Source: Lachnospiraceae bacterium (GTDB lineage: Bacteria > Bacillota > Clostridia > Lachnospirales > Lachnospiraceae). Taken from it: a stretch of 64,000 bases of DNA. Of this stretch, positions 1-64,000 are shown piece after piece. The stretch lies in assembly GCA_017468395.1 (NCBI GenBank), contig JAFUIR010000011.1:356618-420617 (forward strand). The letters run 5' to 3'. The notes beneath the pieces were generated by a model, which saw only the letters and a program-made list of their open reading frames with translations, made no database searches and was not told where the DNA came from. The first letter of the stretch is position 1. Each line of letters starts with the position of its first letter. The position numbers and the translations under genes are program-made.

Positions 1-2
1 TG

Positions 3-458
3 GAGGTCCGTACCAAGGATGTGTTACATGAAATATGGGAGGATTTAAAGGCATATATTTGCACGCCCCTTGGGGTTTATGGGCAACTTCGGGGCGCAGA
101 GCAGATATCCTATTCCGGTTGGAATTATAAGAATATGTCAGAGCAGTGCCCGCAGATAACCCGTCCCTATGTTTTTTGCGGTTTTGGGCTTTGGTTTGCA
201 GAAATATTCTGTTTTGCGGGAGTAGTGGTGCGGAGGTTGCTTCTTTGGAAAAAAGAGGGGGAAAGCGACAAAGAAAAAACACACAGCCATGCTTTTTTCT
301 GGATAGCAGGACTGTGTGTGTTAAGTCAGGCGGTGTGGTATACCATGTCCGGTGCGGGAATGATGGATTATCTCAATGTTCCCGTGATAACTGTGCTATG
401 GTATGCACTGCCCATATATTTAATTTTTACTCCACAACGGGGTCGGGATATTGATTGA
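3..458 (+). CDS. C-terminal part of a membrane protein (5' end outside window)
   Basis: The frame is open from the first bases of the window, so the start lies upstream, and it ends at a TGA at 456-458. About 151 residues are visible. They contain three hydrophobic stretches (around FCGFGLWFAEIFCF, FFWIAGLCVLSQAVWY and VPVITVLWYALPIYLIF) separated by a basic, charged loop, as in the last helices of a polytopic inner-membrane protein. I do not recognise the family. Membrane glycosyltransferase-like proteins occur elsewhere in this window, so such a role is possible, but nothing in this piece proves it. Its last 32 bases overlap the end of the convergent SGNH-type gene. Confidence 0.6.
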   Translation, partial: EVRTKDVLHEIWEDLKAYICTPLGVYGQLRGAEQISYSGWNYKNMSEQCPQITRPYVFCGFGLWFAEIFCFAGVVVRRLLLWKKEGESDKEKTHSHAFFWIAGLCVLSQAVWYTMSGAGMMDYLNVPVITVLWYALPIYLIFTPQRGRDID

Positions 459-1419
459 TGGCATCCACCAGACGTTTGGCAACTAATTTGCGGCCTTCCA
501 AATTCAGATGTATATGGTCTGTCAAATAGTCCGAAGCGATGTCCTCATGGATGGTTCCGTAGAGGTTATCTACGAAAGAAACGCTTAATGTGTAAGCGGC
601 CTTGGCCTGTTCTACCACATAAGTGGATAAATGGCCGTGCCCGGATTCGTAGAGTTTGATATCACTGCTTACATAACTGCCGTCTTCCTCCAGACCATAG
701 GCGTAGGTGGGAGACATAACGATAATGCGGATGTGTGGATAAGCGGCCTGAAGGGCTTCAATACCTGCGGTCATGGCACCGGTAAAATGCATGGTGTCCG
801 TAGGGTTACCTGTAACGATTCCGCGGTCAGCCAGATAGTCGCTGCCATCGTACATGATAACAACGATGTCCACATCGTTAAAGTCAATGGAAAGCAATAG
901 GTCTGTAATTTCTTTGAGACTGCGGTCGATGTCGGGCACGCGTCCGAATACATCGTCATACAATCCGCCGTTATCCAAGCAAAAAGAAGAAATCATCCAG
1001 TAGAAACTAAAAGCATCCCAAGGATTTTCACCGCTGTGGAAACCTACCTTTTCGGCGGTCATATAAGAACCGGGGATGGAACAGTTATAAACGGTGGCGC
1101 CGGTCATATCGGCTACCATATTACACAGATTGTCTTCCTCGCCCCGGTCATCTGCGAAAGGAGCATTTCCGAAGCAGACAATAGTGGTTTCTCCGTCATC
1201 TTCCTTTAGGTCCTCCTGACGGACGATAAGGGGGAGAATGTAGTCCATATCTTCGGTTTCCGGTGCATCTTCGTAAACATGGTTAAAGTCGTCACCGGAG
1301 ATTACTTCGCCATCAAAGAAATTAAAAAATTTGGAAATCAGAATAACTATAATGCCTATTACAATGATTGCAAATGCGATGTGAATCACTATTTGCAATT
1401 TTTTATTTTTTTTATTCAT
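427..1419 (-). CDS. membrane-anchored SGNH/GDSL-hydrolase-like protein
   Basis: The protein has 330 residues from the ATG at 1419, chosen because AAGGAAGG lies 7 bases upstream; a longer frame to 1533 has no ribosome site. Residues about 8-30 form one transmembrane helix after a lysine-rich start, so the rest should face outward. The body resembles the SGNH fold: a block I-like segment (CFGNAPFADDRG), a block III-like segment (MYDGSDY) and a C-terminal block V (DHIHLNLEG) with the usual Asp-x-x-His. The block I nucleophile position appears to read Asn-Ala rather than Asp-Ser, so ordinary esterase activity is doubtful. It stands before a surface-glycan locus, where SGNH proteins often add or remove O-acetyl groups; that role is only inferred. 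Confidence 0.65.
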   Translation of the reverse strand: MNKKNKKLQIVIHIAFAIIVIGIIVILISKFFNFFDGEVISGDDFNHVYEDAPETEDMDYILPLIVRQEDLKEDDGETTIVCFGNAPFADDRGEEDNLCNMVADMTGATVYNCSIPGSYMTAEKVGFHSGENPWDAFSFYWMISSFCLDNGGLYDDVFGRVPDIDRSLKEITDLLLSIDFNDVDIVVIMYDGSDYLADRGIVTGNPTDTMHFTGAMTAGIEALQAAYPHIRIIVMSPTYAYGLEEDGSYVSSDIKLYESGHGHLSTYVVEQAKAAYTLSVSFVDNLYGTIHEDIASDYLTDHIHLNLEGRKLVAKRLVDAINQYPDPVVE

Positions 1420-1444
1420 ATGGGAACCTTCCTTTTTGCCAGAC

Positions 1445-1460
1445 GGTGCTTTAAAGCACC
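1445..1460. promoter_or_regulatory. perfect 16-base palindrome upstream of the SGNH gene
   Basis: GGTGCTTTAAAGCACC reads the same on both strands and lies 25 bases upstream of the SGNH start codon, in its leader. It could be a protein-binding operator or a small RNA hairpin. No U-run follows on the minus strand, so it is not an obvious terminator. Confidence 0.35.
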
Positions 1461-1580
1461 ATACGCCCTTGATTTTACTACATATTTTAGAGTTATGTCC
1501 AGTAAGGACGGGAATATTTAAGAAAAAAAACATAATTTAGAAAAAATACCGTCTGAAGTCATAGGAATCTACGTTTTAAC

Positions 1581-1609
1581 TTGAAGATAAGAGCGGTAAA
1601 TGTTATAAT
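1581..1609 (+). promoter_or_regulatory. promoter for the surface-glycan operon
   Basis: TTGAAG (1581-1586), a 17-base spacer and TATAAT (1604-1609) lie 56 bases before the first gene of the plus-strand glycan locus. A short inverted repeat AATGTT/AACATT follows at about 1615-1631 in the leader and could influence early transcription or translation. Confidence 0.6.
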
Positions 1610-1665
1610 GTTACAATGTTATTAAAACATTACACTGGGCTTATTATGAGAAAGGATAAATAGAA

Positions 1666-4600
1666 ATGAAAAAGTTGTTTGGGCAGAACCGTAAGCCTTA
1701 CGATGAAGATGTAAACATGGAAGAGTGGGACTACGGGGAAGACGAATACGCACAAGAGGAAATATACGAAGGTGATGAGTCGGAAATGGGAGAGTATTAT
1801 GCCGATGAAGAGGGCTATGAATCCTATGAGGGCGATGAAACCTACGAAGATGAAGAATTTTACGAAGGCGAAGAAGTCTATGAAGATGGCGAGGCTTATG
1901 AAGATGAAGACGTCTACGAAGATGGAGTAGTCTACGAGGACGAAGTAGTCTATGCAGATGAAGAATTTGCAGAAGGCGAATCCTATGAAGGTGAAGAGGT
2001 TTACGCAGACGAGGAAGTTTACGAAGACGGCGAAGCCTATGAAGAAGAGGTCTATGAAGACGAAGTATACGAAGAAGAATATTATGAGGCGCAAGAGTAT
2101 GAAGATGATGCCTTAGAATATGAAGATGAAGCGGCATATGAGGATGATATTGATGGCGTAGGATTCTTTGGAAGAATCGGCCAGAGTATTATGAATATGA
2201 GCATCATAGACAAAATTGTTACCACAACCGGCGTGGTGGTACTGATTTTGGCGCTGGTTACAGGCGGTATTTATGTCAGTGCGAACATGGCAGACCGGCA
2301 GGTGTCTTCTTTTGGCTCCGTGGGAACGCAGTTATCCGGTTTAACCATGATCGGAGAAGAGGGATTGTTTGCGGTGGCTGATGCTATAGAAGCACAGATT
2401 AAAGAAGCCAATGCGGCGGAAGATGACGACAAAAAAGATTATAACGAGAACGATTACAGCAAAGACGTGAATGTTGTAATGAATATGACTTCCATTCAAA
2501 ATGACTTGAAAGTGAAGTTTGTCAATAAACGCACCAACAAATTAATCGGGAATATTCCTTTTAGCGTGGAAGTAACCACTCCGAAAGGAAAAACCGAAGT
2601 TTGGACAGATGATGATATGGATGGTATCATTTACAAAAAAGGAATTGATGCCGGCGGCTATACTATTTTAATGAGTGCTTTGGAGGGCGAAAAGTACGAA
2701 AAATATAATTTGCCCGAAAGCGGTAAAAAGGTAGAAGTCAAGAAAGAAATTGAGTATGAAAAAGTAGATGTGGCAGATGAAATTAAGACAGAATCCGAAA
2801 TCAATGCCAAAGTGGAGGATACGGCCCAGAAAGAAACTGTTGTGGAATCTGAATTGAAGGATACCGTGACATGGGTGGAATCCACCAAGAGCACTACTTA
2901 TGTAGCAGTTGCCAAGAAAGACATTAAAGATCCCTCCGTTGCCAGCATAGGCACAAAGTTCTACAGACTGGCTGGGGAAATGTCTATCAGCGGCGGAGGA
3001 GAAATGGCTCCCGGTTCTACGTTGCAGTTATCTGCAAGCAAGGCGTCAGATTATGCAGACTGGACAGTAAGTGATGAATCATGGAAGTCCGATGTGGCAT
3101 CCGTAACTGTGGATTCCAAAGGTCTTGTAACCGCAAGTGCTGATATTACAGAGGCGAAGAATGTTACTATTACTTATACATGTACATTGACAAAACCGGT
3201 TCAGGAACAGCCAGGCGAAGGAACGGAAGGCGGTGAGACCGGAGAAGGCGGAACCGAAGATAATGTCAGCGGCGGTGACGGCGCAGCCGGCGGTACAGGT
3301 GGAAGCACACCGGAAACTACACCCGAAACCACACCGGAAAGCAAGCCGGAAACAAAACCGGAGTCTGTTAATGTGACAGTGACACACCAGATTACCGTGA
3401 CTCCCGTGATTTTGGTAAAAGAGTTGACTGTGGCACCGGCAACGTTGGTGCTGGATTTAAGTAAAGGTGTTTCTGTAGGTGAACTGACAGCTACAGTGGT
3501 TACATCCCAGGATTCTGTTTCCAAAGATGTGACATGGTCTTCCAGTAACGAAAAAGTTGCAACCGTAAAAGTGGAAAACGGTAAAGCGGTTGTAACTGCT
3601 GTTTCGGCAGGTACAGCTACTATTACAGCGACATCCGTAGCAGACTCTAAAGTGGCGGGAACTTGTGAAGTTACAGTATCGGGAGCAGCCATGACGGCAT
3701 TGCAACTTGATAAAACTTCCGCATCCATTCCCCGTACGGGAACCGTTCAACTGAAGGCCATAACCACACCGGAGGGATGCCCTGTGACATGGAGCAGTGA
3801 TAAAACAGAGGTGGCAACCGTAGACGACAAAGGTTTGGTTACCGGTTTGAAAGAAGGTACTGCTACCATTACTGCAAAGGGCGTTGATGCCACAGGAAAA
3901 GAACTGTCGGCAAAATGTACCGTTACGGTAACTCAGATTATCACTTTGGATAAGACTACTTTGACGGTGATTGTGGGCGGTGAAAGTACCATTAACGCAA
4001 CTTTCACAGACGGCGGAAAAGGAGAACTGAAAGCTTACTCTGCAGATACAAGCGTTGTGCAGGTGGAAGTGAAAGACAATAAAACCGTTGTATTTAAAGG
4101 TATCGCACCTAAAAATTCAGTGGGTGTAACCATTGTTTATACAACAACTGCCGGAGAGCATATAAATACGGATATTGCCGTAAGTGTGGTATCCAACACG
4201 AATAAATTGGTTGATAGTCAGGGACAGCAGCTTTACGTTCTGGGTTCTGACGGAAAGTATGTGGCAGCGGTGGCTTCCGACTATTATAAATACGATACTT
4301 TCTATGTGCAGACCACAAGATATACCGGTTGGCAGACCATCGGCGGAGAGGTTATGTATTTTGACGTAAATGGTAAGTATGTAACCGGCGAACAGGTTAT
4401 TCAGGGCGCAAAATACAACTTTGCAAGTGATGGAACTTTGATTACCGGTGCAGGTACCATGGGAATTGATGTTTCCAAATGGAACGGAACCATTGACTGG
4501 AATGCGGTTAAGAATTCCGGTGTATCCTATGTTATTATCCGCTGCGGATACAGAGGTTCTTCCTCCGGTGCTCTTGTAGAAGACCCGAAATTCAAAAACA

Positions 4601-5049
4601 ACATCAAAGGTGCTACTGCCGCAGGATTGAAAGTAGGTGTGTATTTCTTTACACAGGCCGTAGATGAAATCGAAGCCATTGAAGAAGCATCCATGGTTCT
4701 GGAACTGATTGAAGACTATAAGATTTCCTATCCGGTATTTTTGGATGTGGAAGCCAGCGGCGGCAGAGGGGATAAAATTGATGCGGAAACCAGAACAGCG
4801 GTAATTAAAGCGTTCTGTGAAACCATTGAGGATTCCAAGTATACAGCCGGCGTATATGCAAATAAGACTTGGCTGGAAAAGAAAATGGATGCCAGCGAAT
4901 TGACAAAATATAAAATCTGGTTGGCTCAGTATGCAGCGCAGCCCACTTATTCCGAGACTAAAATCGATCTTTGGCAGTACAAAGAAACCGGTAAAGTCAG
5001 CGGTATCAGTGGCAACGTGGACTTGAATCTCAGTTATTTGGGATACTAA
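1666..5049 (+). CDS. large membrane-anchored GH25 lysozyme-like wall protein with acidic cytoplasmic tail and Ig-like domains
   Basis: The protein has 1127 residues; the ATG at 1666 follows AGAAAGGAT. In order: a Glu/Asp/Tyr-rich, repetitive N-terminal region (about 13-165), one transmembrane helix (about 184-205), a juxtamembrane domain (about 278-386) shared with the second GH25 protein at 7086, an Ig-like region (about 438-507), a Gly/Thr/Pro/Glu-rich linker (about 512-567), two bacterial Ig-like BIG2-type domains (about 584-756) and a further beta-rich segment, short aromatic repeats resembling cell-wall-binding repeats (about 844-931), and a GH25 muramidase domain (932-1127). The GH25 acidic residues are present at Asp935, Asp1027 and Glu1029. 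GH25 enzymes cut the MurNAc-GlcNAc bond of peptidoglycan. It opens the glycan operon, so a role in wall remodelling around glycan attachment is a reasonable inference. The acidic tail should lie in the cytoplasm and may bind basic partners. Confidence 0.85.
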   Translation: MKKLFGQNRKPYDEDVNMEEWDYGEDEYAQEEIYEGDESEMGEYYADEEGYESYEGDETYEDEEFYEGEEVYEDGEAYEDEDVYEDGVVYEDEVVYADEEFAEGESYEGEEVYADEEVYEDGEAYEEEVYEDEVYEEEYYEAQEYEDDALEYEDEAAYEDDIDGVGFFGRIGQSIMNMSIIDKIVTTTGVVVLILALVTGGIYVSANMADRQVSSFGSVGTQLSGLTMIGEEGLFAVADAIEAQIKEANAAEDDDKKDYNENDYSKDVNVVMNMTSIQNDLKVKFVNKRTNKLIGNIPFSVEVTTPKGKTEVWTDDDMDGIIYKKGIDAGGYTILMSALEGEKYEKYNLPESGKKVEVKKEIEYEKVDVADEIKTESEINAKVEDTAQKETVVESELKDTVTWVESTKSTTYVAVAKKDIKDPSVASIGTKFYRLAGEMSISGGGEMAPGSTLQLSASKASDYADWTVSDESWKSDVASVTVDSKGLVTASADITEAKNVTITYTCTLTKPVQEQPGEGTEGGETGEGGTEDNVSGGDGAAGGTGGSTPETTPETTPESKPETKPESVNVTVTHQITVTPVILVKELTVAPATLVLDLSKGVSVGELTATVVTSQDSVSKDVTWSSSNEKVATVKVENGKAVVTAVSAGTATITATSVADSKVAGTCEVTVSGAAMTALQLDKTSASIPRTGTVQLKAITTPEGCPVTWSSDKTEVATVDDKGLVTGLKEGTATITAKGVDATGKELSAKCTVTVTQIITLDKTTLTVIVGGESTINATFTDGGKGELKAYSADTSVVQVEVKDNKTVVFKGIAPKNSVGVTIVYTTTAGEHINTDIAVSVVSNTNKLVDSQGQQLYVLGSDGKYVAAVASDYYKYDTFYVQTTRYTGWQTIGGEVMYFDVNGKYVTGEQVIQGAKYNFASDGTLITGAGTMGIDVSKWNGTIDWNAVKNSGVSYVIIRCGYRGSSSGALVEDPKFKNNIKGATAAGLKVGVYFFTQAVDEIEAIEEASMVLELIEDYKISYPVFLDVEASGGRGDKIDAETRTAVIKAFCETIEDSKYTAGVYANKTWLEKKMDASELTKYKIWLAQYAAQPTYSETKIDLWQYKETGKVSGISGNVDLNLSYLGY
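1702..2150 (+). repeat. degenerate acidic codon repeat encoding a Glu/Asp/Tyr-rich tail
   Basis: This part of the GH25 gene is built from variants of GAAGAAGTCTATGAAGATGG and similar units, giving Tyr-Glu-Asp/Gly-Glu-Glu repeats. Unit lengths vary between about 5 and 8 codons. The repeat probably expands and contracts by slippage or recombination. The translated product is strongly acidic and has no hydrophobic core. Confidence 0.6.
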
Positions 5050-5068
5050 TAGAGAAAAGAGGCAGACT

Positions 5069-6151
5069 ATGAGAACTTATTTGGTAACAGGTGGTGCCGG
5101 ATTCATCGGCTCTAACTACATTCATTACATGTTAAAAAAATATGGCGATGATATCCGCATTATCAATGTGGATGTGCTCACATACGCCGGAAATTTGGAA
5201 AATTTGAAGGATATTGAAGATAGAAGCAATTACAGTTTTGTAAAAGCAGATATCTGTGATAAAGAGGCCATCCGTAAAATTTTTACAGAAAATGAAATTG
5301 ACCGTGTGGTTCACTTTGCGGCAGAAAGCCATGTGGACAGAAGTATCCGTAATCCGGAAGTTTTTGTCCAGACAAATGTGCTGGGAACAGCAGTAATGCT
5401 GAACTGCGCAAAAGAGGCATGGGAACTGCCGGACGGTAGTTTTAAGGAAGGAAAGAAGTTTCTTCATGTGTCTACGGATGAGGTTTACGGTTCTCTTCCG
5501 GATGATGAGAATGCATTTTTCTACGAGACGACACCTTACGATCCCCACAGTCCTTATTCCGCAAGTAAGGCAAGTTCGGATATGTTGGTAAAGGCTTATA
5601 TGGATACTTATCATTTCCCTGCCAACATTACAAACTGTTCCAATAACTATGGACCTTATCAGTTCCCCGAGAAACTGATTCCGTTGATTATTAACAATGC
5701 CCTGCAAGGCAAGAAACTTCCTGTTTACGGTGATGGTAAAAATGTGCGTGACTGGTTGTTTGTGGAAGACCATGCAAAGGCCATTGATATGGTACAGGAA
5801 CAGGGAAGACTGTTTGAAACTTATAATATCGGCGGACATAATGAAAAGCAGAATATCGAGATTATTCATATCATCATTGATACTTTGCAGGAAATGCTGC
5901 CGGAGGGTGACCCCAGAAAGACTTTGGTCAGCAGGGATTTGATTACCTATGTGGAAGACCGTAAAGGTCATGACAGACGTTATGCCATTGCGCCCGATAA
6001 AATTAAAGCGGAAATCGGCTGGGAACCCGAAACAATGTTTAAAGAAGGTATCCGCAAGACGATCCAGTGGTTCTTTGAGAATGAAGACTGGATGAAAAAT
6101 GTAACCAGCGGTGATTACCAGAAGTATTACAACGAAATGTACGAGAAATAG
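5069..6151 (+). CDS. rmlB: dTDP-glucose 4,6-dehydratase
   Basis: The 360-residue protein converts dTDP-glucose to dTDP-4-keto-6-deoxyglucose with bound NAD, the second step of dTDP-rhamnose synthesis in the cytoplasm. The Rossmann motif TGGAGFIGS is at residues 7-15, the STDEVYG block follows, and the catalytic Tyr163-x-x-x-Lys167 pair (YSASK) is intact, all typical of RmlB. Length is usual for the family. It starts 19 bases after the GH25 gene with an AGAGG site and is followed by rmlA after a 75-base gap that holds a 9-base-pair hairpin. Confidence 0.95.
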   Translation: MRTYLVTGGAGFIGSNYIHYMLKKYGDDIRIINVDVLTYAGNLENLKDIEDRSNYSFVKADICDKEAIRKIFTENEIDRVVHFAAESHVDRSIRNPEVFVQTNVLGTAVMLNCAKEAWELPDGSFKEGKKFLHVSTDEVYGSLPDDENAFFYETTPYDPHSPYSASKASSDMLVKAYMDTYHFPANITNCSNNYGPYQFPEKLIPLIINNALQGKKLPVYGDGKNVRDWLFVEDHAKAIDMVQEQGRLFETYNIGGHNEKQNIEIIHIIIDTLQEMLPEGDPRKTLVSRDLITYVEDRKGHDRRYAIAPDKIKAEIGWEPETMFKEGIRKTIQWFFENEDWMKNVTSGDYQKYYNEMYEK

Positions 6152-6156
6152 GCCAG

Positions 6157-6182
6157 ATGGGAACGGCAATAGTCGTTCCCAT
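6157..6182 (+). other. intercistronic RNA hairpin between rmlB and rmlA
   Basis: ATGGGAACG (6157-6165) and CGTTCCCAT (6174-6182) form a perfect 9-base-pair stem with an 8-base loop. No U-run follows directly, so termination is unlikely. It could be an RNA processing or stability element separating rmlB from rmlA. Confidence 0.4.
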
Positions 6183-6226
6183 TCGGTGCGTTTTAAAATC
6201 CATAGAGGAAAAGGAGTAAAACGGAA

Positions 6227-7096
6227 ATGAAAGGTATTATTTTAGCGGGAGGTTCAGGCACCAGACTGTATCCTTTGACAAAAGCAATATCCAAACAGAT
6301 TATGCCGGTTTATGACAAACCGATGATTTATTATCCTTTGTCAACATTGATGCTGGCGGGAATCAGAGAGGTTCTGATTATTTCCACACCCAGAGATTTA
6401 CCTGTGTTTGAGGAACTTTTGGGAGACGGAAGTCAGTTGGGAATGAGATTTGAATATGCGGTGCAGGAGTATCCCAGAGGACTGGCAGATGCTTTTATCA
6501 TCGGCGAAGAATTTATCGGTAAAGATAATGTGGCGCTGGTGTTGGGAGATAACATTTTCTATGGCCAAAGTTTTTCAAAGGTGCTGCGTGAGGTGGCTTC
6601 CAGAGAGAGCGGAGCAACTATTTTCGGCTATTATGTCAGAGATCCCAGAGAGTATGGCGTTGTAGAATTTGACGAAAACGGTAAGGCTCTTTCTATCGAA
6701 GAAAAACCGGAAAATCCTAAGAGTAATTATGCGGTACCGGGACTTTATTTTTATGACAATGACGTGGTGGAAATTGCCAAAAATGTGAAGCCTTCCGCCC
6801 GTGGTGAAATAGAAATTACAAGTGTAAATAATGAGTATTTAAACAGGGGTACTCTTCGCGTGGAAACTTTGGGAAGAGGATTTGCCTGGCTTGATACAGG
6901 AAATCATGATGCCCTTTTGGATGCTTCCGATTTCGTGGCGGCATTCCAGAAGAGACAGGGACTTTATATTTCCTGTATTGAAGAGATTGCTTTCAAGAGA
7001 GGATTTATTGACAGAGAGCAGCTTTTGAAACTGGCAGAACCTTTGATGAAGACCAATTACGGTAAATATTTAGTAGAGGTTGCAAATGGACTCTAA
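6227..7096 (+). CDS. rmlA: glucose-1-phosphate thymidylyltransferase
   Basis: The 289-residue protein joins dTTP and glucose-1-phosphate to make dTDP-glucose, the first committed step of dTDP-rhamnose synthesis. The nucleotidyltransferase signature [13 protein letters not shown] sits at the N-terminus, followed by [16 protein letters not shown] and the conserved VLGDNIFYG and EKP blocks. The length matches RmlA. The ATG follows AAGGAG. Its substrate can be supplied by the phosphoglucomutase at 19020. Its last 11 bases overlap the next gene, so the two are probably translationally coupled. Confidence 0.95.
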
Positions 7097-8357
7097 ATTA
7101 AAGAGAATAACGCTCATTGCGGCGCTGTCTGTAGTGCTTTTGGTGTTTTTGGTAGTTGTTTTGATAAACAGTGAACAGAAAAATACAGAAGCAATGGGAC
7201 CTGGTCAGGGGACAAAACACCCCCAAAGCAGCGAGCAGGAGACCGCTGATATTTCGGACCGCCTTTTGACCGGACAGATAGGGGATGATTTGTCTGCCTT
7301 TCTGACGGATAATAGTTTTTTTGACAGGGAAGATACTTATCTGACACAGTTGGAGGAATTGATGAACAGGTTATCTTTGGTGGTAACTTCTGTGGAGAGA
7401 GACCTTCGTATACAGATTGTGGACTATACGGGCGAACCGGTAATAGGACGGAGTTTTTATGTAGAAATAGAAAACTTGGGCGAATACAAGGACTTGGATA
7501 AGGACGGCGTGATTTATATCGGCGATATGGAGCCGGGAGAGTATAGTGTATCCTTAAAGCCGGTGGACGGGTACAAAGTACCCACAAACAGCACCAAGGT
7601 CCGGGTAAAAGAACAAGTGGAATATATGGTGATTGACGATATTTCCCTGTTGGTAAAGACGGAAGATGAAATCAATGTTTTGGTGGAAGACTTCCGGCAG
7701 GCGATTTCGGATGGGGACCAAACGGAAGTGGAGAAACGTCAGACTACCGAAAATAATACGACCCTTGGAATTGATGTTTCCAAGTGGAACGGCGAGATTG
7801 ACTGGGAAAAGGTAAAAGCAGATGGTGTGGAATTTGCCATCATCCGCTGTGGATATCGCGGTTATACAGAAGGAAGCCTTGTGGAAGACCCTTATTTTGC
7901 ACAGAATATAAAGGGAGCAGTGGCGGCCGGATTAAAGGTCGGGGTATACTTCTTTACGCAGGCGGTAAATGAAGTGGAAGCAGTGGAAGAAGCCAGTATG
8001 GTGGTTTCCCTTATCCGCGATTATGATTTGGAATATCCGGTGTTTATTGATACGGAAAGTGCCGGCGGAACAGGGCGTGCGGACGCACTGGACATTCAGA
8101 CCAGAACGAAAGTGTGTGAAGCATTTTGTGCTACAGTGCAAAATGCGGGGTATAAGCCCGGCGTGTACGCCAGCCGGAACTGGTATACTGAGCAGGTAGA
8201 GGCTACGGAACTGGAAGATTTCGTGATTTGGCTGGCAGAGTACAGAAAAGTACCTTTGTATCAGGGGTATTATCAGATGTGGCAATATACCTCCAAGGGA
8301 ACGGTGGACGGTATTGAGGGCAATGTGGATTTGAACCTCAGTTATTTGAAATATTAG
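7086..8357 (+). CDS. membrane-anchored GH25 muramidase-like protein
   Basis: The protein has 423 residues from the ATG at 7086, preferred over the TTG at 7080 because GAGG precedes it at proper distance. It overlaps the end of rmlA by 11 bases. Residues about 7-28 form a signal-anchor helix. Residues about 90-205 form a beta-rich domain similar to the juxtamembrane domain of the GH25 protein at 1666: both contain a D-x-D-G-x-I-Y turn followed by an acidic D-E-I-N segment. The C-terminal GH25 domain (about 227-423) keeps Asp230, Asp322 and Glu324. It lacks the acidic tail, Ig domains and wall repeats of the larger protein. Its place between rmlA and rmlC ties it to the glycan pathway; trimming peptidoglycan to make room for attached polymer is inferred. 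Confidence 0.85.
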
Positions 8358-8390
8358 ACGGAATGCGGCAACAAGGAAAGGAACTTAACA

Positions 8391-8960
8391 ATGGGAAAAA
8401 TAACGGTTGAAACATGTGAAATTGAAGGATTGAAAATTATTACTCCCACAGTGTTTGGCGATGCCAGAGGCTATTTTATGGAGACCTATAATTATAATGA
8501 TTTTAAGGAAGCAGGGATTGATCAGGTGTTTGTGCAGGACAACCAGTCTGCGTCAAAAAAAGGCGTGCTGCGGGGACTTCATTTCCAAATTGAGCATCCG
8601 CAGGATAAGTTGGTGCGGGTCATCAAAGGAGAAGTGTTTGACGTGGCGGTGGATTTGCGCAAAGATTCCCCTACGTTCGGCAAGTGGCATGGGGTGCTTC
8701 TCAGCGAGGAAAATAAAAAGCAGTTTTTTGTGCCGAAAAATTTTGCCCATGGATTTTTGGTTCTTTCCGATTATGCAGAGTTTTGTTATAAATGCACGGA
8801 TTTTTATCATCCCGGCGATGAGGGCGGACTTATGTGGAACGACCCTGAAATCGGCGTAGAGTGGCCGGTTTTGGAGGATATGGAACTGATATTTTCGGAC
8901 AGGGACACCAAATGGGGAGGTTTGTCCGATTATGTGAGAGAAAGAGACGCCAGAGCGTAG
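8391..8960 (+). CDS. rmlC: dTDP-4-dehydrorhamnose 3,5-epimerase
   Basis: The 189-residue cupin-fold enzyme epimerises C3 and C5 of dTDP-4-keto-6-deoxyglucose to give dTDP-4-keto-L-rhamnose. The catalytic His64 lies in RGLHFQ, and the later block with CYKCTDFYHP and GLMWNDPEIGVEW is typical of RmlC. Length is normal. The ATG follows AAGGAA. The final reductase RmlD is not found in this window, so either it lies elsewhere or the end product is not plain dTDP-rhamnose. Confidence 0.95.
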   Translation: MGKITVETCEIEGLKIITPTVFGDARGYFMETYNYNDFKEAGIDQVFVQDNQSASKKGVLRGLHFQIEHPQDKLVRVIKGEVFDVAVDLRKDSPTFGKWHGVLLSEENKKQFFVPKNFAHGFLVLSDYAEFCYKCTDFYHPGDEGGLMWNDPEIGVEWPVLEDMELIFSDRDTKWGGLSDYVRERDARA

Positions 8961-8991
8961 AAAGAAAAAGCAGAGTGAAATCTGCCGGAGG

Positions 8992-9993
8992 ATGATTGTG
9001 GGTAACAGGAAAATTTCCAAAAAATTCGGTGTGGGTCTGTTTTGTCTGGTGGCACTTGTGATGGCTGTGATTATTGTGGTGCATCACAATCCACTTGCAG
9101 ATGCCCATGAAGAAAAGATAAAGAAAATGGTATCTTGTGCAGTGATTTTGGCATCCTGCGGGGTGTTCTGGAAACTGTATGATAAAATCGTGGTGTTGCC
9201 GGCTGAACTTTACCAAAGCAGAAGGCTGATTTGGAAATTGGCAAAAAACGATTTTAAGAAACGTTATGCGGGCTCCTATATGGGGGCTGTGTGGGCCATG
9301 GTGCAGCCTGTGGTTACAGTGGTAATGTACTGGATTATTTTTGAAAAAGTTTTCGGCGGACAAGGACCGAGGGGAGACAACGGGGTTACAGTGCCTTTCG
9401 TTCTCTTTTTGACGGCGGGACTGGTTCCGTGGTTCTACTTTAACGAGGCGCTGACCAACGGAACCAATGCTCTTTTGGAGTACAATTATCTTGTGAAAAA
9501 AGTGGTATTTAAGATTAGTGTATTGCCTATCATAAAGGTAATAGCTGCTACTTTTATTCATGTGTTTTTTGTGCTGATATTGCTTTTAGTTGCCTGCGGT
9601 TATGGGTATTATCCCAGTGTATACACGTTACAGATATTTTACTACAGTGCCTGTCTTTTTGTGTTTGTGCTGGCCCTTAGTTACACCACTTGCGCATTGG
9701 TTGTGTTTTTTAAGGATTTGTCCCAGATTATTAATATTGCATTGCAGATTGGTATGTGGGTAACACCTATTATGTGGAATGTGGATGAGTTTGATAATGC
9801 TTTTGTTGTGTTGTTGAAATTAAACCCTTTGGTTTATATTGTCAGCGGATATCGCAGTGCCATTTATGAACACACATGGTTTTGGCAGGATTTTTATTCT
9901 ACCATGTATTTTTGGATTGTGACAGTGGTGCTGTTTGGCGCGGGCGCACTGGTGTTTAAGAAATTAAAGGTACATTTTGCGGATGTACTCTAA
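8992..9993 (+). CDS. ABC-2 type polysaccharide export permease (Wzm/TagG-like)
   Basis: The protein has 333 residues. It has two extra hydrophobic segments at the N-terminus (about 12-30 and 46-62), then the standard ABC-2 permease beginning near residue 80 (IWKLAKNDFKKRYAGSYMG) with about six membrane helices. It should pair with the ATPase at 11544 to move lipid-linked glycan across the membrane. The start is uncertain by two codons: GGAGG at 8987-8991 abuts the ATG at 8992, but is correctly spaced for the GTG at 8998. The N-terminal extension is not typical of Wzm and is worth noting. Confidence 0.85.
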   Translation: MIVGNRKISKKFGVGLFCLVALVMAVIIVVHHNPLADAHEEKIKKMVSCAVILASCGVFWKLYDKIVVLPAELYQSRRLIWKLAKNDFKKRYAGSYMGAVWAMVQPVVTVVMYWIIFEKVFGGQGPRGDNGVTVPFVLFLTAGLVPWFYFNEALTNGTNALLEYNYLVKKVVFKISVLPIIKVIAATFIHVFFVLILLLVACGYGYYPSVYTLQIFYYSACLFVFVLALSYTTCALVVFFKDLSQIINIALQIGMWVTPIMWNVDEFDNAFVVLLKLNPLVYIVSGYRSAIYEHTWFWQDFYSTMYFWIVTVVLFGAGALVFKKLKVHFADVL

Positions 9994-10014
9994 AAAACTG
10001 AGGAGTTTTTTCTG

Positions 10015-11529
10015 ATGAAGAAAATATTAAATAAAGTACTGAGTTTTGAGATAAATAAAAAAGTGCTGGCGGTGGGAGCGGTTTTGGTAATGCTCCTGCT
10101 TATGATACCTATCGCCAGGATTATGATGTATTGTATTCCGTGGTATGATGATTTCGGTTACGGAAAGTGGGTTAAGAATTTCTGGGAACTGAAGCATTCT
10201 GTTTGGGATGTATTTAGGGGTGCGTATGCCAGTGCGAAAAACTCCTATTATGCGTGGCAGGGAACTTTTTCCTCCATCTTTTTGATGTCTATTATGCCGG
10301 CAGTGTGGGGAACGGACAAGTATGTGTATGGGCTGTGGTTTTTGCTTATCATTATGACGGTGGCGATTTTTGTAATAGTAAAAGTGCTGCTGATGGATGT
10401 GCTCGGGGCAGACAGATGGAGTACTTTGCTGGTGCAGGCGGTTGTGGCGGCTACCTGTGTGGTATTGTATCATGGTCCCATTGAAGGGTTTTACTGGTAC
10501 GACAGCGGTGTGCATTATACGGGACTGCACAGTTTCGGACTTTTGATGATTGCCATGGTGATTAAACTGATTTACACCAAAGGAAAGGTGAAAAAAGGCG
10601 TATTGGTAGTAGGAAGTGCGCTTTTGGCTGCGTTTGTGGGCGGTGGCAATTACGTTACGGTATTGCAGATGATGCTGCTTCTTTTGTCCATTTTGGGCTG
10701 GGGCGTGATTTTCAAAAAGAAAAGTGTTTTGTGGGCGCTTCCGGCAGTGTGTGGTTTGGGCGCTACCATGTATTTAAACGTAACCGCACCGGGAAATGAT
10801 AAACGTATGGCACATTTTGTAGGCATGACAGTTTCTCCTGTAGAAGCGGTAGTGGATTCCTTTAAATGTGTGTTTACTTATTTTGATGATTTTACAGGTC
10901 TTATGACTTTGGCGGTACTTATTTTGTTGATACCGGTAATTTTGCAGATTGTGGCAAGAACCAACTTCCGGTTCCGCTATCCTGGTCTGGTGCTTTTGTG
11001 GTCGGTTTGTCTGTATGCAACGGGATTTACGCCGACCTTGTTTACCATGGGTCACACCATGCTCTCCAGAGCCACCAGTCTGGTAAAATTTACTTTCCAG
11101 TTATTGTTGTTTCTCAATGAATTTTATTGGATTGGCTGGGGATATCAATATTTAAAGGAAAAGAAAGGCCGGGACGTTCAGGTAAAAAACAGTTTGTGTT
11201 TTTATGTAGTAATGGTTCTGGTAATGATAGGTATTTTTGCGGCGGAGCCTAATAAGGGCGGCATTTACAGTACTTATGGTGCGTATTATTTTGTGCATAG
11301 TGGTGAAGCATACAATTATTATCATGAGTATTTGGAACGTGTGGAAATATGCGAAGGTGATGAAATGGACGTGGTGGTACGGCCTTTTGCGTATAAACCA
11401 TGGGTGCTTTGCATAGGTGATTTGTCAGAGGATCCGACTTATGAGCCCAATCAGTTTATGGCGGATTATTTTGATAAAAACAGCATTATCTGTATTTCTG
11501 AGGAAGAGGAGCAGAAGATGCAGCAATAG
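10015..11529 (+). CDS. polytopic membrane protein, DUF6056-like (possible GT-C glycosyltransferase)
   Basis: The 504-residue protein has about ten predicted membrane helices. A PWYDDFGYG segment at residues 42-50, just after the first helix, places two acidic residues in the first outer loop, as seen in GT-C lipid-phosphosugar-dependent transferases. A second conserved-looking segment GPIEGFYWYDSG follows at about 154. This pattern matches my memory of DUF6056. It lies between the two subunits of the ABC exporter, so it may modify the glycan on the outer face. The reaction is inferred, not shown. Confidence 0.65.
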   Translation: MKKILNKVLSFEINKKVLAVGAVLVMLLLMIPIARIMMYCIPWYDDFGYGKWVKNFWELKHSVWDVFRGAYASAKNSYYAWQGTFSSIFLMSIMPAVWGTDKYVYGLWFLLIIMTVAIFVIVKVLLMDVLGADRWSTLLVQAVVAATCVVLYHGPIEGFYWYDSGVHYTGLHSFGLLMIAMVIKLIYTKGKVKKGVLVVGSALLAAFVGGGNYVTVLQMMLLLLSILGWGVIFKKKSVLWALPAVCGLGATMYLNVTAPGNDKRMAHFVGMTVSPVEAVVDSFKCVFTYFDDFTGLMTLAVLILLIPVILQIVARTNFRFRYPGLVLLWSVCLYATGFTPTLFTMGHTMLSRATSLVKFTFQLLLFLNEFYWIGWGYQYLKEKKGRDVQVKNSLCFYVVMVLVMIGIFAAEPNKGGIYSTYGAYYFVHSGEAYNYYHEYLERVEICEGDEMDVVVRPFAYKPWVLCIGDLSEDPTYEPNQFMADYFDKNSIICISEEEEQKMQQ

Positions 11530-11543
11530 GAAAGGTTTTTGAG

Positions 11544-12875
11544 ATGGAACAAAAACGGGAACAGCAGCAGGTGGCCATTTCGGTCAGGGACGTGAAAAAA
11601 GTATATAAGTTGTATGACAAGCCTTCGGACAGATTGAAAGAGACTTTCGGGCTGGCGAAAAATAAGCATAAGGAACATTATGCTTTAAACGGCGTGAGCA
11701 TGGATATTTATCAGGGCGAAACGGTAGGTATTATCGGTACGAACGGTTCCGGTAAATCCACCATTTTAAAAATAATAACAGGTGTTCTGAATCCTACCAA
11801 GGGTGAAGTGACAACAAATGGAAGAATTTCGGCTCTTTTGGAACTGGGGGCAGGGTTTAACCAGGAGTACAACGGCATTGAAAATATATATCTGAACGGC
11901 ACGATGATGGGCTTTTCGGAAAAGGAAATCGAGGAAAGGATGCCGGAGATACTTAAGTTTGCTGATATTGGCGATTATGTGTACCAGCCTGTGAAAACTT
12001 ACTCCAGCGGTATGTTTGTGCGCCTTGCTTTTGCTGTGGCAATTAATATTGACCCGGAGATTCTGATTGTGGACGAGGCGCTTTCTGTGGGAGATGTATT
12101 TTTTCAGGCAAAGTGTTATCACAAGTTTGAAGAATTTAAAAAGATGGGGAAAACTATTGTTTTTGTAAGCCATGATTTGAGCAGTATCAGTAAGTACTGC
12201 GACAGGGTGTTTTTGCTGAACAAAGGTAATCTGCTTGGGGAAGGAAGTGCCAAGGAGATGATTGATGCCTACAAGCGTGTACTGGTGGGACAATACGAAG
12301 TGCCGGTGCAAAAGGACAGTGAAAATCTTTTGACAGATGGGGAACTGAATATGGCGGCGCTGCAGGCCATGGGACAGAATCCTGAGAAATTGGAGTATGG
12401 TACCAAACAGGCAGAAATTAAAGAATTTTATATTACGGATGATAAAAATGTACGTACCACAGCGGTAATAAAAGGGACAAAGTTTACTTTGCATATGAAG
12501 GTGGAATTTAGGGAGAGGATTGTGGCGCCTATTTTTGCTTTTTCCTTTAAAAACATTAAGGGAACAGAAATTACCGGTACAAACAGTATGATAGAAAAAG
12601 CCTTTTTGGAGCCGGTAGATGCCGGAGAGACGAAGGAAATTACCTTTGAACAGAATATGAGTCTGCAAGGCGGCGAGTATCTGCTTTCTCTTGGGGTGAC
12701 CGGCTATGCGGGCAGTGAATTTGAAGTTTATCACCGCTTGTATGATGTGCTGAATGTGACGGTGGTGTCAGATAAGGATACGGTTGGATTTTATGATATG
12801 GGGTCTTTGGTGGAAGTAAAAACCATTAAGACTATAAAGGATGAAAAAGTAATTCCTTACAGGCAGGAAGCGTAA
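11544..12875 (+). CDS. polysaccharide ABC exporter ATPase with C-terminal Wzt-like domain
   Basis: The 443-residue protein powers glycan export with the permease at 8992. Walker A (GTNGSGKS, residues 65-72), the signature YSSGM (153-157) and Walker B ending Asp177-Glu178 are intact, followed by the switch histidine segment FVSHDLSS. The nucleotide-binding part resembles TagH/RfbB/Wzt. Residues about 285-443 form an extra beta-rich domain with the features of the Wzt C-terminal domain, which in known O-antigen exporters recognises the modified non-reducing end of the chain. The next gene could make exactly such a modification. ATG follows GGAAAGG. Confidence 0.88.
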   Translation: MEQKREQQQVAISVRDVKKVYKLYDKPSDRLKETFGLAKNKHKEHYALNGVSMDIYQGETVGIIGTNGSGKSTILKIITGVLNPTKGEVTTNGRISALLELGAGFNQEYNGIENIYLNGTMMGFSEKEIEERMPEILKFADIGDYVYQPVKTYSSGMFVRLAFAVAINIDPEILIVDEALSVGDVFFQAKCYHKFEEFKKMGKTIVFVSHDLSSISKYCDRVFLLNKGNLLGEGSAKEMIDAYKRVLVGQYEVPVQKDSENLLTDGELNMAALQAMGQNPEKLEYGTKQAEIKEFYITDDKNVRTTAVIKGTKFTLHMKVEFRERIVAPIFAFSFKNIKGTEITGTNSMIEKAFLEPVDAGETKEITFEQNMSLQGGEYLLSLGVTGYAGSEFEVYHRLYDVLNVTVVSDKDTVGFYDMGSLVEVKTIKTIKDEKVIPYRQEA

Positions 12876-12888
12876 AGAGGAGAAAAAA

Positions 12889-14961
12889 GTGGCAGCGCTG
12901 GAGAAAAAAGTAGAAAAAATCGGAAAAATAAATCTTGATTTAACTAAGTACCCCGGACAGGACTTTTATTGTGACGGTGCAGTGGAAGATGAACTTTTGG
13001 AGATCGTGCAAAAGTATTCAAAGGTAGAGTATTCGCGCATTATTGAAGAAAGAGCGGATTGGCCCACGTTGTATCATTTATCGTCACTTCGGGAAAATAT
13101 TGTGGATTGGATTCCAATGGATGAAAATACGAAGGTGTTGGAAGTCGGTTCCGGTTGCGGGGCTATTACAGGTGCACTTTCCCGTAAGGCAGGTGAAGTA
13201 ACCTGCGTGGAACTTTCCAAGAAACGCAGTATAATAAATGCTTATCGTAATAGTGAATGTGAGAATGTGACGATTCATGTGGGGAATTTTAAAGATGTGG
13301 AACCGGATCTTCCCAGGGACTATGACTATATTTGCCTGATAGGAGTGTTTGAATACGGACAAAGTTACATAGGCGGTGAGAAACCCTATGAAGAATTTTT
13401 GCGTATTCTGATGGGGCATCTTGCTTTGGGCGGAAGAATTGTAATTGCCATTGAAAATAAATATGGCATGAAATATTTTGCGGGATGCCGGGAAGACCAT
13501 TTGGGCACTTATTTCAGCGGAATTGAAAACTATCAAAATGACAGTGGTGTGAGGACTTTCAGTCGTAAAGGGTTGGAAAAAATTTTTGCTGCATGTAAGG
13601 TGGACAAATATTCCTTTTATTATCCCTATCCGGATTATAAATTTATGACTACTTTGTATTCGGATGCGTATTTGCCGGGGAAGGGAGAACTATCTAAAAA
13701 TCTCTGCAATTATGACAGGGACAGAATGGTTCTTTTTGATGAAAAAAATGCTTTTGACGGCACTATTGAGGAAGGGGTATTTCCGTTGTTTGCCAATTCC
13801 TATATTGCGGTTCTTGGTGAGAAACTGGATGTAAAGTATGTGAAGTATTCCAATGACAGAGCACCGGAGTATCAAATCAGGACGGAGATTTGCAGGGATG
13901 TAAATGGAAGAATTGACGTAAGAAAACACCCGTTATCGCAAGAGGCCAAGGAGCATATCCGGGCTGTAGCGGTGGCTCATGATAATTTGCGCCAGAGATA
14001 CGAAGGCAGTGGTCTGTTTGTGAATAAGTGCGAACTTTATGAGCGCAAGGATAAAGTGTGGGCATCCTTTGAGTTCGTTTCGGGGGTACCTTTGTCTGAG
14101 TTGATGGACAGATGTCTGGAAAAAAATGATTTGGACGGATTCCACAAACTGTTTAAAGAGTATGTGGAGAAAATTGGCTATAATGAGCAGTATCCCGTTT
14201 CTGATTTTGATATGGTGTTTTCTAATATTATGGTCAAGGGTGACAAGTGGACGGTCATTGATTATGAATGGACCTTCGGCAAAGAAGTGAGTGCAAAAGA
14301 ACTTGCATTCCGAGCGGTTTATTGCTATTTGCTGGAGAATGAAAAGAGGAATAAATTAAATTTAGATTTAATTTTAAAAGAACTGAATATTACAGAAGAG
14401 GAAGCACAGAATTATCGGGAACAGGAAATGGACTTCCAAAAATTTGTTACGGGAAAGCGCCTGTCCTTGGGTGAGATGAGAAACAAAATCGGCCATCAGG
14501 TGTTGGAGCCGATGAAATGGGTGGAAAAATATCAGGCGGCAGATTCTGCTTCCAGGGTGCAGATTTACGAAGATTGCGGTAAGGGATACAGCGAGGAGAA
14601 TTCCTATTTTATTCCTGAGGCTTATCAGGGCGAAAATCTCATTGAAACGGAAGTGGCGGTCAGCGGAAATGTGGCGGTGCTCCGTTTTGATCCGGCTATG
14701 TGCAGTTGCATTGTAAAGATAAGGGAAATGCTGTGGAATGGGACGCCTGTTCCTATGCAAAACCGTAAAATGATTGTTACCAACGGAAAAGCCGCCGGTA
14801 ACGGGACTTATATATTCCCGACCACAGACCCCAATATCAATATAAAAGTGGGAGATTTGGAAAGACGCGGTGAAAATATTTTGTTCGTGCAAATGGAAAT
14901 AAATCCGGTTCCTGTGGAAATGGCACAGGATTTGGCCAATTCCGTGAAGAAATTGATATAA
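12889..14961 (+). CDS. bifunctional SAM methyltransferase and kinase-like protein (WbdD-like)
   Basis: The 690-residue protein begins at a GTG with AGAGGAG 6 bases upstream, 13 bases after the exporter ATPase. A class I methyltransferase domain has motif I VLEVGSGCGAITGA near residues 82-96 and later AIENKYG. A second domain (about 300-500) has a protein-kinase/aminoglycoside-phosphotransferase-like catalytic loop, Asp441-x4-Asn446, and a metal-binding-like IDYEW with Asp458. The usual His of the HxD motif is Asp439 here. A third C-terminal part (about 560-690) is beta-rich and unassigned. Methyltransferase plus kinase in one chain beside a Wzt-type exporter is the arrangement of WbdD, which caps O-antigen chains. 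Capping is an inference; methylation alone is also possible. Confidence 0.75.
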   Translation: MAALEKKVEKIGKINLDLTKYPGQDFYCDGAVEDELLEIVQKYSKVEYSRIIEERADWPTLYHLSSLRENIVDWIPMDENTKVLEVGSGCGAITGALSRKAGEVTCVELSKKRSIINAYRNSECENVTIHVGNFKDVEPDLPRDYDYICLIGVFEYGQSYIGGEKPYEEFLRILMGHLALGGRIVIAIENKYGMKYFAGCREDHLGTYFSGIENYQNDSGVRTFSRKGLEKIFAACKVDKYSFYYPYPDYKFMTTLYSDAYLPGKGELSKNLCNYDRDRMVLFDEKNAFDGTIEEGVFPLFANSYIAVLGEKLDVKYVKYSNDRAPEYQIRTEICRDVNGRIDVRKHPLSQEAKEHIRAVAVAHDNLRQRYEGSGLFVNKCELYERKDKVWASFEFVSGVPLSELMDRCLEKNDLDGFHKLFKEYVEKIGYNEQYPVSDFDMVFSNIMVKGDKWTVIDYEWTFGKEVSAKELAFRAVYCYLLENEKRNKLNLDLILKELNITEEEAQNYREQEMDFQKFVTGKRLSLGEMRNKIGHQVLEPMKWVEKYQAADSASRVQIYEDCGKGYSEENSYFIPEAYQGENLIETEVAVSGNVAVLRFDPAMCSCIVKIREMLWNGTPVPMQNRKMIVTNGKAAGNGTYIFPTTDPNINIKVGDLERRGENILFVQMEINPVPVEMAQDLANSVKKLI

Positions 14962-14972
14962 CTGTGAGGTGG

Positions 14973-17009
14973 ATGGTGGGTATTCAAAACACACTTAAAG
15001 CAAAGGTAAAACAAGTATTAACAGATAGGTGCGTTCGTGATTACGAGCGCACTTATTGCCATGCTCTTAAGGAGGCGGAATACCGGGAAGCCATTGTTGC
15101 GGCAGAAAATTTTCAATTGGCATGCTGGCAGGCAAAAGGTGTATTAAAGGAGTTGCCGGCTGCGCAGCTGGTGAAATATTCTTTTGACAAAAAAATAGAT
15201 TTTTCTGCGCTGGCAGATACCATGTCTTGCGAAGAAACCGGTCCTTTGACAAATGGCGGCGTGGTGGTTTTTGCAGATGACCGCGTGGCTTTGAGTGAAC
15301 ATGCTCTTTGGGTTTTGCAGTATTGGATGTCGGTTCACCCGCAAGTACTTTGTGCTTACGGAGATGAAGATGTAAATGATAAAGAAGGCGGACGCCGGAC
15401 CCCGTGGCTGAAACCGGATTGGTCTCCGGATTTGTTTTGCTCCATGTATTATCTTGGAGGAATCTTCTGCGTGAGAAAAGAATTGTTTTTTACTGTGTGC
15501 GCAGAATACGCCGGAAAAGAAATTTTGCCTGTGGAGTATTTTGCAAAGTTACTTTTTTGTGCCGGCGGTTTTGAAAAAAGGACAGACAGAATCGGTCATA
15601 TTCCTTTTACACTGTGCCACCATCAAAGCGCAGAGGACTACAATTCTTATATGTGTGCGTGGGCGACGGAAAACGTAAATGCGGAAGGCATAAGTGCAGG
15701 AAGAGAAATTTCAGAGAATACAAACAACAAAATAACGAGCGTTATCATACCTACCAAAGACCATCCGGATGTTTTGGAACGCAATCTCCGCTCCCTGGTA
15801 AAGACGACATTGGGAGTGCCTTTGGAAATAGTTATTGTGGACAATGGCAGTACAGATGAAAATAAGAAAAAAATAGAGAAATTAATTCGTGATTTAACAT
15901 GGCACGATATAAAATATATTTATGAGCCTATGGAGTTTCATTTTTCTAAAATGTGCAATATAGGCGCTAAGAATGCAAAAGGTGAATATCTCCTTTTTTT
16001 AAATGATGATACAGAGGCTTTGGAAGAAGGCTGGCTTGAAAAGATGCGTGACAAAGCGGCACGTCCTTACGCAGGAGCTGTCGGGGCAAAACTACTTTAT
16101 CCGGACAGCGATAAAATACAGCATGCGGGTATTGTAAATCTTCCTATGGGGCCGGTTCATAAATTGCAATTTAGATCCGATAAGGAAAATTATTATTTTA
16201 ACAGAAATCATGTTGCGGTAAATGTGCTGGCGGTAACCGCTGCGTGCCTTATGGTAAAAGCGGAGCGGTTTCACGAAGCAGGTGGTTTTGCGGAAGAACT
16301 TCCTGTGGCCTTTAATGATGTGGATTTTTGCTTTTCTCTTTATGAGAAAGGGTATTATAATGTGGTTAGGAATGATGTATCCCTGTTCCACCATGAATCC
16401 CTCAGCCGTGGAGATGATGAGGCTCCTGAAAAACTGAAAAGGCTGGAGCGTGAGCGGGCAAAATTATATGAGAGACACCCTGCACTTTTGAAAAAGGATC
16501 CCTTTTATCATGTATATTTAAACCGTGAAGGATTGGATACCCGTATTGTACCGGCGCCCCATGAAACGCTTTCCTGTGAAAACAATGATGTGCGGGTAAA
16601 AGAAATTCCGGCTTTGCCGCCTCTTTCGGAAACGGAAAATGGAAAAATGCGTTTGCACAAAGGGCTTTATGTGAGGGTGGAATCTGTAAGGGGCAATTTC
16701 TGTCAGGGCTACTCTTTTATGTCGGGAGATGATAATGCCTGTTACGAAAAAAAACTGCTGTTTGAAAACCGGGAAGACGGAAGGTGCTATACAGTTTTGC
16801 CGGAAAGAAAACTCCGTCAGGATTTACAGGATAATATGCCTGACCAAAAGAATGTGGCGATGTCCGGATTTGCAGTGAATGTCTACGGACTGCCGGTGGG
16901 GAATTATACCATCGGTGTAATGGCAAAGAATAAAGTAACGGGTGTTACCTATGTGAACCGGTGTGCCAGAACCTTGTGTATCGGTGAAAAATATGAATTG
17001 GAGAAATAA
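14973..17009 (+). CDS. multidomain GT2 glycosyltransferase
   Basis: The protein has 678 residues from the ATG at 14973 with GAGGTGG just upstream; a GTG at 14964 and another at 14976 are alternatives. The N-terminal third resembles the second half of a GT-A fold (AYGDEDVND, then WLKPDWSPDLF), as in tandem rhamnosyltransferases, but lacks the first nucleotide-binding strand. A full GT2 domain follows near residue 250 (SVIIPTKDHPD, IVIVDNGSTD, LFLNDDTEAL with the DXD-type NDD). The last about 130 residues form a separate beta-rich domain. It is cytoplasmic and should add sugars to the growing glycan. The donor cannot be told from sequence, although rhamnose is plausible given rmlBAC. Confidence 0.85.
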   Translation: MVGIQNTLKAKVKQVLTDRCVRDYERTYCHALKEAEYREAIVAAENFQLACWQAKGVLKELPAAQLVKYSFDKKIDFSALADTMSCEETGPLTNGGVVVFADDRVALSEHALWVLQYWMSVHPQVLCAYGDEDVNDKEGGRRTPWLKPDWSPDLFCSMYYLGGIFCVRKELFFTVCAEYAGKEILPVEYFAKLLFCAGGFEKRTDRIGHIPFTLCHHQSAEDYNSYMCAWATENVNAEGISAGREISENTNNKITSVIIPTKDHPDVLERNLRSLVKTTLGVPLEIVIVDNGSTDENKKKIEKLIRDLTWHDIKYIYEPMEFHFSKMCNIGAKNAKGEYLLFLNDDTEALEEGWLEKMRDKAARPYAGAVGAKLLYPDSDKIQHAGIVNLPMGPVHKLQFRSDKENYYFNRNHVAVNVLAVTAACLMVKAERFHEAGGFAEELPVAFNDVDFCFSLYEKGYYNVVRNDVSLFHHESLSRGDDEAPEKLKRLERERAKLYERHPALLKKDPFYHVYLNREGLDTRIVPAPHETLSCENNDVRVKEIPALPPLSETENGKMRLHKGLYVRVESVRGNFCQGYSFMSGDDNACYEKKLLFENREDGRCYTVLPERKLRQDLQDNMPDQKNVAMSGFAVNVYGLPVGNYTIGVMAKNKVTGVTYVNRCARTLCIGEKYELEK

Positions 17010-17012
17010 TCT

Positions 17013-18968
17013 ATGGATTTTAAAGAGGCTTATGAAAAAGAACATTTGAAAAATGCGGAATTGGCAGGACGAATTGCTGATTTGGAAGCCAAAAACGAAG
17101 ACCTGCAGTACAAACTGGACAGAATCAAAAAGAATCCCTTGTGGAAAATGAGCAAGCCTGCAAGGGATGTGATGCATTATTTGATTCGCCAAAAGCAGCG
17201 TCTTTCAAACTGCGGCGGTCCCAGAGGCGTACTTGCCAAACTGAATTACAAAAAACGGGAAAAGCAGGCTATGTGCCAATTTGGAACTGAGAGTTTTCCG
17301 GACGAACAGACGGCGATGAGGCAGCGCAACACCAAATTTGAGCGCATGGTAAAAATCAGTATTTTGGTGCCTCTTTACAATACACCCAAACAATTTCTGT
17401 TGGAAATGATTGACTCTGTCAGAAATCAGACTTATGAAAATTGGGAACTTTGCTTGGCGGACGGTTCTGACGGAGAACATGCCTATGTAGGTGAGATGTG
17501 TCTGGAATATGGCAAAAATGATTCCAGAATTGTCTACCGCAAATTGGACCGCAATGAAGGGATTGCGGGAAATACAAACAGGTGTTATGAAATGGCGACG
17601 GGTGAGTTTATCGGTCTCTTTGACCATGATGATGTGCTCCATCCCAGCGCGCTGTACGAATATGTGAAGGCTATTAATGAGCAGGACGCAGACTATTTAT
17701 ATTGCGATGAAACCACCTTTAAAGGCAGTGACATCAACAAAATGCTGACCATGCATTTTAAGCCGGATTATGCACCGGACAATCTTCGTGCAAACAATTA
17801 CATTTGCCATTTCAGCGTCTTTTCAAGGCAACTTTTGGAAGGTACGGAATTATTCCGTTCCCAGTTTGACGGAAGTCAGGACCATGACATGATTTTGCGC
17901 CTGACGGACCGTGCTAAGAATGTGGTGCATGTACCGAAACTTCTTTATTATTGGAGAAGTCATGCAGGCAGTGTTGCTTCCGGTATTTCTGCAAAACCTT
18001 ATGCCATAGAAGGGGCAAAGGGAGCAGTGGCAGACCACCTTCGCAGACATGGCTTTGAACATTTTAAAATTGAAAGCACCAAGGCTTTTGAAACGATTTT
18101 CCGCCTTCGCTATCAGGTAATCGGTACGCCGAAAGTGTCCATTGTCATTGCCAACAAAGATCATGTGGATGATTTGAGAAGATGTGTTTCCTCGATTTTG
18201 ACGAAGTCCACTTATGATAACTATGAGATTATCATTGTGGAAAACAACAGTGAAACCAAAGAGATATTTAACTACTATGAGGATTTGAAAAAGAACTATA
18301 GTGATAAAATAACAATTGTTACCTTTGGAGGCAAGTTCAATTATTCGGCGGTGAATAACCTTGGCGTAAAACATGCTGATGGTGAATATATTCTCTTATT
18401 AAATAACGACACGGAAGTGATTACCGTAAACTGGATTGAAGAACTTTTGATGTATGCCCAGCGTGAAGATGTGGGTGCGGTTGGCGGAAAATTGTATTAT
18501 GAGAATAAGACCATCCAACATGCCGGTGTGGTTATCGGTCTTGGTGCCCACAGAACGGCAGGTCACACCCATTATAAACAGCCCAGACAAAATCTGGGAT
18601 ATATGGGAAGACTTTGTTATGCCCAGAACGTGACGGCGGTAACCGGTGCCTGCCTGATGGTAAAGAGAAGTCTTTATGACAAGGTGGGAGGATTGGAAGA
18701 AAGTTTTGCCATTTCTTTAAACGATGTGGACCTTTGCCTCAAACTTCGCCGGGAGGGATACTTGAATGTATTTACACCTTTCTGCGAACTTTACCACTAC
18801 GAATCGATTTCCAGAGGATTGGACGACCAAGGTGAGAAAGCCCAAAGATATAATGAAGAATCCGCCCGTTTCCGCGACAAATGGAAGGAACAGTTGGAAA
18901 AAGGTGATCCTTATTACAATCCCAACTTTTCCCTTGACCGCAGTGATTTTTCTTTAAAAATTATGTAG
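17013..18968 (+). CDS. tandem GT2 glycosyltransferase with N-terminal coiled coil
   Basis: The 651-residue protein starts 3 bases after the previous gene, with GGAG 9 bases upstream. Residues about 1-45 are a charged coiled coil ending in the NPLWKMSKPAR motif often found in front of such enzymes. Two GT2 domains follow: one from about residue 112 (ISILVPLYN, FDHDDVLHP) and one from about residue 373 (VSIVIANKDH, LLLNNDTEV). Two catalytic domains suggest addition of two linkages or a repeating disaccharide, as in bifunctional rhamnan-type polymerases. Donor and acceptor are not determinable here. Confidence 0.88.
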   Translation: MDFKEAYEKEHLKNAELAGRIADLEAKNEDLQYKLDRIKKNPLWKMSKPARDVMHYLIRQKQRLSNCGGPRGVLAKLNYKKREKQAMCQFGTESFPDEQTAMRQRNTKFERMVKISILVPLYNTPKQFLLEMIDSVRNQTYENWELCLADGSDGEHAYVGEMCLEYGKNDSRIVYRKLDRNEGIAGNTNRCYEMATGEFIGLFDHDDVLHPSALYEYVKAINEQDADYLYCDETTFKGSDINKMLTMHFKPDYAPDNLRANNYICHFSVFSRQLLEGTELFRSQFDGSQDHDMILRLTDRAKNVVHVPKLLYYWRSHAGSVASGISAKPYAIEGAKGAVADHLRRHGFEHFKIESTKAFETIFRLRYQVIGTPKVSIVIANKDHVDDLRRCVSSILTKSTYDNYEIIIVENNSETKEIFNYYEDLKKNYSDKITIVTFGGKFNYSAVNNLGVKHADGEYILLLNNDTEVITVNWIEELLMYAQREDVGAVGGKLYYENKTIQHAGVVIGLGAHRTAGHTHYKQPRQNLGYMGRLCYAQNVTAVTGACLMVKRSLYDKVGGLEESFAISLNDVDLCLKLRREGYLNVFTPFCELYHYESISRGLDDQGEKAQRYNEESARFRDKWKEQLEKGDPYYNPNFSLDRSDFSLKIM

Positions 18969-18981
18969 TATCTGTTATAAT
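18953..18981 (+). promoter_or_regulatory. candidate internal promoter for the phosphoglucomutase gene
   Basis: TTTAAA (18953-18958), a 17-base spacer and TATAAT (18976-18981) overlap the end of the upstream glycosyltransferase gene and sit 38 bases before the phosphoglucomutase start. It could let this housekeeping gene be expressed apart from the operon. Confidence 0.4.
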
Positions 18982-19019
18982 TAAATAGATGTGACAATTC
19001 ATAATTAGGAGGAAATGTT

Positions 19020-20741
19020 ATGAACTACAAAGAACAGTACGATTTTTGGCTTAGCAGCGACATTTTTGATCAGGGAACCAAAGAGGAACTTTTGGCAATT
19101 GCCAATGATGAAAAAGAAATAGAAGATCGTTTTTATAAGGACTTGGAGTTCGGTACAGGTGGTCTTCGCGGTGTGATTGGTGCGGGAACAAACCGTATGA
19201 ACCTTTACACAGTCAGAAAAGCGACACAGGGACTTGCCAACTACATCTTGAAACAGGGCGGCAAGGAAAAGGGTGTTGCCATTGCATATGACTCCAGAAG
19301 AATGTCTCCGGAATTTGCGGATGCAGCAGCACTTTGTCTGGCAGCAAACGGAATCAAGGCGTATGTGTTTGATGCGCTCAGACCCACACCGGAACTTTCC
19401 TTTGCACTGCGCAAATTGGGATGCATTTCCGGTATCGTGGTAACAGCAAGCCACAATCCTCCTGAGTACAACGGATATAAAGTTTACTGGGAGGACGGCG
19501 CACAGATTACCGCTCCCAAAGATAAAGAGATTATCGGCGAAGTAAATGCCATCACAGATTACAATACCGTAAAAACCATGGATAAGGCAGAGGCTGTAAG
19601 TGCCGGTCTTTACAATGTCATCGGCAAAGAAATTGACGATGCATATATGGTGGAACTGAAAAAACAGATTATCCATCCTGAAGTCATTGCAGAAGTGGCA
19701 AATGATATCAAAATCGTTTACACACCGCTGTGCGGAACCGGTAACGTACCTGTAAGACGTGTTCTGGACGAACTTGGATTTAAAAATGTATATGTAGTTC
19801 CCGAGCAGGAAAATCCTGACCCTAACTTTACAACATTGGATTATCCCAACCCCGAAGACCCTAAGGCATTTACATATGCTCTCCGTCTGGCAAAAGAAAA
19901 GGATGCGGACATCGTGCTTGCAACCGACCCCGATGCAGACCGTTTGGGCGTATACGCAAAAGATACAAAGACCGGCGAATATGTTCCTTTTACAGGAAAT
20001 ATGTCCGGTATGCTTATTGCAGAGTATATCCTCCGAGAAAAAACAAAGACAAACACTATGCCTGAAAATCCTGCTCTGGTAACAACAATTGTTACTACTA
20101 ACATGGCAGATGCCATTACCAAGGCTTATGGCATTAAAATGATTGAAGTTCTGACCGGCTTTAAATTTATCGGTGAACAGATTAAGTTGTTTGAGCAGAC
20201 CGGATGCAACAATTATGTGTTCGGTTTGGAAGAAAGTTACGGTTGTCTGGCAGGTACACACTCCAGAGACAAGGATGCCATCGTAGCAGTTATGTGTCTG
20301 TGTGAAGTGGCTGCATATTGCAAGAAAAACGGCATTACTCTTTGGGATATGATGCTGGAAATGTACGAAAAATACGGATATTATAAAGAGACTCAGTACA
20401 CAATTACTTTGAAAGGCGTTGACGGTGCAAAACAGATTGGCGAAATCATGAACAAACTGCGTACCAATCCGCCTAAGTCCTTTGGAGATTTGAAAGTTCT
20501 GCGTTTCAGAGATTATGAAACAGACAAGATTATTGATATGGAAACCGGTGCAGAAACCACAACAGGACTTCCTAAGTCCAACGTTCTGTATTTTGAACTT
20601 CCCAATAATTTCTGGTGCTGTGCCCGTCCTTCAGGAACAGAACCTAAGATTAAGTTCTACATGGGCGTAAAAGGAAGCAGTTTGGAAGATGCCGAAAAAC
20701 AGGTGGAGAAACTGACAGAAGACTTAAAAGCAGTGTTATAA
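19020..20741 (+). CDS. pgcA: phosphoglucomutase / phosphomannomutase
   Basis: The 573-residue enzyme interconverts hexose-6-phosphate and hexose-1-phosphate and can feed glucose-1-phosphate to RmlA. The active phosphoserine is Ser144 in TASHNP, the metal loop is TDPDADR (302-308), and the C-terminal phosphate-binding loop RPSGTE (536-541) is intact. This is the long alpha-PGM form common in Bacillota. The ATG follows AGGAGG, the strongest ribosome site in this operon, and a candidate promoter lies just upstream, in keeping with a central metabolic role. Confidence 0.92.
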   Translation: MNYKEQYDFWLSSDIFDQGTKEELLAIANDEKEIEDRFYKDLEFGTGGLRGVIGAGTNRMNLYTVRKATQGLANYILKQGGKEKGVAIAYDSRRMSPEFADAAALCLAANGIKAYVFDALRPTPELSFALRKLGCISGIVVTASHNPPEYNGYKVYWEDGAQITAPKDKEIIGEVNAITDYNTVKTMDKAEAVSAGLYNVIGKEIDDAYMVELKKQIIHPEVIAEVANDIKIVYTPLCGTGNVPVRRVLDELGFKNVYVVPEQENPDPNFTTLDYPNPEDPKAFTYALRLAKEKDADIVLATDPDADRLGVYAKDTKTGEYVPFTGNMSGMLIAEYILREKTKTNTMPENPALVTTIVTTNMADAITKAYGIKMIEVLTGFKFIGEQIKLFEQTGCNNYVFGLEESYGCLAGTHSRDKDAIVAVMCLCEVAAYCKKNGITLWDMMLEMYEKYGYYKETQYTITLKGVDGAKQIGEIMNKLRTNPPKSFGDLKVLRFRDYETDKIIDMETGAETTTGLPKSNVLYFELPNNFWCCARPSGTEPKIKFYMGVKGSSLEDAEKQVEKLTEDLKAVL

Positions 20742-20745
20742 ACAT

Positions 20746-22089
20746 ATGGGCAGAATCAGTGTTGCGAATTTAAAGAAAACCATATATTATCTGAAAAGAA
20801 ACGGGCTGCGGGATACATATCTCGCAGCCCTGGAACGTTTGCAGGAAAAAGATAAAAATCCATGGGTTTATCAGCCGCTTTCAGAGGCTGAGGCCGAGGC
20901 ACAGCGGCAAAAGAAATGGGCAGACGGTTTTTCTTGCAAATTCAGTATTATCGTGCCTACTTATAAGACACCAGCCGTTTTTTTGCGTGCTATGATAGAT
21001 TCTGTTTTGGAACAGACTTATCCTTTATTTGAATTGATTTTGGCGGATGCCAGCGGGGACGATAGTGTCAAAAACGAAGTGGATAAATATAGCGATGAGC
21101 GTATTGTATATCTGCCTCTTGCTGAGAATGACGGGATTTCCTCTAATACCAATGCCGGTCTGCGCATTGCTACGGGAGATTATATCGGTCTGTTGGATCA
21201 CGATGATGTACTGACTAAAGATGCACTTTATGAAATGGCTTGTGGCATTGAACGTGCGTTTTTAAATGGTTACAGCGCAGAGATTTTATACTCCGATGAG
21301 GATAAGTGCGACGAAACCGGCGAAAATTATTATGAACCCCATTTAAAAATAAAGTTTAATTTGGATTTAATTTTATCAAACAACTATTTTTGCCACTTTT
21401 TGGTTATGAAGAGCAGCCTTATGAAAAAAGTAGGTTTCCGGAAAGAATTTGACGGGGCCCAAGACTTCGACCTGGTTTTGCAAGGCATTGCACAGCTGAT
21501 GGGCAATCAAGATTGGGAAACGGGTGTTATCCATGTGCCGAAGGTGCTGTATCACTGGCGATGTCACAGCGGCTCCACGGCAGTAAATCCCCAGAGTAAA
21601 ATGTATGCCTACGAAGCGGGCGGCAGAGCCATAGAGTCCTTCCTTACAAAAGTAAAGTGGCAGGCGAAGGTGCAGCCCTTGAAGCATTTGGGATTTTATA
21701 CAGTCCGGTATGAGCCGGATGTATTTTCGGTAAGAAAAGAAGTGGGCGTTGTGGGCGGCCCTGTTTACGGCAAAGGGAATAAAATAACAGGCGCTATATA
21801 CTGCGAAGACGGTACGGAACCCTATAAAGGACTGAAAAAAGGATTTAGCGGCTATATGCACCGGGCGGTGCTTTGGCAGGAGGCCTATGCCGTTGATATC
21901 CGCAACGTAAAAGTGCGGAAAGAATTGCAGGGAATTTATGAAGAAGTAACAGGTATTTCTTATGAACGGAATTTAAGCGGTCACAAGTTGTCCGGGCAAA
22001 GTTGTGACTGGAAAAAAATCAGTCTGGATTTTGCAAAGAAAGTGCGGGAGCAGGGGTATATTATTTTGTGGGACCCCAAGCAAGAGTAA
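20746..22089 (+). CDS. GT2 glycosyltransferase
   Basis: The 447-residue protein begins 4 bases after the phosphoglucomutase stop without a clear ribosome site, which suggests translational coupling. A lysine-rich N-terminal segment leads into a GT2 domain at about residue 65 (FSIIVPTYKTP, LLDHDDVL with the DXD-type HDD, then YSDEDK). This is the layout of the first half of tandem GT2 rhamnosyltransferases. The C-terminal about 130 residues look like a shortened remnant of a second domain without its own DXD motif. It is probably cytoplasmic and acts in the glycan pathway. Confidence 0.85.
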   Translation: MGRISVANLKKTIYYLKRNGLRDTYLAALERLQEKDKNPWVYQPLSEAEAEAQRQKKWADGFSCKFSIIVPTYKTPAVFLRAMIDSVLEQTYPLFELILADASGDDSVKNEVDKYSDERIVYLPLAENDGISSNTNAGLRIATGDYIGLLDHDDVLTKDALYEMACGIERAFLNGYSAEILYSDEDKCDETGENYYEPHLKIKFNLDLILSNNYFCHFLVMKSSLMKKVGFRKEFDGAQDFDLVLQGIAQLMGNQDWETGVIHVPKVLYHWRCHSGSTAVNPQSKMYAYEAGGRAIESFLTKVKWQAKVQPLKHLGFYTVRYEPDVFSVRKEVGVVGGPVYGKGNKITGAIYCEDGTEPYKGLKKGFSGYMHRAVLWQEAYAVDIRNVKVRKELQGIYEEVTGISYERNLSGHKLSGQSCDWKKISLDFAKKVREQGYIILWDPKQE

Positions 22090-22123
22090 GTTCAAAACAA
22101 GAGTAGATCCGAAGAGGTGGCGT

Positions 22124-23095
22124 ATGAAAATAACAGTTGTTATTCCTAATTATAACGGCATAAAGTTTATGGCAGACTGCATGGATGCCCTGGCGCCTCA
22201 GGTGAACGAAGATGTGCAGGTTCTGGTAGTGGACAACGGCTCAACTGACAATAGTGTCAGTATTTTGGAGCAGTCCTATCCTTGGGCGGAAGTGATAAAA
22301 CTGGGAGAAAATACAGGTTTTTGTCACGCTGTCAATGTGGGAATCCGGCAGGCAGAGAGCCCTTATGTCATTTTATTAAACAACGATACTAAAGTTTTGC
22401 CGGGATATATAGATGCACTTTTGGACATTATGGAAAGACCGGGAAATGAGAAGGTGTTTTCTGCCAGTTCCCAAATGCTTGATATGTACCATCCCGAACT
22501 TGTGGATGATGCGGGAGACAGATATAATGCCCTTGGCTGGGCTTTTGCCCGGGGGAAAGGGAAACCGGCAGTGAAATACGATACGCCCGCTGAGATTTTT
22601 GCGGCCTGCGGCGGAGCCTCTGTTTACAGGAAAAGCGTTTTTGAAGAAATCGGCTATTTTGATGAACTTCATTTTGCCTATCTGGAAGATCTGGATATAG
22701 GATACAGGGCTAAAATTTACGGCTATAAAAATCTGTATGAACCAAGAGCGAAAGTGCTTCACGCAGGGAGCGGCTCCAGCGGTTCCAGATACAATGCTTT
22801 TAAAACCAATCTTTCCTCGGCTAACAGTGTTTATGTTATCTGGAAAAACATGCCGTGGCTTCAACGGCTTATTAACCTGCCTTTTTTGTTGCTGGGCTTT
22901 TTGGTAAAAACATTGTTCTTTGTGAAAAAAGGCATGGGCAGCCTTTATGTGAGAGGTTGCTTAAAAGGTTTTCTGCGAAGATTCCATAAGGAAGCCCGAA
23001 AGAACAAAGTACCTTTCAAATGGAAGCACTTGGGAAATTATATGGGCATCCAATGGCAGCTTTGGGTGAATTTGCTGCGCAGAATGTGGGAATAG
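22124..23095 (+). CDS. GT2 glycosyltransferase (WbbL/rhamnosyltransferase type)
   Basis: The protein has 323 residues from the ATG at 22124, which follows GAGGTGG and begins directly with the first strand of the fold (MKITVVIPNYNG); a longer frame overlapping the previous gene is not supported. The VVDNGSTDNS, LLNNDTKVLP and AYLEDLDIGYR blocks are those of the WbbL group, many of which transfer L-rhamnose. A hydrophobic C-terminal stretch (LPFLLLGFLVKTLFF) probably anchors it to the membrane surface. The rhamnose donor is inferred from the neighbouring rml genes. Confidence 0.85.
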   Translation: MKITVVIPNYNGIKFMADCMDALAPQVNEDVQVLVVDNGSTDNSVSILEQSYPWAEVIKLGENTGFCHAVNVGIRQAESPYVILLNNDTKVLPGYIDALLDIMERPGNEKVFSASSQMLDMYHPELVDDAGDRYNALGWAFARGKGKPAVKYDTPAEIFAACGGASVYRKSVFEEIGYFDELHFAYLEDLDIGYRAKIYGYKNLYEPRAKVLHAGSGSSGSRYNAFKTNLSSANSVYVIWKNMPWLQRLINLPFLLLGFLVKTLFFVKKGMGSLYVRGCLKGFLRRFHKEARKNKVPFKWKHLGNYMGIQWQLWVNLLRRMWE

Positions 23096-23122
23096 TATAA
23101 AAAGATGTTACAACTATTTGCG

Positions 23123-23151
23123 TTGTGCTTTGTGTCGTATTATTGTAAAAT
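23123..23151 (+). promoter_or_regulatory. weak candidate promoter for the sugar transferase gene
   Basis: TTGTGC (23123-23128), a 17-base spacer and TAAAAT (23146-23151) lie in the 97-base gap before the sugar transferase. The -35 box is a poor match, so this is only a candidate for an internal start of the glycan operon. Confidence 0.3.
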
Positions 23152-23192
23152 ATTCCTAGATTCAGAAACAAATTTGAAACCGGGTGGCATGT

Positions 23193-24605
23193 ATGATTAA
23201 GGATAACCAGAAAGTTTTTAACAGGTTACAGTTATTGGTGGATGCCCTTCTTACAGCGGTGTCGTATATACTGGCTTGGTATGTAAAATTTTTTATAATT
23301 GATCGCAATAATCCGGCAGAGGGTGTGGGTGTTCTTCCTTGGGAAGTATATTTCAGACTTCTTATTTTTATTGTCCCCGTTTATATGGTTTTATACTATT
23401 ATTGTAATGTATACACTCCCAAGCGCACGGTAAAGCGGCGTTTTGAAATTGCAAGCATCATAAAAGCCAATACCATTGGCGTGGTTTTGTGTATTGTGGC
23501 TTTGTACCTTATGAAGCAGATGCATATTTCCAGATGGATGTTAGTAATTTTTTACGGAATTAATGTAATTCTTACATCCCTTTCCAGAGTGGTAATCCGT
23601 AAAACTTTGGCAACTTTCCGGAAAAAAGGATTTAACCTAAAACACATTTTGCTGGTGGGCTATTCCCGTGCGGGAGAAGAATACATTGACAAAATTTTGG
23701 GAAATCCGCAGTGGGGATATGTGGTTTGCGGAGTGCTTGACGACCATGTGCCGGCGGGAACGCTGTACCGGGGAGTAAAGGTGCTGGGCAGAATTGACAA
23801 TCTGCACGTTATTTTGCCGGAAAACAAGTTGGATGAAATTGCCATCACACTTTCCCTGAAGGATTATGACAGATTGGAAGAACTTGTCGATATTTGCGAA
23901 AAGTCCGGGGTTCATACAAAGTTCATTCCGGATTATAATAGTCTGATTCCCAGCAAACCTTACACGGAAGATTTGGCAGGACTGCCTGTCATCAACATCA
24001 GGTATGTGCCCCTGACCAACACCGGCAATATTATAGTAAAAAGAGTCGTGGACATTCTGGGCTCGCTCTTCGGTATTATCATTTCTTCACCGGTAATGCT
24101 GGTTTGCGCCCTTTTGGTGAAATGTACCAGTCCGGGGCCGATTATTTTCAAGCAGGAACGGGTAGGACTACATAATAAGCCCTTTTATATGTACAAGTTC
24201 CGGAGCATGGAAATCCAAAAAGCCAGCGATGAGAAAAAAGCATGGACGGTTAAGGACGACCCCCGTGTGACAAAAGTAGGTAAAATTATGCGAAAAACCA
24301 GTTTGGACGAATTGCCCCAACTGTTTAATATACTGAAAGGGGACATGAGTCTGGTAGGTCCCAGACCGGAACGCCCCTTGTTTGTAGAGAAATTCAGAGA
24401 AGAAATTCCCAGATATATGATTAAGCACCAGGTAAGACCGGGACTTACGGGCTGGGCACAGATAAACGGTTACCGCGGCGACACCTCCATTAAAAGGAGA
24501 GTGGAATACGATTTATACTATATCGAAAACTGGAGCCTGGGACTGGATATCAAAATAATTTTCCTGACATTTTTTACGGGATTTATTAACAAGAATGCTT
24601 ATTAA
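23193..24605 (+). CDS. polyprenyl-phosphate sugar phosphotransferase (WcaJ/WbaP-type initiating enzyme)
   Basis: The protein has 470 residues from the ATG at 23193 (GGGTGG 5 bases upstream; a GTG at 23184 is less likely). Four to five N-terminal membrane helices are followed by a nucleotide-fold-like middle domain (about 150-270). Then comes the bacterial sugar transferase domain: a membrane-inserting helix, the FKQERVGLHNKPFYMYKFRSM block, LDELPQLFNILKGDMSLVGPRPE and the C-terminal RPGLTGWAQINGYRG. It transfers a sugar-1-phosphate onto undecaprenyl phosphate and so starts the lipid-linked glycan. The sugar cannot be read from sequence. Confidence 0.92.
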   Translation: MIKDNQKVFNRLQLLVDALLTAVSYILAWYVKFFIIDRNNPAEGVGVLPWEVYFRLLIFIVPVYMVLYYYCNVYTPKRTVKRRFEIASIIKANTIGVVLCIVALYLMKQMHISRWMLVIFYGINVILTSLSRVVIRKTLATFRKKGFNLKHILLVGYSRAGEEYIDKILGNPQWGYVVCGVLDDHVPAGTLYRGVKVLGRIDNLHVILPENKLDEIAITLSLKDYDRLEELVDICEKSGVHTKFIPDYNSLIPSKPYTEDLAGLPVINIRYVPLTNTGNIIVKRVVDILGSLFGIIISSPVMLVCALLVKCTSPGPIIFKQERVGLHNKPFYMYKFRSMEIQKASDEKKAWTVKDDPRVTKVGKIMRKTSLDELPQLFNILKGDMSLVGPRPERPLFVEKFREEIPRYMIKHQVRPGLTGWAQINGYRGDTSIKRRVEYDLYYIENWSLGLDIKIIFLTFFTGFINKNAY

Positions 24606-24648
24606 TTTTTAGGAAATATAAGGAAAGGCTCAGGTATTTAAAAGACGT

Positions 24649-25809
24649 ATGGCTAAAAATGCAAATCGTTTTGACCAAGGAGATGCTTTGTCAAAGCAGA
24701 CGATTGCAAAAGAGAAAAAAGCCAATGAAAATACAAAAGCAAACAGAAAAAGAAACAGCCGGGCGAAAACCATCATTTTTGCGGCAGAACTTGTTGTTTT
24801 ACTTATACTGCTGGGTGGTTTATATCTTCTGAGAGATTTCGGAGATACGGGAATTGTTAGGGTGGAATTTAAACCTGAGGATATCCAGATGAATGAGCCG
24901 GTGAAAGAAAATGAGATTATGAAGGGGTATCGCAATATTGCCCTCTTTGGTGTGGATTCCGTAAGCGGAGCACTAACCAAAAATACACGGAGCGATTCCA
25001 TAATTATTGCCTCAGTCAATCAGGATACTGGGGATGTAAAACTGGTCTCCGTATATCGCGATACTTATCTGAATTTGGGTAATGGCAAATACGCAAAATG
25101 TAACAGCGCCTATATGTACGGCGGTGCCAAACAGGCCATGACTATGCTGAACCGCAATTTGGACTTGGATATCACAGATTTTGTGACTGTGGGATTTGAG
25201 GGACTTAAGGCAACAATAGATGCACTGGGCGGTGTTTGGGTAAATGTTGAAAAAGCAGAAATTGTGCATTTAAACAATTACCAGATTACCATGGCGAAGG
25301 ACTTGGAGTGTGACTATAAAAAGGTAAAAGAGCCGGGGTATCAGTTGCTGGACGGATTGCAGGCAGTGGCTTACTGCCGGATACGATATACCAAAGGAAA
25401 TGATTTTAAACGCGCCGAACGTCAGCGGGAAGTCATAAACGCCATCGCACAGCAGGCGCAGCAGGCGGATGCCCAGACCTTAATTGATATTGCCAACAAG
25501 GTCAGCGAATCGGGAGCGGTGTATACCTCCCTTGAACTGACAGAGATTCTGGAACTGCTGAAATCTATCAGCAAATATGAGATTGTGGGAGAAACAGGAT
25601 TTCCGGCGGAAAAATATAGAGGAACGGCCAAAATGGGCTCTGACGGAGACTGCGTTCTGCCCTTGGATTTGGAGAAAAATGTAATCTTGCTTCACAATTT
25701 CCTGTTTGAAGCGCAGGACTATGAAGTATCTGATACAGTAATAGATTATTCAAAAGAAATTAGAGAGGATGTGGCTGTATATCAGCCGAATATGAAGTAT
25801 CCGAATTGA
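24649..25809 (+). CDS. LytR-CpsA-Psr (LCP) family glycan ligase
   Basis: The 386-residue protein has a lysine-rich cytoplasmic tail of about 40 residues, one membrane helix (about 44-62) and an extracellular LCP domain. That domain begins at NIALFGVDS, continues with the RSDSI and VYRDTYL segments that bind the polyprenyl pyrophosphate, and ends with YCRIRYTKGNDFKRAERQ. LCP enzymes move finished glycan from its lipid carrier onto peptidoglycan, so this is the likely last step of the locus. No strong ribosome site lies close to the ATG. A terminator-like hairpin follows. Confidence 0.92.
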   Translation: MAKNANRFDQGDALSKQTIAKEKKANENTKANRKRNSRAKTIIFAAELVVLLILLGGLYLLRDFGDTGIVRVEFKPEDIQMNEPVKENEIMKGYRNIALFGVDSVSGALTKNTRSDSIIIASVNQDTGDVKLVSVYRDTYLNLGNGKYAKCNSAYMYGGAKQAMTMLNRNLDLDITDFVTVGFEGLKATIDALGGVWVNVEKAEIVHLNNYQITMAKDLECDYKKVKEPGYQLLDGLQAVAYCRIRYTKGNDFKRAERQREVINAIAQQAQQADAQTLIDIANKVSESGAVYTSLELTEILELLKSISKYEIVGETGFPAEKYRGTAKMGSDGDCVLPLDLEKNVILLHNFLFEAQDYEVSDTVIDYSKEIREDVAVYQPNMKYPN

Positions 25810-25822
25810 TAAGAAGAAAGTC

Positions 25823-25849
25823 AAAGGGCTGTCACACAGCCCTTTTGTA
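25823..25849 (+). terminator. intrinsic terminator after the LCP gene
   Basis: AAAGGGCTGT and ACAGCCCTTT form a perfect 10-base-pair stem around a 3-base loop, ending in TTTT. The run of U is short, so some read-through into the rhamnosyltransferase-like gene is likely. Confidence 0.7.
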
Positions 25850-25876
25850 AGGCACGGATGCTGAAAGGTGGAAAAT

Positions 25877-26812
25877 ATGCACAAAATTGATGTCATTATT
25901 CCGACGTACAAGCCGGATCAATCTTTTTTTGAATTGATTGATAAATTGTGCCGGCAGACAATGGAAGTACATGAAATCATCGTCATGAACACGGAAGAAA
26001 AATATTTTGATAAACTGATGTATGAGTCCCGGATTGCCCTTAAATTCAAAGACAAAGTGAAAGTGTGCCATCTTTCCAAACTGGAATTTGACCACGGCGG
26101 AACCAGACATAAAGGCGTACAGAAATCCGAGGCGGATGTGGTGGTCATGATGACCCAGGATGCTATGCCGGCAGATGAATATTTGATTGAAAATCTGGTA
26201 AAGGCTTTGGAGGATGAAAAAATAGCGGCGGTTTATGCCAGACAACTGCCTGCAAAAGATTGCAGCGAACTGGAACAGATTGTGAGAAACTTTAATTATC
26301 CTCCCCAAAGTCATGTGCGGACCAGGGAAGATATACCGGAAAAAGGAATTAAGACCTTTTTTTGCTCCAATGTGTGTGCAGCCTACAAGCGCAAGGTGTA
26401 TAATGAATTGGGCGGTTTTATCAGACGTACCATTTTTAATGAAGATATGATATATGCGGCAGGGGCAGTGAAAGCAGGGTATGGTATTGCCTATGCAGCA
26501 GATGCGCAGGTGTATCACTCTCACAATTACACCAATATGCAACAATTCCACCGCAACTTTGATTTGGGGGTATCCCAGGCGGATCATCCCGGTATTTTTG
26601 CCAAAGTACCTTCTGTATCAGAAGGGAAAAAACTGGTAAAAACAGTGACCGGAGAACTTCGTCAAAATAAAAAATACAAAACATTGTTTGGGTTTTATGT
26701 TCAGTGTGCTTTTAAATATGCGGGTTATTTTCTTGGAAAACATTATCAGAGATTGCCCCGGAAACTGGTACTGAAATGTTCCATGAGTCCTTCCTATTGG
26801 AAGAAAGTTTAG
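25877..26812 (+). CDS. GT2 glycosyltransferase, rhamnosyltransferase-like
   Basis: The protein has 311 residues from the ATG at 25877, with AAAGGTGG correctly spaced; the GTG at 25868 is less likely. It has the GT2 start IDVIIPTYKPD, the EFDHGGTRHKG motif typical of RfbF-like rhamnosyltransferases, and TQDAMP in the position of the usual DXD. It stands alone after a weak terminator and closes the glycan locus. Rhamnose transfer is supported by family resemblance and by rmlBAC upstream, but the acceptor is unknown. Confidence 0.85.
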   Translation: MHKIDVIIPTYKPDQSFFELIDKLCRQTMEVHEIIVMNTEEKYFDKLMYESRIALKFKDKVKVCHLSKLEFDHGGTRHKGVQKSEADVVVMMTQDAMPADEYLIENLVKALEDEKIAAVYARQLPAKDCSELEQIVRNFNYPPQSHVRTREDIPEKGIKTFFCSNVCAAYKRKVYNELGGFIRRTIFNEDMIYAAGAVKAGYGIAYAADAQVYHSHNYTNMQQFHRNFDLGVSQADHPGIFAKVPSVSEGKKLVKTVTGELRQNKKYKTLFGFYVQCAFKYAGYFLGKHYQRLPRKLVLKCSMSPSYWKKV

Positions 26813-26918
26813 AAATCCATCATAGTTTCGTCACAAAAAGGACACAATTCTTATCTATACTCAGTACATAGCAACATGGAAGATGTAAGTTTGAGTACAA
26901 GAAAAGAGGTAATGTACA

Positions 26919-28316
26919 ATGTATGAAAATGAAAATCAAAATCAGAATATGAATCCAAATTTAAATCAAAATTTAGGTAATTATAGTAACTGCAACGGCA
27001 CTTACCAAACTGCGTCCACAGCGCCGCAGATGCGGATTAATCCAGCGCCTGAGCCGCCAAAGAAAAAGGGCGGGGCAGGAAAATATTTCAGGAAACTTCT
27101 TGCCAGCATCAGTTTCGGACTTTGTTTCGGATTGTTTGCGGGACTTGGACTTTATGCGGTAAATGAAAGTACAAATTTGTTTTCCGGTTTTGGCGAAAGC
27201 GTGGACAAGAACGAAGTGAAACAGATTGTGCAGGAAGTAATCGGAAAAACATCTTTTGCCGGAAATACTTCCGGTGAAGAAGTGTCTGTTTCCGGTATTC
27301 CTTTGACACAAAATATAACAGCGGTAACTACCGATGTATCGGAAGTGGTAGGAGAAGTGATGCCTGCCATGGTTTCCATTATTAATAATTATGTTGAAAA
27401 ATATTCTTATTTCGGTCAGGTAGTGGAAAGAGAAGGCAGCGGTTCCGGTTCCGGTATTATTGTGGGAGAAAACGATACGGAGCTTCTTATTGCCACCAAT
27501 TATCATGTGGTAGACAGTGCCGTGAAACTGACGGTAAACTTTACCGATGGAAGCAACGCAGAAGCGGTGGTGAAAGGCACGGATGCTGACATGGATTTGG
27601 CTGTAATTGCCATTCCTTTAAATTCTCTGTCAGAGGAAACCAAAGAGGCTATTGCCATTGCAAGGCTTGGGGATTCCGACAGTTTGAAACTGGGCGAGCC
27701 CGTAATTGCCATCGGTAATGCACTTGGTATCGGTCAGTCCGTATCCGGCGGATATGTCAGCGCTTTGAACAGAGAGGTTACCATGGAAGATGGTTCCACA
27801 GGTACGTTTATCCAGACGGATGCAGCTATCAATCAGGGGAATTCCGGCGGTGCTTTGCTGAATATTAACGGTGAGGTTATCGGAATTAACTCCAGTAAAA
27901 TCGGTGGTGAACTGGTAGAGGGTATGGGATTTGCAATTCCTATTTCCGCAGCGCAGCCTATTTTGGAGGAACTGATGCTGAAAGAAACCAGATCGGAAGT
28001 GCCCTCCGGCCAGAGAGGCTATATCGGAATCAGTTTACAGACCGTAACCCAGGATGATGCTACAAGATACGGAATGCCCAGAGGTATTTATGTGTATGAA
28101 GTATTTCCTGATTCGGGAGCCAGCAAGGCAGGGCTTTTGCGAGGCGATATCATCACGAAATTCGATGGTACCAGAATCAAATCCAACGATGAATTGCAGG
28201 AACTTCTGGAATATTACAGTGTTGGTGAAACAGTAGAAATTACCATTATGAGAAGTCAGTTTGGCTCCTATGAGGAAATGACATTGTCATTGACTTTGGG
28301 ACAAAGACCACAATAA
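26919..28316 (+). CDS. HtrA/DegP-like membrane-anchored serine protease with PDZ domain
   Basis: The 465-residue protein has an Asn/Gln-rich cytoplasmic N-terminus, one membrane helix (about 55-78), and an extracellular trypsin-like domain with the catalytic triad His196 (NYHVVD), Asp226 (DMDLAVI) and Ser309 (GNSGGAL). A single PDZ domain (about 370-460) follows. HtrA proteases degrade or refold damaged exported proteins. The ATG has AGAGG further upstream than usual. A good terminator separates it from clpX. A TATACT box occurs at 26856-26861, but I see no matching -35. Confidence 0.92.
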   Translation: MYENENQNQNMNPNLNQNLGNYSNCNGTYQTASTAPQMRINPAPEPPKKKGGAGKYFRKLLASISFGLCFGLFAGLGLYAVNESTNLFSGFGESVDKNEVKQIVQEVIGKTSFAGNTSGEEVSVSGIPLTQNITAVTTDVSEVVGEVMPAMVSIINNYVEKYSYFGQVVEREGSGSGSGIIVGENDTELLIATNYHVVDSAVKLTVNFTDGSNAEAVVKGTDADMDLAVIAIPLNSLSEETKEAIAIARLGDSDSLKLGEPVIAIGNALGIGQSVSGGYVSALNREVTMEDGSTGTFIQTDAAINQGNSGGALLNINGEVIGINSSKIGGELVEGMGFAIPISAAQPILEELMLKETRSEVPSGQRGYIGISLQTVTQDDATRYGMPRGIYVYEVFPDSGASKAGLLRGDIITKFDGTRIKSNDELQELLEYYSVGETVEITIMRSQFGSYEEMTLSLTLGQRPQ

Positions 28317-28337
28317 ACAAAAAGGAAAACGACTATA

Positions 28338-28368
28338 ATCCCCGCCGAATTATTTCGGCAGGGATTTT
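28338..28368 (+). terminator. intrinsic terminator between htrA-like gene and clpX
   Basis: ATCCCcGCCGAA and TTCGGCaGGGAT pair around a short loop (one mismatch), followed by TTTT. Confidence 0.75.
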
Positions 28369-28391
28369 GGCGTGGTAGAAAGGAAATTATC

Positions 28392-29936
28392 ATGGCAGAC
28401 CAGGATTACAGAGACGACATAGAAGAAACACAAGCCAAAGAGATAGAGACGAAAGAGACAGAAATTGAAAAAAGCCAAAGGCAGGAAACTGTTTCGGGGG
28501 AGAAGGAAAGCGAATATGAAGATGTTTGCTTTATTTGCCGCCGACCGGAAAGTAAGACGGGGAAAATGTTTAAACTTCCGCAGAATATCTCAGTGTGTGA
28601 CGACTGCATGCATAAGACAATGGACACTATCAGCCAATTTGATTATCAGGGCATGTTAAATGATCCGGCAATGTTTTCTAACCCTGCAATGTTTGGCAGT
28701 TTTGGCGGACCGGAGGATTCCGATGATGAAAACGGTGGAAATAAAAAAGGCTTCCCTAACATCCGTTTTGTAAATATTGCGGATTTGCAGGGCGAAGGCG
28801 GCATTCCCAACAAACAAAAACTGAAAAAGAAAAAGAAATCATCAGCCCCTGTGCTGGACATTAAAGATATACCCGCACCCCATAAAATCAAGGCCAGCCT
28901 GGATGAATATGTGGTTGGTCAGGAACATGCCAAAAAGGTGATTTCCGTTGCGGTTTATAATCATTATAAACGTGTGGCAACAGGCACCATGGACAATATT
29001 GAAATAGAAAAATCCAACATGCTTATGATTGGACCCACAGGATGCGGAAAAACCTATTTGGTAAAAACTCTTGCTAAACTTTTGGATGTGCCCCTTGCCA
29101 TTGCAGATGCTACGTCCTTAACAGAGGCCGGATATATCGGTGATGATATTGAAAGTGTTATTTCCAAACTGCTGGCGGCTGCGGACAACGATGTGGAAAA
29201 AGCAGAGCGTGGAATTGTATTTATCGACGAAATTGATAAAATTGCCAAGAAGAAAAACACCACTTCCAGAGATGTCAGCGGTGAGTCTGTGCAGCAGGGA
29301 ATGCTGAAACTTTTAGAGGGTGCGGATGTGGAAGTGCCTGTGGGAGCAAACAGCAAAAATGCCATGGTTCCCCTCGCTACCGTGAATACAAGAAACATTC
29401 TTTTCATTTGCGGCGGTGCTTTCCCTGATTTGGACCAGATTATCAAAGAAAGACTGACCAAGTCTGCGTCCATCGGCTTTGCGGGAGAGTTAAAGGATAA
29501 ATATGACAATGACAAAAATATTTTATCCAAAGTAACCGTGGAAGACCTGAGGAAATTCGGCATGATTCCTGAATTTATCGGACGTCTGCCCATTATATAT
29601 ACGCTTCAGGGACTGACCAAAGAAATGATGGTTCAGATTCTTTCCGAGCCGAAAAATGCAATCTTGAAGCAGTATCAGAAATTGTTGGAACTGGACGAGG
29701 TAAAACTGGAATTTACCCCGGAGGCTTTGGAAGCCATTGCGGAAAAAGCCATGGAGAGAGATACAGGTGCCCGTGCGCTCCGCTCCATTATCGAGGAGTT
29801 TATGCTGGATATCATGTATGAAATCCCTAAAGATGACAATATCGGCACGGTAACCATTACCAAAGAGTATATTCAGGGAACTGGCGGACCGGTAATTGAT
29901 ATCAGAACAAACTATTTGCCCGATAATAATGCATAA
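28392..29936 (+). CDS. clpX: ATP-dependent Clp protease ATPase subunit ClpX, long form
   Basis: The 514-residue AAA+ unfoldase delivers substrates to ClpP. A zinc-binding domain has Cys46, Cys49, Cys69 and Cys72. The Walker A motif is GPTGCGKT (214-221), Walker B is VFIDEID, and the ClpP-docking IGF tripeptide occurs in SASIGFAGEL. It is about 80 residues longer than usual because of an acidic N-terminal tail of about 35 residues and an insert between the zinc domain and the AAA+ core that ends in a run of lysines. No clpP or tig lies beside it, so this may be a second, specialised copy rather than the housekeeping ClpX. Confidence 0.88.
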   Translation: MADQDYRDDIEETQAKEIETKETEIEKSQRQETVSGEKESEYEDVCFICRRPESKTGKMFKLPQNISVCDDCMHKTMDTISQFDYQGMLNDPAMFSNPAMFGSFGGPEDSDDENGGNKKGFPNIRFVNIADLQGEGGIPNKQKLKKKKKSSAPVLDIKDIPAPHKIKASLDEYVVGQEHAKKVISVAVYNHYKRVATGTMDNIEIEKSNMLMIGPTGCGKTYLVKTLAKLLDVPLAIADATSLTEAGYIGDDIESVISKLLAAADNDVEKAERGIVFIDEIDKIAKKKNTTSRDVSGESVQQGMLKLLEGADVEVPVGANSKNAMVPLATVNTRNILFICGGAFPDLDQIIKERLTKSASIGFAGELKDKYDNDKNILSKVTVEDLRKFGMIPEFIGRLPIIYTLQGLTKEMMVQILSEPKNAILKQYQKLLELDEVKLEFTPEALEAIAEKAMERDTGARALRSIIEEFMLDIMYEIPKDDNIGTVTITKEYIQGTGGPVIDIRTNYLPDNNA

Positions 29937-29940
29937 AACA

Positions 29941-30202
29941 AATAAAAAGGCCGCTACAAAGTAGTGGTAAATGGACAGGGATTGTAAAAGATTTCTGGCG
30001 CAGACCCTTGAAAAACGTCGGTATTTAGATGGGGGACGAATGCTTTGCCGCCAAAAACTTGCTTGCAAGGATTTTGGCGGTGAAGCATTTGGACGGCATC
30101 TTATGTACCGTTACGTTTTTCGCGGAACGAAAGTGCGTCTGCGAAGAAACTTTTTACAATCCCTGTTCTTATACCACCACTATGCAGTGGCCTTTTTATT
30201 TG
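29941..30202. repeat. long imperfect palindrome (hairpin element, copy A)
   Basis: About 120 bases of left arm and 137 of right arm are near reverse complements, centred near 30064. Matching blocks include AATAAAAAGGCC at both ends, ACAGGGATTGTAAAA, AAAAACGT followed by CGGTA, and GCCGCCAAAA near the centre. The right arm carries an extra GTTCCGC-containing segment and the longer form AACGTAACGGTAC. Copy B at 39908-40084 has the same asymmetry in the opposite orientation, so the two share an origin. As RNA it would form a long stem after clpX. A 93-codon frame here is a by-product of the repeat, and no other gene lies in this 320-base gap. Confidence 0.75.
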
Positions 30203-30256
30203 CACACATCGGGGCGGTGCCGGCATACATTGTAAAAAAGAACAAAGGTTGACACT

Positions 30257-31960
30257 ATGGACTGTAAGGAAATGATACTGTCCGATGAATATGCGGATTT
30301 AATTTTGGATTTCCCTGTGGGCGGGAGTGCACCGTCCCAATCCGGAAACGGAGAATATTGCGTGCTACCTGTCACTGCGGAGCAACAGATAGTATATACA
30401 CCCAGAAATTCAAGACAAAGACCGGACTTGGATGAATATGCCTACCGCTATATGCCCAAATTGTACGGCCTTATGCAGTTTTCTTTTGATCCTATAAGTT
30501 TGACGGAAAGCGGAATTCTTTCCGTGCAAAATCCTCCTCTTTCCCTTACGGGCAAAGGAGTTATTTTGGCTTTTGTGGATACGGGAATTGACTATCGGAA
30601 TGAAGTTTTTCAAAGACCGGACGGAAGCAGCCGCATTTTGGCATTGTGGGATCAAACTATTCAGTCGGGCATACCGCCGGAAGGTTTTTTATACGGCAGT
30701 GAATATTTGGGGGGAGAGATTGACCGGGCGTTACAATCCCCAAATCCTTATGAAGTTGTGCCAAGCAGGGACGAAATCGGTCATGGAACAGCCATGGCAG
30801 CAGTGGCCTGCGGAAGTGCGCTAAATGACGGACTGACCTTTACAGGCGCTGCCCCGGATGCGGATATTGTGGTTGTGAAATTGAAGGAATGTAAGCCCTA
30901 TTTGAGAGATTACTATTTGATTTCGGATGAAACTGCCTATTCGGAAACGGATGTTATGTTAGGAGTAAAATATGTGCAGCAGTTTTTAGTTTCCTTTGAA
31001 CGTCCCGTGGTTTTGTGTCTGGGAATCGGCACTAATTGGGGAGATCATACCGGGTCGTCGCCGCTGGCAAGATATTTATCTGCCCTGGCCACAAGGCGCA
31101 GTATGGGGATTGTGGTTTGCGGCGGTAATGAGGGGAATGCAGCACATCATTATGCAGGTCAGATAGAACCGGCAGATGATCGGCGTGCTTATCAGGATGT
31201 GGAAATCAGAGTGGGGGAAGGTATCGGGGGATTCTTTTTGGAATTTTGGGGAAACGCACTGGATGCCTATGAAGTGGAAATACGCTCTCCCGGAGGCGAA
31301 ACAGTGCCGGGAACTGATTTGGGAGTGGGACAAAGCATTAACTATGGATTTGTGTATGAAAGAACCAAAGTTTCGGTCTACAACGTTTTGGTAGAAAGTG
31401 ACGCAGGAGAACAACTGATTACCATGCGTTTTGAAACGCCTACTGCCGGGATTTGGAGAATCCGCGTACGGGGAAGGGACAGTGTCCGAAACGGTACCTT
31501 TCACATGTGGCTTCCTATCACTGCTTTTTTGACCGGAGAGACCTACTTTTTGGAGAGCGAGCCGGAGATAACCCTGACAGAGCCTTCTAACGGGGCAAAC
31601 ATCATTACGGTGTCGGCTTATAATGACGAAAATAATAGTTTTTTTATTGCTTCGGGAAGGGGATATGCCAGAAACGGACGGATAAAGCCGGATTTTTCGG
31701 CGCCGGGGGTAAATGTGTCTTCGATCCGCGGTGATTACACCGGCAGCAGCATGGCAGCTGCAATAACCGGTGGCGGTATTGCCCAATTTATGCAATGGGC
31801 AGTGGTAGAAAATAACCGGGAGTTTGTTACCAGTCTGGATGTCAGAAATTATTTGATTCGCGGCGCCCAAAGAGAGCGTGGAATCTCCTATCCCGACAGA
31901 ATGTGGGGTTATGGACGGCTGGATATAGAAGGAACTTTTGATGCCATTGCGGGAGTCTGA
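30257..31960 (+). CDS. S8 family subtilisin-like serine protease
   Basis: The 567-residue protein has the full subtilisin triad: Asp108 (FVDTGIDY), His176 (IGHGTAMA) and Ser498 (TGSSMAAA). A beta-rich insert of about 100 residues (roughly 330-430) lies between His and Ser, as in the Csp germination proteases of clostridia. No signal peptide is visible, so it may act in the cytoplasm or in the spore. A Csp-like role would imply a spore-former, but nothing else here supports that directly. Its last 52 bases overlap the end of aroA on the other strand. Confidence 0.85.
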   Translation: MDCKEMILSDEYADLILDFPVGGSAPSQSGNGEYCVLPVTAEQQIVYTPRNSRQRPDLDEYAYRYMPKLYGLMQFSFDPISLTESGILSVQNPPLSLTGKGVILAFVDTGIDYRNEVFQRPDGSSRILALWDQTIQSGIPPEGFLYGSEYLGGEIDRALQSPNPYEVVPSRDEIGHGTAMAAVACGSALNDGLTFTGAAPDADIVVVKLKECKPYLRDYYLISDETAYSETDVMLGVKYVQQFLVSFERPVVLCLGIGTNWGDHTGSSPLARYLSALATRRSMGIVVCGGNEGNAAHHYAGQIEPADDRRAYQDVEIRVGEGIGGFFLEFWGNALDAYEVEIRSPGGETVPGTDLGVGQSINYGFVYERTKVSVYNVLVESDAGEQLITMRFETPTAGIWRIRVRGRDSVRNGTFHMWLPITAFLTGETYFLESEPEITLTEPSNGANIITVSAYNDENNSFFIASGRGYARNGRIKPDFSAPGVNVSSIRGDYTGSSMAAAITGGGIAQFMQWAVVENNREFVTSLDVRNYLIRGAQRERGISYPDRMWGYGRLDIEGTFDAIAGV

Positions 31961-33288
31961 CATTCTTTGATAAACTCATCCAATACCTCAAAATAATTTT
32001 CAAAAGTTTTGCGGCAGCAACCGGGATTATTAATTACCATTCCCGGTACCCGAAGACCAATTAAGGAAAAGCCCATTGCCATGCGGTGGTCCTCGTAAGT
32101 ATCCACTGCGCAGGCGGTGGGAGTTCCCGGATAAATGGTGACGCTGTCTTTTGTTGCATCACATTTAATTCCCATTTTGCCAAGCTCGGTAACGATGGCT
32201 GCAAGGCGGTCACTTTCCTGGAAACGGATATGTCCGATACCTGTGATGGTAGTGGGACTGTCCGCAAAAGGAGCGATGGCCGCCAGGGTAATGGCCTGGT
32301 CGGAAAAAGAGGACATGTCTGCGGTAATACCTTTTAATTTTCTTCCGACAGGACCGGTAATGCAAAGTCCTTCGGCGTTTTCTGACAGTGTGCACCCCAT
32401 CTGTGTCAGGAGTTGCAAAAATTGAATATCTCCCTGCATGGAGCCTTGATTTACATGCTTAACGGTTACGGACATTCCCAAAATAGCAGCCATGGCATAA
32501 AAATAGCAGGCGGCGGAAAGATCTGGTTCGATTTGATAATCCAAAGCCTTATAGCATTGTCCGGCAGGGGTTTTGTAAACGGTGTTTTCCTCTTCTTTTT
32601 CCATGAGAGTATGTACGCCGAACTGTTCCATCATTTTGGTGGTCATATTAATATAAGCCATGCCGTGGGTGCCCAGAACCTCAATGTTCATGTCTTTTTC
32701 GGAAAGGCAGGAGGCAATAAGCAGGGCACTCAAAAACTGGCTGCTGTTTGCAATATCCACGCTGACCTTGTCGGTGGAAAATCCGTTGGCATTGAGGGTG
32801 AAAGGAAAACAGTCGGTCTGCTCATGACATGTCACCTCACAGCCCAGTGTTTTCAGGGCGCTGATAAGAGGTCCCATGGGTCTGCGGCGCATTTGTTCGG
32901 AAGCGTCCAGATGCCAGGTGCCGGGGGTGATACCCAGATATGCCGTAAGGAAACGGGCAGCAGTGCCGGCGCTTCCTACATAAATAGAAGCCTCCGGTGC
33001 GGGAACTGCGCCGCCCAAACCGGTCACGGTTACTTCTGCCTTATTTTCATCAACTATGGTTGCAAATCCCAAATCTTGTATACACTTTAAAAAGTGGCGG
33101 GAGTCGTCACTGAAAAGAGCACCCCGAAGTACACTGGTTCCCTTTGCCAAGGTGGCCAGAAGCAAGGCTCTGTTGGTAATACTTTTGGAGCCCGGCACGG
33201 ATACGGTAATATGTCTGCCTGCCAGGGATGTGCCCGCAAGGCAGGAGATTTCTTTTGCTTGTAAAAAACCGGAATTTTTGGTGCTCAT
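31909..33288 (-). CDS. aroA: 3-phosphoshikimate 1-carboxyvinyltransferase (EPSP synthase)
   Basis: The 459-residue enzyme joins phosphoenolpyruvate to shikimate-3-phosphate in the chorismate pathway. It has the N-terminal PGSKSITNRALLLATLAKG signature, SSQFLSALLIA in the middle and EDHRMAMGFSL near the end. It is slightly longer than usual because of a Ser/Pro-rich C-terminal tail that overlaps the S8 protease gene by 52 bases. The ATG is preceded by GAGGGGG, and a strong promoter lies upstream. It stands alone with no other aro gene next to it. Confidence 0.95.
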   Translation of the reverse strand: MSTKNSGFLQAKEISCLAGTSLAGRHITVSVPGSKSITNRALLLATLAKGTSVLRGALFSDDSRHFLKCIQDLGFATIVDENKAEVTVTGLGGAVPAPEASIYVGSAGTAARFLTAYLGITPGTWHLDASEQMRRRPMGPLISALKTLGCEVTCHEQTDCFPFTLNANGFSTDKVSVDIANSSQFLSALLIASCLSEKDMNIEVLGTHGMAYINMTTKMMEQFGVHTLMEKEEENTVYKTPAGQCYKALDYQIEPDLSAACYFYAMAAILGMSVTVKHVNQGSMQGDIQFLQLLTQMGCTLSENAEGLCITGPVGRKLKGITADMSSFSDQAITLAAIAPFADSPTTITGIGHIRFQESDRLAAIVTELGKMGIKCDATKDSVTIYPGTPTACAVDTYEDHRMAMGFSLIGLRVPGMVINNPGCCRKTFENYFEVLDEFIKECQTPAMASKVPSISSRP

Positions 33289-33327
33289 GGAGTCTTTATC
33301 CCCCTCTTGTTTTCACTGTCTTATCGG

Positions 33328-33356
33328 TTGCGTTTCTTAGGGAAACGGGATATAAT
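33328..33356 (+). promoter_or_regulatory. promoter for the GtrII-like gene
   Basis: TTGCGT (33328-33333), 17 bases and TATAAT (33351-33356). Its -10 box lies only 9 bases from the -10 box of the opposing aroA promoter, so the two polymerase sites overlap. Confidence 0.55.
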
Positions 33357-33365
33357 ATACCCATT

Positions 33366-33394
33366 ATCATATATTTTTTTGCATGGTATGTCAA
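33366..33394 (-). promoter_or_regulatory. promoter for aroA
   Basis: On the minus strand TTGACA (33389-33394), a 17-base spacer and TATGAT (33366-33371) form a near-consensus promoter about 80 bases before the aroA start. Confidence 0.65.
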
Positions 33395-33424
33395 TTTACC
33401 ATTGAATAGAAAAGGATAGGTAAA

Positions 33425-35104
33425 ATGAAGCGGTTAAAAGAAGATATCAGTTTCTTTTTACAAAATAAAATATATGTGGTACTGCTTGTTTTGACGGCGG
33501 TCTGCTGCTACGGTTATAAATTAATGCATGTGACAGTCGGCATTGATGATACGTGCTATGACTACTATTTTTCGGATGGCTTGATTGTTGTAGTGGGACG
33601 GTGGGTTTTGTTTCTGCTGAACCGCTTTTTGAATATTGGACAGTTAGCCCCTTTTTTAACGGATTTTGCGGCAGTACTGTTAATGCTTGTGGCAGCGGTT
33701 TTGTGGAGCGTGGTCTGCAAAAGACTTTTTAAGGATGCCCTTCCTGCCTGGTGTTATCTGGTTTTTTCGTGCCTGTTTATCTCCAATCCGCTGATTTGTG
33801 AAGTGTTTACTTATTTTTTGCATAATGGTATTGCTATCGGTTATACCTGCAGCGCCCTGGGGGTTCTTTTCTTTATGGAGGGCCTGAAAACCGGCGCACA
33901 AAAAGATACCTCTGTGCCTGTTTGGAAACGGTTTTTGCCTTTCGGCGGCGCAGCAGTTTTTGTGTGGATTGCCATTGGCTGTTATGAGTCCTTTGCAGTT
34001 GTTTTTCTTGTTATGGCCATGTTGGTTCTTTTAGTGGGAAGGCTTACGGGAGAAAAAAGCCATCCTGTTTTTTCTGTGCTGTGGATTGGGGCAGTGCTGG
34101 TAGTTGCCATTCTTCTGCGCGGCATTATGACTAATCTGATGATTGCGGTATTTTCGCTGGAAAGTTTGCAGGATGAAGCATCAAAACGTTCCGTAATGGA
34201 AATGGTTTCGTGGATTACAGACCCCCAGGGACGGGGGGCTCTTATCATGGCAATCAAACGTGCCTTTGTGATGTATGGCGTGTTTGGGTATCACTATTTG
34301 CCTATTTTTATGTATGTTTTGGCCTGCGTATGTTTTGCGGCATATTCCCTTTGGAGAAGTGTGAAAGGCAGGGACTTTTGGATTTTCTTATATATGATTG
34401 GCACTTTTGTGGCATCGTGGCTTCTGATTTTCATCGAGGGAAGTGTGACACTGTACCGCTCCTGTCAGTTTTTACCGTTGTTTTCTGCTTTTGTATTTGT
34501 AATAATGTTTTATGGACTGCGGAAGTGTTGGTGCGCTCCGGCCGGATATGTAAAAAGGGCGGCAGCGGGCATTTGCGTGTGCCTGTCTTTTGTGGCTATT
34601 TGGAATCAGGCAGCAGATATGAATAATTGGTTTTATATTGACCACCAGAAATATGAGCATGCAAAAGAGACTATGAACGGTATTGCCACCGAATTAGAGA
34701 CCCGTTATGATACCTCCAAGCCTCTGATTTTTATTGGAAATTACGAGATTCCCATGGAAATCGTACAGGATGCCTATGTGCCCATCGGCTCTGAAACTTA
34801 CCAAAAAATGGAAAGAGTTTTAAATCTGATAGACCCGCAGCTTCTGGCAAAATTTTACCGCAGGGGACAGGTGGAGGTGGCTACGACACCTGCGCTTTCC
34901 GTGATTCAGTGGGGACTGGGGGCTTTTGACGGTAATTTGGAATTGATTAAGTTTATGGAGATGCACGGACATACTTTTAAAGGCGTGGATCATTGGGCGC
35001 CTATCGGAGAAGCCTGTGTGCAATATAAAGATATGCCCGGCTGGCCTCGGGAAGGTTCTATAGTGGAAACGGAAGACTATATTATTATCAGTTTTGGTTA
35101 TTAG
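33425..35104 (+). CDS. polytopic membrane protein, GtrII-like glucosyltransferase family
   Basis: The 559-residue protein has about ten to eleven membrane helices and a soluble C-terminal segment of about 150 residues. The first outer loop has IDDTCYDYY and then GRW (residues about 40-60), the pattern I associate with the GtrII glucosyltransferase family, in which two acidic residues sit in the first loop as in GT-C enzymes. Such enzymes decorate surface glycans with glucose from a lipid donor. Donor and acceptor are unknown. It precedes the VTC-DUF4956-CotH genes by 26 bases and is probably in the same transcript. Confidence 0.65.
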   Translation: MKRLKEDISFFLQNKIYVVLLVLTAVCCYGYKLMHVTVGIDDTCYDYYFSDGLIVVVGRWVLFLLNRFLNIGQLAPFLTDFAAVLLMLVAAVLWSVVCKRLFKDALPAWCYLVFSCLFISNPLICEVFTYFLHNGIAIGYTCSALGVLFFMEGLKTGAQKDTSVPVWKRFLPFGGAAVFVWIAIGCYESFAVVFLVMAMLVLLVGRLTGEKSHPVFSVLWIGAVLVVAILLRGIMTNLMIAVFSLESLQDEASKRSVMEMVSWITDPQGRGALIMAIKRAFVMYGVFGYHYLPIFMYVLACVCFAAYSLWRSVKGRDFWIFLYMIGTFVASWLLIFIEGSVTLYRSCQFLPLFSAFVFVIMFYGLRKCWCAPAGYVKRAAAGICVCLSFVAIWNQAADMNNWFYIDHQKYEHAKETMNGIATELETRYDTSKPLIFIGNYEIPMEIVQDAYVPIGSETYQKMERVLNLIDPQLLAKFYRRGQVEVATTPALSVIQWGLGAFDGNLELIKFMEMHGHTFKGVDHWAPIGEACVQYKDMPGWPREGSIVETEDYIIISFGY

Positions 35105-35130
35105 ATGTTGGCCCCAAGGAGACAAACAGG

Positions 35131-35859
35131 ATGTATTTTTTGGACAAAGACAGTAAAAAGAAATTTCGATATGAGCAAAAATATATCCTTACGGCAGGGC
35201 AGATTTTGCACCTGAAAAACAGGCTGGAAGGGATTTGTTTTAGCGATAATTACGTGTTAGACAATAATACGTACAAAATCCGGAGTGTCTATTTTGATGA
35301 TTACAACAGCAGTTCTTACAAAGACAACGAAATGGGCGTGGATCCAAGGTCAAAATTCAGAATCCGCATTTATAATTGCAGCCATGAGCAGATTGTTTTG
35401 GAACAAAAGATGAAGGTGTCGGGGAAGATATATAAAGAGCGTGCTTTTGTGGACAGGGAATTTTGCGAGTTACTGTTACATGACAGGGGAGAGGAAATTA
35501 CATATCCTAACGAAAACCCTTTGATAAACCGCTTTTTGCTGGCCTATCATACCCGGCTGCTTCGACCTAATATTATCGTGGAGTACGAGAGAGAACCCTA
35601 TGTTTATCCGGATGGAGATGTGAGGATTACCTTTGACAGAAACATTTCTTTTTCCGATGACATAGAGCATTTTTTTGAAGAAAACCTGTTTATGCGTCCT
35701 ATTATGCCTGTAGGCAAGGAACTGCTGGAAGTAAAATATACGGAGTTTTTACCGGACTTTTTACATCAGGGACTGGATATAAAAAATCTGCAAAGATGTA
35801 CATTTTCGAAATATTTTTTGTGCGAAAAACTTAGGAAAAACGGAGGAAATATACTATGA
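35131..35859 (+). CDS. VTC-domain polyphosphate polymerase-like protein
   Basis: The 242-residue protein shows the VTC tunnel-fold pattern: an N-terminal KKKFRYEQKYIL strand, RSVYFDD, SKFRIRIYN, LEQKMKVSGKIYKER and LLEVKYTEFLP, with many basic and acidic residues that would line the tunnel. In yeast Vtc4 this domain makes polyphosphate from ATP. There is no SPX domain. It overlaps the next gene by 4 bases (ATGA), and VTC, DUF4956 and CotH genes commonly occur together in bacteria, which supports a shared but uncharacterised function. Confidence 0.85.
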   Translation: MYFLDKDSKKKFRYEQKYILTAGQILHLKNRLEGICFSDNYVLDNNTYKIRSVYFDDYNSSSYKDNEMGVDPRSKFRIRIYNCSHEQIVLEQKMKVSGKIYKERAFVDREFCELLLHDRGEEITYPNENPLINRFLLAYHTRLLRPNIIVEYEREPYVYPDGDVRITFDRNISFSDDIEHFFEENLFMRPIMPVGKELLEVKYTEFLPDFLHQGLDIKNLQRCTFSKYFLCEKLRKNGGNIL

Positions 35860-36530
35860 ACTTTCAGGATATTATCAAAAAATCTATTGTAGAGCAATTT
35901 CAGGGTGCGGATGGTGCCACAGGGGCAAATATTGTACTTTCTTTGGCGGTATCTGTTCTGATTGCCCTCTATCTGTTTGTGGTGTACCGGTTTTTCGTGC
36001 GCAAATCCCTGTATAACATCAATTTGAATATTGCAATTGTGGGAATGACGGTGGTTACAACTGCCATTATTTTAACGATTCAGTCCAATTTGATTTTGTC
36101 CCTGGGTATGGTTGGTGCGCTGTCCATCGTGAGATACCGGACGGCGGTCAAAGACCCTATGGATTTGTTCTTTTTGTTCTGGTCTGTGGGCAACGGCGTG
36201 ATGTGCGGCGCAAGACAATATTGGCTGGCACTTATGGTTACTGTGGTACTTACGGTTGTGGTTTTCGTTTTGATGCACTTCCCTGCAGTGAAAGCACCTT
36301 ATGTTCTGGTGGTGAACGGTAAGAAAGAGGGACTTGAGGACAATGTGACGAATCTATTGGAAGAATATTGCAGTTATTACAAGGTAAAATCCAGAAATAT
36401 GGATAAGGAATTTGAGAGAATGGTTATTGAAGTGCGGACGAAGTCTGATAAAGACCTGGTGGAGCAACTTGGAAAAATAGAAGGCGCAAAAGTGTCTTTG
36501 CTCACTTACGAGGGAGATATTGTAGGTTAA
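35856..36530 (+). CDS. DUF4956 membrane protein
   Basis: The 224-residue protein has about four membrane helices in the first 150 residues, including the signature LGMVGALSIVRYRTAVKDP and the NGVMCGARQYW segment, followed by a small soluble alpha/beta domain (about 150-224). This is the DUF4956 pattern. The start overlaps the VTC gene by 4 bases, so translation is coupled. It may be the membrane partner, for example a channel or anchor, for the VTC enzyme. No biochemical function is established from sequence. Confidence 0.85.
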   Translation: MNFQDIIKKSIVEQFQGADGATGANIVLSLAVSVLIALYLFVVYRFFVRKSLYNINLNIAIVGMTVVTTAIILTIQSNLILSLGMVGALSIVRYRTAVKDPMDLFFLFWSVGNGVMCGARQYWLALMVTVVLTVVVFVLMHFPAVKAPYVLVVNGKKEGLEDNVTNLLEEYCSYYKVKSRNMDKEFERMVIEVRTKSDKDLVEQLGKIEGAKVSLLTYEGDIVG

Positions 36531-36567
36531 AAAAGCGCGGTGTAACGTAAAAGGAGTTGAAAGGCAA

Positions 36568-38856
36568 ATGACGAGAAAGGGTTTCGGGGCAGCAGTGTCG
36601 GTACTGTGTCTGCTGGCGGTTGTATTTATTGGCATTGTGCTTTTGGGTGATTTGCGTGGCAGCGCTGATGAAATTACCATTTCTCATGACAGTGGCATTT
36701 ATGAAGAATCTTTGGAATTAAATCTTCGGCTTTGGGCTCCGGGAACGATTTACTATACGACGGACGGAACTACGCCCGGACCATCCAATGAAAACGCATC
36801 CATATATGAAGAACCTCTTTATTTAGAAGCGGGAGAGGAAACTTCTGTGTATGGGTTTCAATTTTGTTGTCTGTTTGACGACGGCAAAGTTTCGGATGTT
36901 TACAGACGGGATTACATATTGGACGGTAGCGGTAAGGACCGGTTTGCCACAACTTATATTGTTTCTATATCGGGAAAAGAAGAAGATTTATTTGGCTATG
37001 AGGAAGGCATTTTGGTACGTGGAAGGTTGTTTGATGAGTATATGGCGGCAAATCCCGACGTAAACGTACTAAATACCATCATTCCCGCAAATTACTGGGT
37101 TGAAAAAGAAGTGCCGGTGCATATGTCTGTTTTTGATGGTAACGGGCAGGAATTGCTGGAACAAAACTGCGGCATGAAAATATACGGAAATGTAACCAGA
37201 GCGAAAAATCAAAAGTCTTTTCGGCTGATATCCCGTTATGAATATGATGGTGTAAATGAATTTGCCTATGGATTTTTGCCCAAATTGCTTTCGGAGGAAG
37301 GCAATACTACTGTGGACGCTTTTCAAAGACTTTCCTTTCACAATGCGGGAAATGACAATGGCTATGCTTTCCTTAGAACGGAACTTATAGGGGAACTGGC
37401 AAGACAATCCGGGTTTGAAGATGTGATGGTGGCGGAGAGTGCGGTTGTCTATGTTAATGGACAGTATCAGGGCTTTTACTGGCTGGAAAATGCTTTTGAT
37501 GACCGCTATTTTAGCGAAAAGTACGGGAATTACGGTGGAGAAATGGTTCTGTGTGAGGGTGGACTTTCCGAAATGGACATACAACAGGCCGAAACGGATT
37601 TGGAGAAAGTCTATACCGAATCTTACAATGAATTTTGCCGGTGGGCGCTGGACGCAGATATGAATGATGAGCAGGACTGGGAGCGGGTTTGCCGGACGAT
37701 TGATGTGGAGAATTTTGCCCGGTACATGGCAATCGAATATTACGTTGGAAACCATGACTGGCCCCATAATAATGTGAAGGTATACCGGTATCACTGCGCG
37801 GAAGGTGAAAACTATAGGGAAAATTCAGTGTTTGACGGCAGGTACAGATATTTGCTGTATGATACGGATTATGGCTTGGGTCTTAAGTTTTTGGGCTGGT
37901 TTGGAGTGGACGAATATAACAGACGCTTGGAAGAATTAAGCGGGAACTTAGAGTCTGCTGCTTTATTTCAAAAATTATTGCAGAGGGAAGAGTTTAAAAA
38001 TCAGTTTGTAAATTCAGTATTACATTTGATAAATGGAAGTTTTGCTTCGGAAAATGTGGTGAATACCTTGCTGGAGTATCGGGAAAAAATGTACTGCGAA
38101 GTGTACCACATGATGGAAGAAACGGATTTGCTGAAAAATTCCATATGGGAAACGGACGATAACGGAATCGGAAATGTAGACACAGAAATTAACGAGATTA
38201 TTCAGTTTGCACGAAACCGAACCAATGTGGTGGTGGACGAAATACGCGGAAAATGGGATTGCGGTGATATTATGACACTTAAAGTAACACAGCAGGAACA
38301 GAATCTGCTTATAAATGGCGAGGAAATAACAGGGGAATTTACCGGCTGCGTTTTAGGTAATATCCCAGTGACCATAACAGGAAAGGAAACTCCCGGTATC
38401 CGTGTAACGGGATATTATCTCAACGATACTTTTGTGGAAGGTAAGGAGATTACGTTCCTGCCCGGAGAGTGGAACAACGGAGAAATGCTTGTGACTGTCA
38501 GGGCGCAGTATGATATAGAGAAGGTAGAGAGTCTGGAGATAGCGGCTTATCACATCAGAGGACAGGAAGACTATGTCTGTGTGAGAAACAATGGGCAGTT
38601 ACCTGTGCTGTTATCGGATTACTCCATCACGGACAGCAAGGCAGATGCAAGTAAGGGAAGATTTCCTGATGTGCAACTATTGCCTGGGGAAGAGTACTAT
38701 GTGTATGGTAAAGAATATACAGGTGCGGTAATGCAAAATAGCACCCGCATTACCTTCGGATGGGCTACGGATGAGCCTGTTTTACTGTACCATAAGTCCA
38801 AAGGTCTTGCGGATGCTAAAAATGTAAATTCTATGTCGATTGAATTGGAAAATTAA
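36568..38856 (+). CDS. secreted CotH-kinase family protein
   Basis: The 762-residue protein starts with a signal or anchor helix (about 7-27). A small beta domain (about 35-110) with YYTTDGTTPGPS resembles the chitobiase C-terminal type. A CotH kinase-like core (about 125-520) holds KIYGNVTRAKNQKSFRL, VYVNGQYQGFYWLEN and YLLYDTDYGLG, the last giving the metal-binding DxD. A C-terminal lamin-tail-like beta domain (about 650-760) follows. CotH proteins are extracellular protein kinases in spore coats; polyphosphate could be a substrate or regulator here, but that is speculation from the operon. The stop codon shares TTAA with the stop of the opposing LacI gene. Confidence 0.85.
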   Translation: MTRKGFGAAVSVLCLLAVVFIGIVLLGDLRGSADEITISHDSGIYEESLELNLRLWAPGTIYYTTDGTTPGPSNENASIYEEPLYLEAGEETSVYGFQFCCLFDDGKVSDVYRRDYILDGSGKDRFATTYIVSISGKEEDLFGYEEGILVRGRLFDEYMAANPDVNVLNTIIPANYWVEKEVPVHMSVFDGNGQELLEQNCGMKIYGNVTRAKNQKSFRLISRYEYDGVNEFAYGFLPKLLSEEGNTTVDAFQRLSFHNAGNDNGYAFLRTELIGELARQSGFEDVMVAESAVVYVNGQYQGFYWLENAFDDRYFSEKYGNYGGEMVLCEGGLSEMDIQQAETDLEKVYTESYNEFCRWALDADMNDEQDWERVCRTIDVENFARYMAIEYYVGNHDWPHNNVKVYRYHCAEGENYRENSVFDGRYRYLLYDTDYGLGLKFLGWFGVDEYNRRLEELSGNLESAALFQKLLQREEFKNQFVNSVLHLINGSFASENVVNTLLEYREKMYCEVYHMMEETDLLKNSIWETDDNGIGNVDTEINEIIQFARNRTNVVVDEIRGKWDCGDIMTLKVTQQEQNLLINGEEITGEFTGCVLGNIPVTITGKETPGIRVTGYYLNDTFVEGKEITFLPGEWNNGEMLVTVRAQYDIEKVESLEIAAYHIRGQEDYVCVRNNGQLPVLLSDYSITDSKADASKGRFPDVQLLPGEEYYVYGKEYTGAVMQNSTRITFGWATDEPVLLYHKSKGLADAKNVNSMSIELEN

Positions 38857-39875
38857 AGGTTTTCCTTAATGCGGATATCAATGGACACATAATGATTTTC
38901 TTTTTCCGGCAGCACTCCGGTGGTCAGATATGCAAATAAAATGTCCAGGGGTTTACTGCCTTGGGTGCGTGGCTGCTGGCAGATGGTTGCGGCAATAATG
39001 CCCTCTTGTACCAACTCTTTTGTGGTAGGTACTTTGTCGAAAGCCAGTATGGTAATTTTCTTTTCACGGTGCAGGCTCATAACGGCCCTACAACCGCCGT
39101 ACACGCCGCCTGCAGCAAAAAACAGTGCGTTGATTTCGGGATATCTGCGAAGCAGTTCCAAGGTCTGGTCGTAGCTTTCAAAGTCATCATCATTGTTGAC
39201 TACAGTGCCTGTGATATGAATATTGGGATATTCTTTTTTGATTTTGTTTTCAAATCCGGCAATGCGCTCGGTGTGGCACAAAATTTTAGGAGAACCGGAA
39301 ATGACGCCCAAATTCACCTCGCCGTATGTCAGAAGATGCATTAATCCCGCTGCGGTTTCCCCGCTTCGGGTGTAGTTGCTGCCTACATAGGCGATACGGC
39401 TGGAATTTTCAATATCGGTATTTAAAGTGACTGTGGGGATACCTTTTTCCCACAGTCTGTTTATTTTGTCGCTGATGCGGGGGTCGTTGTAAGGGGCGAT
39501 GGCAAGACCGCTGATTTCTTCTATCTCAACCAGTTCGTTAATGGCGTCCAATTGTTCCTCTACATTAAAATGTACTTCCCTAATCAACACGCAGCAGTTG
39601 TATTCGGCCAATTCCTCTGCCTTGTTGCGGACACCCTTCAAAACATCCTCAAAAAAAGGATTACTCTGGGAAAAGAGAATTACACCCAGTTTCAGATTTT
39701 TCTTTTGGGCAGCAAGTACCAGACCGGCCCGGTTGGGACGGTAATCCAGCGCCTTGGCAATTTCGCGTATTTTTTCTTCAGTAGCGGGATTCACTGCCCC
39801 GCGGTTGTTGAGCACACGGTCCACGGTGCCTCTGGACACACCGGCCAGTTCTGCGATTTCTTTTATGGTAGCCAT
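38853..39875 (-). CDS. LacI family transcriptional regulator
   Basis: The protein has 340 residues from the ATG at 39875, which follows AGGAAAGGA; the open frame runs on to 40019, but that part is the leader and the palindromic element. The N-terminal helix-turn-helix and hinge (MATIKEIAELAGVSRGTVDR, then VLNNRGAV) are followed by a periplasmic-binding-protein-like sugar-sensing domain (about 60-335). It is divergent from the xylulokinase operon, and three similar palindromes between them are likely operators. It probably represses that operon until a sugar or sugar phosphate binds. Convergent with the CotH gene, with a 4-base overlap of stop codons. Confidence 0.92.
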   Translation of the reverse strand: MATIKEIAELAGVSRGTVDRVLNNRGAVNPATEEKIREIAKALDYRPNRAGLVLAAQKKNLKLGVILFSQSNPFFEDVLKGVRNKAEELAEYNCCVLIREVHFNVEEQLDAINELVEIEEISGLAIAPYNDPRISDKINRLWEKGIPTVTLNTDIENSSRIAYVGSNYTRSGETAAGLMHLLTYGEVNLGVISGSPKILCHTERIAGFENKIKKEYPNIHITGTVVNNDDDFESYDQTLELLRRYPEINALFFAAGGVYGGCRAVMSLHREKKITILAFDKVPTTKELVQEGIIAATICQQPRTQGSKPLDILFAYLTTGVLPEKENHYVSIDIRIKENL

Positions 39876-39907
39876 TGGGGTTCCTTTCCTGTTGTGTTTG
39901 ATGGGAT

Positions 39908-40084
39908 GGAGTGCGGGGATGGCGGGGCTGAACAAAAGTTTTTGCTCTGACACGCTTCCGCTTGGTAAAAAACGTAACGGTACTAAGGATTTTCTGCGCA
40001 TGTATGCTTGAAAATCCAAGTGCCGACGTTTTTTTACAGTCCTCGCAAAAACTTTTGTTCAACCCTGCTAACTTCCGCACCCCA
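39908..40084. repeat. imperfect palindrome (hairpin element, copy B)
   Basis: The arms 39908-39993 and about 40011-40084 are near reverse complements, with blocks GCTGAACAAAAGTTTTTGC / GTTGAACAAAAGTTTTTGC and GTAAAAAACGT. The left arm has an extra CGCTTCCGC segment and the form AACGTAACGGTAC, the same arm difference seen in copy A at 29941-30202, inverted. It lies in the leader of the LacI gene, so the repressor mRNA would begin with a long hairpin. Confidence 0.75.
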
Positions 40085-40119
40085 TAATTCCCTGTCAGGA
40101 GAACACAACATCTCCCACC

Positions 40120-40148
40120 ACGTTAGCATGAAAAAACGGGAAAGTCAA
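40120..40148 (-). promoter_or_regulatory. candidate promoter for the LacI gene
   Basis: On the minus strand TTGACT (40143-40148), 17 bases and TAACGT (40120-40125). The -35 box is good and the -10 box weak. Two operator-like palindromes lie directly upstream, which would allow autoregulation. Confidence 0.4.
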
Positions 40149-40150
40149 TT

Positions 40151-40164
40151 TGTGCACGTGCAAA
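40151..40164. promoter_or_regulatory. LacI operator-like site O1 (degenerate)
   Basis: TGTGCACGTGCAAA matches the pattern CGTGCNNNNGCACG in its core and contains the perfect palindrome TGCACGTGCA. It lies 2 bases upstream of the proposed -35 box of the LacI gene. Confidence 0.5.
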
Positions 40165-40167
40165 AAA

Positions 40168-40181
40168 CGTGCCTGTGCACG
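40168..40181. promoter_or_regulatory. LacI operator-like site O2
   Basis: CGTGCCTGTGCACG is a 14-base palindrome of the form CGTGC-N4-GCACG, the best of the three sites. Its centre is 149 bases from the centre of O3, close to 14 helical turns, which would suit DNA looping. Confidence 0.6.
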
Positions 40182-40279
40182 AAAATCGTGAAAATGCCCA
40201 AATTGATTCTCAAAAATGGGACTTAGAAATGCGGTGAATTGTAGAAAATTACGAAAACAAAAGAATTGAGAATCGGTTC

Positions 40280-40308
40280 TTGATTTTCAATAAAAATCAT
40301 ATTATGAT
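40280..40308 (+). promoter_or_regulatory. promoter of the xylulokinase operon
   Basis: TTGATT (40280-40285), a 17-base spacer and TATGAT (40303-40308). The start of transcription should fall near 40315, directly at operator O3. Confidence 0.6.
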
Positions 40309-40316
40309 GAAAGTAA

Positions 40317-40330
40317 CGTGCACGGGCACA
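40317..40330. promoter_or_regulatory. LacI operator-like site O3 at the xylulokinase start of transcription
   Basis: CGTGCACGGGCACA has the same CGTGC-N4-GCAC core as O2 and begins 8 bases after the -10 box, so bound repressor would block the promoter. Confidence 0.6.
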
Positions 40331-40378
40331 TAGACTAAGGCACAAAAACACTAAACATAAATAAGAAGGAGGTTCATC

Positions 40379-41848
40379 ATGCTTTACATAGGTATTGATT
40401 TGGGAACCAGTGCAGTAAAACTGCTTCTCATGAACGAAAAAGGCGAGATTCAAAACATCGTATCCAAGGAGTATCCTTTGTATTTCCCTCAGCCCGGTTG
40501 GTCAGAGCAGAAACCTGAGGATTGGTATGAACAGACCATGGCAGGACTGAAAGAACTGATTAAAGATGCAGACAAGAGCCAGGTGGCAGGTATCAGTTTT
40601 GGCGGACAGATGCACGGTCTGGTTATCTTGGACAAAGACGATAATGTGATTCGTCCCGCTATTTTGTGGAATGACGGACGTACATACGAAGAGTGCGATT
40701 ACTTAAATGATGTAATCGGAAAAGAAACTCTTTCCAAATACACAGCAAATATTTCCTTCACAGGATTTACAGCACCCAAGATTCTCTGGGTAAAAAATAA
40801 AGAGCCTGAGAATTTTGCGAAAATTGAAAAGATTATGCTTCCTAAGGATTACATTGCATACAAATTGACAGGAGTTCATTGCACCGATGTTTCCGATGCA
40901 TCCGGGATGCTTGTATTCGATGTTAAAAACCGTACATGGTCCAAAGAAATGTGCGATATCTGCGGCATCAAAGAAGAACAACTTGCAAAGATTTATGAAA
41001 GTTATGAAACTGTGGGAACTGTTCTCCCTGAAATCGCAGATGAACTTGGCATTTCCGAAAATGTAAAAGTGGCAGCAGGTGCCGGCGATAACGCAGCGGC
41101 GGCAGTAGGAACAGGAACAGTTGGCGACGGAATGTGTAACATTTCCCTTGGTACCAGCGGAACCGTATTTATCTCCTCCAAGAACTTTGGCGTAGATAAA
41201 TTCAATGCTCTTCATTCTTTTGCACATGCAGACGGCAGTTACCACCTGATGGGATGCATGCTCAGCGCAGCTTCCTGCAATAAGTGGTGGATGGACGATA
41301 TTATTGGCACAAAAGATTATGCGGCGGAGCAGGCGGACATTACCAAACTTGGTGAAAACCATGTTTACTTCCTGCCGTACCTCATGGGCGAGCGTTCACC
41401 TCACAACAATCCTAATGCAAGAGGTACTTTCATCGGCATGACCATGGATACCTCCAGAGCAGACATGACCCAGGCAGTATTGGAAGGTGTTGCATTTGCC
41501 CTCAGAGATTCTCTGGAAGTGGCAAGAAGCCTTGGTATTAATATTGAACGCACAAAGATTTGCGGCGGCGGAGCCAAGAGTCCTCTTTGGAAAAAAATCA
41601 TTGCCAACGTTCTCAACTTGAAAGTTGACATGATTGAAAGTGAAGAAGGTCCTGCTATGGGCGGCGCAATGCTGGCAGCGGTTGCTTGTGGCGAGTATGC
41701 TTCCGTAGAAGAAATCGCGGGCAAACTGGTAAAAATTGTTGATACTGTTGAGCCCGACCCTGAATTGGTGGCAAAATACGAGACACGCTATCAGCAGTTT
41801 AAAGAAATTTATCCTGCATGCAAGCCTATTTACGATATTATTAAATAA
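40379..41848 (+). CDS. xylB: xylulokinase
   Basis: The 489-residue FGGY-family kinase should phosphorylate D-xylulose or a related ketose. It has the N-terminal GIDLGTSAVKLLL, the ISFGGQMHGLV and RPAILWNDGRT substrate block typical of XylB, the catalytic Asp237 in GAGDNAAAA, and the C-terminal ATP-site CGGGAKSPLW. The ATG follows AAGGAGG. The next two genes are not xylA but DUF4867 and a fucose/arabinose-isomerase-family protein, so the true substrate may be another pentulose or deoxyketose. Control by the divergent LacI protein is supported by the operator sites. Confidence 0.9.
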   Translation: MLYIGIDLGTSAVKLLLMNEKGEIQNIVSKEYPLYFPQPGWSEQKPEDWYEQTMAGLKELIKDADKSQVAGISFGGQMHGLVILDKDDNVIRPAILWNDGRTYEECDYLNDVIGKETLSKYTANISFTGFTAPKILWVKNKEPENFAKIEKIMLPKDYIAYKLTGVHCTDVSDASGMLVFDVKNRTWSKEMCDICGIKEEQLAKIYESYETVGTVLPEIADELGISENVKVAAGAGDNAAAAVGTGTVGDGMCNISLGTSGTVFISSKNFGVDKFNALHSFAHADGSYHLMGCMLSAASCNKWWMDDIIGTKDYAAEQADITKLGENHVYFLPYLMGERSPHNNPNARGTFIGMTMDTSRADMTQAVLEGVAFALRDSLEVARSLGINIERTKICGGGAKSPLWKKIIANVLNLKVDMIESEEGPAMGGAMLAAVACGEYASVEEIAGKLVKIVDTVEPDPELVAKYETRYQQFKEIYPACKPIYDIIK

Positions 41849-41861
41849 GGAGGAAATTCCA

Positions 41862-42524
41862 ATGAAAATTTTAAAAGTGACAGATCCTGCGTTTACAAAA
41901 TACGGAAGAGTGGTTGATAACGTAGACTTTTCCGGTCTGGTGCAGGAAATGAAAAAGACACCTGTTCCCGAAGGTGTAGTATACGAGCCTTCCATCGCAG
42001 AGTTGGAAGCACTTCCCGTTATGGAGGAACTTTCCAGAGTGGCTTACGGCGAGATGCCTATCCAGATCGGCTACTGCAACGGACATAATGTGATGCTCAA
42101 CGCATTGGAATATCACAGAGATTCCGAAATTAACGTGGCTGCTACAGACGCAGTTCTGATGCTTGGTCTTCTGGCTGATGTGGAAGCAGACCATACATAT
42201 GACACTTCCAAAGTAGAGGCATTTTTGCTTCCCGCAGGTATGGCAGTTGAAGTGTATGCAACAACTCTTCATTATGCCCCCTGCCATGCAAATGCAGATG
42301 GTTTCCAGGTAGCAATCGTTCTTCCCAGAGGAACCAACTATCCTTTGAAGGGCGCACATGCAAAAGTTGCTGATGTGACAAAAGACGGCGGTGTAACAAA
42401 CGAAGATGCAATGCTGACCGCTGTAAACAAATGGTTAATCGGACACGCCGAGGGCGGTCTGGATGAAGGTAGTTTCTTGGGACTCAAAGGTAAAAATCTT
42501 TGCCTTACAGAGGACTTTGAATAA
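41862..42524 (+). CDS. DUF4867 family protein
   Basis: The protein has 220 residues from the ATG at 41862, which follows AAGGAGG; a longer frame overlapping xylB is rejected. The pattern NALEYHRDSEINVA, then FLLPAGMAVEVYATTLHYAPC, suggests a cupin or ureidoglycolate-lyase-like beta barrel with conserved Glu and His residues. I associate it with DUF4867, which often sits next to sugar isomerase and kinase genes. It may be a mutarotase, lyase or isomerase helper of the same sugar pathway. The 40-base gap to the next gene contains a CGGCAA/TTGCCG palindrome and a second small inverted repeat. Confidence 0.75.
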   Translation: MKILKVTDPAFTKYGRVVDNVDFSGLVQEMKKTPVPEGVVYEPSIAELEALPVMEELSRVAYGEMPIQIGYCNGHNVMLNALEYHRDSEINVAATDAVLMLGLLADVEADHTYDTSKVEAFLLPAGMAVEVYATTLHYAPCHANADGFQVAIVLPRGTNYPLKGAHAKVADVTKDGGVTNEDAMLTAVNKWLIGHAEGGLDEGSFLGLKGKNLCLTEDFE

Positions 42525-42597
42525 ACGGCAAATTGCCGGACGGATTTAAATTTTAATCCCTGTATTGAGTGCAGGAATAAATAAGGAGGATATAACA

Positions 42598-44082
42598 ATG
42601 ATTAATTTACCCCAGGTAAAAGTTGGTGTGGTTGCAGTCAGCCGTGACTGTTTCCCCGAATCTCTGTCTGTGAACAGAAGAAAAGCCCTTATGGAGGCTT
42701 ACACAGCAAAATATGGTACAGAAGGCGTGTATGAGTGCCCCGTTTGTATCGTAGAAAGTGAAATCCATATGGTTCAGGCTCTGGAAGATATCAAAAAAGC
42801 AGGATGTAACGCTCTTTGCGTATATCTTGGAAACTTCGGTCCTGAAATCAGCGAGACTCTGCTTGCTAAACATTTCGATGGTCCTGCAATGTTCATCGCA
42901 GCTGCAGAAGAGACTCAGAACGATTTGGTTGGCGGACGTGGCGATGCTTACTGCGGTATGCTGAATGCAAGTTACAACCTGAAACTGAGAAATACCAAGG
43001 CATATATTCCTGAGTATCCCGTAGGCGATGCGGATGCATGTGCTGATATGCTTTATGAGTTCCTGCCCATCGCAAGAGCAATTATCGGTCTGTCTGATCT
43101 GAAGATTATCAGCTTTGGTCCCAGACCTCTTAACTTCCTTGCTTGTAACGCTCCTATCAAACAGCTTTACAATCTTGGCGTAGAAATCGAAGAGAACTCC
43201 GAACTTGACCTGTTCGAAGCTTTCCACAAGCATGACAACGATCCCCGTATCCCTGCAAAGGTTAAAGAGATGGAAGAAGAACTTGGCGCAGGCAACATGA
43301 AGCCTGAAGTACTTCCCAAACTGGCTCAGTACGAACTGACTCTCCTTGACTGGGTAGAAGAGCACAGAGGTTACAGAAAATACGTTGCAATTGCTGGAAA
43401 ATGCTGGCCTGCATTCCAGACACAGTTTGGTTTCGTACCTTGCTATGTAAACAGCCGTCTCACAGGTATGGGTATCCCTGTATCTTGTGAAGTAGATATT
43501 TACGGATGCTTAAGTGAGTTCATTGGCGCTTGCGTAAGTGAAGACGTTGTTACTCTGCTTGATATCAACAACAGCGTACCTAAGGATATGTATGGAGAGT
43601 CCATCAAAGGCACATTTAACTATACACATGAAGATACCTTCATGGGCTTCCACTGCGGAAATACATGCTCCAAGAAATTGGCATTCTGCAGCATGAAATA
43701 TCAGATGATTATGGCAAGAAACCTGCCTGAAGAAGTAACTCAGGGTACTTTGGAAGGTGACATCGTTCCCGGCGATATCACATTTTATCGTCTGCAGAGC
43801 ACAGCTGATTGCAAACTTCGTGCTTACATCGCACAGGGTGAAGTTCTTCCTGTTGCAACTAAGTCCTTCGGTGGTATCGGTGTATTCGCTATTCCTGAGA
43901 TGGGAAGATTCTATCGTCACGTTCTGATTGAGAAGAACTATCCTCATCACGGTGCAGTAGCATTCGGTCACTACGGCAAGGCTCTGTATGAAGTATTCAA
44001 ATACATTGGCGTTCCTGTTGAAGATTTGAATTTCAACCAGCCTAAGGGCATGATGTATCCTACAGAAAATCCTTTCGCATAA
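42598..44082 (+). CDS. L-fucose/L-arabinose isomerase family protein
   Basis: The protein has 494 residues from the ATG at 42598, preceded by AAGGAGG; the earlier ATG at 42565 lacks a ribosome site. The N-terminal domain (KVGVVAVSRDCFPESL) and the C-terminal region with CEVDIYGCLSEF and the metal-site-like GFHCGNTC follow the plan of fucose and arabinose isomerases. These interconvert aldoses and ketoses with a divalent metal. With the kinase upstream it would make a ketose phosphate. No aldolase or epimerase follows, so the route is incomplete here. The codon use is that of highly expressed genes. Confidence 0.85.
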   Translation: MINLPQVKVGVVAVSRDCFPESLSVNRRKALMEAYTAKYGTEGVYECPVCIVESEIHMVQALEDIKKAGCNALCVYLGNFGPEISETLLAKHFDGPAMFIAAAEETQNDLVGGRGDAYCGMLNASYNLKLRNTKAYIPEYPVGDADACADMLYEFLPIARAIIGLSDLKIISFGPRPLNFLACNAPIKQLYNLGVEIEENSELDLFEAFHKHDNDPRIPAKVKEMEEELGAGNMKPEVLPKLAQYELTLLDWVEEHRGYRKYVAIAGKCWPAFQTQFGFVPCYVNSRLTGMGIPVSCEVDIYGCLSEFIGACVSEDVVTLLDINNSVPKDMYGESIKGTFNYTHEDTFMGFHCGNTCSKKLAFCSMKYQMIMARNLPEEVTQGTLEGDIVPGDITFYRLQSTADCKLRAYIAQGEVLPVATKSFGGIGVFAIPEMGRFYRHVLIEKNYPHHGAVAFGHYGKALYEVFKYIGVPVEDLNFNQPKGMMYPTENPFA

Positions 44083-44120
44083 GGGTATACAGTGGATAAG
44101 AAGCGGTAACTAAAGAATAA

Positions 44121-44178
44121 AAAGACAGCCTGTTTCCAAGAATCGGGAATTTCCGAACTTCAGAAACAGGCTGTTTTA
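44121..44178. terminator. bidirectional terminator between the isomerase and DegV genes
   Basis: ACAGCCTGTTTC (44125-44136) and GAAACAGGCTGT (44163-44174) form a 12-base-pair stem with an inner TCGG/CCGA hairpin, flanked by A-rich and T-rich ends, so it can serve both convergent genes. Confidence 0.85.
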
Positions 44179-44200
44179 GGCTTATAGGACAATATGATCC

Positions 44201-45049
44201 TTAATTTGCATAGAAAAGTACTCCCAAGGTTCTAGGACCGCAGTGGCTGGAAATTACGCCACCGGCTCTGGTAGTGTAGATATTTTCAAAACGGTTTAAA
44301 CTCTCTAAATATTCTTTTACGGAATCCACGATTTCTTGCTCGCAACCGGAGTGAGTAATAAAAATGCAGGAAGGGTCTGCAGTTTTTAATGCTTCTTCCA
44401 TATCTTTTGCATATTTCAAAATAACGGAAGCCTGTTTGCCACGGTATTTTTTTGCTACTTTCATGGCACCGTCTTCTACAACGATTTCCGGTTTTAAACT
44501 CAGGGCATTACCGAGAAGTGCAGTAACGGCACTGCATCTGCCGCCTCTTGCAAGGTATGTTAAAGTTTCTACTACGAAACTTGCACGCACCTTGTCTCTG
44601 CGGGCTTCAATCAATTCCACGATTTCTTTTGCTGATTTGCCTTCCTCTATAAGTTTTGCGGCGTAAAGAATCTGCAATCCGATACCGGTGGAAAGGTTTG
44701 CGGAGTCGATGACATGAAGTTTATCATATTCTGCATCTTTACCCAGCAGGCGAAGTACATTGCAGGTAGTGCTGAGTTTTTCGCCAATGCCGATGAAAAT
44801 AATATCGTCCCCGGCTTCCATGTGTGGTTTTAATACATCGCCGGCAAAATCAAAGGAAGCGGCAGCGGTTTTGGGGGTGGTTTTATTGGCATCCGCCCAT
44901 TTATAAATTTCATCCGGCGTAACCTCCAAACCATCGTAATAGCTTTTGTCGCCCATTACGATGCAAAGAGGGATAATACTGATATTATATTGCTCAATAA
45001 GTTCTTTGGATAAATCGCAGGTACTGTCTGATATAATTTTAATTCCCAT
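44201..45049 (-). CDS. DegV family fatty-acid-binding protein
   Basis: The 282-residue protein has the DegV start IKIISDSTCDLS, the STTCNVLRL segment that holds the fatty-acid carboxylate, and the ARGGRCSAVTALLGNALSLKP block. DegV/FakB-type proteins present fatty acids to the kinase FakA for phosphorylation before phospholipid synthesis. No fakA lies nearby. The ATG has AAAGGGAA upstream and a good promoter. A second, divergent DegV occurs at 55378. Confidence 0.92.
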   Translation of the reverse strand: MGIKIISDSTCDLSKELIEQYNISIIPLCIVMGDKSYYDGLEVTPDEIYKWADANKTTPKTAAASFDFAGDVLKPHMEAGDDIIFIGIGEKLSTTCNVLRLLGKDAEYDKLHVIDSANLSTGIGLQILYAAKLIEEGKSAKEIVELIEARRDKVRASFVVETLTYLARGGRCSAVTALLGNALSLKPEIVVEDGAMKVAKKYRGKQASVILKYAKDMEEALKTADPSCIFITHSGCEQEIVDSVKEYLESLNRFENIYTTRAGGVISSHCGPRTLGVLFYAN

Positions 45050-45103
45050 AATATTTCCCTTTCAGTATTTTGAGTTTATTTATTTTGCGAATGTTTTATA
45101 TGT

Positions 45104-45132
45104 AATATAGTAATTATAATTATTTTTCTCAA
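45104..45132 (-). promoter_or_regulatory. promoter for the minus-strand DegV gene
   Basis: On the minus strand TTGAGA (45127-45132), a 17-base spacer and TATATT (45104-45109), in the divergent gap with csoR. Confidence 0.55.
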
Positions 45133-45158
45133 TAAGTGCAAGTGGGTTATATTGCCTC

Positions 45159-45187
45159 TTGAAACATACCCCCGTGGGGTATATAAT
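45159..45187 (+). promoter_or_regulatory. promoter of the csoR-copA operon
   Basis: TTGAAA (45159-45164), a 17-base spacer and TATAAT (45182-45187). The CsoR operator fills the spacer, so bound repressor would exclude RNA polymerase. Confidence 0.75.
45166..45182. promoter_or_regulatory. CsoR operator
   Basis: ATACCCCCGTGGGGTAT is a perfect 7-base inverted repeat around a 3-base centre, with the paired C and G tracts typical of CsoR sites. It lies between the -35 and -10 boxes. Cu(I) binding should release CsoR. Confidence 0.85.
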
Positions 45188-45207
45188 GTGGATGAAAGAA
45201 AGGCGAT

Positions 45208-45552
45208 ATGATTATGTTAGAAGAAAAGAAGTTAAAAGAAAAAGATTTATTGGAAGAAACCACCTGTTGCCATTGTAAAACCAAAGAGCGTTCCGAAAAG
45301 GAATACAAAGACATGGTAAACCGTTTAAACCGTATCGAAGGTCAAATCCGTGGAATTAAAGGCATGGTAGAAAAGGATGCCTATTGTATTGACATTTTAA
45401 CGCAGGTGGCAGCAGTAACAGCAGCCTTGAATAGTTTCAATAAGGTGCTGCTTGGCAATCATATTAAAAGTTGCGTCATAAGCGACATCCGTGAGGGAAA
45501 AGAGGAAACAGTGGACGAATTGCTGGACACCCTCCAGAAGTTGATGAAATAA
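45208..45552 (+). CDS. csoR: copper-sensing transcriptional repressor CsoR
   Basis: The 114-residue protein is all-helical with the DUF156 pattern NRLNRIEGQIRGIKGMVE. The Cu(I) ligands Cys60, His85 and Cys89 are present with the exact 25- and 4-residue spacing of known CsoR proteins, and Tyr59 precedes the first Cys. A longer than usual N-terminus of about 25 residues carries a CCHC cluster that could be an extra metal site. It precedes copA by 89 bases and sits behind a classic CsoR operator. ATG ATT ATG leaves two possible starts two codons apart. Confidence 0.93.
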   Translation: MIMLEEKKLKEKDLLEETTCCHCKTKERSEKEYKDMVNRLNRIEGQIRGIKGMVEKDAYCIDILTQVAAVTAALNSFNKVLLGNHIKSCVISDIREGKEETVDELLDTLQKLMK

Positions 45553-45641
45553 AATAGACGTTTGGGAAAAGGCGGAAGTGTATCATCCTAATACTTCCCG
45601 TATTTCCTAAGCGTTGTGCAGGAGTCTGAAAGGAGCATAAT

Positions 45642-48272
45642 ATGGAGCAATATACAGTTACGGGTATGAGCTGCGCCGCTTGCAGTGCGCGGGTGGAAAA
45701 AGCAGTGACAAAAGTGTCCGGTGTTACAGCCTGCTCGGTAAGTTTGTTGACCAATTCCATGGGAGTGGAGGGCAGTGCTTCACAGCAGGCAATCATAAAG
45801 GCGGTGCAGGATGCAGGTTATGGTGCATCATTAAAAGGCAGTGCCGGGAATAACGGTGCCGGAAATGGTGGCAACGCCGGATTACAGGGAAGCGGAAACA
45901 GTATTTTTGGCGCGGCATCACAGGAGGATGCGCTGGCAGACAGGGAAACGCCGGTTTTGAAAAAGCGTCTTGTGGCATCCCTGCTGTTTTTGGCGGTGCT
46001 GATGTACATTTCCATGGGACATATGATGTGGAACTGGCCACTGCCCTCTTTTCTTGCGGAAAATCATATGGCAGTGGGTCTGTTGCAATTGCTGCTGACG
46101 ATTATTATCATGGTCATTAATCAGAAGTTTTTTATCAGTGGATTCAAAGGTCTTCTTCACAGGGCACCAAACATGGATACGCTGGTGGCACTTGGTTCCG
46201 GAGCATCCTTTGTTTATAGTACGTACGCCCTTTTTGCCATGACAGAAGCAGGAATGCGGGGAGATGCGGAAGGTATGATGTCCTATATGCATGAGTTCTA
46301 TTTTGAGTCCGCGGCTATGATTCTTGCACTGATTACTGTGGGAAAAATGTTGGAGGCAAGGTCCAAGGGAAAGACGACGGATGCCCTAAAAGGGCTTATG
46401 AGACTGGCGCCAAAGACTGCCACTGTTTTAAAAAATGGTGCAGAGGTGCAAGTGCCTGTAGAGCAGGTAAAAAAGGGAGACATTTTTGTGGTACGCCCCG
46501 GTGAAAACATTCCGGTGGATGGCGTTATACTGGAGGGAAGCAGTGCGATAAACGAATCTGTCCTGACGGGAGAAAGTATTCCTGTGGATAAAGAAGCAGG
46601 TGATACAGTGTCTGCGGCTACCACAAACCAATCAGGCTTTTTGAAATGTGAGGCTTCCAGAGTGGGAGAGGACACGACTCTGTCTCAGATTATAAAAATG
46701 GTGAGCGATGCGGCGGCGACCAAGGCGCCTATTGCAAAAGTAGCAGATAAGGTTTCAGGAGTTTTTGTGCCGGTGGTTATTGTGATAGCGCTTGTGACCG
46801 TTGGAATTTGGCTGTTGGCGGGCGAGAGCGTTGGATTTGCTCTGGCGAGGGGGATTTCGGTGCTGGTCATCAGTTGCCCCTGCGCACTGGGACTGGCAAC
46901 CCCTGTGGCTATTATGGTCGGAAATGGAGTGGGTGCTAAAAACGGTATCTTATTTAAAACGGCGGTTTCTCTGGAAAAAACAGGAACTGCGGATATTGTG
47001 GCGCTGGACAAAACCGGAACCATTACCTTGGGCGAACCTAAAGTAACGGATTTGTATGCTGCAGACGATGTGCGGATAAAGGATTTGGTGCAAAAAGCCT
47101 ATGCCTTGGAACAAAAGAGTGAGCACTCTCTGGCAAAGGCTATTATCGCATACGGAAACGAAAGACAAACTCAAAAAACAGAGGTTACAGAGTTTACAGC
47201 GCTGCCCGGCAATGGTCTTACAGGCGTATGCGAGGGCAGAAGGCTGTTTGGCGGAAATGGGAAATTTGTAGGTGAAAAGGTACAAATTCCCGGCGAAGTG
47301 CAAAGCATAGCAGAGCGGTTGGCAAAAGAAGGAAAAACGCCCTTGTTTTTTGCGGAGGATAACAAACTTTTAGGCATTATAGCCGTGGCGGATGTGGTAA
47401 AAGAAGACAGTCCTAAAGCAGTGCAGGAACTGAAAAATATGGGCATCCGTGTAGTGATGCTGACGGGAGATAACGAGCGAACTGCAAAGGCTATCGGCAG
47501 GCAGGCCGGTGTGGATGAAGTAATTGCCGGAGTGTTGCCGGAGGGAAAGGAGAAGGTTATCCGGGAACTGCAAAAGCAGGGCAAGGTGCTGATGGTAGGG
47601 GATGGTATTAACGATGCACCGGCACTTACCGGAGCAGATATGGGCATTGCCATCGGCGCAGGAACGGATGTGGCTATTGACGCGGCAGATGTAGTGCTGA
47701 TGAAAAGCAGCCTTAGGGATGTGCCTGCGGCTATCAGATTGAGCCGTGCTACGCTCCGCAACATTCATCAGAACCTGTTTTGGGCATTCTTTTATAATAT
47801 TATCGGGATTCCTCTTGCGGCGGGGCTTTGGATACCTGTGTTTGGCTGGGAACTGAATCCTATGTTCGGAGCGGCAGCCATGAGTCTTTCCAGTTTCTGC
47901 GTAGTAACCAATGCGCTGCGCCTTAATCTGGTAAAAATACATGACGCCGGCAAAGACAAAAAGAGAAGAAAAAAGACGCTGCAAAAGTCAACTAGTAACA
48001 ATGCTGCAAATAGTGAAACAACAAATAATGAAAATCAAAAAATAGAAAAGGAGATTGGGAAAATGGAAAAAACAATGAAAATCGAAGGAATGATGTGCGG
48101 ACACTGCGAGGCAAGAGTGAAAAAGGTATTGGAGGCACTGCCTGAAGTAAAAGAGGCAATCGTAAGCCATGTAGAAGGAACCGCTGTTGTGAAACTGGAC
48201 GCAGAAATTTCGGATGAGGTGCTGAAAAAGACTGTGGAAGAACAGGATTATAAAGTCATTTCCGTTGGATAA
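45642..48272 (+). CDS. copA: Cu(I)-exporting P1B-type ATPase with C-terminal CopZ-like domain
   Basis: The 876-residue ATPase exports Cu(I). It has an N-terminal metal-binding domain (GMSCAAC, Cys11 and Cys14), eight predicted membrane helices, the CPC motif (412-414), phosphorylated Asp456 in DKTGT, the GDGIND hinge and the MSLSS and YN residues of Cu(I) pumps. The conserved His-Pro motif reads Glu494-His495-Ser496, so Pro is replaced. After helix eight a Lys/Asn-rich linker leads to a second metal-binding domain (808-876) with MCGHC (Cys819, Cys822), which resembles the chaperone CopZ. That domain has its own start site (see 48063-48272). ATG follows AAAGGAG. Confidence 0.93.
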   Translation: MEQYTVTGMSCAACSARVEKAVTKVSGVTACSVSLLTNSMGVEGSASQQAIIKAVQDAGYGASLKGSAGNNGAGNGGNAGLQGSGNSIFGAASQEDALADRETPVLKKRLVASLLFLAVLMYISMGHMMWNWPLPSFLAENHMAVGLLQLLLTIIIMVINQKFFISGFKGLLHRAPNMDTLVALGSGASFVYSTYALFAMTEAGMRGDAEGMMSYMHEFYFESAAMILALITVGKMLEARSKGKTTDALKGLMRLAPKTATVLKNGAEVQVPVEQVKKGDIFVVRPGENIPVDGVILEGSSAINESVLTGESIPVDKEAGDTVSAATTNQSGFLKCEASRVGEDTTLSQIIKMVSDAAATKAPIAKVADKVSGVFVPVVIVIALVTVGIWLLAGESVGFALARGISVLVISCPCALGLATPVAIMVGNGVGAKNGILFKTAVSLEKTGTADIVALDKTGTITLGEPKVTDLYAADDVRIKDLVQKAYALEQKSEHSLAKAIIAYGNERQTQKTEVTEFTALPGNGLTGVCEGRRLFGGNGKFVGEKVQIPGEVQSIAERLAKEGKTPLFFAEDNKLLGIIAVADVVKEDSPKAVQELKNMGIRVVMLTGDNERTAKAIGRQAGVDEVIAGVLPEGKEKVIRELQKQGKVLMVGDGINDAPALTGADMGIAIGAGTDVAIDAADVVLMKSSLRDVPAAIRLSRATLRNIHQNLFWAFFYNIIGIPLAAGLWIPVFGWELNPMFGAAAMSLSSFCVVTNALRLNLVKIHDAGKDKKRRKKTLQKSTSNNAANSETTNNENQKIEKEIGKMEKTMKIEGMMCGHCEARVKKVLEALPEVKEAIVSHVEGTAVVKLDAEISDEVLKKTVEEQDYKVISVG
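48063..48272 (+). CDS. nested CopZ-like copper chaperone (internal in-frame start within copA)
   Basis: An ATG at 48063, in frame with copA (codon 808), has AGGAGA 8 bases upstream, a better ribosome site than many true starts in this window. Translation from it would give a free 69-residue HMA protein with MCGHC near residue 12 and a total length typical of CopZ. So copA mRNA could make both the fused pump and a separate chaperone. This is read from sequence; actual use of the start is untested. Confidence 0.55.
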   Translation: MEKTMKIEGMMCGHCEARVKKVLEALPEVKEAIVSHVEGTAVVKLDAEISDEVLKKTVEEQDYKVISVG

Positions 48273-48286
48273 GAAAAAGTAAGCCC

Positions 48287-48320
48287 AAAAGAAGCAGTTT
48301 AGATACTGCTTCTTTTTTTG
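48287..48320. terminator. terminator between copA and the AraC gene
   Basis: AAGAAGCAGT and ACTGCTTCTT form a stem with a 6-base loop, followed by a run of T and preceded by A, so it works on both strands. It overlaps the stop codon of the AraC gene. Confidence 0.8.
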
Positions 48321-49183
48321 TACTGTGAGGGGGAGACTCCCGCTATATTTTTAAAGACTCTTCCAAAGTGGGTGTTGCTCTTAAATCCCACTGCACTGCT
48401 GATTTCGTTGATGGTCATATGAGTGCCCAAAAGTAGTTTTTTTGCTTCTTTTATCCGCACATTATTTAGATATTCAATGAAATTAAAACCGGTTATCTCC
48501 TTAAAAGTACGGGAGAAATAAAAGGTGCTCAAATAATATTTTTCCGAGATTGTCTCAAGAGTAATGTCTTCGCAGAAATAATTATTGATATAACCGATGA
48601 TTTCAAAAATAGTTTTTTGCGTGGTATTGATTTGGGTTAATGCCTCGTCATTTTGGCTTGGTTTACAGGTGCTTAGAAACAGGAGTAACTGCAAAAGACT
48701 TATTTTTACATAGGCATTTTCTTTTTGATGATTTTGGGTAAATTCTGCTTCCATGGTTCCAAGCAGGGTTTCCACAAAAGTTTGCTGTTGGGGGTCTAAG
48801 GAGATAATATGTATGTCCGCGTCCAAAGTTTTGTAGGGATTCAGACAGGAGTCCACCGCAAGATAATCTTCCAACAGTTCTTTGCTGAAATGAATCAGCA
48901 TCCGGTCATAACCGAAGTGCCCCAAGTTTCCGGTCTGATGGATTTCGTAAGGATTTATGAGCACAAAAGTTCCGCCGGTAATGTGATAAGTCTGGTCCTG
49001 TATAAAATAATATCTTTCCCCGGAATACAAATAATACAGTTCATAGCAGTCGTGGTAATGGTGGGAAAGGGGATTGCTGGGAGTTTTATCCTGATACCTG
49101 CCGATAAAGAAGCGGGAGTTTGGAACTTTCCCGAATTGGGGAAGCGTAGTAGCACTGTAAATTTCATTTGCCTGTCTTGCCAT
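48299..49183 (-). CDS. AraC family transcriptional regulator
   Basis: The 294-residue protein has an N-terminal cupin-like ligand domain (HYHDCYELYYLYSGE, about 40-140) and a C-terminal double helix-turn-helix (about 190-290: FYFSRTFKEITGFNFIEYLN and INEISSAVGFKSNTHFGRVF). The ATG at 49183 has AGGTGA upstream. It is divergent from the MATE transporter, which it may control; the inducer is unknown. Confidence 0.9.
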   Translation of the reverse strand: MARQANEIYSATTLPQFGKVPNSRFFIGRYQDKTPSNPLSHHYHDCYELYYLYSGERYYFIQDQTYHITGGTFVLINPYEIHQTGNLGHFGYDRMLIHFSKELLEDYLAVDSCLNPYKTLDADIHIISLDPQQQTFVETLLGTMEAEFTQNHQKENAYVKISLLQLLLFLSTCKPSQNDEALTQINTTQKTIFEIIGYINNYFCEDITLETISEKYYLSTFYFSRTFKEITGFNFIEYLNNVRIKEAKKLLLGTHMTINEISSAVGFKSNTHFGRVFKNIAGVSPSQYKKRSSI

Positions 49184-49202
49184 TAAAAATCACCTCACAT
49201 AT

Positions 49203-49230
49203 ATTATACATTTTATTTTTAAAAGCGCAA
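49203..49230 (-). promoter_or_regulatory. promoter for the AraC gene
   Basis: On the minus strand TTGCGC (49225-49230), a 16-base spacer and TATAAT (49203-49208). Confidence 0.5.
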
Positions 49231-49274
49231 TATATGTAGAAAAATAAGTGCGTTCAGCAAGTTATGTTGTTTGT

Positions 49275-49303
49275 TTGCGTCTATTTTTGTGCTAGGATAA
49301 GAT
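49275..49303 (+). promoter_or_regulatory. promoter for the MATE transporter gene
   Basis: TTGCGT (49275-49280), a 17-base spacer and TAAGAT (49298-49303). It is back to back with the AraC promoter, leaving about 45 bases for regulator binding. Confidence 0.45.
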
Positions 49304-49322
49304 GTGAAAAGAGGATGAGACT

Positions 49323-50726
49323 ATGGAAACTGCTATGAAAGAACAAAAACAAATCAAACGAAGGGAATACCTGTTATCCGGTAATATGTGGAAGGTAGTA
49401 ATCAGTATCGCCCTTCCCATGGTATTTTACAATTTGTGTAATTACCTTTACGGAATTTATGATATGATGGTGGTTCAGTCCGCAAATATCGGTGATGCAG
49501 CAGATATTGTTGTACTGGATCAGATTAAAAATATGATTTCTACCATTGGCAGTGCATTGGCTACAGGTGGCGGAATTTTGGTTGCAAGGCGATACGGGGA
49601 AAAGAAAACGGATGAGGCCAGAAAGTGTGCGAATACACTGTTTTCTATGGCTCTTTTGGTTGCTTTGGTTACGCTGGTTTTCATTCCTGTAGGGGAGCCC
49701 TTTTTGAAGTTATTCAAAACAGATCCGTCCATTATTGAAAATTCCCTTGGATATTATAATGTTCAGATTGTGACTTTGGTAATTACTACCATGAACAGTA
49801 CTATGATTTCACTGGAAAAAGCCAAAGGAGATACGGTTCATCTGCTGTGCCTAAACCTGGTGGTAATTGTATTAAAGGTGGGACTGACTACCTTGTTTGT
49901 CTATGGCCCTTTTGAAAACGTGACAAACACATGGCTGGCGGTATCTACTTTGATTGCCCAGTTGTTCCTGTTCTTTGCCGGAATGTTTTTGTGTTTCCGT
50001 AGAAAAAATATCCTGAGAATCCGTATAAAAGAACTGAATTTCAGACGGGCTGAGGTTATTAATATTATCAAACTGGCGGTTCCTGTTTTTGTGGGTAATT
50101 TCCTGTTCAGTTTCGGTAAAGTGTATGTAAATGCTGTGGCTACGGAAAGGTACGGTAAAATGTGCGTGGGTGCCCTGGGTATTTCGAATACCATTGCGGG
50201 TCTTTTGGCTAACATTAATAATTCTTTTGCGGATAGCGGCTCTGTTATTGTAAGCCAAAACTACGGAAACAAAAACGGCGAAAGAATAAAGAAACTGTTT
50301 AAAGTAAATTTCATTTATGTCACGGCTGCCTGCGCAGTGGGAACAGTTCTGCTCTTTATGCTTAAGGAGCCCATAGCACAGTTCTTTGCTCCGGGCGACC
50401 TGCTGTATCAGGAAATGATAGTCGCTATCTTTACATGGGAGTGCCTTGACCTTGTGTTCATTGGCTTTGGAGGCGTATCCAATGCACTGTTTAACGGTTT
50501 TGGAAAGACGAACATTACTATGATTTTCTCCATGCTCAGACTGTTTGCATACCGTATTCCGGTACTGCTGTTTTTGATGTATGTGGTGGAAATGGATTAT
50601 ACGGCCTGCGGTATCGCCATGTTTGTATCCAATTTCCTTTCCGGTGCGATAGAAATCGTTTTTGCCACAATATTCAACGGAAGAATGAAGAAAAAATATC
50701 CGGGACTGTTTGAAAATAAGGGTTAG
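49323..50726 (+). CDS. MATE family efflux transporter
   Basis: The 467-residue protein has twelve predicted membrane helices in two halves, with the MATE features ALPMVFYNLCNYLYGIYDMMVV in helix 1 and ATGGGILVARRYGEKK after helix 2. MATE proteins export drugs or metabolites in exchange for Na+ or H+. The ATG at 49323 follows GAGG by 8 bases. The divergent AraC regulator is the likely controller. The substrate cannot be inferred. Confidence 0.92.
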   Translation: METAMKEQKQIKRREYLLSGNMWKVVISIALPMVFYNLCNYLYGIYDMMVVQSANIGDAADIVVLDQIKNMISTIGSALATGGGILVARRYGEKKTDEARKCANTLFSMALLVALVTLVFIPVGEPFLKLFKTDPSIIENSLGYYNVQIVTLVITTMNSTMISLEKAKGDTVHLLCLNLVVIVLKVGLTTLFVYGPFENVTNTWLAVSTLIAQLFLFFAGMFLCFRRKNILRIRIKELNFRRAEVINIIKLAVPVFVGNFLFSFGKVYVNAVATERYGKMCVGALGISNTIAGLLANINNSFADSGSVIVSQNYGNKNGERIKKLFKVNFIYVTAACAVGTVLLFMLKEPIAQFFAPGDLLYQEMIVAIFTWECLDLVFIGFGGVSNALFNGFGKTNITMIFSMLRLFAYRIPVLLFLMYVVEMDYTACGIAMFVSNFLSGAIEIVFATIFNGRMKKKYPGLFENKG

Positions 50727-50851
50727 TTATTGCGGATTTATGAAAAAATTTTTGCTTTCGGAAAATTTATACACACAAAAGGCAACGGATAGTGTATTAT
50801 ATATGTGGAGTATGATTTTAAATCCATTTTTACATATGAGGGAAAAGCGCT

Positions 50852-52003
50852 ATGAAAATTTTGATTACAACAGATTTATTTACAACTGCAACTAACGGTG
50901 TGGTGACTTCTGTACGGAATTTGTGGGATGAGTTAAAAAATAAGGGACACGAAGTCCGGATTCTTACACTATCAGAGGATCGGGAAAGTTATAAAGACGG
51001 AGAGGTTTATTATATAAAATCAGTGTCGTTGGAAAAAATCTATCCCAACGTGCGTATGCCGATATCTTTCCGCAATGAGTTCATTCAGGAATTGATTGAT
51101 TGGAAACCGGATGTTATTCATAGCCAGTGTGAATTTTTCAGTTTTCAGTTTGCAAAGCGTATTACAAAGTTAACCGGTGCGCCGCTTGTGCATACTTACC
51201 ATACGCTGTACGAACAGTATGCTACATATGTAATTCCCAGCAAGCGTCTTGGGATACAGGCAGTGCGTTATATGTCCAGGGTAAGATTGAAAGATGTGGA
51301 TATGATTATTGCACCTACGGGCAAGGTGGAGGATGCCCTGCGAGGCTATGGCTTGCAGAATGATATCCGCGTGGTTCCTACCGGAATTTCTTTGGAACAG
51401 CATACCCAAAGACTGAGTCCGGAAGAGAAAAAGGAAAAGAGACTGGCGCTTGGTATTCCTGAAGACCATACGGTTATGCTGAATCTGGGTCGTCTTGGGA
51501 CAGAGAAAAATCTGGGTGAACTCCTTGATTTCTTTGCCACTGCGCTTTTGGACAATCCCAAACTCACTTTTTTGATTGTGGGTGACGGACCGGATAAGGA
51601 ACATTTAGAAGAACAGGCAAAGACGCTGAAAATAGAAGACCATGTAATCTTTACGGGAATGGTGGAGCCTTCACAGGTGCAGAGTTATTATCAGTTGGCG
51701 GATATTTTCGTCAGTGCCTCAACCAGTGAAACCCAAGGTCTTACATATATAGAAGCCGCTGCAAACGGTTTGCCTCTTTTGTGCCGTCAGGACGATTGCC
51801 TGAAAGATGTTATCAAAGAGGGCGTGAACGGCTATGAATATACTTCCTCTGACGAGTTCGTGGATAAAGTAAATACCATCATTGAGGATCCGCAGTGGCG
51901 AGTTAATGCCGGAAAACAAAGTGAAAAAATTGCGGAAACTTTCGGCAAAGGACATTTTGCGGATACTATAGAAGAGATTTATGAATCGGTGATTGAGGAT
52001 TAA
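50852..52003 (+). CDS. GT4 family glycosyltransferase (diacylglycerol glucosyltransferase-like)
   Basis: The 383-residue GT-B protein starts with MKILITTDLFTTATNGVVTS, where the N-G-V-x-T loop near residue 16 contacts the donor. HTYHTLYEQY follows, and the C-terminal half has LNLGRLGTEKN and the E-x7-E-type SETQGLTYIEAAANGLP. This is the pattern of enzymes that glucosylate diacylglycerol to make membrane glycolipids, as in lipoteichoic-acid anchors. It stands alone between the MATE gene and the riboswitch. The ATG has AGGGAAAAG upstream. Confidence 0.88.
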   Translation: MKILITTDLFTTATNGVVTSVRNLWDELKNKGHEVRILTLSEDRESYKDGEVYYIKSVSLEKIYPNVRMPISFRNEFIQELIDWKPDVIHSQCEFFSFQFAKRITKLTGAPLVHTYHTLYEQYATYVIPSKRLGIQAVRYMSRVRLKDVDMIIAPTGKVEDALRGYGLQNDIRVVPTGISLEQHTQRLSPEEKKEKRLALGIPEDHTVMLNLGRLGTEKNLGELLDFFATALLDNPKLTFLIVGDGPDKEHLEEQAKTLKIEDHVIFTGMVEPSQVQSYYQLADIFVSASTSETQGLTYIEAAANGLPLLCRQDDCLKDVIKEGVNGYEYTSSDEFVDKVNTIIEDPQWRVNAGKQSEKIAETFGKGHFADTIEEIYESVIED

Positions 52004-52028
52004 GAAATACGCTGTGAATTAAAAAAAG

Positions 52029-52057
52029 TTGACAAGTTCCATATTTAATGCTAAAAT
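52029..52057 (+). promoter_or_regulatory. promoter of the riboswitch-controlled ABC operon
   Basis: TTGACA (52029-52034), a 17-base spacer and TAAAAT (52052-52057), a near-consensus promoter with a start near 52064, just before the aptamer. Confidence 0.75.
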
Positions 52058-52072
52058 TCAACCAATAAAATT

Positions 52073-52160
52073 CCCATGAGGGAGTAGCAAGCGTATATCG
52101 TAGCAAGTCAACATACTGACCAGTTGGTCTGGCTTGTTTTAAATTGCGAGACTCATGTAT
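52073..52160 (+). ncRNA. yybP-ykoY (Mn2+-type) riboswitch aptamer
   Basis: The 5' strand of P1, CATGAG (52075-52080), pairs with CTCATG (52152-52157). The hallmark loops flank it: GGAGTAGC (52081-52088) and GCGAGA (52146-52151). Between them is the P3-type hairpin with GTCAACATACTGACC and GGTCTGGC. This matches the conserved core of the yybP-ykoY class, whose known ligand is Mn2+. It sits between a strong promoter and a terminator and precedes an FtsX-type ABC transporter. Downstream, CTATGCATGA (52169-52178) can pair with TCATGTATAG (52153-52162), competing with P1. Confidence 0.85.
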
Positions 52161-52201
52161 AGGTAAAACTATGCATGAAGTCCATATATTATCAGATGTG
52201 T

Positions 52202-52239
52202 ACCCAAGTATAGTTTTGATACTGTACTTGGGTTTTTTA
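52202..52239 (+). terminator. riboswitch-controlled terminator
   Basis: ACCCAAGTATAG and the CTGTACTTGGGT strand form a stem followed by TTTTTT. ATAGTTTT within it (52210-52217) can pair instead with AAAACTAT (52165-52172), which gives an antiterminator when the aptamer P1 stem is formed. Confidence 0.85.
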
Positions 52240-52266
52240 TATTTCACAATTTAGGAGGATGGAAAG

Positions 52267-52965
52267 ATGTTTATTACTTTGAAAAATGCAACAAAAAAAT
52301 ACGGTGAAGGAGAGTCTTTGGTATATGCGCTGGATCATGCAAATGTAGAAATTGATAAAGGTGAAATTTGTGTAATATTAGGACCTTCCGGCTCTGGTAA
52401 ATCAACACTCCTTAATATGCTGGGCGGTCTGGATCATCTAGATGAAGGAGAAATTATTGTAGGTGATAGAAATCTTTCGAACTACAAAAGCAATATGCTC
52501 ACTGACTACCGCAAAGAAGATGTGGGATTTGTTTTTCAGTTTTACAACCTGATTTCGGATTTAACGGTTGCAGAAAATGTAGAGGTGGTATCGGATATAT
52601 CTGAAAATCCTTTGGATATTGATGAAGTGTTGGAAGCCATGGGGATGCAGAAATACCGTTACCGTTTTCCAAAAGAACTTTCCGGCGGTCAGCAGCAGAG
52701 GGTTGCTATCGCCAGAGCAATCATAAAAAATCCTAAACTTTTACTCTGTGATGAATTGACAGGCGCATTGGATACGAAATCATCAAAAAACGTACTGGAA
52801 TTTATAGAAAAAATAAATAAACTTTATAAGACTACAACGGTTATTATTACCCACAATGAAGCAATTGCAGAAATGGCAGATCGGGTTATTTACATAAAAG
52901 ACGGTAAAGTTCATGAAAACAGAATGAATGCGCACAAAAAAGCCGCCTCTGAATTGGTGCTCTAA
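52267..52965 (+). CDS. ABC transporter ATPase (MacB/LolD-type)
   Basis: The 232-residue protein has Walker A GPSGSGKST, the signature LSGGQQQR, and Walker B LLLCDELTGALD, where the common Pro after Glu is Leu. This is the group of ATPases that partner FtsX-fold permeases in antibiotic resistance, lipoprotein export or signalling. The ATG follows AGGAGG. It is the first gene behind the yybP-ykoY riboswitch and ends 13 bases before its permease. Confidence 0.93.
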   Translation: MFITLKNATKKYGEGESLVYALDHANVEIDKGEICVILGPSGSGKSTLLNMLGGLDHLDEGEIIVGDRNLSNYKSNMLTDYRKEDVGFVFQFYNLISDLTVAENVEVVSDISENPLDIDEVLEAMGMQKYRYRFPKELSGGQQQRVAIARAIIKNPKLLLCDELTGALDTKSSKNVLEFIEKINKLYKTTTVIITHNEAIAEMADRVIYIKDGKVHENRMNAHKKAASELVL

Positions 52966-52978
52966 GGAGGGGAAAGTC

Positions 52979-55201
52979 ATGAAGTTAAATAAAAGATATT
53001 TTCGAAGTATTAAGCATAATTTATCATTTTATGTTTCTTCTACAGTGCTGACCATATTGACATTGTTTCTATTTTTCATGATGAATATTGCAGGAAAATC
53101 TATTAGGGAGTTTGGGGAAGATTTTTTTGCAACTCAAAATATAGAAGATGCGAATTTTACGACTTATCTTCCTATTTCCGAAGAAGAAATAGAATCTCTG
53201 GAAAAAGAGTATGGGGCCAGTCTGGAGCCGCAGTATTACAGTAACATAGAAACGGACGGCGTAACGGCCAGAGTATTCAAAAAGACGAGAGAAATAGACC
53301 TTTACAGTGTAACGGAAGGAAAAGATGCACTTAAAAATGATGAGGTAATCATTTCGGAAGGTTATGCGGTGTATAACGAGGTTTCCATAGGGGATGAACT
53401 AACGATTGGAAGCAAGACATATACTGTGACCGGATTTTTCCAAAGACCGGATTATTTATATATGCTTCAGAATGAAAGTGACTCTTATAAAAATGTCACT
53501 ACATTCTTTCTTGCGTATGTAACAGACGAGGAATTTGAAAGTTTAGGTGGTGAAAATTGTCTCTATTTGGTTTGCTATGGGGAAGACAATCAAAGCGAAT
53601 TTCGCAAAGAAATCAATGAGAAATTTCATATGCGTACTTACATATCTGCAAAAGAGAATATGCGGATTGATATGGTATTAATGCAAGCAGATATGTTTAT
53701 TGTAATATCTTATATCATTTTGGCTGTTATGCCCCTGATTGTTGTGATTCTCGTCAGCATTGTTATCAACCGTAAAGTAAAATCTGAGCAGAAAATGATA
53801 GGCACATTAACTGCTCTTGGTTACAAAAAAGGTAAACTGATGCTTCATTACGCAGGCTTTGCAATGATTCCGGGATTGTTTGGAGGGGGATTGGCTGCAA
53901 TCTTTACAATGATATTTGCACAACCCTTTGGCGAAATCGGATTAATGGATTATGAGCCTATGCGGATAGAGTGCCATTTGGACCCCATAGCTGCAATTAT
54001 AGGAATTGTCGTTCCTACAGTAATGTATGTGTTGGCAGCAATGAATTCAGTTAACAAACTGCTCAAAAAGGATACTGTACTTTTGTTAAACGGAAATGAC
54101 AAACAGGGGGAAAAGGGACGCAGAAATTTATTGGTAAAAAGCAAAGTGTCTTTTCGGTTTAAATATGCACTGCGTTCGTTGATTGGAAATCCTTCCAGGA
54201 CATTTGTAGTTCTTTTGGGTATTTTTCTTGGAAGTTATATAGCGCTTTTGGGCTATAGTCTTTTGGATACTATGGAATATACAAAGGATACTATGGTTGA
54301 CAAAATGGGAAGTTTTGAGTATCAGTATGTGCTCAATGAACTAACCGAAGGAAACGGATACGGCGGGGAACCCGTTATAATGTCTGCAATGGAAAGCAAA
54401 GAGGGAGAACAATTCAGCATTATCGGTACATCCGATACGAATCCTTATCTGAGTTTAAAAGATGTGCAGGGAAACCAGGTGAAACTGGAAGATGGATATT
54501 ACATTACAAATGTCATGGCAATATTGCAAAATGTTCAAAGCGGCGATAAACTTACAATTTTCAATCCTTTGACTTTGGAAGAATATGAGATTACGGTTGC
54601 CGGGATTTTGGATAATGACATGCAAAATGCAATATTTACCAATAGAGAAAATGCCGCCGGGATTCTGGATATCAAGAAAGAAGTCAGCAATGTAATTATG
54701 AGTGACAAGGCACTGGATATTCCTGAGTCTAAGGTTATCCAGACTATTAAAAAAACAGATGCCAAGGAACAATTTGAAAATATGTCAAGTCAAATGAATG
54801 TAATGATATATTTTTTGATTGGTATAGGTGCGGTTATTTGTGTGGCATCTATATATGTTGCTGTGAACATGTTGGTAACGGAGAACCGGTCTAATATCTC
54901 TATGCTGAAAGTATTGGGTTACAAAGATAAACAAATCAATCAGATTGTATTAAGGGTAAATCATATCTTGTTGCCCATAGGAATTCTTGTAAGCATTCCG
55001 CTGGTACTTGCTTCGATAAACGGTTTTATGGTTTGGATGGCAACGTTTATCGGTGTTCTGCCGAAGGCATACATTGCACCTTGGAGTTTTGTTTATACAA
55101 CCATTCTGGCTTGCTGTAGTTATTTTGGCTCGCTGTTTTTATTGAGACGCAAGGTGTCCAAAGTAGATATGGTGGAAAGTTTGAAGGACAACCGGGAATA
55201 A
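52979..55201 (+). CDS. FtsX-like ABC transporter permease
   Basis: The protein has 740 residues from the ATG at 52979, which follows AAGGAGG; a longer frame overlapping the ATPase gene is not needed. One N-terminal helix (about 17-37) is followed by an extracellular domain (about 40-240), then helices and an FtsX core, a second extracellular domain (about 440-600) and a final FtsX core (about 610-735). The duplicated FtsX arrangement resembles MacB-like or BceB-like transporters that act as mechanotransducers or exporters. The riboswitch suggests control by Mn2+, so a role in metal or envelope homeostasis is inferred. Confidence 0.9.
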   Translation: MKLNKRYFRSIKHNLSFYVSSTVLTILTLFLFFMMNIAGKSIREFGEDFFATQNIEDANFTTYLPISEEEIESLEKEYGASLEPQYYSNIETDGVTARVFKKTREIDLYSVTEGKDALKNDEVIISEGYAVYNEVSIGDELTIGSKTYTVTGFFQRPDYLYMLQNESDSYKNVTTFFLAYVTDEEFESLGGENCLYLVCYGEDNQSEFRKEINEKFHMRTYISAKENMRIDMVLMQADMFIVISYIILAVMPLIVVILVSIVINRKVKSEQKMIGTLTALGYKKGKLMLHYAGFAMIPGLFGGGLAAIFTMIFAQPFGEIGLMDYEPMRIECHLDPIAAIIGIVVPTVMYVLAAMNSVNKLLKKDTVLLLNGNDKQGEKGRRNLLVKSKVSFRFKYALRSLIGNPSRTFVVLLGIFLGSYIALLGYSLLDTMEYTKDTMVDKMGSFEYQYVLNELTEGNGYGGEPVIMSAMESKEGEQFSIIGTSDTNPYLSLKDVQGNQVKLEDGYYITNVMAILQNVQSGDKLTIFNPLTLEEYEITVAGILDNDMQNAIFTNRENAAGILDIKKEVSNVIMSDKALDIPESKVIQTIKKTDAKEQFENMSSQMNVMIYFLIGIGAVICVASIYVAVNMLVTENRSNISMLKVLGYKDKQINQIVLRVNHILLPIGILVSIPLVLASINGFMVWMATFIGVLPKAYIAPWSFVYTTILACCSYFGSLFLLRRKVSKVDMVESLKDNRE

Positions 55202-55206
55202 AGTTT

Positions 55207-55359
55207 ATGGACTGTTTGCAACGTTGGTTTTCGCAACCGGTATGTGCTTTGACTGGAAAAACAGTGAAAGAAACAAAAGAAAGACTTGCGAACGATAAAA
55301 AAGATTGTAAAATGGAAAGTACAGAGTGTGAAAAGGACACCGAGACAATAGAAAAATAA
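55207..55359 (+). CDS. possible small protein of 50 residues
   Basis: An ATG at 55207, 3 bases after the permease stop, opens a frame of 50 codons ending at TAA 55357-55359. The predicted product is Lys/Glu-rich with four Cys and has no membrane helix. No proper ribosome site precedes it, although coupling to the permease gene is possible. A candidate promoter for the next gene lies inside it. I do not recognise it and it may be chance. Confidence 0.25.
   Translation: MDCLQRWFSQPVCALTGKTVKETKERLANDKKDCKMESTECEKDTETIEK
55286..55313 (+). promoter_or_regulatory. candidate promoter for the second DegV gene
   Basis: TTGCGA (55286-55291), a 16-base spacer and TAAAAT (55308-55313), about 65 bases before the start codon. 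Confidence 0.4.
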
Positions 55360-55377
55360 AAAGAGAAGGAAAATTGT

Positions 55378-56253
55378 ATGAAGCTTATTGGAGTAGTAAC
55401 AGACAGTCACGGAGGAATATCACAGGAGGAAGCAAAGAAATTGGGGGTAAAAGTACTTCCCATGCCCTTTTATTTCGGTGACGATTGTTACTACGAAGGG
55501 GTTTCCATAACAAGAGAAGAGTTTTTTAGAAGATTAAGGGCAAAAGAAAAAGTGTCAACCTCCCAGCCTTCGCCGGATTCGGTAATGGCATTGTGGAGGG
55601 AAAGTCTGCAGGAGTTTGAACAGATTCTTTATATGCCCATCAGTAGCGGACTCAGTGGGTCATGCGATACTGCAAAGATGTTGGCAAAACAGGAAGAATT
55701 TGCAGGTAAAGTGTTTGTAGTGGACAACGGCAGGGTTTCTACGCCTATGCACAGGTCTATTTTGGACGCTCTGGAACTGATTGATGAAGGGTATAGTGCA
55801 GAAGAAATCTGCGCCATTCTGGAAGAAGCCAGAGATAAAATGGTAATTTATGTTGCGGTAGAAACGTTGGAACATTTAAAACAGGGTGGCCGGGTAACAC
55901 CTGCAACAGCAGCGCTGGGTACTATTTTAAATATCAAGCCGATTTTAAAATTTGATGTAGGTATTTTGGAAACATATAAAAAGTGCCGCGGAATGAAGAA
56001 GGCGAGACGTGAAATGCTTGAAGCAATGAAACACGAGTTTGAAACAACTTTCCGCGAGTATTATGAAAAAAATGAGGTGTATCTATTGGCGGCTTCCAGC
56101 GCAGACGAAGAAACTACCAAAGGGTGGTTGGAGGAAATTAAAGCATTTTTCCACGGCATGGAAGTGCTGTGCGATGAATTGTCTATGGGACTTTCCTGCC
56201 ACATAGGAGAAGACGGTCTGGGAATCGGATGTTCCTGCAGACCAAGAAGATAA
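55378..56253 (+). CDS. DegV family fatty-acid-binding protein
   Basis: The 291-residue protein has LIGVVTDSHGGIS at the start, the VSTSQPSPDSV and SSGLSGSCDTA segments around the bound fatty-acid head group, and the GGRVTPATAALGTILNIKP block. It differs clearly from the DegV at 44201, so the two may prefer different fatty acids. The ATG follows AGAAGGAA. A terminator follows at 56315. Confidence 0.92.
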   Translation: MKLIGVVTDSHGGISQEEAKKLGVKVLPMPFYFGDDCYYEGVSITREEFFRRLRAKEKVSTSQPSPDSVMALWRESLQEFEQILYMPISSGLSGSCDTAKMLAKQEEFAGKVFVVDNGRVSTPMHRSILDALELIDEGYSAEEICAILEEARDKMVIYVAVETLEHLKQGGRVTPATAALGTILNIKPILKFDVGILETYKKCRGMKKARREMLEAMKHEFETTFREYYEKNEVYLLAASSADEETTKGWLEEIKAFFHGMEVLCDELSMGLSCHIGEDGLGIGCSCRPRR

Positions 56254-56314
56254 GTTTAATTTTGGTGACTTATTAATATTTGAATGTTGTCAGACTGATT
56301 TCACAATCAAAAAT

Positions 56315-56367
56315 AACCAAAATACGGGTGATTTGCCACTGCATCGGAACCCGGTTTTGGTTTTTTT
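56315..56367 (+). terminator. intrinsic terminator after the second DegV gene
   Basis: AACCAAAATACGGGT pairs with ACCCGGTTTTGGTT (one bulge) across a loop of about 20 bases, followed by TTTTTTT. Confidence 0.75.
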
Positions 56368-56452
56368 GATTATGAAGAATTTTGCAGGTAACACACATAG
56401 CAAACGTCACACATTATAGAAAACACAAAATGTAAGATTACACAAATAATTA

Positions 56453-56481
56453 TTGACAAAATAACAAACATGTATTAACAT
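56453..56481 (+). promoter_or_regulatory. promoter for the Rpn-family nuclease gene, with leader hairpins
   Basis: TTGACA (56453-56458), a 17-base spacer and TTAACA (56476-56481). The leader then has two small hairpins, GTGCG-AAT-CGCAC (56509-56521) and GGCAG-TTT-CTGCC (56526-56538). I see nothing else in the 346-base gap besides these and the terminator. Confidence 0.5.
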
Positions 56482-56599
56482 CTAAACATATCTAAAATTC
56501 TTTTAGAGGTGCGAATCGCACATTCGGCAGTTTCTGCCAATTTTACTCACTAACGAAGGGATGGCAGGAACAAAAGGGTTCCTGCAGAAAGGAACAACT

Positions 56600-57532
56600 A
56601 TGGAAAAAGAACTGAATAATGGCGCACTGGGAGCAAAGGAAGTAACTGTAAATTTGAGCAATTTTGCCCTGTTTTTGTCTGTAATGCGGGAAAAACGTGC
56701 CTACCAGAACACCTTAAGTATTATCATGGAGGAGCAGGACATCTGTATCCGTGAGGTAAAGGTAGAGAGGGTGGTTCTGAATAAGTCCGGAAAAAGGGCA
56801 ATCCGGTTGGACGCATGGGCCATGTCGGAGGACGAGCGGCAGTTTAATATGGAAATGGAAAACCACAGTGAGAAAGACTTTATTCCCAAGCGTTCCAGGT
56901 ATTATCAAAGCCTTATGGATGCGCCTGTCTTAAAGTCTGGGAAAGATACCAAATATAAAGATTTGCCTTCCACAGTCATTATCTTTATTACTCAGGATGA
57001 TATTTTCAAGAAAGACAGAGCAAAGTACACCTTTACGGAGCAGTGCGAAGAGGTGGCTGATTTAAAGTTAGAGGATGGAACCACAAAAATATTTTTGAAT
57101 ATGACCAGTAAAAACGGTACACCGGAGTTGGTAAGTCTGTTACAATATATGAAAGAGACAAATATAAACAATCCGGAGATACTGGTAAAAGATGAGCGGA
57201 TTTTGGAATTAGATGCAATTGTCAATGAAGTGAAGGAATCGGAAGAATGGGAGGAAGTAAAAATGGACATTCTGGATTATGGAATTGAAATGGGCAAAGA
57301 GATTGGAAGAGCAGAAGGAATAGAGCAAGGAATAGAGCAAGGAATAGAGCAAGGTGAGATTCTCACCTTAGTAAATCAGGTGAGCAAAAAACTTCAAAAA
57401 GGATTGGTGGTAGCAGAGATAGCAAATCATTTGGAGGAACCGACGGAGAAAATACAAAAAATTGTTGATTGTATTAATCAGGGAATGGACGTAGGTGAAA
57501 TATACCTGCTTTGCGGGGAAGAAAAATCATAA
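56600..57532 (+). CDS. Rpn-family PD-(D/E)XK nuclease / putative transposase
   Basis: The protein has 310 residues from the ATG at 56600, which follows AAAGGA; an upstream ATG at 56561 is less well placed. The N-terminal half has the nuclease core: Asp in IRLDAWA and the ExE-type NMEMEN, then KRSRYYQSLMD. Rpn proteins promote recA-independent recombination and are amplified in many gut bacteria. A low-complexity EGIEQG segment, encoded by a 12-base tandem repeat, precedes a C-terminal helical region. This repeat is common in the family and can vary in copy number. No inverted repeats typical of an IS flank it. Confidence 0.85.
   Translation: MEKELNNGALGAKEVTVNLSNFALFLSVMREKRAYQNTLSIIMEEQDICIREVKVERVVLNKSGKRAIRLDAWAMSEDERQFNMEMENHSEKDFIPKRSRYYQSLMDAPVLKSGKDTKYKDLPSTVIIFITQDDIFKKDRAKYTFTEQCEEVADLKLEDGTTKIFLNMTSKNGTPELVSLLQYMKETNINNPEILVKDERILELDAIVNEVKESEEWEEVKMDILDYGIEMGKEIGRAEGIEQGIEQGIEQGEILTLVNQVSKKLQKGLVVAEIANHLEEPTEKIQKIVDCINQGMDVGEIYLLCGEEKS
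57317..57352 (+). repeat. 12-base tandem repeat, three copies
   Basis: GGAATAGAGCAA occurs three times in a row inside the Rpn gene, encoding Gly-Ile-Glu-Gln each time. The frame is kept whatever the copy number. Confidence 0.95.
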
Positions 57533-57630
57533 CAATAGTTTGATAGTAGAGTGGCTTGCGGGCAAGAGGGGCATAGTTACCTTTCTATAAAAAAACAAGT
57601 ATCAAAAGTAGAAAAAAGCGGGTATACGAA

Positions 57631-57673
57631 GACGGACATTTCAAGGTATAATCTACCTAGAATGTCTGTTTTT
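57631..57673 (+). terminator. probable terminator after the Rpn gene
   Basis: GACGGACATT and AATGTCTGTT pair (one G-U) across a 20-base loop and end in TTTTT. The loop contains GTATAAT, which could also be a -10 box for the next gene. Confidence 0.55.
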
Positions 57674-57729
57674 GTTGTGGTAACAAAGAAGGTTACAGAA
57701 TGGTTTACATAACTATTAGGAGGTAGAAA

Positions 57730-59799
57730 ATGGCAGTTAGACAGGATGGAAACAAACTGATTATAGAAAGAGGTGTCAGTCAGGTTTGGATTGAGCCTTG
57801 GGGAGAAAATTCCCTTCGCGTACGCATGACCTGCGAACCTATTATGGACGGAAATGATTGGGCGCTCTGTGAGAAAATAAAGGAGTGTCCGGCTGAGATA
57901 GCATTTGAAGAAATTGATACCACAGACCCCTGGTATAAAGGGGAAGAGTGGGCGAAGTACCACCAGACGGGGATTGTGGCTACGTTGAAGAACGGTAATA
58001 TCGTAGCAAAAGTAAACCCTGAAGGGTGGATTAGTTATTACAATGCCAAAGGGGAACTTTTAACGGAGGAATATTGGAGAACACGAGACAGAATTAACCG
58101 GTATTGTGTACCTCTTCGCGTAGAAGGCAGACAGATGAAGCCCATTTTGGGAAGTACAGATTACGAACTGACTGCAAGATTTGAGGCTTTTGACGATGAA
58201 AAAATCTTTGGTATGGGTCAGTATCAGGAAAAGAATCTGAACAAGAAGGGGGCTATTTTGGAACTGGCACACCGTAATTCTCAGGCAAGTGTACCTTTCT
58301 ATGTTTCCAGCAGAGGTTATGGTTTCCTTTGGAACAATCCGGCCATAGGTACTGCATCCTTTGGCGCAAACAAAACAGAATGGTATGCCAAAACTACCCG
58401 CAAGATGGATTACTTTATCACCGCAGGCGATACTCCTGCACAGATTGAAAAGCAGTACAGCGATGCTGTAGGCCGGACACCGATGATGCCTGAATTCGGT
58501 CTGGGTTACTGGCAGTGTAAACTGCGTTATCGCAATCAGGATGAGATTTTGGCGGTGGCAAGAGAGCATAAGCGCCGTGGGCTTCCCATGGACGCCATCG
58601 TTGTGGACTTTTTCCATTGGACCATGCAGGGTGAGTTTAAGTTTGAGCCCAGAGATTGGCCGGATCCCGATGCCATGGTAAAAGAACTGAAAGAACTGGG
58701 AATCGAGACTGTAGTTTCTGTATGGCCCACCATTGACGAGCGCAGTGAGAACTTTGGCGAGATGAACAGCAAGGGCTATCTGGTGCGGGCAGACCGCGGT
58801 AACAGCAATCATATGACTTGGATGGGAAATACGGTGTTCTATGATGCGACACATCCCGGTGCTCAGAAATTTGTTTGGGAAAAATGTAAGGAAAATTATT
58901 ATAAAAAAGGCATCCGCATTTTCTGGCTGGATGAGGCGGAACCGGAATATGGTCCTTATGATTTTGACAATTACCGCTATTATGCCGGACCTGCACTTCA
59001 GTGTACCAATATTTACCCCAATATGTACGCAAAAGGCTTCTACGATGGTTTGAAAGAAGCGGGAGAAAAAGAGATTCTTTCTCTGGTGCGCTGCGCATGG
59101 GCCGGGGGGCAAAAGTATGGTGCCCTGACTTGGTCAGGAGATATTCATTCTTCTTTCCGTGCTATGAGAGAGCAGTTGCAGGCGGGGCTTAATATGGGTA
59201 TGGCAGGTATTCCCTGGTGGACTTCCGATATTGGCGGATTCATCGGCGGTGATATTTCAGACCCCTATTTTAAAGAGTTGCTGCTCCGGTGGTTTGCGTG
59301 GGGAGCATTTTGTCCGGTGTTCCGTATGCACGGCGAGCGTTCACCTTGGTATGAAAGAGAACAGGAATTTATTAACAATGTGCGTCAGCTTACTTCAGGT
59401 CAGGATAACGAGGTGTGGAGTTTCGGAGAAGATAATTATGAAATTTTGAAAGAGTATCTCTTCGTCCGTGAAAGACTTCGTCCTTACATCCGTGAGGTTA
59501 TGAGAGAGGCCAGTGAAACAGGTGCGCCGGTAATGCGTCCTATGTTCTTTGATTTCCCGGAAGACAAGGTTTGCTGGGAAACAGAAGACCAGTATATGTT
59601 TGGTCCCGACCTTTTGGTGGCACCTGTTATGGAAATCGGCATGCGCAGCAGAAGTGTATATCTGCCTGCCGGTCTTAAGTGGACCGATGCCAAGAGCGGC
59701 AAGGTTTACGAGGGTGGACAGAGAGTAGAAGTGGATGCACCTGTAGATATTATTCCGGTGTTTGTAAGAGAAGGAAAAACTTACGAAATATATAAATAA
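57730..59799 (+). CDS. glycoside hydrolase family 31 (alpha-glucosidase/xylosidase)
   Basis: The 689-residue enzyme has an N-terminal beta-sandwich (about 1-235), a TIM barrel (about 240-570) and a C-terminal beta domain. The nucleophile is Asp401 in FWLDEAEPE, and the acid/base is probably Asp471 in SGDIHSSF. It probably releases alpha-glucose or alpha-xylose from oligosaccharides in the cytoplasm, since there is no signal peptide. The ATG follows TAGGAGG. It is followed by a terminator and then a serine hydrolase gene; no transporter lies near. Confidence 0.92.
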   Translation: MAVRQDGNKLIIERGVSQVWIEPWGENSLRVRMTCEPIMDGNDWALCEKIKECPAEIAFEEIDTTDPWYKGEEWAKYHQTGIVATLKNGNIVAKVNPEGWISYYNAKGELLTEEYWRTRDRINRYCVPLRVEGRQMKPILGSTDYELTARFEAFDDEKIFGMGQYQEKNLNKKGAILELAHRNSQASVPFYVSSRGYGFLWNNPAIGTASFGANKTEWYAKTTRKMDYFITAGDTPAQIEKQYSDAVGRTPMMPEFGLGYWQCKLRYRNQDEILAVAREHKRRGLPMDAIVVDFFHWTMQGEFKFEPRDWPDPDAMVKELKELGIETVVSVWPTIDERSENFGEMNSKGYLVRADRGNSNHMTWMGNTVFYDATHPGAQKFVWEKCKENYYKKGIRIFWLDEAEPEYGPYDFDNYRYYAGPALQCTNIYPNMYAKGFYDGLKEAGEKEILSLVRCAWAGGQKYGALTWSGDIHSSFRAMREQLQAGLNMGMAGIPWWTSDIGGFIGGDISDPYFKELLLRWFAWGAFCPVFRMHGERSPWYEREQEFINNVRQLTSGQDNEVWSFGEDNYEILKEYLFVRERLRPYIREVMREASETGAPVMRPMFFDFPEDKVCWETEDQYMFGPDLLVAPVMEIGMRSRSVYLPAGLKWTDAKSGKVYEGGQRVEVDAPVDIIPVFVREGKTYEIYK

Positions 59800-59805
59800 A
59801 TATAT

Positions 59806-59836
59806 AATCCGGGCTTCTTTGGAGGTCCGGATTTTT
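59806..59836 (+). terminator. intrinsic terminator after the GH31 gene
   Basis: AATCCGG and CCGGATT, extended by G-U pairs, form a stem ending in TTTTT. Confidence 0.7.
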
Positions 59837-59861
59837 CGAGAATAAAGGGATGGAGAAAATA

Positions 59862-61040
59862 ATGAACGGATTAAAGGAAACAATTGATAAAATAGTGACG
59901 GAAGGTATGGCGCAGGATAATATGACCGGTGCCAATGTTCTTGTGTTGCACAAAGGACAAGTGATTTTCCGGGAAAGTTACGGATATGCAGATAGAGAGA
60001 ATCAAGTGCCTATGAAAGATGATACCATCTTTAAATTGTATTCCATGAGTAAACCTGTTACGTCTGCAGCGGCCATGATTGCTGTGGAAAAGGGACTTAT
60101 CGGTATTCAGGACCCGGTAAGCAAGTACTTGCCGGAGTATGGGAATTTAAAAGTTTATAATACTGATGGAACCGTCCGACCGGCAAAAACGGAAATGACA
60201 GTTTTCCAGCTTCTTACCATGACATCAGCACTTTGTTATCCGAATATTGATACTCCTACCGGTATGGATATGTGTAAGGTGTTCGATGCTGCTAAGGAGA
60301 AATTACTTCGCGGTGAGCACACAAGTACCAGAGAGTATTGCAGACTGATTGCAGGAGTTCCTTTGGATTTCGACCCGGGCGAAAGGTGGGCTTACGGACT
60401 TTCTGCGGACGTGCTGGGCTGTATTATTGAGGTGGCATCGGGACAAAAATTAAGTGAATTTATGAAAGCGGAGTTGTTTGAGCCTTTGGAAATGACAGAT
60501 ACGGATTTTTATGTGCCGAAGGAAAAATGGCACCGATTGGCGCAGTGGTACTTGAAGGATGAGACGACGGGAAAACTGAATGTGTTTGAAGATATACATT
60601 TAGGTGTGGGAAAATATGATGAAGCGCCGCTTTTTGAATCCGGCGGTGCAGGTTTGGTATCCACACTGGAAGATTACAGCCATTTTGCACAGATGATGAT
60701 TAATGGCGGTAATTATAAGGGACGCCAAATCTTAAAACCGGAAAGTATTGAAATGATGTCCAAGGACCAGTTGAAAACGGAGCAAAAGGTGCGGTTTGAC
60801 TGGGACAGTGTCAAAGGGCATGGCTACGGATTTTTGATGCGCGTACTTTTGGATCCTAAGGAAGCGGCTACTAAGGCTACAAAGGGTGAATTTGGCTGGG
60901 ACGGCTGGACCGGTACATATGTGATCATGAACCCTGCGCAGGAACTTTTGATTGTTTATTTGATTCAGCGGGTGGGCTCCGGTACAACGCCGGAAGTGCT
61001 TGCGATAAAAAATGCTGTATATGATGCGGTTTTGTGCTAA
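59862..61040 (+). CDS. beta-lactamase-class-C-type serine hydrolase
   Basis: The protein has 392 residues from the ATG at 59862, preceded by GGAG at 6 bases; an ATG at 59850 has poor spacing. The SxxK motif is Ser61-Met-Ser-Lys64 and the second motif is Tyr178-Gly-Leu rather than the YxN of true class C enzymes, as in esterases of this family. GWDGWTGTY near the C-terminus replaces the KTG region. No signal peptide is seen, so an intracellular esterase or peptidase is likely. The substrate is unknown. Confidence 0.88.
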   Translation: MNGLKETIDKIVTEGMAQDNMTGANVLVLHKGQVIFRESYGYADRENQVPMKDDTIFKLYSMSKPVTSAAAMIAVEKGLIGIQDPVSKYLPEYGNLKVYNTDGTVRPAKTEMTVFQLLTMTSALCYPNIDTPTGMDMCKVFDAAKEKLLRGEHTSTREYCRLIAGVPLDFDPGERWAYGLSADVLGCIIEVASGQKLSEFMKAELFEPLEMTDTDFYVPKEKWHRLAQWYLKDETTGKLNVFEDIHLGVGKYDEAPLFESGGAGLVSTLEDYSHFAQMMINGGNYKGRQILKPESIEMMSKDQLKTEQKVRFDWDSVKGHGYGFLMRVLLDPKEAATKATKGEFGWDGWTGTYVIMNPAQELLIVYLIQRVGSGTTPEVLAIKNAVYDAVLC

Positions 61041-61076
61041 AATAAAAAAGTTAAAAAACGAAAACGAGAGTAAAGC

Positions 61077-62399
61077 ATGAATATTTTGACGTTGGAAAAT
61101 ATCACAAAAGCATATGGAGAACGCAAACTTTTTGACGATGTTTCTTTTTACTTGCAAGAAGGAGAAAAAGTGGGGGTTATCGGCATTAACGGAACCGGAA
61201 AAACTACCCTTCTTAGGATGGTGGCGGGAGTGGAGGAACCGGACGAGGGAAGAGTGGTGACTGCTTCTAATATAAAAGTGCGCTATTTGCCCCAAAATCC
61301 GGAATTCAATCCTGCGGATACGGTGATTCAGGCAGTACTCCGGGATAACGGTGAGGAAATTTATGGATTTCATGCGGAAAGCGAAGCAAAATCCATGCTG
61401 ACTAAACTGGGGGTATCTGATTTTGAGAGAACCTGCGAGGGGCTTTCCGGGGGAGAGCGTAAGAGGCTGGCACTGGTGTCGGTACTTCTTTCTCCGGCAG
61501 AACTTTTGATTTTGGACGAGCCCACCAACCATTTGGACAATGAAATGGCGGATTGGCTGGAGGAACAACTGAAAAAGCGAAAAGGCGCCATGATTATGGT
61601 AACCCACGACCGCTATTTTTTGGACAGTGTCACAGAGCGTATTGTGGAAATTGATAAAGGGAAGATCTATTCCTACGAGGCCAATTATTCCGGTTATCTG
61701 GCTTTGAAGGCAGAGCGGGAAGAAATGGCGCAGGCCAGCGAGAGAAAACGCCAGTCCATTTTGCGGGTGGAAATAGAGTGGATGCAGCGCGGCGCAAGGG
61801 CAAGGTCTACTAAGCAAAAAGCCCACATACAGAGATATGAAGCGTTGCGGGACCAGACGGCTCCTGTAAAAGACAAGACGGTGGAATTAGGTTCAGTGGC
61901 ATCCAGACTGGGCAGAACCACGGTGGAAATAGAACACCTGAGTAAAACTTATGGTGAAAAGACTCTGATAAAAGATTTTTCATACATTTTTCTGAAAAAT
62001 GACAGAGTGGGTATTGTGGGACCAAACGGTTGCGGAAAAAGTACGCTGATGAAAATGATTATGGGTCTGGAGCAGCCGGACGAGGGGAATATAGTCATTG
62101 GGCAGACAATAAAAATCGGTTACTATGCCCAGGTAATCGGAGAGCAGGAAATGCCTGCAGGCAAGAGAGTGATTGATTATATCCGTGATGTGGCAGAGTT
62201 TGTTGAAACTGATGAGGGTAAGATTTCGGCAGCCAAAATGCTGGAACGTTTTTTGTTTGAAGGCGAAGAGCAATATGGTCTGATTGGAAAACTTTCAGGA
62301 GGCGAGAAAAGACGTTTAAACCTGCTAAAGGTTCTCATGGGTGCACCAAATGTACTGATTTTGGATGTAAACTGTAGTACCCTTTTAAGGTGTGCATAG
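61077..62399 (+). pseudogene. ABC-F family ATPase, truncated at the second Walker B motif
   Basis: The frame gives 440 residues: the first ATPase domain with GINGTGKTT, the LSGGERKRLAL signature and LLILDEPTNHLD, a basic linker arm, and the second domain with GPNGCGKST and LSGGEKRRLNLL. It then ends at LILD followed by a foreign tail of nine residues and a TAG. Homology stops at about 62367; the catalytic Glu, D-loop and switch His of the second site, plus the usual last about 100-150 residues, are missing. ABC-F proteins act on the ribosome and need two complete sites, so the product is probably inactive. The intact relative at 62556 lies directly downstream, which suggests an insertion or rearrangement. 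Confidence 0.85.
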
Positions 62400-62481
62400 A
62401 GTGTATTGTGTAATAAAATAGGTGTAAAAAGAACAGGATACACAAAAATATCATAGAACTGTGTATAGTGTAGTAAAGGAT

Positions 62482-62512
62482 GTAGTCAAAATAAGATGAC
62501 TACTTTTTTATT
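62482..62512 (+). terminator. terminator-like hairpin before the second ABC-F gene
   Basis: GTAGTCA (62482-62488) and TGACTAC (62497-62503) form a 7-base-pair stem followed by TTTTTT. Confidence 0.7.
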
Positions 62513-62523
62513 AGGTGTATAAT
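62496..62523 (+). promoter_or_regulatory. candidate promoter for the second ABC-F gene
   Basis: ATGACT (62496-62501), a 16-base spacer and TATAAT (62518-62523), 33 bases before the start codon. The -35 box is part of the hairpin stem. Confidence 0.5.
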
Positions 62524-62555
62524 GGAATACAGAACAAGATGAAAGAGGAAACAAC

Positions 62556-64000
62556 ATGAATTTGATTAACATAGAGAATCTGACAAAGTCCTATACGGAG
62601 AGGAAATTATTTGATGGTGCATCCTTTTCCTTACAGGAAGGAGAGAAGGTAGGTGTCATTGGTATCAATGGAACCGGAAAGACAACCTTACTAAAAATGA
62701 TTATGGGTGAGGAAGAAACGGATGAAGGAACCGTTACACTCGCTAATCATGTGGTGCTTCGTTACCTGCCACAGCATCCGGAGTTTGCACCGGATAAAAG
62801 TAGTTTGGATTGTGTACTGGAAGGAAATGTGACAGAGGAAAACCGTTGGTCCATAGAGAGTGAAGCCAAGGCAATGATGACACGTCTTGGGATTAAAGAT
62901 TTCATGCAACCTGCGGGACAGTTATCCGGAGGTCAGAGAAAACGACTTGCACTCATTTCGGTACTGCTTTCCCCGGCAGACATTCTTTTGTTGGATGAGC
63001 CTACAAACCATTTGGATAATGAAATGGCAGATTGGTTGGAAGACTATCTGAAAAAGTGGAGAGGGGCACTCATCATGGTAACCCATGACCGTTACTTTTT
63101 AGATAGCGTGACGAATCGAATTATAGAAATCGATAAGGGTCTGATTTATAGTTACCAGACAAATTATTCAGGATACTTGGAATTGAAAACCCAGCGTCAG
63201 GAAATGGAGTTGGCAAGTGAAAGAAAACGTCAGTCCATACTTCGTGTAGAACTGGAATGGATACGCAGAGGAGCCAGAGCGCGTTCCACAAAGCAGAAAG
63301 CACATATACAGCGTTATGAGGAGTTAAGAGATCGTCAGGCACCGGTGCAGGATTCGCAGGTGAAATTAAGTTCTATCTCAACAAGACTTGGAAAAACCAC
63401 AGTAGAGCTGGAACATATCTGTAAAGCATATGGGGAGAAAATACTGATAGATGATTTTTCCTATATCTTTTTAAAAGGGGACAGAGTTGGATTTGTTGGA
63501 CCGAACGGCTGTGGAAAATCCACGCTGATGAAAATTATTGCAGGAATGATACCGCCGGACTCCGGACAGGTTATCATTGGTCAGACTGTTAAGATGGGTT
63601 ATTATGCACAGGAAATCGCTTCAGAAAAGGGAGGCGATGAAAATGAAGTTGACCTATCTTATATGGACCCAAAGCAAAGAGTGATTGATTATGTGAAGGA
63701 TACCGCAGAATATATCCAGACAACAGAGGGTAGTATCTCTGCATCCGCCATGTTGGAAAGATTTTTATTTCCACCGGAAAAACAATATAGTCCGATTGGA
63801 AAACTGTCCGGCGGTGAGAAGAAGAGATTAAACTTACTTCGTGTGCTGGCCACTTCCCCAAATTACATCCTTTTGGATGAGCCTAGTAACAACCTTGACA
63901 TAGCCACATTAACCATATTAGAAGATTACCTGGACCGTTATGAGGGAATTGTTGTTACCGTGTCTCATGACCGATATTTTCTTGACAGAACCATGAAACG
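62556..64000 (+). CDS. ABC-F family ATP-binding protein (3' end outside window)
   Basis: The frame starts with ATG after AAGAGGAAA and stays open to the end of the window, giving 481 residues. The first ATPase domain has GINGTGKTT, LSGGQRKRLAL and LLLDEPTNHLD, then a basic arm (RRGARARSTKQKAH), then GPNGCGKST, LSGGEKKRLNLL and LLDEPSNNLD followed by VTVSHDRYFL. Unlike the truncated gene upstream, the second Walker B Glu and switch His are present. It has a short acidic insert (about residues 360-375) not found upstream. ABC-F proteins act at the ribosome in translation or antibiotic protection. Which of these applies cannot be told. Confidence 0.9.
   Translation, partial: MNLINIENLTKSYTERKLFDGASFSLQEGEKVGVIGINGTGKTTLLKMIMGEEETDEGTVTLANHVVLRYLPQHPEFAPDKSSLDCVLEGNVTEENRWSIESEAKAMMTRLGIKDFMQPAGQLSGGQRKRLALISVLLSPADILLLDEPTNHLDNEMADWLEDYLKKWRGALIMVTHDRYFLDSVTNRIIEIDKGLIYSYQTNYSGYLELKTQRQEMELASERKRQSILRVELEWIRRGARARSTKQKAHIQRYEELRDRQAPVQDSQVKLSSISTRLGKTTVELEHICKAYGEKILIDDFSYIFLKGDRVGFVGPNGCGKSTLMKIIAGMIPPDSGQVIIGQTVKMGYYAQEIASEKGGDENEVDLSYMDPKQRVIDYVKDTAEYIQTTEGSISASAMLERFLFPPEKQYSPIGKLSGGEKKRLNLLRVLATSPNYILLDEPSNNLDIATLTILEDYLDRYEGIVVTVSHDRYFLDRTMK

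Follow-up and report, generated by a model that had tools for sequence, protein, structure and literature searches.

Relation to described systems

Riboswitches of the yybP-ykoY class, in which Mn2+ bridges loops L1 and L3, control mntP, P-type ATPase and GDT1/UPF0016 genes, and E. coli alx is also a proven Mn switch. The MacB/LolCDE/BceAB-type (type VII) ABC transporters work from the outer face of the membrane, and ion movement through it is not known for FtsX-type transporters. HrtBA, an FtsX-type ABC exporter linked to iron physiology, has a permease with a single FtsX unit.

The locus described here lies in a stretch of 64,000 nucleotides (the window) from a member of the Lachnospiraceae, described as a gut bacterium. 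It has the P1/L1/P3/L3 core and the transcription-attenuator layout of the known yybP-ykoY switches, with core letters identical to those of mntP riboswitches in the same family. It differs from them in its target, an FtsX-type ABC operon, in the absence of any P4 arm that we could see in the aptamer, and in a score below the Rfam cut-off. The near-consensus promoter, aptamer core, U-run terminator, ABC ATPase and FtsX permease claimed in a sequence-only reading of this DNA are all present (Table 1), including GGAGTAGC and GCGAGA of the core; the L3 block GTCAACATACT, absent from that reading, is found as well. Promoter-like sites are no more numerous in this region than in shuffled sequences.

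We propose, with a probability of roughly 0.7, that a Mn2+-sensing yybP-ykoY-type riboswitch here turns on, at the level of transcription, an ABC-FtsX operon for a mechanotransmission-type transporter of an Fe/Mn-balance regulon. The results below support the identity of the aptamer, the core in common with mntP switches, the mutually exclusive helices, the repeated occurrence of the pairing and the iron-manganese setting of the relatives, while we infer Mn2+ as the ligand of this copy, the direction of switching and everything that concerns the substrate.

Table 1. Features of the riboswitch-transporter locus (positions in the window)
Feature	Position	Strand	Basis or remark
Sigma-70-type promoter, TTGACA-17-TAAAAT, extended -10 TG	52029..52057	+	Consensus scan, 11/12 matches; consensus only
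Mn-type (yybP-ykoY) aptamer	52072..52159	+	R1 covariance model, 98.5 bits; covariation; RF00080, 22.1 bits only
P1.1	52075-52080/52152-52157	+	CATGAG / CTCATG
L1	52081-52086	+	
P1.2	52087-52090/52144-52147	+	
P2, short	52091-52093/52099-52101	+	
P3	52102-52110/52130-52138	+	
L3	52110-52117	+	
P3b	52118-52121/52126-52129	+	
Anti-aptamer hairpin, uses P1 3' strand (putative OFF state)	52150..52182	+	Minimum-energy fold; helix by eye in 14 aligned leaders
Antiterminator 5' strand AAAACTATGC	52165..52174	+	Pairs with GTATAGTTTT, 52208-52217 (putative ON state)
Intrinsic terminator, 13 pairs then T-run; 5' arm contains antiterminator 3' strand	52202..52239	+	Fold and sequence scan; also called at 52202-52233, with T-run
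ABC ATPase, 232 aa, MacB/LolD/BceA type	52267..52965	+	PF00005, 7.8e-34; solved relatives MJ0796, BceA, MacB, LolD
Permease, 740 aa, two FtsX units with an extracellular domain in each	52979..55201	+	PF02687, two stretches; AlphaFold2 model, pLDDT 84.2, pTM 0.78

Aptamer structure and ligand

Sequence and covariation identify the P1.1, L1 (GGAGUA.../...GAGA) and P1.2 features of Manganese riboswitches, as well as P3 with its L3 CAACAUACU, a block to which E. coli mntP also aligns. Covariation is seen at 16 of the 25 pairs when 26 relatives are aligned, and doubly changed pair cells number 60, as against 12.4 for shuffled and 3-10 for slid versions. The fold of the window element has a z of -7.5, and the core pattern matches 22 of the 397 family genomes, with no match for the reversed control. 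Together, these values place the element beyond chance. On the evidence of sequence, structure and target genes, the window element is a Mn-type yybP-ykoY riboswitch, in agreement with the class originally assigned to it.

In L1 and L3, the window copy has the same letters as the family mntP copies (GGGAGTAGC, CAACATACT), which argues against a variant of this fold that responds to another divalent ion, such as Fe2+ or Ca2+. Such a variant seems quite improbable, even though feo and ferrosome-like genes surround relatives of the transporter, the targets under our model R1 (see below) include Ca-type P-ATPases and Na/Ca exchangers, and a review reports Ca2+ binding by the pneumococcal mgtA aptamer too (PMC9495176).

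Detection by covariance models

The yybP-ykoY covariance-model search suggested in the sequence-only reading fell short: RF00080 (Rfam Manganese) gives the window element 22.1 bits, from the P3 arm only, and thus no match at its gathering cut-off of 45 bits. The E. coli mntP leader, known from experiment, also lies below this cut-off, with 41.6 bits. RF00080 has no hit with an E of 0.01 or less in 62 kb from 16 related loci, which include riboswitches 5' of mntP, P-type ATPase and GDT1 genes; in that amount of sequence, a 22-bit match would not attain such an E. Because of these loci and the E. coli score, we read the failure as a weakness of the model for this sequence group, and treat the low score as a model limit rather than as the sign of a missing class-defining feature. 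In the window's own genome, RF00080 likewise found nothing with an E of 10 or less; given the 22.1 bits obtained when a short stretch was searched, we ascribe this to the loss of the match in the fast first pass. Sub-threshold matches to SNORA72, CRISPR-DR17, bglG and other Rfam models were dismissed as chance.

A lineage-built covariance model (R1) was therefore made from 26 training rows. Its score for the window aptamer (98.5 bits) is partly circular, since the window copy is among these rows. The best R1 match in 9 kb is the proven E. coli mntP aptamer, from outside the training set (23.4 bits, E 2.7e-5), whereas E. coli alx is barely detected (8.3 bits, E 0.99). At E up to 0.01, R1 matches 208 of the 397 family genomes. 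Thus, the present Manganese model of Rfam overlooks a common branch of riboswitches.

Proposed switching mechanism

The folds support mutually exclusive helices in the window leader. At low Mn2+, the anti-aptamer hairpin would take the 3' strand of P1 and also hide AAAACTATGC, so that the terminator forms. Mn2+ bound at L1/L3 would close P1 and free AAAACTATGC, which could then pair with GTATAGTTTT in the 5' arm of the terminator and allow read-through into the operon. In stepwise folding of the RNA that follows the aptamer, the antiterminator does arise (-12.8 kcal/mol at 60 nt). Once complete, the terminator exceeds the antiterminator in stability, and the switch must therefore be kinetic.

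Target genes and conservation of the pairing

Targets across the family were recorded as the first sizeable gene at the best 150 riboswitch places of a longer R1 match list, with a Pfam check of ten representatives. Known Mn/cation exporters account for 130 of these 150 places: MntP for 100, P-type ATPases and Na/Ca exchangers for 14 each, and GDT1 for 2. ABC-FtsX operons follow at 12 places and occupy the second gene at 2 more; the remainder are single cases (4) and contig ends (2). With other collections included, we found 24 direct riboswitch/ABC-FtsX pairs, some of them outside the family (G453, G528, G480 and G668). The sequence-only reading had called such a target unusual, and no paper among those searched ties yybP-ykoY to FtsX. 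The pairing is no one-off, and its presence in many relatives suggests that the transporter helps cells to handle a disturbed manganese-iron balance. Riboswitch control gives strong hints of what a gene does, and the pairing provides these FtsX transporter genes with a function that is directly testable.

A relative of the window permease (E up to 1e-30) occurs in 98 of the 397 family genomes. The permease tree comprises 83 of 106 rows, near-copies retained, and leaves out alternate 'other' rows from L256 on as well as rows whose upstream DNA is short or absent. The riboswitch label changes (by gain or loss) 4 times on this tree, all forced by the starred branches, compared to a shuffled mean of 16.5. 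Beyond the window clade, the two closest permeases, L238 (62%) and L239 (57%, with its operon near the contig start), have no riboswitch match, and two genomes of the same genus lack both the riboswitch and a close permease; the pairing is thus patchy. This patchiness, and a window aptamer almost identical to the mntP copies, would be expected if a copy of the mntP riboswitch had landed by chance 5' of an unrelated operon. Such a capture is hardly credible and is already opposed by the data: all 9 close orthologs with readable upstream DNA (at least 74% permease identity) have the riboswitch and keep the cassette while neighbouring genes vary, and further permease groups on the tree have it too.

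The transporter

An FtsX-domain permease and its cognate ATPase share the operon, and FtsX is found in 32 of 32 relatives. The type VII topology (one transmembrane helix, an extracellular domain and three transmembrane helices) occurs twice in the secondary structure of the AlphaFold2 model. The window operon has the MacB/LolD-like ATPase and FtsX domains of MacB/LolCDE/BceAB-type systems, together with a weak match to the MacB core domain (found in 16 of 32 relatives). It differs from them in that both FtsX units form one chain, that no MacA-like membrane-fusion partner was seen adjoining it, and that the permease has no NCBIfam match. By sequence, its ATPase also matches that of PDB entries 7w78-7w7d ('putative ABC transport system'), which we take to be the haem exporter HrtBA; the window permease is doubled, unlike that of HrtBA.

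The earlier suggestion of Mn2+ efflux or a Mn-linked envelope system holds in part: the envelope role is the closer one, with iron added, whereas direct Mn2+ export by this transporter is unlikely, as no domain of the MntP, GDT1, P-type ATPase or CaCA exporter families matches the permease in Pfam or NCBIfam. That the riboswitch is that of mntP would fit a pump for Mn2+ (or Fe2+) efflux in place of MntP or as its backup, and in one genome (G131) the riboswitch precedes both mntP and an ABC-FtsX operon. A weak match to VIT (PF01988, permease residues 215-313, E 1.1e-4) points the same way, but it lies below the cut-off, is found in 2 of 32 relatives and was rejected as an identity. The window genome already has an MntP (PF02659) elsewhere, without a riboswitch match, and the helices of the model follow the order of two FtsX units, from a class that acts at the outer face. 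A pump is therefore very unlikely. The riboswitch-controlled mechanotransmission transporter that we favour would act, under Mn excess or a low Fe:Mn ratio, on a target at the cell wall or outer leaflet, which might be a peptide, a lipid, a lipoprotein or an amphiphile with bound metal.

Iron-manganese context of the relatives

Usable upstream DNA is available for 92 of the 106 permease loci, of which 87 remain after removal of 5 near-identical ones. A GTTAG-N6-CTAAC box occurs in 22 of the 71 loci without a riboswitch (Markov expectation 0.02) and in none of the 16 with one. These relatives resemble DtxR/MntR-family iron-manganese regulons in that the box they carry is also found at feoA/feoB, DtxR-family, Nramp and Zip genes, and several of the permeases lie in feo, ferrosome-like or Znu-Zip neighbourhoods; the window operon has the riboswitch in place of the box. 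The box is probably metal-dependent and, judging by its position, may be bound by a DtxR-family protein. Sites of a TetR-type regulator were considered, since some relatives have such a gene upstream, and set aside because the genes at other copies favour a metal regulator.

Two unrelated devices, a well-known sensor and a box that probably depends on metal, point to FtsX transporters that are little understood as a group. More tentatively, and somewhat short of even odds, FtsX-type ABC transporters could be a standard, unrecognised part of Fe/Mn balance in Clostridia, wired interchangeably to a DtxR-type repressor box or a Mn2+ riboswitch, both ON at low Fe relative to Mn. At the membrane, they might remove or release a substrate that has bound metal or been damaged by it (a lipoprotein, a wall precursor or a haem-like amphiphile).

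Metal wiring by two unrelated devices also argues against a transporter that detoxifies antimicrobial peptides or cell-wall antibiotics (BceAB/MacAB/LanFEG-like), for which Mn or iron would be a mere cue for host or envelope conditions. The solved relatives by sequence (MacB, PsdB/PsdA, BceA and LolD) fit such a role, as does, among the riboswitch-ABC loci whose first gene was read, one (L150) with an HlyD-type membrane-fusion partner, like MacAB. No sensor-kinase pair was seen adjoining the window operon, although response-regulator genes lie within some 5 kb in two relatives (G004 and G125). We regard detoxification as rather unlikely.

No feo or other Fe/Mn gene adjoins the window operon, and the three copies of the box in its genome lie elsewhere than upstream of it. 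Some copies of the box precede an enolase gene, a ribosomal-protein gene and other genes without a metal link.

Identification of the riboswitch element

As described in the sequence-only reading, a near-consensus promoter, a yybP-ykoY-like aptamer core, a terminator followed by a T-run, an ABC ATPase and an FtsX permease are all present at 52029–55201, and the leader folds far better than its shuffled versions (z −7.5). The proposed membership of the yybP-ykoY class did not pass the Rfam covariance check: RF00080, the Rfam Manganese (yybP-ykoY) model, has no match in the window at its gathering cut-off, and a permissive search gave 22.1 bits at the P3 arm. This model (Rfam release 15) also has no match at E ≤0.01 in 16 loci of the window riboswitch group, and its score for the E. 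coli mntP leader, 41.6 bits, falls short of the 45-bit cut-off. The failed test thus reflects the model more than the element, and, despite it, we call the window element a putative Mn-type riboswitch, based on the sequence comparisons described below.

Coordinates of features in the window and in compared genomes
Feature	Location	Positions
CsoR-like gene (by eye), then CopA-type copper P-type ATPase	Window	45208–48272
GT4 glycosyltransferase	Window	50852–52003
Folded leader region	Window	52068–52240
Aptamer	Window	52072–52159
Anti-aptamer hairpin	Window	52150–52182
Antiterminator 5′ strand, AAAACTATGC	Window	52165–52174
Terminator	Window	52202–52233
Antiterminator 3′ strand, GTATAGTTTT	Window	52208–52217
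ATPase	Window	52267–52965
Permease (740 aa)	Window	52979–55201
Iron-manganese gene run	G335 (L116)	3267–15001
Tandem riboswitch matches	G404:C60	4832–4927; 4976–5067

The pattern GGGAGTAGC-N4..34-GTCAACATACT occurs in 22 of 397 family genomes, compared to none for the reversed control. A MntP gene lies downstream at 19 of these places, an ABC-FtsX operon at 2 (window and G064) and a MurI-like gene at 1; the MntP and MurI names were assigned by eye, and MntP was later supported by BLAST and PF02659. The MurI-like gene (L022, genome G006) is immediately preceded by an aptamer without its 3′ half. Twenty-six aptamers, from 21 of the 22 pattern places and five from upstream of ABC-FtsX genes, were aligned, with this truncated L022 copy omitted. 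Their consensus fold contains 25 pairs, 16 of which show compensatory changes, and the doubly changed cells number 60, compared to 12.4 in shuffled and 3–10 in slid alignments. The covariance model built from this alignment (R1) ranks the E. coli mntP leader, which is outside its training set, as the top match in 9 kb (23.4 bits); E. coli alx scores weakly (8.3 bits). Two R1 matches in G404 lie in tandem on the same strand, ∼50 nt apart.

Predicted layout of the switch

The anti-aptamer hairpin and P1 have CTCATG in common and are, therefore, mutually exclusive. In stepwise folding without the aptamer, AAAACTATGC pairs with GTATAGTTTT once the latter is present, at −12.8 kcal/mol for 60 nt. 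The terminator prevails only when its 3′ arm appears. As judged by eye, all 14 aligned leaders have the anti-aptamer helix and most have the antiterminator strands, one leader (L016) being a poor case. This layout agrees with the class mechanism in excerpts of one review, in which Mn2+ binding leads to antitermination or frees the ribosome-binding site (PMC9294342), and is at odds with the term OFF switches, applied to Mn riboswitches in excerpts of another (PMC11477304).

Targets of the riboswitch

At E ≤0.01, R1 matches 208 of the 397 family genomes, and the 150 best places were classified (140 through loci L060–L199 and 10 through earlier loci). The first sizeable gene encodes MntP at 100 of these 150 places, a P-type cation ATPase at 14, a Na/Ca exchanger at 14 and GDT1 at 2. 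The sequence-only reading considered an FtsX-type transporter an unusual target; ABC-FtsX is the first gene at 12 of the 150 and the second at 2, and a contig end intervenes at another 2. MgtE, TetR, AlsT and OadB are each first once. MntP and ABC calls relied on BLAST against window-family proteins and the rest on protein starts read by eye, with a Pfam check on ten representatives. Unusual targets include a sodium:alanine symporter (L195), an oxaloacetate decarboxylase beta subunit (L196) and an MgtE transporter (L081). A HlyD-like protein separates riboswitch and ABC-FtsX in L226 (L150), a MacAB-like order, and a 665-aa exported-looking protein without a Pfam match does so in L225 (L135).

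The 12 direct pairs are in G000 (window), G064, G190, G131, G125, G221, G004, G335, G355, G116, G166 (permease very divergent) and G044 (permease cut by the contig end). In G064:C78 (L205), decay or an assembly error has divided the permease between two reading frames, one of 429 aa and one of 273 aa. In a class-wide sample, R1 matched 77 of 291 genomes at E ≤1e-6, and 29 new loci from the best matches were examined (L361 and L364 were already part of the census; the aptamer core was missed in L359 and misplaced in L374). Four carry the riboswitch 5′ of such an ATPase, in G453, G528 and G480 (one genus) and G668, representing two other families; the permease is only partly inside each locus (by BLAST in G668; the first 213–256 aa, by eye, in the others). 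Named collections contributed eight distinct loci (L230, L231, L233–L237 and L245), with L254 excluded as it was taken to be the G064 locus. Together, family census, class-wide sample and named collections contain 24 distinct direct pairs.

Conservation of the pairing

Named relatives of the window permease are found in Mordavella massiliensis (L230) and Lachnospiraceae MAGs. Where the permease is at least 74% identical and the upstream DNA is readable, the riboswitch is present in 9 of 9 loci (the upstream DNA of L232 is too short to judge); the next relatives, L238 (62%) and L239 (57%), have no riboswitch match upstream. Among the close loci, riboswitch, ATPase and permease are kept together, while flanking genes vary by genome, except in two near-relative pairs. 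When the riboswitch label is mapped onto a tree built from 83 permeases, 4 gains or losses are needed, each of them imposed by well-supported branches, compared to a mean of 16.5 for shuffled labels (0 of 500 as low as 4). The labeled groups are the window clade, L039/L044/L045/L049, L040/L116/L222/L223 and L224, whose placement is unsure because of its long branch. In G131, the riboswitch precedes both mntP and ABC-FtsX (L009, L040).

Iron-manganese neighborhoods

In order, the G335 run contains feoA-feoB, riboswitch-ABC-FtsX, a second feoA-feoB, a small gene resembling a regulator, a DUF6110 gene and a P-type ATPase of the heavy-metal type; Pfam identified both FeoB proteins, and feoA was named by eye. 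The arrangement resembles that of the ferrosome genes fezA/fezB, and this ferrosome-like locus contains a Mn-type riboswitch. FezB is mentioned as a ferrosome iron transporter in excerpts of PMC10979944. In G070 and G017, feoA-feoA-feoB is followed by ABC-FtsX (by eye), and L299 has the order riboswitch, MntP, AraC-like, ABC-FtsX, ZnuABC-like and Zip-like (ZnuA by Pfam, others by eye). In the window, the CsoR-like and copper ATPase genes lie upstream of the riboswitch operon. The glycosyltransferase gene ends ∼25 nt 5′ of the promoter; its best NCBIfam model, alpha-monoglucosyldiacylglycerol synthase, is below cut-off.

A candidate metal-regulator box

A palindrome, GTTAG-N6-CTAAC (the box), occurs within 400 bp upstream in 22 of 71 unique non-riboswitch upstreams (Markov mean 0.02, maximum 1 in 200), leaving 49 with neither box nor riboswitch. 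It is absent from the 16 riboswitch-bearing upstreams, and the reversed motif is absent from all 87 permease upstreams. The window genome has three copies, located in the interval separating a DtxR-family gene (Pfam) from a Fur-like gene (by eye) and 5′ of feoA-/feoB-like genes (by eye); since the reversed control gives 2 there, these copies alone mean little. Across 16 genomes, 14 of them picked for holding riboswitch-free ABC-FtsX operons, there are 139 copies of the box versus 23 of the reversed control. In 20 fetched regions, other copies lie 5′ of Nramp and Zip (both Pfam), feo, Fur-like and DtxR-family genes, of ApbE-like and DUF3793-like/flavodoxin genes, and also of enolase, a ribosomal-protein gene and others that have no metal link. 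The enolase-like cases, in two genomes (L330, L342), are unexplained for a metal box. Three further sites, outside the count, adjoin a second FtsX-type operon (e.g. L344), a pattern that recurs at most once.

Possible role of the transporter

The economical reading is that ABC-FtsX responds to the cell's Fe/Mn state, through a candidate metal repressor box in many lineages and through the Mn2+ riboswitch in some. DtxR-family regulators are metal-dependent repressors. If the box is a site for such a repressor, box and riboswitch would both turn the transporter on at low iron relative to manganese. Manganese excess affects Fe-S cluster and haem-protein biogenesis, according to the abstract of PMC9603457. 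Direct Mn2+ export by ABC-FtsX, suggested in the sequence-only reading, is less likely. Excerpts of PMC11477304 and PMC9294342 name no FtsX-type target, and our literature search, which did not extend to the class-defining Dambach 2015 and Price 2015 or their supplements, found no paper joining yybP-ykoY with FtsX or "ABC transporter permease". It likewise found nothing joining a manganese riboswitch with an ABC transporter and MntP or with Lachnospiraceae, or joining feoB, an FtsX-like permease and manganese.

The closest solved chains to the window ATPase are MJ0796, BceA, MacB and LolD. The permease contains two FtsX stretches, matches no NCBIfam family and has only weak solved relatives (MacB, PsdB and 5xu1). 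An AlphaFold2 model (32 sequences; pLDDT 84.2, pTM 0.78) predicts a helix, an extracellular domain and three helices, in that order and twice, with membrane sides inferred. Over 106 permeases, conservation reaches at least 85% at E56, D57, R98, D158, Y159 and D168, all in the first extracellular domain, and, within the first FtsX unit, at E270, H290 and Y291.
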